Of a stretch of DNA of 32,733 nucleotides, positions 1 to 32,733 are shown piece by piece. Position numbers and translations under genes: made by a program. The DNA is from Lachnospiraceae bacterium (lineage in GTDB: Bacteria > Bacillota > Clostridia > Lachnospirales > Lachnospiraceae): assembly GCA_017535945.1 (NCBI GenBank), contig JAFXTJ010000053.1, positions 1 through 32,733 on the forward strand. Reading direction: 5' to 3'. The stretch's first letter is position 1. Every line of letters begins with the position of its first letter. The notes beneath the pieces are model-generated. The model had not been told where the DNA came from, did no database searches, and worked only from the letters and a program-made list of their open reading frames with translations.

Positions 1-2
1 CG

Positions 3-3000
3 ACCGCATTCAAGATCAATTCTGCGGATCATACCAACGAGTACCTCGTCCGCAAGGAAAAGAATGACATCTATGTTGAGTCCGGCAACAGTGTTGAGGT
101 CGCACTCTACTCCGGGATTCTGGCAGACGAAGCAGCCATCAGCAACAACTATATGGCTGTCTACAAGACCTGGAAGGAAGCCGTGGCGGCGGTCGATGCC
201 CTCAAGAACAAAGAGGCAACCTACACCCTTGTGCTGGTGAAGGACGTTAACTGTACGAAGACCGAGGGGAGTTACACCTTTGCTCCCGCGGCGATCGCCA
301 TGCCCATGCAGGCGGCGAAGGTCAAGGTCATGAGTACGGATGCCGTGCAGGATGATGAGGAAGATGCAACAACATTAGGCATCCAGCCGCATGTCCTGTG
401 CTACAGCAGCAATCTCACGCTGAAGCAGGATACGGATTTCCGGCATGTGAAGTTCGCACCTTATACCAATGCGGTCAGTTCCAACGCCAACAACCAGATC
501 GCGGCCGGCAAGTATGCGCTGTGCTTTGACAGCTGCGAGTGGATCGTTTGTCCCGGTTCCATCACCGGCGCCAAGGGCGGCAGCCTGACGGTCACGGGGA
601 ATGAGATCACGGTCTGGAAGAACGTGAGCGGTTTCACGGCTGTCAACCTTTGGGAAGATATGAGCGTGAGCGCGGGTAATTTCACCGCGGACACGCTGAC
701 CCTGGTGGGCGATGCGGTGCTTTATGCCTGCAGCGGCGCGGTGACGGTCACGGATGTTTATACAGTGGACGGCGGAGATAACAAGCACGGGATCGGTTTC
801 ACCAAGTCTTCCAAGGGCACGGGCAAGTCCAACCTCACGATCAAGGGACAGGTTATGACCTTAGGCAATCCGCTGGTCCTGAAACTGATGAAGACGGCAG
901 AGCAGGAGCAGCAGCCTGATCTTACCTATGAAAAACTGACAGAACAGGTGGCGCTGAAACTCGATACGAGGAATCCGGATAAGGTGCTCACCGATGCGGC
1001 TTCGCAGATCGCGGATATCGGACTGACGCCGTCGATGTCGGTCAAGGTGAAGATCGGGGATAACGCATACAGCTCCGGTGTGGATCTGACCACGTTGGAC
1101 AGCGCCTCCTATATCCCGGTCAAGGCCAATAAGAGCCTGTATCTCGCACCGATCCCGGCATACCCGGAAGATGGAGAAATCCCCTATGTGCCTGCCGGGG
1201 TGATGGAGAAACTCCTGCCGGCATTGACGATACTGGAGGGCACCGTAGGGAATAACAATGTCTTCACCTCCCTGTATCTGGATCTGAGTCAGGCGGTTGC
1301 GGAGATCGATGCGCTGGGAGACCGGCAGATGATCTATATGCTGATGCCCGGCAGTTTAGCTGGAGAGTATGGGTATAAAGATAACGACGGTACCTTGCAG
1401 GTGAAGGATACGAATGTCACCGACGCCAACAAGTATTCTCCGCTGCCCCTCCCGAAGAAGGACAAAGCGGATCATGTCGGGATCGGCACCGGTGACAGAA
1501 CAAGGATCCGTTTCACCGGCAAGTTGTCGGGATTCGGTAATATACAGTTCAACAATATAGTGTTCCGTCCTTGCAAGTCGGCAAAGGATGACATTGTGAG
1601 CACCTTTGACATCACGATGGGGCAGAACAGCCAGTTGCCGGACAGCTCCTGGCCGGCTTCCGGACTTGGCTTCAGGTTGAGCGGCGTTGCCTATGACCTC
1701 GTTCCCGACGGCACGATCGGCAAGATCACCGGTGTCAAGGCGGTGGCGGGCAAGAATGCCGCCACGCAGATCACCTTCAGGAATACCATGCTCACCATGG
1801 CCACCGGCTTTGCGGGAACGGCGGATGTGACACTGACCAATGCGCAGATCCTGACCCGCGGCGCCAATGACATCGGCACGCTGACATTGACGCAGACGGG
1901 TACGGACCTCGCGACGCTCGCTTCCTACGGCAATCTGAAACTCGCCGATGTGAATGTGAGCGGAGTTACGGACAACAGCAAAGCCTGGATCGCGGCGAAG
2001 GAGGACACGAAGGGCAACAGCACGATCTCGATCTCCGGCAATGTGAAAACACCGCAGGATAAGTATCTTGCGGTCCAGATCATCAACAAGGACAAAAAGG
2101 CGGATACGAAGGGAGCCGAGCTCTTTGTCAGTGATATCGCGGATTATGACAAGTGCGGCTATTATACGGCTGAGGCTGATTATGCCGGACGCAAGCTCGT
2201 CCTCGCTCCGGCGGCGGATGCTTCGGTGATCCGGGCGTACCCTTACCTGGACGGCAAAGACAGTGAGGATAAATTGATCGTTTCCTATAAGACCGCGGAC
2301 AAGTATGTGGTCAACGGCCGCAAGGATGATATGAAGATCCGGGTCATCAGTAAGGAGAATGACAGTTCCGTTGCTGACACTTACGCGAAGACCTTCTACG
2401 AGGCGGTGCAGATCATCGAGAATGCAAACCGGCCGGATCTGACCTATGAGATCGTGCTTCTGGGAGATGGGGATGAGACCTATGACACCGGGAAACCGGA
2501 TAGCCGGGGTGATGCGACGATCGGAGCGATCACACTCCCGACCAAAGCGAAAGAGGTCAGGATCACGAACAAGAATCCGGAAGGGGATCCTAATATCCTG
2601 AGGTTCACGGGAGCCTTTACGGCGAAGTGCCCGGTGTCTCTGGATACGGTGCAACTGGAAGGAGGCAGTATCAGGGGCGGTGTGTTCTCGGGGGATCGCT
2701 TCGTGCTGGATGCCGGATCGAAGTCCATCAGCATTGAGTATTACGACGGTCCATACACACTTTCCGTATCGGGGATCAAGGGAGAGAGCGTGCTGTTCCT
2801 TGGGAGTTCGGAAGAGAATCACCTCACCGTGGACAATACCGGTACGACGGCCGTAAAGGCTTTAGTGCTCGAGGAGTACGTGACACTGAAGAGCGAGGGC
2901 GCCGTCACGGCGACGGCGCTGGTTCAGAAGGGTGATTCCGAGGTGACCGGCACAGGCGATGTGAAGGTGACGGACTACACGGCTTATAGCTCGTCGAGCC

Positions 3001-4145
3001 TGACCGCGGAAGGCGATATCACGGTCTCCGGCACGCTGAAGGTCAATGATCAGTCTGGCTACGGTATGAAGATCGAGTGCGGGAATGCCGCCAAGAAGAT
3101 CACGCTGGGACGGATTCTGGGGAGTAATAGCGGAATGGATTCGCTCTACATCACCTGGCGTCTTACGGAACCTGCCTTTAATAATACAGGAGTTCTTACC
3201 AAGGCACCGGTCTCGAACCTCAAGATCACCGGCGAGTGCACGGGGATCGGGCGCTTCGCTCTGCAGCCGATGGTCTGGCAGCCGGAGGTGGCTGCGGCGG
3301 AGTCCATCGACGGACAGCAGCATGATGCCGGCTGGTACTTGCTGGCGGATCGGGATGGGACATGGACGGATAAGGATGGCGAACAGGGGGTAAAGGATCC
3401 GGACAAGCAGGCACAGATCGATGATTATGATTACGGCTTTACGGTGCAGGATGCCAAGGATCTTGTGGCGGCGAAACGGATCGCCGAGATGCCTAAGGTA
3501 TCGGACTCGGTATTACAGCTGGCCCTGGGAAAAACCCCTTATCAGACAGGAGATTCCATGGGAATATCCATCGTCACCGGACGGCAGGATGGGCAGCTCC
3601 TCCTCAAGCACGGCGGCAATCTCTTCCTGACGACGCTCGCGCCGGTGGTAGAGGTAACGGTAGTCGGTACGGATGAGAATGGCGGTTTCGATTATGATGC
3701 GCTGCGTTTCAGCGGCACCTTCTTTACGCTGGAGGAGGCGGCCAAGGCGGTCGATCAGATCGGCGGTAAGAACGGCAGCGCCTATACCGACGGGGTGTTT
3801 TATCAACTGCTCAGCGATGTGGGCGTGCAGAAGGATGCACAGAGTGGCACATGCAGTTTCCCGGAGGGGACGGTACCTGCAGCCAAACTCGCGCTGCCCA
3901 AGGCTGCGAGGAGATTGGTGATTATTGGAGACGGCCATGCCATCGCCACCACCGGCGGCGCACTGGCACCGGCCTGCAACACGGAGATGTCGGGAGTGAC
4001 GCTCGTTAACGCGAAGAAGAACGGGACGGCGTACACGGTGAGTGACATGCCGGTCAATGTGACGCTCGGTGCCTGGAGTCTGTCGCTCGGTGACAACGTA
4101 GATATCCGCCCGGTCTCGATAAGATCACCGGCACAGGCGCATTGA
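3..4145 (+). CDS. Giant secreted repeat protein, 5'-truncated by window and frameshifted (gene 1, first segment)
   Basis: The reading frame is open from base 3, so the ATG at 153 is internal and the true start lies upstream of the window. The preceding 50 codons align with an internal segment of the next giant protein (E-x-G-[ND]-S-V-E-V-A-L just before the module start). Four module-entry motifs (helix with E-A/Q-A...I/V-D/E) begin near 162, 1275, 2382 and 3720, about 1.1-1.3 kb apart, each followed by strand-rich, Gly/Thr/Val/Asp-rich repeats. The module at 1275 carries I-G-K-I-T-G-V-K-A-V-A-G-K-N, nearly identical in genes 2 and 3. The frame ends at a TGA at 4143 inside a motif (K-[IV]-[ST]-G-T-G) that continues in another frame, so this is not a natural C-terminus. 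No enzyme motif is visible. A role as an extracellular beta-solenoid-like adhesin or surface fibre is inferred from composition and from the complete paralogues. Confidence 0.85.
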   Translation, partial: TAFKINSADHTNEYLVRKEKNDIYVESGNSVEVALYSGILADEAAISNNYMAVYKTWKEAVAAVDALKNKEATYTLVLVKDVNCTKTEGSYTFAPAAIAMPMQAAKVKVMSTDAVQDDEEDATTLGIQPHVLCYSSNLTLKQDTDFRHVKFAPYTNAVSSNANNQIAAGKYALCFDSCEWIVCPGSITGAKGGSLTVTGNEITVWKNVSGFTAVNLWEDMSVSAGNFTADTLTLVGDAVLYACSGAVTVTDVYTVDGGDNKHGIGFTKSSKGTGKSNLTIKGQVMTLGNPLVLKLMKTAEQEQQPDLTYEKLTEQVALKLDTRNPDKVLTDAASQIADIGLTPSMSVKVKIGDNAYSSGVDLTTLDSASYIPVKANKSLYLAPIPAYPEDGEIPYVPAGVMEKLLPALTILEGTVGNNNVFTSLYLDLSQAVAEIDALGDRQMIYMLMPGSLAGEYGYKDNDGTLQVKDTNVTDANKYSPLPLPKKDKADHVGIGTGDRTRIRFTGKLSGFGNIQFNNIVFRPCKSAKDDIVSTFDITMGQNSQLPDSSWPASGLGFRLSGVAYDLVPDGTIGKITGVKAVAGKNAATQITFRNTMLTMATGFAGTADVTLTNAQILTRGANDIGTLTLTQTGTDLATLASYGNLKLADVNVSGVTDNSKAWIAAKEDTKGNSTISISGNVKTPQDKYLAVQIINKDKKADTKGAELFVSDIADYDKCGYYTAEADYAGRKLVLAPAADASVIRAYPYLDGKDSEDKLIVSYKTADKYVVNGRKDDMKIRVISKENDSSVADTYAKTFYEAVQIIENANRPDLTYEIVLLGDGDETYDTGKPDSRGDATIGAITLPTKAKEVRITNKNPEGDPNILRFTGAFTAKCPVSLDTVQLEGGSIRGGVFSGDRFVLDAGSKSISIEYYDGPYTLSVSGIKGESVLFLGSSEENHLTVDNTGTTAVKALVLEEYVTLKSEGAVTATALVQKGDSEVTGTGDVKVTDYTAYSSSSLTAEGDITVSGTLKVNDQSGYGMKIECGNAAKKITLGRILGSNSGMDSLYITWRLTEPAFNNTGVLTKAPVSNLKITGECTGIGRFALQPMVWQPEVAAAESIDGQQHDAGWYLLADRDGTWTDKDGEQGVKDPDKQAQIDDYDYGFTVQDAKDLVAAKRIAEMPKVSDSVLQLALGKTPYQTGDSMGISIVTGRQDGQLLLKHGGNLFLTTLAPVVEVTVVGTDENGGFDYDALRFSGTFFTLEEAAKAVDQIGGKNGSAYTDGVFYQLLSDVGVQKDAQSGTCSFPEGTVPAAKLALPKAARRLVIIGDGHAIATTGGALAPACNTEMSGVTLVNAKKNGTAYTVSDMPVNVTLGAWSLSLGDNVDIRPVSIRSPAQAH
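4094..4143 (+). other. Frameshift interval joining the two segments of gene 1
   Basis: The upstream frame reads D-N-V-D-I-R and then loses similarity. The frame starting at positions 2 modulo 3 reads L-D-K-I-T-G-T-G-A-L-T-L-G from about 4115. Paralogues have S-I-G-K-I-S-G-T-G-S-L (gene 2) and M-V-G-K-V-S-G-T-G-K-L (gene 3) here, so the protein is meant to be continuous. The change equals loss of one base, bounded by a stop in the downstream frame at 4091-4093 and the TGA at 4143-4145. I see no X-XXY-YYZ slippery heptamer, which argues against programmed -1 frameshifting. A real mutation or a sequencing/assembly error are both possible. Confidence 0.8.
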
Positions 4146-5950
4146 CGCTCGGGGATTTGGATTTAGAAGCCGGGAGCGTATCGGCCGGAAGCCTCATTCT
4201 CGGAAACGATACGACTCTGAAGGTTACCGGCGGTGTCGCGGTCAAGGATCTGACGCTCGGGGACGATGCCACGCTGACAGCCGGCGGGGATATCACATCG
4301 ACCAATCTGCTGACGGTGGAAGATGAATCAAAGATTCGCGCCGGCGGTAAGTTCACCGTGAAGGATGTTTTGCTGAGGGAGATTTCTACGTATAATTTGG
4401 GGGAGTGTGTCTTCTGGGATGCGAAGCTTGCGACCGGTGCCGGCAGTAATCCCGATGCGTTCCAGATCACTGTGAATGGTACGGTCACGATGGACAATCC
4501 CCGTGAGTATCCCGGAGTCATGGCGGGTGATAGTGTAGCGCCGATCCGGATCGGCAAATGGACAGTGGGTGACCAGGGTATCGAGTCTGATCCGGTGGCG
4601 GAGGGAACCGTTCTGGCGACCGCACCCAAGGCCGCGGATGGCTGGTTCAGGCCGACGGCAGTGAAGAGAGCGAATGGACAGATTGATTATGATAACGGCA
4701 TCTTCGTCTATAAGAGCGGCAAGACCGTTGTCTATGATCCGGGCGCTCGCATCTGGATCGATGATGAAGATTACGATGAAGGCGGCTACTACGGCGACAA
4801 TTTCCCGGTCACCCTCCTTTGCATGAGCAATTATGTGAATGCGGACGGCAGCATCTACGGGAGCGATGACGATGATTATGTGGTACCCATGGTCCGTTCG
4901 GATTTCCTGACGCTGACAGAGGCGCTCAAGGAGATCGACAATCTGGCTGCTGCCATGCAGCCGCTGCCGGGCAAAGTGCTGGATAAGGGCGTGAAGCTGC
5001 CGTATGAGCAGTATGGTGTCCTGCTGAACGATACGGACATCAGGGTGACCAACGCGCAGGGCGCCTATGCGCCGATCACGCTGCCGGCCAAGACGAGCAG
5101 TCTGATAATCGGTATCCTGGATGCGGAGGAGCATATGATACGCTTCTCCGGCGGGATCACCTTAAAGAGCGATCTGACCCTGGCATCCGGCGTGAATCTG
5201 GTGCCCATGAAGTCCGTGACGGTGAACAAGGTTAAGACCGATGTCCCGACGACGGCCAACTACACGCTGGGTGCCTATCACCTCTGCTATAACGGCATCA
5301 ATGCGGATATGGGTCTCTTTGAGGATGAAGACGGCACGGTCTATGAGACCATCGGCAATGTGACGGCGACGGCAGGCAAGGGCGGTCTGATCCTGAAAAA
5401 TGGTTCAAGAAACCTCAATTATATCGACAACCAGTTCCGCGTGCGTGTCGCCGGTACGCTGAACAGCGATGTGGAGCTCGGTCCGGATACGATGCTCACT
5501 GTCGGCGGCGCGGCCACGGTCGGCACGCTGACCTTTGATGCGACGGATGGGGGACAGATTGCCCCGGTCTTCGCCGCGGACAAGGCATTGACGCTCGGCG
5601 CGGTGGTGCAGCACGCGGATATGACGAAGAGTCAGGTTAACCGGGCCGCAGGCAAGATCTGGAAGAAGGATCTCTCCACACCGGTCACGGTTAAGGGCAC
5701 CAAGGTGAACGGAGAGACGGTTTCGGTGATCCGGGACAGCCAGGGCGCGGACCTGGCGCCCTGTGTCAAACTCTATCTGGGCACCGCCGCTTCGGTGCCT
5801 GCCGGCACCAAAGCCGCCACAGGCCCCGGTCTGTCTGCGGCTGACTGGGATCTCTACGCCGGAGATTTAAACGTTAGCGCGTTTTATGGCAGTTATATCG
5901 GCTACGTCTACAAGAACGCACTCTATGTCGGCGCCCAGAACAAACCCTGA
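4142..5950 (+). CDS. C-terminal segment of the frameshifted giant repeat protein (gene 1, second segment)
   Basis: This frame continues the protein after the frameshift. The only start-like codon near its 5' end is a TTG at 4142 with no ribosome binding site, so independent initiation is unlikely. It completes one strand-rich module and contains a full last module starting near 4895 (R-S-D-F-L-T-L-T-E-A-L-K-E-I-D). It carries the highly conserved T-I-G-N-V-T-A-T-A-G-K-G at 5348, also found in genes 2 and 3. The C-terminus (Y-V-Y-K-N-A-L-Y-V-G, then a few residues) matches the natural ends of genes 2 and 3, so the 3' end is genuine. There is no LPXTG motif, hydrophobic tail or SLH repeat. Read together, the two segments give about 1980 residues of a protein probably more than 3000 long. 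If the shift is real, the product would lack its last 600 residues. Confidence 0.85.
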   Translation: MTLGDLDLEAGSVSAGSLILGNDTTLKVTGGVAVKDLTLGDDATLTAGGDITSTNLLTVEDESKIRAGGKFTVKDVLLREISTYNLGECVFWDAKLATGAGSNPDAFQITVNGTVTMDNPREYPGVMAGDSVAPIRIGKWTVGDQGIESDPVAEGTVLATAPKAADGWFRPTAVKRANGQIDYDNGIFVYKSGKTVVYDPGARIWIDDEDYDEGGYYGDNFPVTLLCMSNYVNADGSIYGSDDDDYVVPMVRSDFLTLTEALKEIDNLAAAMQPLPGKVLDKGVKLPYEQYGVLLNDTDIRVTNAQGAYAPITLPAKTSSLIIGILDAEEHMIRFSGGITLKSDLTLASGVNLVPMKSVTVNKVKTDVPTTANYTLGAYHLCYNGINADMGLFEDEDGTVYETIGNVTATAGKGGLILKNGSRNLNYIDNQFRVRVAGTLNSDVELGPDTMLTVGGAATVGTLTFDATDGGQIAPVFAADKALTLGAVVQHADMTKSQVNRAAGKIWKKDLSTPVTVKGTKVNGETVSVIRDSQGADLAPCVKLYLGTAASVPAGTKAATGPGLSAADWDLYAGDLNVSAFYGSYIGYVYKNALYVGAQNKP

Positions 5951-5966
5951 TCCGGGAGCGGCATAA

Positions 5967-6011
5967 GCTGATCGGCCGGGGGCGTCATGCGATGCAGGAT
6001 GGCCGGTCAGC
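5967..6011. other. Inverted repeat just downstream of gene 1
   Basis: GCTGATCGGCC (5967-5977) pairs with GGCCGGTCAGC (6001-6011), 11 bp with one G-U wobble and a 23-nt loop. It starts 16 nt after the gene 1 stop codon and has no T-tract, so it could be an mRNA 3'-end stabilising stem rather than a terminator. A counterpart after the other giant genes was not found. Confidence 0.35.
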
Positions 6012-6102
6012 CCTGATGGTACGGCAAAACTACGTAAAGCAGAGCAGTACCTGATGTGACAGACGTCTGACCCTGCAGCATGAGCTTCAGACAGACACAG
6101 GC

Positions 6103-6148
6103 AACACAGAACCGCCGCGGGAAACCGCGGCGGTTCTGTGTTTGTTTT
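6103..6148 (+). terminator. Rho-independent terminator of gene 1
   Basis: An 18-bp perfect stem (left arm 6103-6120, right arm 6125-6142) closes a GAAA tetraloop at 6121-6124 and runs into TTTGTTTT. The stem core is ACCGCCGCGG/CCGCGGCGGT, the same core as the terminator after gene 3 at 30385. It lies about 150 nt beyond the stop codon of gene 1. Confidence 0.9.
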
Positions 6149-6282
6149 CGTTGGTGTGAACACAGCGTAAGAGGGTGTCACAGCCCCGGATCAGGCCGAA
6201 TGCAACCAACGAAAACCCCAACAAGCCGCGAATGCAGGTATAGGCAGCCGCCCATTTTGTCCCCGCGCGGCGGCAGTTGAGA
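6145..6282. repeat. TTTTCGTTGGT inverted-repeat element, copy A
   Basis: TTTTCGTTGGT (6145-6155) and its exact complement ACCAACGAAAA (6205-6215) enclose 49 nt containing GCGTAAGAGGG and CAGCCCCGG. A conserved tail follows, with CGCGAATGCAGGTATAGGCA and CCCGCGCGGCGGCA, to about 6282. The whole 138-bp stretch aligns by eye, essentially without net gaps, to 30508-30645. It overlaps the T-tract of the gene 1 terminator. No protein is encoded. It may be a non-autonomous mobile element or a structured intergenic element. Confidence 0.7.
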
Positions 6283-6434
6283 TTAAGCAATCCTTTACAC
6301 TTCTTTCATTGTAATCCGCCTAGTGTCGTGATATAGTTTCAGGCACAGATGTTGATGCGGCTCTCTTCCGGAGCCGGATTCCCCATGCAACGGATGTTCA
6401 GATGAGAAACATGCGCAAAGTGTTGTTGTACAAA
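6283..6434. other. Intergenic stretch with no recognised feature
   Basis: This is visibly more AT-rich than the flanking giant genes. There is no convincing ORF, tRNA or repeat; a short GGCTC/GAGCC stem near 6358-6375 is too weak to call. It marks the left edge of the brnTA block. Confidence 0.4.
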
Positions 6435-6463
6435 TTGTATTGCAAAATGCAATGCAATACATA
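6435..6463 (+). promoter_or_regulatory. brnTA promoter with overlapping operator dyad
   Basis: TTGTAT (6435-6440) and TACATA (6458-6463) are separated by 17 bp, a good sigma-A type promoter. The same interval holds an inverted repeat, TGTATTGCA (6436-6444) and TGCAATACA (6453-6461), with an 8-bp centre. BrnA-type ribbon-helix-helix antitoxins are known to repress their own operons, so this dyad between the -35 and -10 is the likely BrnA/BrnTA operator (inference). Confidence 0.6.
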
Positions 6464-6517
6464 CTACGGTTTATATTGCACATTGCCCTGTCGCATGATA
6501 GTGTAAGGAGAGAATAT

Positions 6518-6796
6518 ATGAAGTTTGAGTGGGATGAAGAGAAGGAGAGAGCAAATATCAGGAAGCACCGAGTTGATTTTCACATGGCGGCTCGGGTGTT
6601 CTTCGATCCGGATGTGCTGGTTCGTTATGATGATATACATTCGACAGAGGAAGACCGATATATTGCGATCGGCAGAGTTGATGAGACGGTTTTGATCCTG
6701 CTTGTTGCATATACAGAGAGAAAAGACCGGATCCGTATCATTTCAGCCAGACCGGCGACCAAACGGGAGAAGGAGAGGTATCACTATGGCAACTAA
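6518..6796 (+). CDS. brnT: BrnT family type II toxin (ribonuclease)
   Basis: A 92-residue protein starting M-K-F-E-W-D-E-E-K, with the typical BrnT plan: N-terminal F-E-W-D-x-x-K, then N-x-x-K-H-x-V-x-F near residues 14-22, A-x-x-V-F-F-D-P near 26-33, E-D-R-Y near 46-49, and a C-terminal I-R-I-I-S-A-R-x-A-T-K-R-E. BrnT toxins have a RelE-like fold and cleave RNA to block growth; BrnA neutralises them. The frame is open further upstream (an ATG at 6452), but the ATG at 6518 is chosen because it gives the family N-terminus and follows TAAGGAGA (6504-6511) at normal spacing. It precedes brnA with an 11-nt overlap, the usual toxin-first order of this family. All key family segments are present, so the toxin is probably functional. 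Confidence 0.93.
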   Translation: MKFEWDEEKERANIRKHRVDFHMAARVFFDPDVLVRYDDIHSTEEDRYIAIGRVDETVLILLVAYTERKDRIRIISARPATKREKERYHYGN

Positions 6797-7100
6797 AAAA
6801 GTAACCATATCGAAGAATCAAAAACTGACCGGGGAGCAAACGGAGATGCTGAAAGCAGCCGCGACAGCACCGATTGAGCCGGATGAAGAGTTGCCTGTGC
6901 AGACAGATGAGCAGTTGGCTCAATTCCGGAGGCTGTCAGAGATCAAACGAGCCGAGCGCCGCAAGCAAAATGTAACCTTGCGGTTGTCTGCGAGTGCATT
7001 GAAAAAAGCAAGAGCATGGGGAAAGGGATATACTTCCATACTCAGCCGTATTCTGGAGAATGCCTTGAATGACCCGGAAATGATCAAGAGGAATCTGTGA
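6786..7100 (+). CDS. brnA: BrnA family antitoxin (ribbon-helix-helix DNA-binding)
   Basis: A 104-residue protein starting M-A-T-K-K-V-T-I-S; the ATG at 6786 overlaps the end of brnT, so the two are translationally coupled, with GAGAAGGAGAGG just upstream as a binding site. The N-terminal half is charged and acidic (E-P-D-E-E-L-P-V near residues 37-44), as expected for the toxin-binding part. The C-terminal part, Q-N-V-T-L-R-L-S-A-S-A-L then K-A-R-A-W-G-K-G-Y-T-S-I-L-S-R-I-L-E, is the ribbon-helix-helix of BrnA/RHH_4 proteins, with the strand V-T-L-R-L and the G-K-G-Y turn. It should neutralise BrnT and bind the dyad at 6436-6461. The pair is more AT-rich than the neighbouring giant genes, consistent with acquisition from elsewhere. 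Confidence 0.92.
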   Translation: MATKKVTISKNQKLTGEQTEMLKAAATAPIEPDEELPVQTDEQLAQFRRLSEIKRAERRKQNVTLRLSASALKKARAWGKGYTSILSRILENALNDPEMIKRNL

Positions 7101-7125
7101 TCTTAAGCCGGGGTGAAGTAACGTT

Positions 7126-7150
7126 ACACAGTCCTTCGGGGCTGTGTTTT
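7126..7150 (+). terminator. Rho-independent terminator of brnTA
   Basis: ACACAGTCC (7126-7134) pairs with GGGCTGTGT (7139-7147) around a TTCG tetraloop, followed by TTTT. It starts 26 nt after the brnA stop. Its stem closely resembles the terminator after gene 2 (19407), and both are followed by the 86-bp hairpin array. Confidence 0.85.
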
Positions 7151-7190
7151 GTTGAGACGGCAGCTTCGCGGAAGATGAACGGGTGGTGCC

Positions 7191-7661
7191 GGGTATCTGC
7201 AAACGCGGGAAATGAGTATTTGCAGTTACCCTAACCGGCCCGTCCGACCGCCCCGCGGAGATGAGTGAGCGGTGCCGGGTACCTGCAATCGCGGGAAATG
7301 GGTGTTTGCAGGTACCCAAAGAAGCCCGTCCGGCCGCCTCGCGGAGATGAGTGAGCGGTGCCGGGTAACTGCAAACGTGGGAAATCGGCATTTGCAGTTA
7401 CCCTAAGCCGTCCGTTCGACCGCCCCGCGGCGAGGAATGTCCGGTGCCGGGTAACTGCAAACGCGGGAAATCAGTATTTGCAGTTACCCTGAGCAGCCCG
7501 TCCGGCTGCCTCGCGGAGATGAGTGAGCGGTGCCGGGTACCTGCAAACGCGGGAAATCAGTAATTGCAGTTACCCCTGGCGGCCCGTCCGGTTGCTTCGC
7601 GGAGATGAGTGAGCGGTGCCGGGTACCTGCAATCGCGGGAAATGGGTGTTTGCAGGTATAC
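7191..7661. repeat. Tandem hairpin array 1: six units at exact 86-bp period
   Basis: Units start at 7191, 7277, 7363, 7449, 7535 and 7621, an exact 86-bp spacing. Each unit is a 41-bp interrupted palindrome (GGGTAACTGCAAA, about 15-nt loop, TTTGCAGTTACCC) followed by a 45-bp spacer. The loop always contains GGGAAAT. Spacers resemble one another (CCGTCCG..CGCGGAGATGAGTGAGCGGTGCC), so this is not a CRISPR array. The period is not a multiple of three, so it is not a repeat protein. The last unit's right arm ends in GGTATAC instead of GGTACCC. The array fills the gap between the brnA terminator and the gene 2 promoter. Function is unknown. Confidence 0.95.
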
Positions 7662-7697
7662 GAGATGCCGGGAATCGTGGAATACACGGCAGATCTA

Positions 7698-7706
7698 TGG
7701 TATGAT
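7698..7706 (+). promoter_or_regulatory. Extended -10 promoter of gene 2
   Basis: TG-G-TATGAT (TG at 7698, hexamer 7701-7706) fits an extended -10 element. No good -35 is seen at 17 bp, as is common for extended -10 promoters. Matching TGGTAT[GA]AT sites precede genes 3 and 4. The predicted leader is about 90 nt. Confidence 0.6.
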
Positions 7707-7802
7707 ATGAAGCGGTTATCACTAATTAAGATCTCCCGGCGCTGGCGACGTGCCGCGGGATAAGACCCGAGAAGCCGAAAGATCATCAAGGAGGACAATA
7801 TC

Positions 7803-10800
7803 ATGAAGAGTCGTGCAGGGAAGCAGTTGTTGGCGTGCATGCTGGCACTTGCCATGTTCCTCGGCAATGTGGACGCGGCGGTGGCCGCGCCGGCAGCCGG
7901 GGAGATCGCAGGCGCACAGGTCGCAGCCGGCGGAAGCGAGACAGGCGCAGTGCAGGTCGCCGACGAGGGCGTGCAGTACACCGTCGACGCCGACGGGCGG
8001 GTCACGATGACTCCCGCAGCAGCTCCCGCCGATGATGAGGATGCCGATACCGTCCCGGCCGGGAAGGATACCGATCCCGCGGGGGATGAAAAGCCCGAGG
8101 ATGCGTCTCCGGCTGCCGGCGGGAGCGATCCGACGGATGATGAGGAAAGCGGCGACGCGTTCTCCGTCACTGCCGGGAGCGGGTATGCCGCGTCAGATAA
8201 TGAAGAGATCGAGGCTGCGTCCCATGCCGGGAGCGATACCCTCCTGCCCGTATCCGACGAGGAGGAGCCCGAGCGTCTGACAACAGTTGCGAATGGCACG
8301 GAGAACGGCCTTGCCTGGACGCTTGATGAGAATGGTACGCTCACTATTACCGGTGACGGTTCTACGAATGATTACACGCAATCCTCTCGTCGACCCTCCT
8401 GGGACGGACATAAGACGGATATAAAAAAGGTCTTCATCGACATGTATGTCCGGAAGATCGGCAATTATGCGTTCTACAACTACACCTCTCTCGAATCCGT
8501 TGAATTTTCCGCCGTTTCCAACCTCAGAACCTTCGGCAGCAACGTCTTCCAGGGCTGTACAAAACTGGCCTCGATCGGCACCTACGCCACGACAGAACCC
8601 GATGCCGAACTGCTGGAGGGCATCCTGCCCTCCGTCACCATTATCGGCGACAATATGTTTAACAGCTGCGCCATCACGCAGATCACGATCCCTGCGGACG
8701 TCGAAACCATCGACAACAATGCGTTTTTCAACTGCAAGGCACTGCAGATCGTTTATTTCTCGTCGTTCGGCGACGGCTCTCACAACCTCACAACCATCGG
8801 TAACAATGCCTTCTCAAACTGCGAGTCTCTGGGGCAGAGCGGAGAGACCATCCTCCTGCCGGATTCCGTCACTTCCATCGGCAACAAGGCTTTTTACCAG
8901 TGCACGGCCCTGCAGCGCATCCAACTCCCTTCCGGCATATCGACCATCCCGGACAACTGCTTTACCGATGATGAAGCCCTGGGAGGTACTCTCCTGTCGA
9001 GCCCCATCACCATCCCGGCCAATGTGACTTCCATCGGACAGGCGGCCTTCTCGGGCTGCGATATCCTGGAGACGGTGACGTTTGAGGATAACAGCAGGCT
9101 GGAAAGCATTGCGACCGATGCCTTTTACAATTGTCAGGCATTGAAAAACATCACCCTCCCGGCCTCTCTCAAGACCATCGGCGGAGGCGCCTTCGCAACC
9201 TGTGTGGCCCTGGATGAGAACTTCACGATCCCTGCGGGCGTGACCTCCATCGGCAAAATGGCCTTTTTTGAGTGCGGCGCCCTGACACAGGTGACGGTCC
9301 CCGCCGGGGTGCAGACGATCGAGGAAAGTGCCTTTGCAAAATGTTCGAGCCTGGCGACCCTTACCTGGGCGGCGGATGCGCAGACAACAACGATCAAGAC
9401 CAGTGCATTTGAGAACTGCACGAAACTGGCAACGGTCACTTTGCCGGCAAGCCTGGAAATGATCCAGACCACCGCCTTTAAAGCCGACACCTCCCTTACC
9501 TCCATCACGATCCCCAAGGCCTGCACCTTCTTAGACGGGAGCGCTTTTGACGGCTGCACCGCGCTGGCTGAGATCAACGTGGAAGAAGACAACACGGCCT
9601 ACTACAGCGAAGAGGGCATCGTGTACAAAAAAGCGGACGGCACACAGCACATCAAGCCGCCGGCCAACACGGCGGTCATTCCCGAGGTGGTGGTCTATGC
9701 CGAGGAGAAGACCGATCTTACGACCTACACCGTCGTAAAGACCGTCAAATGCGCGTCGGATGACAACTACGGTGCGATGATCAATGCCTACTTAGCGATC
9801 CATCGCATGGACAACTCGCCACAGGGTCAGGGTTTTGAACAGGTGCCGGACCGCTACCGGATCGTGCTGCGTCAGGATACCACTTTTAACATGGGTGACC
9901 TGAGGTTCAGCAACGATAAGAATGGCGACGACGGCCCCATTCCGCTGGCGGAGCGCGTGGTACTGGAGCTCAACGGCCACACGCTGACGCAGGAAAATAT
10001 AGGCAGTGGGAAGATATCCAATATCAGTCTGGCAGAGATAAGGGGTGACGCTGAGGGCAAGAGTAAGATCGTGGGCAGAGCAGGCAATGAGATCATGATC
10101 TATGCGGACAGAGATGAGGGACAGACCCCCATGAGCATCGAAAGCGGTCTTACGATCGAGGGCGGTGCTGCGGTGACCATCCGAAACCACGGGACGGTAT
10201 GCGCGACGGTTGGAGCTCCCATCAGAGCAGACAGCGTGCGCCTGGAGGGAAATATCACGTCCACGGCGGATGTGACGGCCGATAAGGTTGAGATCCTGGC
10301 ATACGCTAAGAAATACACAGACGATGCAGGAGTCGAAACGAGAGTTCGTGACCTGTGGACACCGGTCCTTACGGACGGAAAGATTACGGCACGGGAGTCC
10401 CTGGAGGTAGATACCGGAGCGACGCTGCATGATGTGGAATCGAAGACGGAGACGAAGTTTGCTTCGAAAGATCTGATATATACAAATGCACGGCGCATTA
10501 ACCAGAACCATCTCATTTTCTCCGGGGACATCGTCCTGGATGGGGACATTACCTGGGGAGTGGGTTATGAGTACAATAACGACAGCAGCGGCATGCAGCC
10601 TGTATCCATCGTGATGCAGGAGGACGCCTCCTTAAGCCTCTCCGGTACGGGACAGTTTACGAGTACATACAGCAACTCTAACGTCTTACTTGCGAAACAG
10701 CACGCCCCGCTCCTGTACTTCGACAGACCCGGGGGCTTTGCTAAAGATGACGAGATCCTCCGCGTGGCAGAGGGGACCGAGATCGGCGGTCTGGCTGTGG

Positions 10801-13800
10801 CGGATGAGCATATGCCTGTACTCTTTGGCATCTATGACCAGCCGCGGGGCACCGCCCTCTTTATCGACGAACCAACTGCGGGAGAGACCTACGGCACGGT
10901 CCGTCTCCACGAGGCGGCCGTGCGCGTCACGGTCTATGACCCGGAGACGCAGACGCAGAAGCAGAGGGTCTTCACCTCGTTGGACGGGGCGTTTGAGGAT
11001 CTTGCCAAAGGAGCGGACAGCTTCTCCGGCGGCTTTACCGGCACCTATTATTTCTATTTCTACCGGGATGCGGTACTCAATAGGGATGCGACCCTGCCGG
11101 ACTATGTCACTTACGCGGTCTTTGGCGGCGATGATTCGATCTGTCTGTACGATGACAACACCGGCGAGGCCGTGGACACCCTGACGCAGACCGGGATCGA
11201 TCTGAACGGGCATACGCTGACGGGCACGAACCTCACCTTTGATGCGACCGCGATCCCATATAACGGCAACGAAGATGAGAGAGCGCTCCTGTCCGGGACG
11301 GATGCGCAGGGTACAACGGGCTATGTGGCATTCCGGTCCCTGTCGATGGTCCATGCGGACGCCCCCTTCGTGATCGTGACGCCGGACGGGACACAGATCG
11401 GCCGGGTCGACGCTGACGGGAAGACCTGCAGCATCGATACGGAGGATCATCCGTACTGGGAGAAGCTGCTGGCGAATACGGATGTATCGGCCGTGCAGAC
11501 CATCTCTGTCCTCACCTGGGGCAGAGAGGTGAAGGGCTTCCACGAGTCGCTTGACTACAGCGCGATCGGCGATGACACCTTTACGGCGGATACGGTTGTC
11601 TTTGCGCTCGCAAACTTCCGGCTGCCGAAGATCTCCACCTGCCGGAGACTGCAGATCATGCAGGGCGCGCGGGCCGCAGTGAATGACAAAGAGGGGCTTC
11701 GCGTCACCCATCAGCTGCTGGTGAGCGGCGACAGCGCGCTGCTTCTTGAGTCGGGCGATAAACTCACGGTAAAGAAAGAAAAAGCCCCGGATGACGGCGC
11801 ATTCATCTTTACCGATACCGGTTCGCTCCTTGTCAGTAAAGGTGCGACCGCGGATCTGCAGCGCCTGGGGATCTACATCCAGAGAGAATCCGACGGGACG
11901 GCGCACGTGGATCCCGGACATGTCTATGTCGGGGATAATGCAAGGCTTGCGATCGATGAACTTCAGGTGCAAAAGGTGAATGCGGCCGACGCGCCGGTCC
12001 CGGTGGAGTTCCATCATCTTAATTCGGATACAGGTAAGCTCACCCTTGAGAAACTTCAATCGGTGAGCGAGCTCGATGACCTCTGCGGCACCTTTGATAA
12101 ATCGATGGTGATCTTTACCATGCCGGATGCGGCCGCGGTAAAGGCGATCAACGCAGGTTTCGTCACCGTGGTCAACGCGGATCCGACGAGTCCGTACACC
12201 ACGGCCGGCGTGTATGGTGACGGAAAGGTCAGGGTCGAGAGAACTCATTATACGATGACTGTCGGTGCCGGAACGGAAGTCGGATATACGTCGCCGGCGG
12301 AACTGTTCGCCGCGCTTGCGGCGGTGAACGAACCCGCTAAGGATGTGGTGGTGACCTGCAAATATGCTGTCTCGGGAGCGGATATCAGATTCCCCAAGGC
12401 TGCAAAGAGCGTCAGGTTTGTCGGCGTGAATAATGAGTCCGGGGACAAGAGGTCTCTTATCCCGAACAACCGGGCGATCACCACGACCTGTGATACGACC
12501 TTTGAAAATGTGATACTTCAGCTTAGCGCCACCTCCTTTACGGCGGTCTCCTCTCTGACGCTCGATGATACCGAAGTCCGCTGGAACGGGAGCTCCACGG
12601 CCAAGGTGACGGTAAAGAGCGGCGCGTTGTCCTGCAAAGGCGAGGTCACGTTTAACACGCCCGTGATCTTTGACGGGAGCGGAAAAGCCTCCTTTATCCT
12701 GGATGACGGGGAGGGGGCGAGTCTTACGACCGGCAGCAAGACGGCGGGTTCATGGGAGACGAAGTACCGGGGATATAACGACTACAGCCAGGAGATCTTC
12801 TACAGCATCGAACCGCGGAACAAACCGTTTGAGTCCTTCATCGAAGGCGGTCTGCAGAACTTCGCGGAGGTAAGGCTCAAATACGCCAAGGTGTGTGTGC
12901 GCGGCGCTGACGCGGGAAGTCAGGCCCCTGTCTTTAGCGGCATCGGGACGCTTGCCCTGAATAATGCCATCCTAACGGTGGCGGATACGACGGCCAGGCC
13001 CGGGGCCCTCAAGATCACGGATCTGACGGCGGACAACGCGGTGTTCGTCGCGGACGGCGCTCTTTCCGTCACTGATATGAGACTCGGGAACCAAACGGAG
13101 GTGGCGGCGCTCGGGGATTTCAAGGTCGCCGGCGACATCATCTGCCGGGCAGACGGTTATCCTGCGATCCTGACCACGGTGCAGGCGACGAAGAACGGAG
13201 CCGTTGCAGGTCCGAAGCTCACCATCGGCGGCACGGTGGAGCTGCAGGGGAGAAGCTTCCCGGTCATGGTGATGGTGCTCGATGAGCAGATAGAGACCGA
13301 TGGGCACGCTCCGGTCTACGCCGATCTCCTCTCCGGTGAGCCGGGGAGTACCGCAAGAAAGCTCGTCACGGCCCCCAAGGCGGCGGAGAACTGCTTCCTG
13401 GCTTTCTTCGCCAATGTTGCGGATGGCGATAAGCACAGGGATCCGCTTATCATGTTGGATGATCCCACGAAACTGACAGACACCTACTATCTGACGAGGA
13501 ATAAGAATGACATTTTTGTCGAGTCCGGCGATTCGGTGGAAGTGGCGCTGGCGCGCGGGATTCTCGCAGATGAGACCGCGCTGCAGGGTGCGGCATATAT
13601 CAACTACTACAAGTCCTTTAAGGAAGCCGTGGCGGCTGTCGATGCCCTCAAGGATCCGGCAGCGGCATATACGCTGGTGCTGCTTCAGGATATCAACAAG
13701 GCGGGCGGTGTCTATGCTCCGACGGCTCTGACCATGCCCGCGCAGGCATCGGCGCTTGAGATCATGAGTGCGGATGCGGACAAGGCTGCGGAAGGTGTTC

Positions 13801-16800
13801 AGCCCCATGTCCTCTGTTTCTCGGGCAATCTCACGCTCAAGCAGGATACGACCCTTAACAACGTAAAGCTTGCACCGAAGTCCAACGCGACGACGGACAA
13901 TAAGAATGCCTCCCTTGCGGCGGGCAGGTATGCGCTGACCATGGAGCGGGTTTCGACGGAGTCGGCCGATGCGCCCATCGCATCGATCACGGGTGCCAAA
14001 GAAGGACAGCTCATCGTCAAAGACGAATTCGCCGTCGCCAAAAATGTGAGCGGCTTTGCCTCGGTCGATCTGTCGGATAATCTGTTCCTGACCGGCGGTG
14101 CCTTTACGGCAGACACCCTGATCCTGCGCGGAGACGCGCAGCTCATCGCCATGGGCGGCGCGGTGACGGTGACGGACGTCTGTACCTTTGACGGCGATGA
14201 CGCCGAAAGCAGCCTGCACGGGATCGCTTTTACCAAGTCTAACAAGGGGGCCGGCAAGTCCAACCTCACGATCAAGGGAGAGATCAGGCTTGAAAGCAGG
14301 GGCGGCGATCCTCTGGTCCTGATGCTGTGCAGACCGACTGTCATGGATGCAAAGGCGCCGGCGGTCACAAAGGAAGCCCTGGCCCTGACCACGGATCCGA
14401 ACAAGAACTACAAAGTCGTGTTGGATGCTAAGAACCATTTGGCGGACATCGGGACGAACCCGACGGAGAGGATCCGGCTGTGGCTGAATGACGGCGAAGG
14501 CCCGGTAGAGATATTCACAAACGATCCATATACCCCGGTCAAGGCGAACGGAGGCCTGTACCTCGCGGATACCAACAAGGAGCTCTTTAAGAATTCCTGC
14601 ACGATCTTACAATCCACCGGATGGGGCACCTCTGAGTATCCGGACTATGCGCAGGCGGTGGCGGAGATCGACCGGTTAGGCAGCAAGGAAAACATGAGAG
14701 CATATGTTGTCATGCTTGCCGCCGAGTGTTCGAACCGTCCGGAGCGGATAAAGGATCTCAACGTCACCGATACCGCGGAGATCTCGCCGTTTGTGCTGCC
14801 GAAAAAGGACAAGGCGCAGCGCCTGCAGATCAGGTTCAGCGGGTCGGGTGCGACGGCGACGGAGGTCTGCTTCACCGGCAAGCTCTCCGGCTACGGAAAG
14901 ATCGATCTCGCGACCATGGTCCTCCGCCCCTGCAAGTCGGCGACGAGTGACGCCGCGGGCACCTTTGATGTGACCCTCGGCTTAAACAGTAACAACGGAG
15001 CCTCCGAGTTTTATGTCAGCGCGGCAAGAGCGGGACAGCCTAGTGTTCCCATGCTCGCCGACGGTGCCACGATCGGCAAGATCACGGGTGTCAAGGCGGT
15101 CGCAGGCAAGAACGCGGCGAGTAAGGTGAAGATCAAAGGCGGCCTGCTGACACTGGGCACAGGCTTTGCGGGCGGCATCGATGTGGAGCTGGATGGTTCC
15201 ACGGTGGTCGCCCGGGGCGCAAGCGACATCGGGACGCTCTGGCTGTCGCCGACCGGTCAGAATGCGAACAATATCGCGGAGTTCTACTCCTACGGAGCCC
15301 TCAAGGTGGCGGATATCCATGTGAAGAATTACGGTGTGAGCGCGGAGGGACGCCCCAATGTCCTGTTAGCGGGCAGGGACAGTGCCAAGGGCGGACAGAT
15401 CACCCTTGCGGGCAAGGTGACCGCGGAGTATACCGACGATGACAGACTGCCCATCCTGCTGATCGACACAGCCGCGAACGCATCCAATGCTGTGGCGGCA
15501 AACGGTATCGATCTTAACGACGTGAGCATCGAGACGGCGAGTTATGCGGGCAAAAAGCTCCTCCTGGCCCCCACGGCGGATGCCGCAATGATCCTGGCCT
15601 GGCCGTATCTGAAGGATGCTGATATCTCATCCTACAAGACCGCGGATCTGTACGTGGCATGCGGCAAAAAGGCCGACATGGCTGCCAGGATCGAGGCCTA
15701 TGATACGGGAGCGCTCGGGAGCAGCGAGTACTTCGACCCGGATCAGATCGTGATGACCACCTATGCCGGCACCTTCTACGAAGCGATGCAGATCATCGAC
15801 AAGATGAACCGGCCCGACTATTCCTACAGCGTCGAGCTGTTACAGCCCGGGGCCATGTATACCGGTAAGCCGGACGAACACGGGCGCGCGACCTTCGGCG
15901 CGATCAGTCTTGCCTCCAAGACCGGCATGCTGAAGATATGGGCCGAGTATATGTATGATGAAGCTGATCCGGACACAGCGACGCCTCCCGTGCTTCAGTT
16001 CAGCGGTGCGCTGACAGCCAAAGTGCCGACGATCCTGGACCTGAATTACATCAAAACGGAATGCGGCAGGATGGAGAACGGCGGATTCGTTGCCGATCCC
16101 GCAGGTCCCGTTCTGGATACGGGCGCGGCAAATAAGGACGGATGGAAGCTCAAGCTGCAGGGCGGTTCGTTCGCAGTCACAGGCGTGGTCAGGAAGACGG
16201 TACAGTTCTCCTCTCTCAAGGGGACGGGGGGCCTCTTCCTCGAGGAGATCGATGTGGTCTGCGACGGGGCCGTCAATCTGACGGATCTGGTCATGGATGA
16301 TGCGGCGTTGACGGTCCGGCAGGGAGATGTTGTCGTGAAGTCACGCCTTGGGCTGGGCAGGGATCCTGAATGTGCCTCGACGCTGACCGTTGAGGATCCG
16401 TCTAAGAAGATCACGCTCGGGTCCGTGCTGTACGAAGGGAATCTGTACGGAACGGGATTTGATCTCGAAGAGGACGAGCGGTGCTGTCTCACGGTGGATT
16501 ACCGATTCACGAAAGCAGCGACGCCGGTCTCAGGCCTCACGATCACGGGGGATGTGGAGGATACCTGTATCACCCTGGTACCGCAGTTGTGGCACGAGGC
16601 GGCCGAGGGGCATGACGCGGGCTGGTATCTCCTTGCGGACCAGGATGCTCAGGTCGAAGGAGAGGATCCGACTCCTGAGCTGTACAACTGCGGTCTGTTT
16701 GTGAAGGCTCCCGGTGATCTCGTCGCGGCCAAACGCCTGGCGGCGCTTAACAAAGCGTCCGCGGGCTCCTTTGAGATGCTGATGGGCACAAAGACCTACT

Positions 16801-19304
16801 GTACGCCGGATCCGGAGTCAGAGGATAACGAGACCGTAAGTGCCCTTCTGAAGCAGAGCGGTGGCCTCTTCTGGTCGGATCTTGCGCCGGTGGTCCATGT
16901 CTCGGCCACGGCGCCCGCCTATGAGGGAGACTTCCTCACGCTCGAGGAGGCGGCCAAGGAGGTCGACAAGTTCGGGCGCAAGGAGGGCGGTGCCTATGTG
17001 ACGGAGGTGACCTATACACTGCTTGACCATGTCGGGATTGGAAAGATCGATGACAAGACCGATGAGCTCGGAGTCCCGGCGGGCGTCACGCCGCCTGCAA
17101 AGATCGCGCTGCCCGAGGCGGTGAAGAGCCTTACGATCGACGGCAACGGATATAAGATCGCCTTTACCGGCAACGCCCTTGCCTTGACCTGTGATACCGT
17201 CTTCACCGGCGGTGAGGCCCTGTGGCGTGCCAAACAGACCGGGGGCGGATATACGATCGATGAACCCTATGATATCAGCCTGGGCAGGTATACGCTGACG
17301 ATCGATACGGACAGCGGATACTATGACTTTGATGAAGAGCATGAATTATACTATGTTCTCAGCATCGGCAAGATCTCCGGCACCGGATCGCTGATCGTGG
17401 GGGAGGACCGGGAGGTCTATGTGGCGCGTGTGTCCGTTAAGGATCTGACGCTGCTGGAGGACAGCTATCTGGAGACCCCGGAAGGTAATATCGCTGATAT
17501 CTCGGTGACCGGGAATCTGCGGACGGAACTCAATAGCTGGCTTGAAAGCGGCGGCAAGCTGACCGTGGGCGGTGATACGACCCTGCTTGAGGATTCAGGC
17601 TTCGATACGTCCGGAGATGTGACCTTAAAGGGTGCTTTGTTGATGGGACCGGATTCGAGTATAGAAACATGGTACAACACCGGAAGCGGCATCACGGTCA
17701 AGGGCAGGACGACGATGGAATGCGACGCGGAGCTCGACGCCGATGGCAAGCTCACCTTGGGCGATGTGGTGCTGGATATGGGATGCGATGGTGAAGACAG
17801 CGTGTTTTGGGACGCCGGGATTTCGCCGGCTACGGCAAAGGATCCGCATGACAGTTACATGATCACGGTGAACGGGACCATCCGGACCGCAGTCGCGGAT
17901 CAGATGCCGGTCCCGGGTTCTGCGGATAAGGATGCGCCGATCCGGATCGGAGAGATCAGGACACCGAACAAGACGGCGCTCGTCACCGCCCCCAAGGCGG
18001 CGGACGGCTGGTTCAGGCCTGAGAAACTGGATCCGATCGATAAGAAAGATGCGGAAGATTCCTGGGGCAATGCAGTCGTCTATAAGAGCGGCAGCAGAAT
18101 CCTCTTCGAACAGGGTAAAGAGCTGCCTGTCAGGCTGTTTACGCACGGCGATGAGGTGAACAGGAAAGGCGAGGTCCTGCAGGAGGACGATCCCGTCGAT
18201 CCGGACGATCCGAACAGTGAAGAGTACGGCAGCGATGGTTACGGGATCAGCTCCGACTTTGCCTCCTGGGATGAGGCTGTCAAGGAGATCGATAAGCTGG
18301 CAGTGACCGCAACCCCCGCAGCGGGTGTGGTCCTTGATAAGGGGGTCAAGCTGCCTTATGCACGCAATGATCTGATCCTGATGAAGGAAACCATCGACAT
18401 CGTGAACGCCCAGGGCAAGCCGGCGGCGTTAACGCTGCCTGCGAAGACCTCGCAGTTGTCCATCGCGGCTGATGAGAGCCTGAATCGTGCCGCTGTCACC
18501 TTTGCGGGCGGGGTCACCTTAAAGAGCGATCTTACGGTGGATCCTGCGGTCTCGCTGGTTTCCGTCAAGCAGGTCACGGTCGGGAAGGCCGTGAATACGA
18601 TGTCGGTGGCTGCCAATTATACGCTGGGGGTCTATGATCTGACGATCCGGGGGACGACGCCGCCGGAGCAGGGCGAGTCGGACACCTGCGTTTTCGGTGA
18701 ATACACGGATGTGACGGGGCTTCACGATACGATCGGCAATGTGACGGCCACCGCCGGCAAGGGACATCTGATCCTGGAGGCTGACGCTGTCGGTGACTAT
18801 CCGTATTGTGTCAAGGTGTCGGGGAACCTGACGGCCGATGTGGTCCTGGGACAGAACACGTATCTTAAGACGACGGGCGCGGCGACGGTGCCGACGCTCG
18901 TATTTGACCGGGCGACGAAAGATCAGAATGCACCGGTCTTAGATGCGCTGGGCGCACTGACCCTGGGGGTGGCGCAGCAGGTCGGCAGCGAGGACGCGCA
19001 GGATACATCAGGCTGTATCTCAAGACCGCTTTCCGCCCCGGCGATGACGATCAAGGGCGTCAAAAAGGACGGCCGGATGATCGCGGTGGACCGCGATCCT
19101 GACGGGGACGGCGTGCAGGCCGCGCCGGTCGAGATCCTGTTAGGCGAGGCGGAAGCGGTAAGTGCGGACACCAAGGTCCTCACCGGTCCCGCGGGCATGA
19201 GTGTCAGCGACTGGAAGATTAGTAACGGCAAAGGGTCCGTGAGCTACAACCCCTATCTGTACAAGAACGCCATCTATGCCGGAGAAGCAGTATACAAGGA
19301 TTAA
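7803..19304 (+). CDS. Giant secreted BspA-like LRR and tandem-module protein, 3833 aa (gene 2)
   Basis: The ATG at 7803 follows AAGGAGG (7788-7794) by 8 nt. Residues 1-28 form a signal peptide with K/R-rich start, hydrophobic core and A-V-A cleavage site. Residues 30-160 are an acidic Pro/Ala/Asp/Glu linker. Residues about 160-185 carry the W-T-L-D-E-N-G-T-L-T-I-T-G segment typical of BspA-like proteins, then 15 LRR_5 repeats (x-x-A-F-x-x-C-x-x-L-x-x-I) to about 620. The remainder is a chain of modules whose entry motifs start near residues 1057, 1495, 1936, 2282, 2654, 3040 and 3483; a diverged one may precede them at about 640-730. The last five match gene 1 and gene 3 in order. The protein ends with Y-K-N-A-I-Y-A-G and has no LPXTG, SLH or membrane tail. 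BspA-type LRR proteins bind host or community ligands, so an adhesin or surface fibre is the best guess; no catalytic motif was recognised. It has its own promoter and terminator. Confidence 0.9.
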   Translation: MKSRAGKQLLACMLALAMFLGNVDAAVAAPAAGEIAGAQVAAGGSETGAVQVADEGVQYTVDADGRVTMTPAAAPADDEDADTVPAGKDTDPAGDEKPEDASPAAGGSDPTDDEESGDAFSVTAGSGYAASDNEEIEAASHAGSDTLLPVSDEEEPERLTTVANGTENGLAWTLDENGTLTITGDGSTNDYTQSSRRPSWDGHKTDIKKVFIDMYVRKIGNYAFYNYTSLESVEFSAVSNLRTFGSNVFQGCTKLASIGTYATTEPDAELLEGILPSVTIIGDNMFNSCAITQITIPADVETIDNNAFFNCKALQIVYFSSFGDGSHNLTTIGNNAFSNCESLGQSGETILLPDSVTSIGNKAFYQCTALQRIQLPSGISTIPDNCFTDDEALGGTLLSSPITIPANVTSIGQAAFSGCDILETVTFEDNSRLESIATDAFYNCQALKNITLPASLKTIGGGAFATCVALDENFTIPAGVTSIGKMAFFECGALTQVTVPAGVQTIEESAFAKCSSLATLTWAADAQTTTIKTSAFENCTKLATVTLPASLEMIQTTAFKADTSLTSITIPKACTFLDGSAFDGCTALAEINVEEDNTAYYSEEGIVYKKADGTQHIKPPANTAVIPEVVVYAEEKTDLTTYTVVKTVKCASDDNYGAMINAYLAIHRMDNSPQGQGFEQVPDRYRIVLRQDTTFNMGDLRFSNDKNGDDGPIPLAERVVLELNGHTLTQENIGSGKISNISLAEIRGDAEGKSKIVGRAGNEIMIYADRDEGQTPMSIESGLTIEGGAAVTIRNHGTVCATVGAPIRADSVRLEGNITSTADVTADKVEILAYAKKYTDDAGVETRVRDLWTPVLTDGKITARESLEVDTGATLHDVESKTETKFASKDLIYTNARRINQNHLIFSGDIVLDGDITWGVGYEYNNDSSGMQPVSIVMQEDASLSLSGTGQFTSTYSNSNVLLAKQHAPLLYFDRPGGFAKDDEILRVAEGTEIGGLAVADEHMPVLFGIYDQPRGTALFIDEPTAGETYGTVRLHEAAVRVTVYDPETQTQKQRVFTSLDGAFEDLAKGADSFSGGFTGTYYFYFYRDAVLNRDATLPDYVTYAVFGGDDSICLYDDNTGEAVDTLTQTGIDLNGHTLTGTNLTFDATAIPYNGNEDERALLSGTDAQGTTGYVAFRSLSMVHADAPFVIVTPDGTQIGRVDADGKTCSIDTEDHPYWEKLLANTDVSAVQTISVLTWGREVKGFHESLDYSAIGDDTFTADTVVFALANFRLPKISTCRRLQIMQGARAAVNDKEGLRVTHQLLVSGDSALLLESGDKLTVKKEKAPDDGAFIFTDTGSLLVSKGATADLQRLGIYIQRESDGTAHVDPGHVYVGDNARLAIDELQVQKVNAADAPVPVEFHHLNSDTGKLTLEKLQSVSELDDLCGTFDKSMVIFTMPDAAAVKAINAGFVTVVNADPTSPYTTAGVYGDGKVRVERTHYTMTVGAGTEVGYTSPAELFAALAAVNEPAKDVVVTCKYAVSGADIRFPKAAKSVRFVGVNNESGDKRSLIPNNRAITTTCDTTFENVILQLSATSFTAVSSLTLDDTEVRWNGSSTAKVTVKSGALSCKGEVTFNTPVIFDGSGKASFILDDGEGASLTTGSKTAGSWETKYRGYNDYSQEIFYSIEPRNKPFESFIEGGLQNFAEVRLKYAKVCVRGADAGSQAPVFSGIGTLALNNAILTVADTTARPGALKITDLTADNAVFVADGALSVTDMRLGNQTEVAALGDFKVAGDIICRADGYPAILTTVQATKNGAVAGPKLTIGGTVELQGRSFPVMVMVLDEQIETDGHAPVYADLLSGEPGSTARKLVTAPKAAENCFLAFFANVADGDKHRDPLIMLDDPTKLTDTYYLTRNKNDIFVESGDSVEVALARGILADETALQGAAYINYYKSFKEAVAAVDALKDPAAAYTLVLLQDINKAGGVYAPTALTMPAQASALEIMSADADKAAEGVQPHVLCFSGNLTLKQDTTLNNVKLAPKSNATTDNKNASLAAGRYALTMERVSTESADAPIASITGAKEGQLIVKDEFAVAKNVSGFASVDLSDNLFLTGGAFTADTLILRGDAQLIAMGGAVTVTDVCTFDGDDAESSLHGIAFTKSNKGAGKSNLTIKGEIRLESRGGDPLVLMLCRPTVMDAKAPAVTKEALALTTDPNKNYKVVLDAKNHLADIGTNPTERIRLWLNDGEGPVEIFTNDPYTPVKANGGLYLADTNKELFKNSCTILQSTGWGTSEYPDYAQAVAEIDRLGSKENMRAYVVMLAAECSNRPERIKDLNVTDTAEISPFVLPKKDKAQRLQIRFSGSGATATEVCFTGKLSGYGKIDLATMVLRPCKSATSDAAGTFDVTLGLNSNNGASEFYVSAARAGQPSVPMLADGATIGKITGVKAVAGKNAASKVKIKGGLLTLGTGFAGGIDVELDGSTVVARGASDIGTLWLSPTGQNANNIAEFYSYGALKVADIHVKNYGVSAEGRPNVLLAGRDSAKGGQITLAGKVTAEYTDDDRLPILLIDTAANASNAVAANGIDLNDVSIETASYAGKKLLLAPTADAAMILAWPYLKDADISSYKTADLYVACGKKADMAARIEAYDTGALGSSEYFDPDQIVMTTYAGTFYEAMQIIDKMNRPDYSYSVELLQPGAMYTGKPDEHGRATFGAISLASKTGMLKIWAEYMYDEADPDTATPPVLQFSGALTAKVPTILDLNYIKTECGRMENGGFVADPAGPVLDTGAANKDGWKLKLQGGSFAVTGVVRKTVQFSSLKGTGGLFLEEIDVVCDGAVNLTDLVMDDAALTVRQGDVVVKSRLGLGRDPECASTLTVEDPSKKITLGSVLYEGNLYGTGFDLEEDERCCLTVDYRFTKAATPVSGLTITGDVEDTCITLVPQLWHEAAEGHDAGWYLLADQDAQVEGEDPTPELYNCGLFVKAPGDLVAAKRLAALNKASAGSFEMLMGTKTYCTPDPESEDNETVSALLKQSGGLFWSDLAPVVHVSATAPAYEGDFLTLEEAAKEVDKFGRKEGGAYVTEVTYTLLDHVGIGKIDDKTDELGVPAGVTPPAKIALPEAVKSLTIDGNGYKIAFTGNALALTCDTVFTGGEALWRAKQTGGGYTIDEPYDISLGRYTLTIDTDSGYYDFDEEHELYYVLSIGKISGTGSLIVGEDREVYVARVSVKDLTLLEDSYLETPEGNIADISVTGNLRTELNSWLESGGKLTVGGDTTLLEDSGFDTSGDVTLKGALLMGPDSSIETWYNTGSGITVKGRTTMECDAELDADGKLTLGDVVLDMGCDGEDSVFWDAGISPATAKDPHDSYMITVNGTIRTAVADQMPVPGSADKDAPIRIGEIRTPNKTALVTAPKAADGWFRPEKLDPIDKKDAEDSWGNAVVYKSGSRILFEQGKELPVRLFTHGDEVNRKGEVLQEDDPVDPDDPNSEEYGSDGYGISSDFASWDEAVKEIDKLAVTATPAAGVVLDKGVKLPYARNDLILMKETIDIVNAQGKPAALTLPAKTSQLSIAADESLNRAAVTFAGGVTLKSDLTVDPAVSLVSVKQVTVGKAVNTMSVAANYTLGVYDLTIRGTTPPEQGESDTCVFGEYTDVTGLHDTIGNVTATAGKGHLILEADAVGDYPYCVKVSGNLTADVVLGQNTYLKTTGAATVPTLVFDRATKDQNAPVLDALGALTLGVAQQVGSEDAQDTSGCISRPLSAPAMTIKGVKKDGRMIAVDRDPDGDGVQAAPVEILLGEAEAVSADTKVLTGPAGMSVSDWKISNGKGSVSYNPYLYKNAIYAGEAVYKD

Positions 19305-19406
19305 TGTGGTGAGCCGGTGGGCTTGCGCCCCGTCTGCCTGTCTGCGGGAGAGGCTGCGTCCGTGAGCGGACGTGAGCAGTTGCGTGAAACATGTGAAAAC
19401 AACAGG

Positions 19407-19431
19407 ACACAGCCCTCCGGGGCTGTGTTTT
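19407..19431 (+). terminator. Rho-independent terminator of gene 2
   Basis: ACACAGCCC (19407-19415) pairs perfectly with GGGCTGTGT (19420-19428) around a TCCG loop and runs into TTTT. It lies about 100 nt after the stop codon. The stem is nearly the same as that of the brnA terminator at 7126. A smaller 6-bp stem (CGTCCG/CGGACG, 19357-19372) lies in the space before it. Confidence 0.88.
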
Positions 19432-19449
19432 GTGTCTGCAAGGCCTGCC

Positions 19450-19748
19450 GGGTACCTGCAAACGCGGGAAATTGATGTTTGCAGTTACCCCGGGGAGGCT
19501 TGCGGACCGTTTCGCGGAGAAGAGTGAGCGTTACCGGGTACCTACAAACGCGGGAAATCGGCATTTGCAGGTACCCGTGGCCATCCGGATGGCCGTTCCG
19601 CGGGGATGATTGCCCGTCGCCGGGTAACTGCAATTACGGGAAATCAGTGTTTGCAGTTACCCTGAGCCGCGCATTTGGCCGTTCCGCGGGGATGTGTGCC
19701 CATCGCCGGGTACCTGCAAACGCGGGAAATCAGTATTTGCAGTTATAC
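19450..19748. repeat. Tandem hairpin array 2: four units at exact 86-bp period
   Basis: Units start at 19450, 19536, 19622 and 19708, again exactly 86 bp apart, with the same 41-bp interrupted palindrome and GGGAAAT loop as array 1. Spacers are related to those of array 1 but have a local CCGCGGGGATG variant; the spacer after unit 2 contains the 16-bp perfect palindrome at 19579-19594. The last unit's right arm reads GCAGTTATAC rather than GCAGTTACCC, and the gene 3 promoter starts about 15 bp later. The array lies between the gene 2 terminator and the gene 3 promoter. Confidence 0.95.
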
Positions 19749-19762
19749 TCCGAGGGGATTCG

Positions 19763-19771
19763 TGGTATAAT
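19763..19771 (+). promoter_or_regulatory. Extended -10 promoter of gene 3
   Basis: TG-G-TATAAT (TG at 19763, hexamer 19766-19771) is a perfect extended -10. No clear -35 is present at 17 bp. It starts 15 bp after the last hairpin unit. The predicted leader is about 75 nt. Confidence 0.7.
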
Positions 19772-19837
19772 TATACATTATTATGCGTATCAGACGGCCT
19801 GCGATCCCGCGGTGCCGGTCAGATAACCGTATCAGCC

Positions 19838-19844
19838 AAGGAGG
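19838..19844 (+). promoter_or_regulatory. Ribosome binding site that fixes the start of gene 3
   Basis: AAGGAGG at 19838-19844 lies 8 nt before the ATG at 19853. The frame is open back to 19694, but those upstream codons cover the hairpin array and promoter, and only the 19853 start gives a signal peptide. An out-of-frame ATG at 19848 is stopped at once by TGA (ATG-AAA-TGA), ending one base into the real start codon region. Confidence 0.85.
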
Positions 19845-19852
19845 TTCATGAA

Positions 19853-22800
19853 ATGAAGGGACGTGCATGGAAGCAGTGGTCGGCGTGTCTGCTCTCGATC
19901 GCCATGTTTGCAGGCAATGCGCAGGCGGTGTGCGCCGCGCCTGTTGCCGGCGGCGAGGCCCCGGCAGCGCAGGTTTCGTACGGGGAGGGCATCACCTGTA
20001 CGACGGATGCCGACGGAGCGATCACGATCTCTGCCGCGGAGCCGGAGCAGAGCGTTGGTTTGCCTGATGCGGCGGATACACGTGCTGTATCTCCTACGGG
20101 CGTAGCGCAGAGCGCAGCTTCGGTTGCAGAGACAACGGCTCCCGCGGATGATATGGAGCTCCCGGAGGATCCGGCCAAAGATCCCGCGGAGATCACCGAT
20201 CCAGCCGACCCGGCGGGCCCGACGACGGACCCGGCGGAGGGCAACGACCCGGCCGATCCGACGGACCCCGCAGAGGGCGATGATCCCGGGAAGATCACGG
20301 ATCCCGCCGATCCGGCGGAAGAACCCGTGGTGACGGATCCCGCGGAGGAGAAAGACCCCGGGGAGCTTCCGGAAGCCAATCCTGCGGAACTCACCGATCC
20401 GGAGGCCTTGGCAGGGGAGGACGCCCTTCTGCCCGTCACCGATGACGAAGACCCCGAGCGGCTGACGGAAACGCTGGCAAGCGGCACGGATGGATCCCTG
20501 TCCTGGACCCTCAGTGATGAGGGTGTCCTGAGCATTACCGGCAACGGAAATATCAATGATCACGATCCTGATTCTGACGACGCCCCGAGGCCCTGGTTGG
20601 GGTATGCTGCTCAGATTAAGGCGGTTTCTTTGGGAGAAGGGATCACGAGGATCGGTGCGTATGCTTTTTATGGCTGTTCTGCCATGGCGACCTGCTCCAT
20701 TCCTTCTTCCTGCGGATCCATCGGAGAATTTGCATTTTGTAACTGTTATTCGCTGGGGGAGATCACCATCCCGGCCGGTGTGGCAACGATCGGGCAGGAC
20801 GCGTTCGAGAATTGCGTGAGTCTGACAACCTGCACCTTCGAGCCCGGCAATACGGTCCTTTCCGGGATCCCGGATTACTGTTTTTTTCAATGTGATTCGT
20901 TACAGAGCATCGCTCTTCCCGCCTCTGTGAGATCCATCGGCACGGAAGCGTTTGCGGGATGTATTATGAAAACCGTGCGCTTTGGGGCGGGCAGCCGTCT
21001 GGAGACCATCGGTGACTATGCTTTCGAATATTGTGGGAGCCTTACGACCATCACGATCCCGCGATCCTGTACCTCTGTTATATGGGGTGGGCAAAGCAGC
21101 TCCTTTCATGAATGCGATGGCCTCCGGGCGGTCTATGTAGAAGAGGGCAACGAGGCTTTTTACAGTGTAGACGGTGTTGTGTACAGGAAGTCAGACAACA
21201 CGATGATCTTCACGCCGATGGGGTGGGACGAGGACCCTTCTTTCCGGCTGTACCGTCAGGTGTATAAGATCGAAGGGAGTATCGATGCTCCGACGGGATT
21301 CGATATGACGACCGGCAGGAATGAAACGGACAGCGTAAACGGCACCCCCAGCTACATAGGGGGATTCGACAGATGGTCGGAGGTCGCGGCATTCATCGAG
21401 GATCCTGAACCTTCGATATTCACCTATAAAGACGGTGATGAGTATGTCTGTCTCCTGGATGAGAACGGCATGATCCCCACCCTGACACCCGTCTATGATG
21501 AAGGCGGTGCTTTGACCGGACTCTCTGCGGGGACGGACTATCCCTCCTACACGATCATGATCAACGGGGATCAGGACCTGAAGGAAGACCCTGCCATGCC
21601 GGTCAGGGCGCACGACCTGATCCTGGCCGGTGAGACTGACGGGATCACCCTGAGCTTTGGCGGCACCATGACCCTTAACAGCCCCCGGACACAGTTTCGG
21701 CGCATGAAACTGAATGCGCCGGAGGGGACGATCGCCATCAACGACAACGATCTGATCTTAAACTGGACGGGTGGCGTGATCGGTTCCGTCGAGGGTGACG
21801 GCACGGTCGATGACAACGATGCGACACAGGCCGCTGCGGGCGGGGTCTATGTCTACGCCGCGAAAAACAATAATAGCGGCTATTCCTGGTTTCAGTCGCT
21901 GCAGGAACAGAATCAGGGCTTAAGCCTCCGGTTTGTTCACGGGCTGACCGATGTGGGCACGCTCCTGGTGGATGTGCAGGTCTCGGGGTTCACGATCCTC
22001 ACCAACGCGGTGGGCGGCGGCAGGGACCAGATGGCCGGAAGATACAGCCCGGTGAGGGTGGGAGAACTGGACTATGTCAGCGGTGAACTGATCACCGGCG
22101 ACCTGATAGCGAATCTGAAGCTCGATGCCGAAGGCAGTACCGCCGGTGAGGTCTTGAACCTACGCGTCCCGGAGGGGGCTGTCACGGTAAAGGGCGACGC
22201 AGCCATCGACGGCAGCCGCCGGGTGTATGCACAGACCGGCGATATCTATGTGGCGGGGGATCTCGCCCTCTCCGGGAATGCTCTCGTCCGGTCCTACACC
22301 GGATCCGTCACCGTGGACGGCCGGGTCGTGATGGGCAGTAACAGCGAGCTGCCGGAGGGGACGGAGCCCGGATCCATCTTAAGCGGCGCGACCGGGATCA
22401 CCATCGGCGGAGCTCTCGTCTCAGTGTGTCCCGGCAACGAACTGCGCTACGGCAGAAAACCCGAGGACGGCACGATGGAGGGGAGTCTCACCCTGTCGTC
22501 GGGCATCCGTGTCCTTGCCACCGAAGATGGAGAAGGGGAGATCGCCTGCAACAAGCTGACACACAGAGAGGATGTGAAGTGGGCATACCGCGCCTTTAAG
22601 GCAGGGGATGCCTGGTCCGAATCAAAGGATGCGAAGTACCCCGTGAACGCCCTGGTGATCGTCAATGAAGCCCTGGCGGACGGATACGATTACGCCGCCT
22701 ATGCGGAACAGCTGAACATCGTTGTCGATCACGGGATCGGACTGGTAGAGGACATCGACGATGCGAAGTGTCTGAATACCACGTTGGCAGATACGGCGGT

Positions 22801-25800
22801 CCTGTTCAGGGAATTTCAGAATCCGAAGGATGATCCCGAAGCGCGCTTCTATCTGAGCAGATATTATTGGGGGGAGAGTGCGCTGGTCGTCGATGGTCCG
22901 GGGCCGGCGGTCGCCCTCATGCCGGAGGGGACGGGGAAGCATGAGGAATACAGTACCTTGCAGGAGGCCTTCGCCGCCATCGATGCGAGAAAGGACAAGA
23001 CGGCGGTCTATACCGTGCGGATCAATGCGGAATACGCCTGTACGGATAATTCTGCGTCCGGTACATACAACAATACGGTCACGCCGGCAGTTGTAAAAGA
23101 TGGTAAAGCGACCTATCCGGCGCTGAAATTCCCCACGAATCTCGCGGGACTGACGATCGAGGGGAATGACGACAGCACCCCGGCTACCGTTTACACGAGC
23201 GGAGACATCAAGACGACCTATCCGCTGACGCTGGATTCCGTAAGCATCGTCCGCTGGAACAACACGGCCGGTCAGCCCGCGACGACCACCGCCAAGGTCA
23301 CGGTCTCTGCCGGGGCGTTGACAATCCGGCATGCGGTGACCTTTAACACGCCGGTGATCTTTGACGGCGGCAACAAGGCGGGCTTTACCCTGGAGGAAGG
23401 TGCGCGTCTTATCGCGGCGGCCGGCGCGGAAGGGATGGATCCGGCCGGCTTCCTCGCGAGCAAACTGAAAGAAAACGATGAGACAAAGGCCCTCTACCAA
23501 CCGGAGGTTGGATTTTCACTCTACGACGATGATCCGGATTCCGGATGGATCATGGGCTATGTGGAAGGCGGCTTCCAGAATTTCGCCGCCGTCACGCTCT
23601 ACGGGGACAGAGACGACAGCCTGGAAGCGGCGGAGAGCTTTGTCGTAGCCGGCGAGTCTGCGGCGAAGTCCCCGGCCTTTAACAATATCGCGTCGATGAG
23701 CCTCAAGGACAATACCATGTACGTCATGGACCGCGCGGCGACGAAGGGCACCGTAAAGCTCGCCGATCTCATGGTCGACGGGGCGCGGTTCATCACGGAG
23801 GGATCGCTGAACCTCACGACGCTGCGTCTGGGCAGCAGCTCCGAGGTGGCGGCGCTGGAGGCCTACAACATCACCGGAACGCTCTTTAACCGCACGCAGG
23901 CGGATAAAAACAATCCGGATACCTCTATGGCGACTCTCACGACCGCGCAGCGCTTTAAGGGGCAGGGCCCGGATGCCACCGGCGGCGCACAGCTGAATAT
24001 CACCGCCGCGGTGAACCGTGTCGATGCGGATGCCCTGCCGATCGCGGTGCGGGTGCTTGGAAAAGACGCGCAGACGGGGATCTATGATTCGGCAAATCTC
24101 CTATGCGGAGATGCATATTCGGATGCCTACCGCAGGCTCCTCGCGGTGACGAATGCCGCAAGGGATGATTTTGTGCCGTTTGCGGGTTGTGTAGCCGGTG
24201 CGGAAAAACTGGATGCGAAGAGACTTCTGCACGGGGGGGAAACAGATCTGGACGATGAGAACCAGGAGAATCCGAAGCAGATAGAGCCTTACAGCGACAT
24301 AGCCAACACCTGGCTCCTCTCCCGCGAGAATAAGGATTTCGTGGTGCGCTCCGGCGCGGATCTGACGCTGCTGCTCCTGAAGTGGGAGGACACTCCGGGG
24401 GTTTACGACGAGCAGCTCATCGGCGCGTACCGCACGTTTAAGGAGATCAACGCGGTCATCGACGCGCGCAAGGATCTGGAGTCTTTCATGAGCCAGTATA
24501 TCATCCTGCTCCTGAAGGACTACAATTGCAGCAAGGACGAGACTACTGGAGTCTATACCTACACACCCGGTCCGGTGGATTTCCCGTATTATACAAACCA
24601 TCTGGAGATCCGAAGCGTGGATGCGGATCCGGACGTTGACGGTATCCAGCCGCACGTCCTCTGCTTCAGCGGCAATCTGTTTGTGCGGCAGGGCGTGACC
24701 TTTACCGATGTGCGGCTGGAACCGTATTCCGGCCCCGGCGTGGAGAATCACGCCGCGCAGCTCCAGCTCCGCCCGAGCTTCCAGACCTGGTTGCACCATG
24801 TTACCGGGCGGATCGGCTCGATCACCGGTACGATGGAAACGAGTGTATGGATCGATGAGTGCGATGGTCTCCTCATCGAAAAGGGGATCAGCTGCGGAGA
24901 AGTGGTTGCGGACTCTGCTCTTACGATCGAGGACGGATCGTTGACAATAGGCGAGCTGAGGACGAAAGCAGACAAGACGATCACGGTGTGTAACGGTTCC
25001 GTTACGGTTAAGAAGACGGCCGACCGCCAGGGACAGAGAGGTTTGTCCGGCGAGATCTATCTGCCCGGGGGGGCGCAGCTCCGGATCCCGAACGGCTCCC
25101 TGACGGCGGAGACGCTGGATCTGGGCACGGATTCCCTGATCCGAGTGGATCAAGGCACGGTCACGGTCAACGGCGCGATCGATGTGGACAAAGATTGCGA
25201 TACAGACAGCGGAGAACATGTCGCCCGCATCGCGTTCCCGGCTCCCGGCAAGTCGAAACCCAATTTCACGGTCAAGGGCGGGATCGTACTGCATTCCCGT
25301 GATCTGCCGTTGGAGCTGGAATTGCTGCCCACAGGAGAAAATCCTCTGACTCCCGGAGATCTGACGCTCAGGCTTGATCCGAAGAATGCGAATAAAGCGC
25401 TCACCACCGCGGCCTATCAGATCGCGGATATCGGGACCAACCCCTCGGGGAGTGTGAGACTCCTCCTCGGGAATGATGGATGCGGCATCGACAGCACGGA
25501 TTACCTCCCGGTCAAGGCGGGGAGTATGCTGTATCTGGCGGATGTCCGGGAGGACGGCGGAACGGAAGCCGAGGGGAAGGCCCGTGCCGTGATCCGACCG
25601 GCGCTCGCAAAGCTGACCAGAGCCGGAACGGATACCTACAATTCCTGCTATCTTGACTATAACAGCGCGGTGAAGGAGATCAACGCCCTCGGGGATCGTA
25701 CGAAGACCTATGAGATCGAACCCGGTTTCCTCTCTGTGGGCGTCAGAACCGTGACGGATCTTGATCTCACGGATGCCAATAAGCATTCCGCACTCACCCT

Positions 25801-28800
25801 GCCCGCCAAAGATAAGGCGGCCGGCGTAACGGTCACCGGAGAAAAAACGCAAGATGGTGTAAACGGATATACTTTCGAACCGATCTACAAATATTCGCCG
25901 GTCACGCTCTGGTTCAACGGCAAGGTCTCCGGATACGGACAGATCGGCTTCAACGGGGTGAGCTTCCGTCCGTGCAAGACGGGTACATCGGATGATGCCG
26001 GCAGCTTTGACATGACGGTGGGACTGAATACCGGGGAGCAGAATTCCGCACTGGTGTTCGTCTCCACGGAAGCCGCTCCGGTCTCGCTCGTTGCGGACGG
26101 CTGCTCGATCGGTAAGATCACCGGGGTGAAGGCGGCTGCAGGGAAGAACAATGCCACGAGGGTGGTGTTGGATCATGTCCTACTCACCATGACGACCGGT
26201 TTTGCCGGTGCGCCCGACGTGGAAGTGGATGATGCTGCGGTGCTCACGCGCGGAAAGAACGAGATCGGGGCACTGATATATGGTAGTAATGCATCCTTCA
26301 CCTCATACGGCGATCTGCAGATCGCGCGGATCGATCTGACGAATGCAGCTAAGGACTTAGTATGGCTGGCCGGCAAACGGGACAGGAACGGCAACAGCAC
26401 GATCAGGGTATCCGGAGAGATCGTGTGGGATTATGCGTATCTGCCGGTGAAACTCATCAAAGAGGGAGCAACGGGGACGGATAAAAAGGCCGGCGATGAC
26501 CTCACGGACGATCTGATCGCAGATAACGACTACAAGGACAAACCGCTCCTCTACGGTCCGGTGGCGGATGCCGCTGCGGTCCGTGCATTCCCGTACCGCG
26601 ACTCCCTGAATCCCGATTTTGAGGTCGTCTCCTATAAGACCCCTGCCATGTATGTGGTAAACGGGAACAAGAATGATATGAAGGTTCTTGTCACTGCCGT
26701 GGATCCGAATGACAAGCCCGTAATGAATGTCTATGCGAAGTCCTTCTACGAGGCGGTGCAGATCATAGACAATACCGGCCGTACGGATTACCGCTACACC
26801 ATGGAACTTGCCAATGGGGAGGAACTTCTCACCGGCAAGCCGGGCAGCAACGGAGCGACCTTTGGCGCATTGGTCCTGCCCGCCAAGGCGGCCGGGGTAA
26901 CGATCAAAGGGACGGATGATAATACGGCCTGTCTGAAGTTCAGCGGCGGGCTTACGGCGAAATGCCCGACACTGCTTGAGGATTTGATCCTGAGAAGCGG
27001 TACGGGTAAAGCAGGCGGCGACGGAACGGATTTCACGGTGAATGACGACGGAATCGCGCTGGATGCCGGGACGGCTGTCGCCGGTGTGAAGTATAAGCTG
27101 ATCCTTCGGTCCGATGTCTACAATATGACCGGTGAGAACGGAGAAAAACAGCTTAAGGTAAGCGGCATCAAGGGCAGCGGGATAGACATCGACTCCTATG
27201 ACCGGGTCATCGGTACCGGTACGGTCAATCTCACGACCCTGCGTTTGGCAGAAGATACGGTGTTTGAGAATGCCGGAGCGGTCAGCCTGACGGATCTGAT
27301 CCTTAATAAGGGGGCATTTCTCAGTACGGCCGGCGAGATCACGGTAAAAAACACTGTTACGGTTACCGGGAAAGCGACCCTGGAGGGCACCGATCCGGCG
27401 AAGAAGATCACTCTGGGGAATGTGGCCGCAGACAATGTTTATGATCCGTATAGTAAGAAAGAGCTGATGATCCGCTACCGGCTTAAAAAGTCTGCCGCGA
27501 ACAAGCCGCCGGTCTCCAATCTGAAGTTCACGGGTGAGAGCACGATCGAGAATCTCGTGCTGGTGCCGCAGATCTGGCAGAAAGCGGAAGAAGGGTATCC
27601 CGAGGGCTGGTATCTCCTTGCAGACCGGGAGGCGAAGATCGGCGGAAATGATCCGACTCCCGTGCAGCAGGCAGTCATTGATGAATACAATTACAATCTG
27701 GTAGCTCAGGATGCGGCAAAGCTCATCCCCGCCAACCGTCTGGCCGAGATGCCCAAAGTCCCGGCCGGGAGAGTCAGTGTGCGGTTGGGGAAGGCTCGTT
27801 ACGCAACCCCTGCAGATGACACCGATGATATCAAGGGCGAGGACGCTATGGGGATTTGGGGAGTTGAGGACGGCAGGCAGGTCCTCTACAAGCAGGGCGG
27901 CAACCTCTTCCTGACTACGGTCGCTCCGGTGGTGCAGGTGATCTTAAGCACGCCAAATCCCGACGGACAGACCTCTACGATCCGCCATCTGGGGTGTTTT
28001 GCCTCTCTGGACGAGGCGGCCAAAGAGGTGGACAAGTACGGCGACAAGGTCGATGGGAAATATGCGTCGAACGCGACCTACACCCTGCTGCAGGATATCA
28101 ATCTCAAACTGGACAAAACAAACGCGAACAACATCAAGGTTGCGGAAGTCGTTGGCACTCCGGCAGCCAAGGTGGCGCTGCCCAAGGCAATCAAGTCCCT
28201 GCTGATCTCCGGGCAGAACCATGCCATCGCCTTTACCGGAGGGACCTTTGCGCTGACCTGTAACACCATGATCCGGAATACGGAGCTCGTCTACATGAAG
28301 AAGGTAGGCAGAGGCGAGCATCCGTACGCCGAGCAGCCCTATGCGGTCAATCTGGGCGCCTGGACGCTGGATTGGTGGACGACATCGAAGATGCCTCTGT
28401 ATAACATGGTCGGCAAAGTCAGCGGCACCGGCAAGCTGATCGTCCGCACGCAGCACAATGAGGAAGAAGGCGTGTATGAGGGGATGAAGCTGTACGCGAC
28501 GGAGGTTTCGGTGGGACAGCTGGAGCTGCAAGAGAATGCGTTGCTTACGTGCACCAGAGACATCACGGTCAGCGGCGCGGCGACCCTGAACGAAGGAAGC
28601 CACCTCGAAACAACGTTCGGCAATGGCAATATCACCGTCAAGGGGACGCTCACCCAGGCCGGAACCCGGACCGCACCTTCCCGTCTCACCGCGCAGGAGA
28701 CGATCTCTCTGAATGACGTGGTCCTCACCGCGGAGATTCCGCAAAGCGTGCTTTGTGCCGGATACGCGGATGCAGTTATGCAGAACGGGCAGATCAAGAC

Positions 28801-30358
28801 CCCTGCAGTCTATAAGATCACGATCAACGGAACCGTCCGTTGCAGTAATCCGGATTTCGCGGGAGTGGCAGATGAGAAGTCCGCGCCGATCCTGATCGGA
28901 GGAGGAAACGTCGCTAACGGGTCCGTTCTTGTGACCGCAGCAAAGGTCCCGGACAGCTGGTTCCGTCCGAATGAAGCGTTGACTTCTGAAGAAAACATGT
29001 TCGTCTACAAGAGCGGAAAGAATATCATCACGGACGAAGGGAAGCGGGCGGAAGCCGAGGCGGAGCTTTATTCCACGGAGAGCTGTGTGGACGCGGACGG
29101 TGCGTATGTGAAGTCGGACGGCACCGAACTGACCGGCGACAGGATCCGCTCGAAGTCCGATTTCCTGTCGGTGACGGAGGCCCTGAAGGAGGTGGATACG
29201 CGCGCTGCCACGGTACGGCTCGCGGACGGCATCCCCGCACTGAATAAGGGTGTGAAGCTGGCCTATGAGGATCAGGAGGTCCGGCTGCTTAAGAACGTGC
29301 GCATCGAGAACGCGCAGAAAACGGCACTCGCGGCCCTGGCGCTTCCGGCCAAGGCACAGACGCTGACCTTATCCTCGGGTATGGATGCGGACGGGAACGG
29401 GACGCCGGATCCGGTGGCACTGAAGTTCACCGGCGGGGTCACCTTGAAGGGTGATACGGTGTTTACGGATACGGTCGATCTCCTGTCGGTGAAGAGCGTC
29501 ACCGAGAAAGGTCAGAAGGTCGAACACCCGACGCCTGCGGCTTACACACTGGGCGCATTCAGTCTGACCTTCCGGGGAGTTTCCTGCAGTGGCCATACGG
29601 TCGGCGAATATGCGTATAACGATGGTGTCTGCACGCAGCGCAACTGGTCCACGATCGGCAATGTGACGGCGACGGCCGGCAAGGGACGGCTCGTCCTGGA
29701 GAATGCCGTGTCGAAGGAGGAGGCGGCGAAGCGCCTGGTCATGACGGTGTCCGGCAATCTGAACAGCGATGTCAGCCTGCAGGCGAATACACAGCTCATC
29801 GCGCAGGGCAGTGCCGCGATGAACACGCTGGAGTTCGGGGAGGCGAACAGGACGCTTCAACATGACTGGAATCCCGGCGCGGGGATCGGAGGGGGATCTT
29901 ATGGGGATCCCCATGAGATTAGCTGTGATGAATCGCCGGTCTTTACCCTTGCGGGGAGCAAAGCGCTTACCCTCGGAGTGGTCCTGCAGCATGGAGAGAG
30001 TAAATTTGAGAACCCCAGAGATGACAACAACCACTATTGGATAAGCACGGAAGCCGTACCCGGCATCCTGCAGAAGCGCGATCCTTCGGCGCCGATGGTC
30101 TTTAAGGGCCGTAAGGAATACGGGGACAGCCGGTTTGTCCACGAGGATTTTACGGAAGATTCCGCAACGGAGATCTGGATCGGACCGGAGACGGCAGCGA
30201 CCGTTCCGGCGGATCTGTGCATCTTTACCGGGGCCGGTACTGTTACGAACTATCCGGAGCACCTCATCCTGCGTGCCGGCGACGGCGGCAACCGCTACAA
30301 CTGGTATACCTACAAGGACGGGCTGTACGCCGGAAATCTGCGACCGGCGCAGCCGTGA
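19853..30358 (+). CDS. Giant secreted BspA-like LRR and tandem-module protein, about 3501 aa (gene 3)
   Basis: The signal peptide is residues 1-28 (core A-C-L-L-S-I-A-M-F-A-G-N, cleavage near V-C-A/A-P). Residues about 100-206 are a linker of D-P-A-D/E repeats. Then come L-L-P-V-T-D-D-E-D-P-E-R-L-T and the S-W-T-L-S-D-E-G-V-L-S-I-T-G segment, both shared with gene 2, and seven LRR_5 repeats to about residue 445, half as many as in gene 2. Module-entry motifs start near residues 1033, 1526, 1933, 2294, 2715 and 3101. The last five correspond one to one with genes 1 and 2, including I-G-K-I-T-G-V-K-A-A-A-G-K-N (nt 26108) and T-I-G-N-V-T-A-T-A-G-K-G (nt 29651). The C-terminus carries Y-K-D-G-L-Y-A-G and no visible anchor. 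The likely role is an extracellular adhesin or structural fibre (inference). It is monocistronic, between its own promoter and terminator. Confidence 0.9.
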   Translation: MKGRAWKQWSACLLSIAMFAGNAQAVCAAPVAGGEAPAAQVSYGEGITCTTDADGAITISAAEPEQSVGLPDAADTRAVSPTGVAQSAASVAETTAPADDMELPEDPAKDPAEITDPADPAGPTTDPAEGNDPADPTDPAEGDDPGKITDPADPAEEPVVTDPAEEKDPGELPEANPAELTDPEALAGEDALLPVTDDEDPERLTETLASGTDGSLSWTLSDEGVLSITGNGNINDHDPDSDDAPRPWLGYAAQIKAVSLGEGITRIGAYAFYGCSAMATCSIPSSCGSIGEFAFCNCYSLGEITIPAGVATIGQDAFENCVSLTTCTFEPGNTVLSGIPDYCFFQCDSLQSIALPASVRSIGTEAFAGCIMKTVRFGAGSRLETIGDYAFEYCGSLTTITIPRSCTSVIWGGQSSSFHECDGLRAVYVEEGNEAFYSVDGVVYRKSDNTMIFTPMGWDEDPSFRLYRQVYKIEGSIDAPTGFDMTTGRNETDSVNGTPSYIGGFDRWSEVAAFIEDPEPSIFTYKDGDEYVCLLDENGMIPTLTPVYDEGGALTGLSAGTDYPSYTIMINGDQDLKEDPAMPVRAHDLILAGETDGITLSFGGTMTLNSPRTQFRRMKLNAPEGTIAINDNDLILNWTGGVIGSVEGDGTVDDNDATQAAAGGVYVYAAKNNNSGYSWFQSLQEQNQGLSLRFVHGLTDVGTLLVDVQVSGFTILTNAVGGGRDQMAGRYSPVRVGELDYVSGELITGDLIANLKLDAEGSTAGEVLNLRVPEGAVTVKGDAAIDGSRRVYAQTGDIYVAGDLALSGNALVRSYTGSVTVDGRVVMGSNSELPEGTEPGSILSGATGITIGGALVSVCPGNELRYGRKPEDGTMEGSLTLSSGIRVLATEDGEGEIACNKLTHREDVKWAYRAFKAGDAWSESKDAKYPVNALVIVNEALADGYDYAAYAEQLNIVVDHGIGLVEDIDDAKCLNTTLADTAVLFREFQNPKDDPEARFYLSRYYWGESALVVDGPGPAVALMPEGTGKHEEYSTLQEAFAAIDARKDKTAVYTVRINAEYACTDNSASGTYNNTVTPAVVKDGKATYPALKFPTNLAGLTIEGNDDSTPATVYTSGDIKTTYPLTLDSVSIVRWNNTAGQPATTTAKVTVSAGALTIRHAVTFNTPVIFDGGNKAGFTLEEGARLIAAAGAEGMDPAGFLASKLKENDETKALYQPEVGFSLYDDDPDSGWIMGYVEGGFQNFAAVTLYGDRDDSLEAAESFVVAGESAAKSPAFNNIASMSLKDNTMYVMDRAATKGTVKLADLMVDGARFITEGSLNLTTLRLGSSSEVAALEAYNITGTLFNRTQADKNNPDTSMATLTTAQRFKGQGPDATGGAQLNITAAVNRVDADALPIAVRVLGKDAQTGIYDSANLLCGDAYSDAYRRLLAVTNAARDDFVPFAGCVAGAEKLDAKRLLHGGETDLDDENQENPKQIEPYSDIANTWLLSRENKDFVVRSGADLTLLLLKWEDTPGVYDEQLIGAYRTFKEINAVIDARKDLESFMSQYIILLLKDYNCSKDETTGVYTYTPGPVDFPYYTNHLEIRSVDADPDVDGIQPHVLCFSGNLFVRQGVTFTDVRLEPYSGPGVENHAAQLQLRPSFQTWLHHVTGRIGSITGTMETSVWIDECDGLLIEKGISCGEVVADSALTIEDGSLTIGELRTKADKTITVCNGSVTVKKTADRQGQRGLSGEIYLPGGAQLRIPNGSLTAETLDLGTDSLIRVDQGTVTVNGAIDVDKDCDTDSGEHVARIAFPAPGKSKPNFTVKGGIVLHSRDLPLELELLPTGENPLTPGDLTLRLDPKNANKALTTAAYQIADIGTNPSGSVRLLLGNDGCGIDSTDYLPVKAGSMLYLADVREDGGTEAEGKARAVIRPALAKLTRAGTDTYNSCYLDYNSAVKEINALGDRTKTYEIEPGFLSVGVRTVTDLDLTDANKHSALTLPAKDKAAGVTVTGEKTQDGVNGYTFEPIYKYSPVTLWFNGKVSGYGQIGFNGVSFRPCKTGTSDDAGSFDMTVGLNTGEQNSALVFVSTEAAPVSLVADGCSIGKITGVKAAAGKNNATRVVLDHVLLTMTTGFAGAPDVEVDDAAVLTRGKNEIGALIYGSNASFTSYGDLQIARIDLTNAAKDLVWLAGKRDRNGNSTIRVSGEIVWDYAYLPVKLIKEGATGTDKKAGDDLTDDLIADNDYKDKPLLYGPVADAAAVRAFPYRDSLNPDFEVVSYKTPAMYVVNGNKNDMKVLVTAVDPNDKPVMNVYAKSFYEAVQIIDNTGRTDYRYTMELANGEELLTGKPGSNGATFGALVLPAKAAGVTIKGTDDNTACLKFSGGLTAKCPTLLEDLILRSGTGKAGGDGTDFTVNDDGIALDAGTAVAGVKYKLILRSDVYNMTGENGEKQLKVSGIKGSGIDIDSYDRVIGTGTVNLTTLRLAEDTVFENAGAVSLTDLILNKGAFLSTAGEITVKNTVTVTGKATLEGTDPAKKITLGNVAADNVYDPYSKKELMIRYRLKKSAANKPPVSNLKFTGESTIENLVLVPQIWQKAEEGYPEGWYLLADREAKIGGNDPTPVQQAVIDEYNYNLVAQDAAKLIPANRLAEMPKVPAGRVSVRLGKARYATPADDTDDIKGEDAMGIWGVEDGRQVLYKQGGNLFLTTVAPVVQVILSTPNPDGQTSTIRHLGCFASLDEAAKEVDKYGDKVDGKYASNATYTLLQDINLKLDKTNANNIKVAEVVGTPAAKVALPKAIKSLLISGQNHAIAFTGGTFALTCNTMIRNTELVYMKKVGRGEHPYAEQPYAVNLGAWTLDWWTTSKMPLYNMVGKVSGTGKLIVRTQHNEEEGVYEGMKLYATEVSVGQLELQENALLTCTRDITVSGAATLNEGSHLETTFGNGNITVKGTLTQAGTRTAPSRLTAQETISLNDVVLTAEIPQSVLCAGYADAVMQNGQIKTPAVYKITINGTVRCSNPDFAGVADEKSAPILIGGGNVANGSVLVTAAKVPDSWFRPNEALTSEENMFVYKSGKNIITDEGKRAEAEAELYSTESCVDADGAYVKSDGTELTGDRIRSKSDFLSVTEALKEVDTRAATVRLADGIPALNKGVKLAYEDQEVRLLKNVRIENAQKTALAALALPAKAQTLTLSSGMDADGNGTPDPVALKFTGGVTLKGDTVFTDTVDLLSVKSVTEKGQKVEHPTPAAYTLGAFSLTFRGVSCSGHTVGEYAYNDGVCTQRNWSTIGNVTATAGKGRLVLENAVSKEEAAKRLVMTVSGNLNSDVSLQANTQLIAQGSAAMNTLEFGEANRTLQHDWNPGAGIGGGSYGDPHEISCDESPVFTLAGSKALTLGVVLQHGESKFENPRDDNNHYWISTEAVPGILQKRDPSAPMVFKGRKEYGDSRFVHEDFTEDSATEIWIGPETAATVPADLCIFTGAGTVTNYPEHLILRAGDGGNRYNWYTYKDGLYAGNLRPAQP

Positions 30359-30384
30359 GGCCGGTTTGACAGACAGAAGCATGC

Positions 30385-30420
30385 GAGACCGCCGCGGGTG
30401 ACCGCGGCGGTTTCTTTCTT
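30385..30420 (+). terminator. Rho-independent terminator of gene 3
   Basis: A 13-bp stem (30385-30397 with 30402-30414, one G-U pair) encloses a GTGA loop and is followed by the T-rich TTTCTTTCTT. The stem core ACCGCCGCGG/CCGCGGCGGT is shared with the gene 1 terminator. It starts 26 nt after the stop codon. Confidence 0.88.
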
Positions 30421-30481
30421 GGGTTTCGTCTGCCTTTCTGCATAGTGGATGGCTGCGGCAATCCTGGCTCATGCCGGCCTC

Positions 30482-30645
30482 AACCAACGAAACGGCCTAA
30501 TATACCATTTTCGTTGGTTTGGCCATAGCGTAAGAGGGGGGTCGCAGCCCCGGCTCAGCCTGGCACAACCAACGAAAACGCCAACAACCCGCGAATGCAG
30601 GTATAGGCAATCGCCTATTCTGCTCCCGCGCGGCGGCAATTGTGA
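30482..30645. repeat. TTTTCGTTGGT inverted-repeat element, copy B with flanking short hairpin
   Basis: A short hairpin, AACCAACGAAA (30482-30492) and TTTCGTTGGTT (30509-30519) with a 16-nt loop ending TAATATACCAT, shares its right arm with a longer element. In the latter, TTTTCGTTGGTT (30508-30519) pairs with AACCAACGAAAA (30567-30578) around 47 nt holding GCGTAAGAGGG and GCAGCCCCGGCTCAG. The conserved tail (CGCGAATGCAGGTATAGGCA, CCCGCGCGGCGGCA) runs to about 30645, as in copy A at 6145-6282. Confidence 0.75.
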
Positions 30646-30679
30646 CGGCGCCAACCCACGCAAGCGCGACAAATCTATG

Positions 30680-30777
30680 TTTTCGTTGGTTTTGCCACAG
30701 CGTAAGAGGGGGTCGCAGCCCCGGCTCACCACATCCCCAACCAACGAAAGCGGCCTAATATACCATTTTCGTTGGTT
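30680..30777. repeat. TTTTCGTTGGT inverted-repeat element, copy C with flanking short hairpin
   Basis: TTTTCGTTGGTT (from 30680) and AACCAACGAAA (30739-30749) enclose a centre with GCGTAAGAGGGGGTCGCAGC. The latter arm also forms a short hairpin with TTTCGTTGGTT (30767-30777) around GCGGCCTAATATACCAT, which matches the loop at 30493-30508. Relative to copy B, the short hairpin is on the opposite side, and the tail is absent. Confidence 0.75.
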
Positions 30778-30832
30778 CGGCCATTCTCGACATTCGACAT
30801 TCGTCCATTTTCTTCGAAATTCCGCTAATGTC

Positions 30833-30861
30833 TTGACGATTGATTGCCGATATGTTATACA
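30833..30861 (+). promoter_or_regulatory. Upstream promoter P1 of gene 4
   Basis: TTGACG (30833-30838), 17 bp, TATACA (30856-30861): a near-consensus sigma-A type promoter. The dyad TATGTT/AACATA (30851-30856 with 30864-30869) overlaps its -10 and could be an operator, though it is short and AT-rich. Confidence 0.6.
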
Positions 30862-30877
30862 CAAACATACGACAAGT

Positions 30878-30905
30878 TTGCATTTTACGCGGCTTGTGGT
30901 ATGAT
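30878..30905 (+). promoter_or_regulatory. Downstream promoter P2 of gene 4, extended -10
   Basis: TTGCAT (30878-30883), 16 bp, TATGAT (30900-30905) preceded by TG-G. The TGGTATGATAT string is the same as that upstream of gene 2. The predicted leader is about 80 nt. Confidence 0.65.
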
Positions 30906-30991
30906 ATAATAACATTTGCTATTTTATACGACGGGGTTTTGTAACTGGGCCGGCGATGCTGGTCTACGGTTGTTTTGCGAAAGGAATCGAT

Positions 30992-32733
30992 ATGAGGAAG
31001 AATCTGCAGGGGAAGAAGGTGCTGGCGGTACTGCTCGCGGCGGCGATGTTCCTGGGAAATACGGATGCCGTGATGGCAGCCGGGAGAGGAACGGCGGAGC
31101 CTGTCGGGCAGGTGACGGTCGTCGGGCAGGAAAGCACGCTCACGGGGAATGGGACAGTGACCGAGCCCGGGGATACGGACGGTGAGACCGTCACGGATCC
31201 GGCGGAGCCTGCGGAAACGGTCACGGAACCCGCGGACGGCACGACACCGGGGACGGAGCTTACGGAGCCTGCGGACGGCACGGATCCCGCGGACGGAGAG
31301 AACGATCCAGCGGAGGAGACGAAGCCCGCGGACGGGGATGCGGATCCTGCGGAGGATGTCGATGCCACGGATCCTGCGGAAGAGGAGACCGCTGCGGAGG
31401 AAGAGGGCCTGACGGTCACGACCTCCGAGGACGCGGAGCTGCTCGGCGCCGCTGTCGTGACACGGCCGATCCATGTGTATTATGTTGACCTCCTCGAAGA
31501 AGGCGGTGGCGCGATTGACCCCTATAAATATGACGTAGACGGACAGCTGGTCAAGGATATCTATGACGAGCCGGTTTGGCATGAGGACTTCATGGCGGAG
31601 CTGGAGGTTGATGAGGATACCCTTGAGAAGGACACCGGCTACAATACCCTCGCGGAAGCCAGGAAGGCAATCTGGGAGGATCGCACGAATCAGGATAATG
31701 ATGATCCGGAGGACGAGGACGTCCTGGCCGCGCGACTTTACCGCATCGAACTCGTCAAGGCGCAGACCTATGTCATCGGCGAGACGGATCTGGATTTCGA
31801 GTACTACAGCGGCGACGAGGCGCGGTATAAGTATCCTCCGGAAGATGAGCCGATATCCGGTATGCAGGCGGACCCTGCGTGGAAGCTCTGGAAGCAGGTC
31901 TCTTTAAAGACCAACGGCAACCGCCTGTCCGTGGAGGCCGAGAAGTGGGCCTATGTGAAGATCCACCGCATCGGGACCGGCGTGGAAAAAAAGACCACGA
32001 CCCTGACGGTCGCCAAGAATGCCTATGATTACGGCCATCTGATCTTTGGTACGATGACCCGTCAGGACCCGGATCCGGCTGATGAAGATCTGACGGTTCA
32101 TGTCCCTGCGGATCTGATCGTGAACGGCTCGGGCGATGTAGTGATCCGTCCCGATGCCGAATGCAAGGGCGCGATCACCGGAGAACGGATCCGTACATCA
32201 GTGGATCTCGATGCCGGGATCCCCACAGGCCCGGAGGTCTCAGGGAAGCTCACGGCCACCGGCGAACTCATTCTCTCTGCCGGCACGACGGTCAAGGATG
32301 TGGTATCGAAGAAGCGCACTGTGATCGGCGGTGTCTATGCGGCGGGCTATGATCCCGAGCCTAATGATACGAACAACTATATTATTGATCCTGATCCGGA
32401 GAATTATGTTCGTACAAAGGCTTACGCTGACGAGATCTACGCGGACAGCATCGGACTTATGGGTGAGGGGAACAATATCATCACCTTCAGCGGTACGCTG
32501 GATCTCGGCGGCGAGATCGTGAGCAACTTCTATATGTATGATCCCGATTATGATCCGACTGATCCCGATTCGGATCCCTATACTCCCCAGTTCGATGATG
32601 ACGAGGTGTTCTATTCACCCGTCCTGCATTATCATTTCATCGATGAGCATCCGGACCCGGCGATCAATCTGACGGGCACGCTCAAGGCACAGCGCGTGAC
32701 CGACCCCCAAACGGGCAAAGCGGATGCGGTCTA
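30992..32733 (+). CDS. Giant secreted repeat protein, 3'-truncated by window (gene 4)
   Basis: The frame is open from the ATG at 30992 to the end of the window (580 codons). AAAGGA (30980-30985) precedes it by 6 nt, a weaker binding site than in genes 2 and 3. Residues 1-30 are a signal peptide with the family core A-A-M-F-L-G-N-T-D-A and cleavage near V-M-A. Residues about 50-140 are a T/D/E-P-A-D/E linker like that of gene 3. Unlike genes 2 and 3, no LRR_5 repeats follow: the chain goes to Y-V-D-L-L-E-E-G-G and then a module entry, Y-N-T-L-A-E-A-R-K-A-I at residue 217 with Y-R-I-E-L-V-K-A after it. Strand-rich sequence follows, including I-T-F-S-G-T-L-D-L-G-G near residue 495 and runs of D-P-D-x-D-P near 515-530. 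It is a paralogue with a different N-terminal domain plan; the rest is unseen. Confidence 0.88.
   Translation, partial: MRKNLQGKKVLAVLLAAAMFLGNTDAVMAAGRGTAEPVGQVTVVGQESTLTGNGTVTEPGDTDGETVTDPAEPAETVTEPADGTTPGTELTEPADGTDPADGENDPAEETKPADGDADPAEDVDATDPAEEETAAEEEGLTVTTSEDAELLGAAVVTRPIHVYYVDLLEEGGGAIDPYKYDVDGQLVKDIYDEPVWHEDFMAELEVDEDTLEKDTGYNTLAEARKAIWEDRTNQDNDDPEDEDVLAARLYRIELVKAQTYVIGETDLDFEYYSGDEARYKYPPEDEPISGMQADPAWKLWKQVSLKTNGNRLSVEAEKWAYVKIHRIGTGVEKKTTTLTVAKNAYDYGHLIFGTMTRQDPDPADEDLTVHVPADLIVNGSGDVVIRPDAECKGAITGERIRTSVDLDAGIPTGPEVSGKLTATGELILSAGTTVKDVVSKKRTVIGGVYAAGYDPEPNDTNNYIIDPDPENYVRTKAYADEIYADSIGLMGEGNNIITFSGTLDLGGEIVSNFYMYDPDYDPTDPDSDPYTPQFDDDEVFYSPVLHYHFIDEHPDPAINLTGTLKAQRVTDPQTGKADAV

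Follow-up and report, generated by a model that had tools for sequence, protein, structure and literature searches.

The closest described systems are the REP elements and BIMEs associated with RAYT (TnpA-REP) proteins, which, according to the accessible parts of two reports, are short, dispersed, extragenic and clustered palindromes that vary between related genomes (PMC2817692, PMC3733652). The same sources report that RAYT genes evolve fast (PMC2817692), that the enzyme gene lies near its own repeats (PMC2817692, PMC3733652), and that CGTC repeats occur without a dedicated transposase (PMC3733652). In the literature covered, where dispersed palindromes of bacteria have a partner enzyme, it is a Y1 transposase. 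In the titles and abstract openings covered, mostly of papers outside subscription journals, nothing was recognised as the arrays described here, and a keyword check of PMC12306157 gave no match.

The window, i.e., the whole stretch of 32,733 nucleotides analysed, is contig C97 of a draft Lachnospiraceae genome (G000; 2.65 Mb, 82% complete). What is kept in its hairpin arrays and in those of its relatives is the arms and the spacing, and in one relative three arm classes are each found near a gene of an unnamed nuclease-like protein family. The first-pass annotation had described six interrupted palindromes at an exact 86-bp period without an indel, which both inspection and TRF (period 86, 5.8 copies, 7158-7655, 0% indels) bore out for array A (Table 1). 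The unit given there, GGGTA-x-CTGCAA...TTGCAG-x-TACCC, holds in general; the sixth hairpin, like the last unit of array B, ends in TATAC in place of TACCC, and the x positions are not always paired, as seen in units 1 and 5. Array B, a second 86-bp array absent from that annotation, is situated in the gap separating giant genes 1 and 2. When the 41-nt stem pattern was searched with up to three mismatches, the window gave 10 matches, and 100 shuffles that preserved dinucleotide composition gave none. The link that had been drawn between array A and the giant gene is incidental: giant gene 1 is a mere neighbour, outside the array system, and most arrays adjoin other genes. Directly upstream of array A, a BrnT/BrnA toxin-antitoxin pair was identified at window positions 6521-7100 (Pfam). 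A separate repeat family with inverted arms TTTTCGTTGGTT/AACCAACGAAAA is located at window positions 6143-6282 and 30506-30784, its copies lying in direct orientation about 24 kb apart and flanking the two giant genes.

Table 1. Coordinates of the arrays, hairpins and genes considered (window positions unless a locus is named).
Feature	Position	Strand	Remarks
Array A	7158..7661	+	Six hairpins, 86-bp spacing, partial linker before the first
Hairpin 1, array A	7191..7231	+	x positions T/T, unpaired
Hairpin 2, array A	7277..7317	+	
Hairpin 3, array A	7363..7403	+	
Hairpin 4, array A	7449..7489	+	Outer stem fully paired; RNA fold -21.2 kcal/mol, z -6.28
Hairpin 5, array A	7535..7575	+	x positions C and T
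Hairpin 6, array A	7621..7661	+	Outer right arm degenerate, TATAC
Array B	19450..19748	+	Four hairpins, 86-bp spacing (19450, 19536, 19622, 19708)
Giant gene 1	7803..19304	+	3833 aa; BspA-type leucine-rich repeats in first 499 aa (part scanned)
Family member, TTACGTC class	L280:3440-4279 (G229:C13)		279 aa; ~100-120 bp from own-class array
Family member, GGTATTAC class	L287:4561-5325 (G229:C13)		254 aa; ~100-120 bp from own-class array
Family member, TACCTGCA class	L075:9237-10088 (G229)		283 aa; between two TACCTGCA arrays, 0.8 and 1.7 kb off

Across the window genome, the same stem pattern with up to three mismatches revealed 46 hairpins, which form 11 arrays of two to six units and one single hairpin. 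These arrays are intergenic, with genes called by ORF length and by eye, as are those of the two relatives considered below (G229 and G200). The spacing is 86 bp 29 times, 85 bp twice and 75 bp four times, the last all within array C36, whose fifth position in this count was taken from the covariance-model search. Loop and linker sequences vary between arrays and their lengths are kept. Likewise, the GGGAAAT reported as invariant in the loop is present in all 10 window copies and missing from arrays C27, C72, C96 and C36 of the same family; a Noc-like reading of this heptamer, which we take to resemble the Noc motif, was dropped since these other arrays lack it. The genes flanking the arrays also differ from one array to another and include, by Pfam, a capsule-type gene, a methylase, a SEC-C protein, BrnT/BrnA and BspA-type repeats, and, by eye, a ribosomal protein, recA, flagellar and kinase genes. 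A further class of array in this genome has arms GCCTGCTAC/GTAGCAGGC and a period of 54 bp (contig C10 (L238), 141-440 and 5748-5900; contig C72 (L038), 3868-4127). Arrays also leave spurious-looking ORFs, for instance one of 179 aa across array C65 (L003, 1-540), which could get annotated as proteins.

Outside the window genome, a 35-nt core, TACCTGCA-N19-TGCAGGTA, is common to G000 and two distant species of the genus, G229 and G200. The covariance-model search proposed in the first-pass annotation, run across 79 genomes of the genus, gave matches in G000 and weak ones in G229 and G200, and these weak matches are themselves arrays of the inner core. Written as TANCTGMA-N19-TKCAGNTA, the core was found in 29 places in G000, 62 in G229 and 27 in G200, and in one or two places in nine of the other genus genomes, while a reversed-pattern control over the 79 genomes gave one or two places in two genomes. 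Among 397 genomes of the family, more than two core places were found in G000 and G229 only. According to RpoB, found in 59 of the 79 genomes, the nearest relatives of G000 are five genomes at 91-93% identity, in none of which the core was matched; for G229 and G200 the identity is 85%. The distribution of the core arrays looks patchy, bearing in mind that arrays with other arms would escape this core search. In named genomes, the exact stem gave no arrays and two single hairpins (L010 and L011), which were taken as chance, with a T run after L010 and only three T after L011; in viral contigs, the strict array pattern gave no array, and at least 120 stretches with single matches to a loose pair pattern were likewise attributed to chance. 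In the arrays read from G229 and G200, 42 of 42 adjacent spacings were 74 or 75 bp, so that spacing in the relatives is fixed and not random; the sample comprises 54 hairpins, each no more than 200 bp from a neighbour, with 31 taken from the 62 places in G229 and 23 from the 27 in G200.

When 400 kb of contig C13 of G229 was scanned for inverted 7-mer pairs of any sequence that recur at a distance, two further classes of array were seen, namely TTACGTC/GACGTAA, with a spacing of 51-53 and some units missing, and GGTATTAC/GTAATACC, with a spacing of 53 in 8 of 8 cases. Each of the three array classes of G229 (TACCTGCA, TTACGTC and GGTATTAC) is accompanied by one member of a single unnamed family of PD-(D/E)XK-like proteins of 254-283 aa, and all three members found in this genome lie beside or between arrays. 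Other genes intervene between the TACCTGCA-class member and its two arrays, and its G200 ortholog lies about 0.7 kb from an array. No Pfam model matches the family and NCBIfam holds no relevant model; the C-terminal part of each of the three proteins is matched by PADLOC PDC-S68 models, with best E values from 1e-23 to 1e-27, and HEAT_CxxC_PDDEXK matches two of the proteins, one weakly. An alignment of five full-length sequences has 27 invariant columns, 23 of them in the C-terminal half, including RSKSE, DF and EH.G, and this profile similarity together with a conserved acidic core predicts membership of the PD-(D/E)XK group, while a PDB search with a family protein gave no confident match. 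The TACCTGCA-class gene evolves faster than three neighbouring genes, with 89% vs 96-98% amino acid identity. A search of plasmids gave 10 records, of which nine carry an ATPase or helicase annotation, and in phages three queries all led to the same three records. In viral contigs, one protein gave no match and the alignment gave five loci, four of which encode what look on inspection like large helicase-like proteins. Together, these searches yielded a single full-length relative, MT839528, a human-gut contig of 4.2 kb that carries no array. In the window genome, tblastn of about 570 kb of the 2.65 Mb (the window and further contigs, about a fifth of the genome) gave no homolog, a share from which absence of the gene cannot be claimed; contig C10, which bears GCCTGCTAC/GTAGCAGGC arrays, likewise gave no homolog of the family by tblastn. 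At L280 (G229:C13) 2904-6480, the TTACGTC nuclease-like gene has tRNA-Pro on one side and, on the other, a repeat of the tRNA 3' end together with the start of the array (214 bp, 80% identity), an arrangement that resembles an element integrated at a tRNA.

We tentatively propose, at somewhat less than an even chance, that these dispersed intergenic arrays of half-sites at fixed spacing are bound by a class-specific PD-(D/E)XK-like protein and that their turnover and spread are driven by its nuclease. The protein is assigned to the arrays because, in a relative, each gene is flanked by or adjacent to arrays of the matching class, and the window genome would presumably carry such a gene as well. 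The half-sites would be bound as duplex DNA by the class-specific member of this small family, its variable N-terminal part contacting the arms, and the fixed spacing may reflect cooperative binding of neighbouring proteins, perhaps on one face of the helix. A nuclease domain, if active, could through breakage and repair let arrays gain or lose units, spread to new places and disappear, a scheme modelled on the supposed role of RAYTs for REPs. The observed periods of 51.7, 53, 54, 74.5 and 86 bp fall close to whole turns of 10.5 bp, with a p of about 0.012 calculated post hoc, but the periods of 58 and 59 bp in a control genome (G240) correspond to 5.5 and 5.6 turns, off whole turns, which makes the helical-phase argument weak and leaves it with little weight. 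As for the structural constraint put forward in the first-pass annotation, regular protein binding is the best-supported of its forms, and the string of RNA stems is not sustained by the data given below.

One alternative, which we consider unlikely, is that the arrays are functionless tandem repeats, a hairpin segment having been duplicated by slippage and unequal recombination and then moved by ordinary recombination. Units are indeed alike within most arrays and copy number varies, in keeping with the recent amplification suggested earlier. For example, G000:C34 5715-6389 and G000:C60 1-644 represent the same locus at 97-98% identity with 3 vs 4 units, so copy number changes by a whole unit, the pair being either a strain mixture or a duplication in the draft. 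Seven G229 arrays were compared with the sister species G200: three are common to both (9 vs 4, 6 vs 4 and 3 vs 3 units), and the other four are absent, or almost absent, from G200, one leaving a decayed hairpin. Arrays are gained or lost rapidly, and their absence in four of seven comparisons indicates that they are dispensable, which counts against our proposal. A clean insertion with target duplication was rejected as a general account, since one G229-vs-G200 junction is clean (365 bp) but another retains the decayed hairpin in G200, a difference that therefore looks like loss. Near-identical units also occur in G240, where no member of the nuclease-like family was found in the 400 kb scanned; the clearest array there (L312:19655-19818, G240:C1) is intergenic, with three near-identical units at 59 bp. 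What tandem copying does not predict is that the spacing stays the same between unrelated units. Loop identity was 45% or lower in 9 of the 42 adjacent pairs of G229 and G200, and the spacing was still kept. An orthologous 3-unit array of these two species, with unrelated loops and linkers among its units, has spacings of 75 and 74 in both, and changes between the species amount to 1/48 in the arms, 11/57 in the loops and 23/79 in the linkers (Fisher p 1.8e-4), which already strains this alternative. Since the arrays were found by their arms, there is a bias towards intact arms, which the positions left free by the search pattern escape; at the four such arm positions, the consensus base was present in 54, 54, 50 and 54 of 54 hairpins. 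Because the 8-bp arms are near-invariant and the loops and linkers change freely, also where adjacent units are unrelated, tandem copying alone does not account for the spacing, and the occurrence of three arm classes, each near a related gene, also argues against functionless repeats.

A second alternative, slightly less likely again in our view, holds that the arrays bind some architectural or regulatory protein that has nothing to do with the PD-(D/E)XK-like genes; the proximity of these genes would then be due to hitch-hiking or chance. Arm conservation and spacing need just some binding protein, and the fifth of the window genome read yielded no homolog. Nor is the array scan specific; this, the missing homolog in that fifth and the array-free contig of the human-gut homolog all count against our proposal. 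With 400 kb scanned in each, the inverted 7-mer scan gave 26 rows in G240, which is without TACCTGCA arrays, vs 19 in G229, and a stricter scan gave three regions vs two (both TTACGTC), the GGTATTAC array being missed; with at least as many rows in G240 as in G229, the scan cannot alone separate the genomes. The G240 array without a family member in its 400 kb further indicates that hairpin arrays occur without the gene nearby. At L312 (G240:C1) 10231-10350, inverted repeats with a period of 58 bp were also observed. The reverse direction stands: all three family members of G229 are near arrays. In addition, tblastn of 3.3 Mb of partly redundant DNA gave no full-length member beyond these other than the G200 ortholog and the human-gut homolog, the other matches being domains of large proteins.

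The reading as class-specific duplex binding must also be set against pairing of the stems. In 39 distinct hairpins of the window genome, 84.8% of 624 cells pair, and three core pairs are changed on both sides in 11, 4 and 15 of the 39 sequences. The number of cells paired, the number of cells with a double change and the covariation score were each above all 500 shuffles, and the number of pairs with a double change and of pair types were not, since 201 and 342 of the 500 shuffles, respectively, reached values at least as high. Because the sequences are related, this covariation is support, not proof, of pairing; nevertheless, duplex binding does not require it, which counts against our best explanation. 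Folds are stable in the window copies (z -4.7 to -6.8) and in the relatives (z -2.5 to -5.3), the stems of the relatives being weaker (-8.5 to -10.4 kcal/mol). By contrast, a dispersed array of the TTACGTC class, about 390 kb from its gene, has six GACGT sites at 52, 51, 51, 52 and 52 with only two ACGTC partners left, and the retention of sites whose partner arms are lost favours duplex half-sites over hairpins. An intrinsic terminator would have a T run after its stem, and none is visible after the ten window hairpins on inspection. Rfam gave five sub-threshold matches at E<=1 for window positions 6000-8000, of which mir-351 (19 of 70 bits) overlaps the array, and only two riboswitches at gathering score at the relatives' loci, so the earlier remark that no described element was recognised agrees with both searches. 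That the arrays are transcribed RNA hairpins with a regulatory, stabilising or small-RNA role is very unlikely despite the folds and covariation, as wobble pairs show no strand bias (9 G.T vs 15 A.C of 468 cells), fixed spacing is unexpected for RNA, and the weaker stems, the lost partner arms and the lack of an Rfam family point the same way.

Equally remote is the idea that these are REP/BIME-like elements mobilised by a Y1 (RAYT) transposase. The arrays do consist of short, imperfect, extragenic and dispersed palindromes (the 46 places in G000, and likewise in G229 and G200) that are clustered, and Y1 domains are frequent in the genus, where 60 of 79 genomes have them. However, GTAG or CGTC occurs within 12 nt of none of the 54 hairpins of G229 and G200, with CTAC near one; the 264-aa Y1 genes of these two genomes are flanked by another hairpin family (TGAGCCCTAGGGACGGAGGTT...), with no TACCTGCA core at up to three mismatches in the two 10-kb loci (G229:C13, G200:C18); and BIME alternation is absent, loops lying in one orientation per array where they are alike enough to tell. 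On these three defining tests, membership of the REP/RAYT group fails. One Y1 gene was read per relative, G229 having a second Y1 match outside this comparison, and a Y1 transposase as mobiliser was rejected for the two genes read; no Y1 match was found in the 82%-complete window genome. The two Y1 loci (G229:C13 (L261) 325139-326949 and G200:C18 (L262) 138917-140685) show weak C-terminal helix-turn-helix matches and flanking palindromes with CCGTCC.

It is possible, if on the whole doubtful, that the arrays and the nuclease-like family represent a new class of DNA system, in which a small PD-(D/E)XK protein with a variable recognition part has its own spreading half-site arrays, with several classes per cell, as a nuclease-based counterpart of REP/RAYT. 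Such a system would add a second type of enzyme maintaining repeat families, its class-specific half-sites would be open to a direct DNA-binding test, and it would account for arrays where draft genomes break. When compared to CRISPR arrays, the present arrays share regular spacing and an inverted repeat in the unit, but they lack identical repeats with unique spacers: only the short 8-bp arms are invariant, and in most arrays the loops and linkers of the units are akin, which upholds the earlier remark that the spacers resemble one another, unlike those of CRISPR. Iterons and operator arrays are protein-binding repeats at regular spacing; the regularity is alike, whereas the arrays described here occur at many loci and not at one origin or operator. 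The proteins resemble PDC-S68 and HEAT_CxxC_PDDEXK, candidate defence proteins of PADLOC, in their C-terminal domain, but in contrast to PDC-S68, with models of about 1200 aa, they stand alone at 254-283 aa, have their own variable N-terminus and are encoded near arrays. Finally, like the REP/RAYT systems, the arrays are short, dispersed, extragenic, palindromic, clustered and variable, with a fast-evolving enzyme gene near its own repeats; unlike them, they are accompanied by an enzyme that appears PD-(D/E)XK-like and not Y1, they keep one orientation, a fixed period and arms of 7-8 bp while their 19-nt loops are free, and several classes with unrelated arms are present in one genome.
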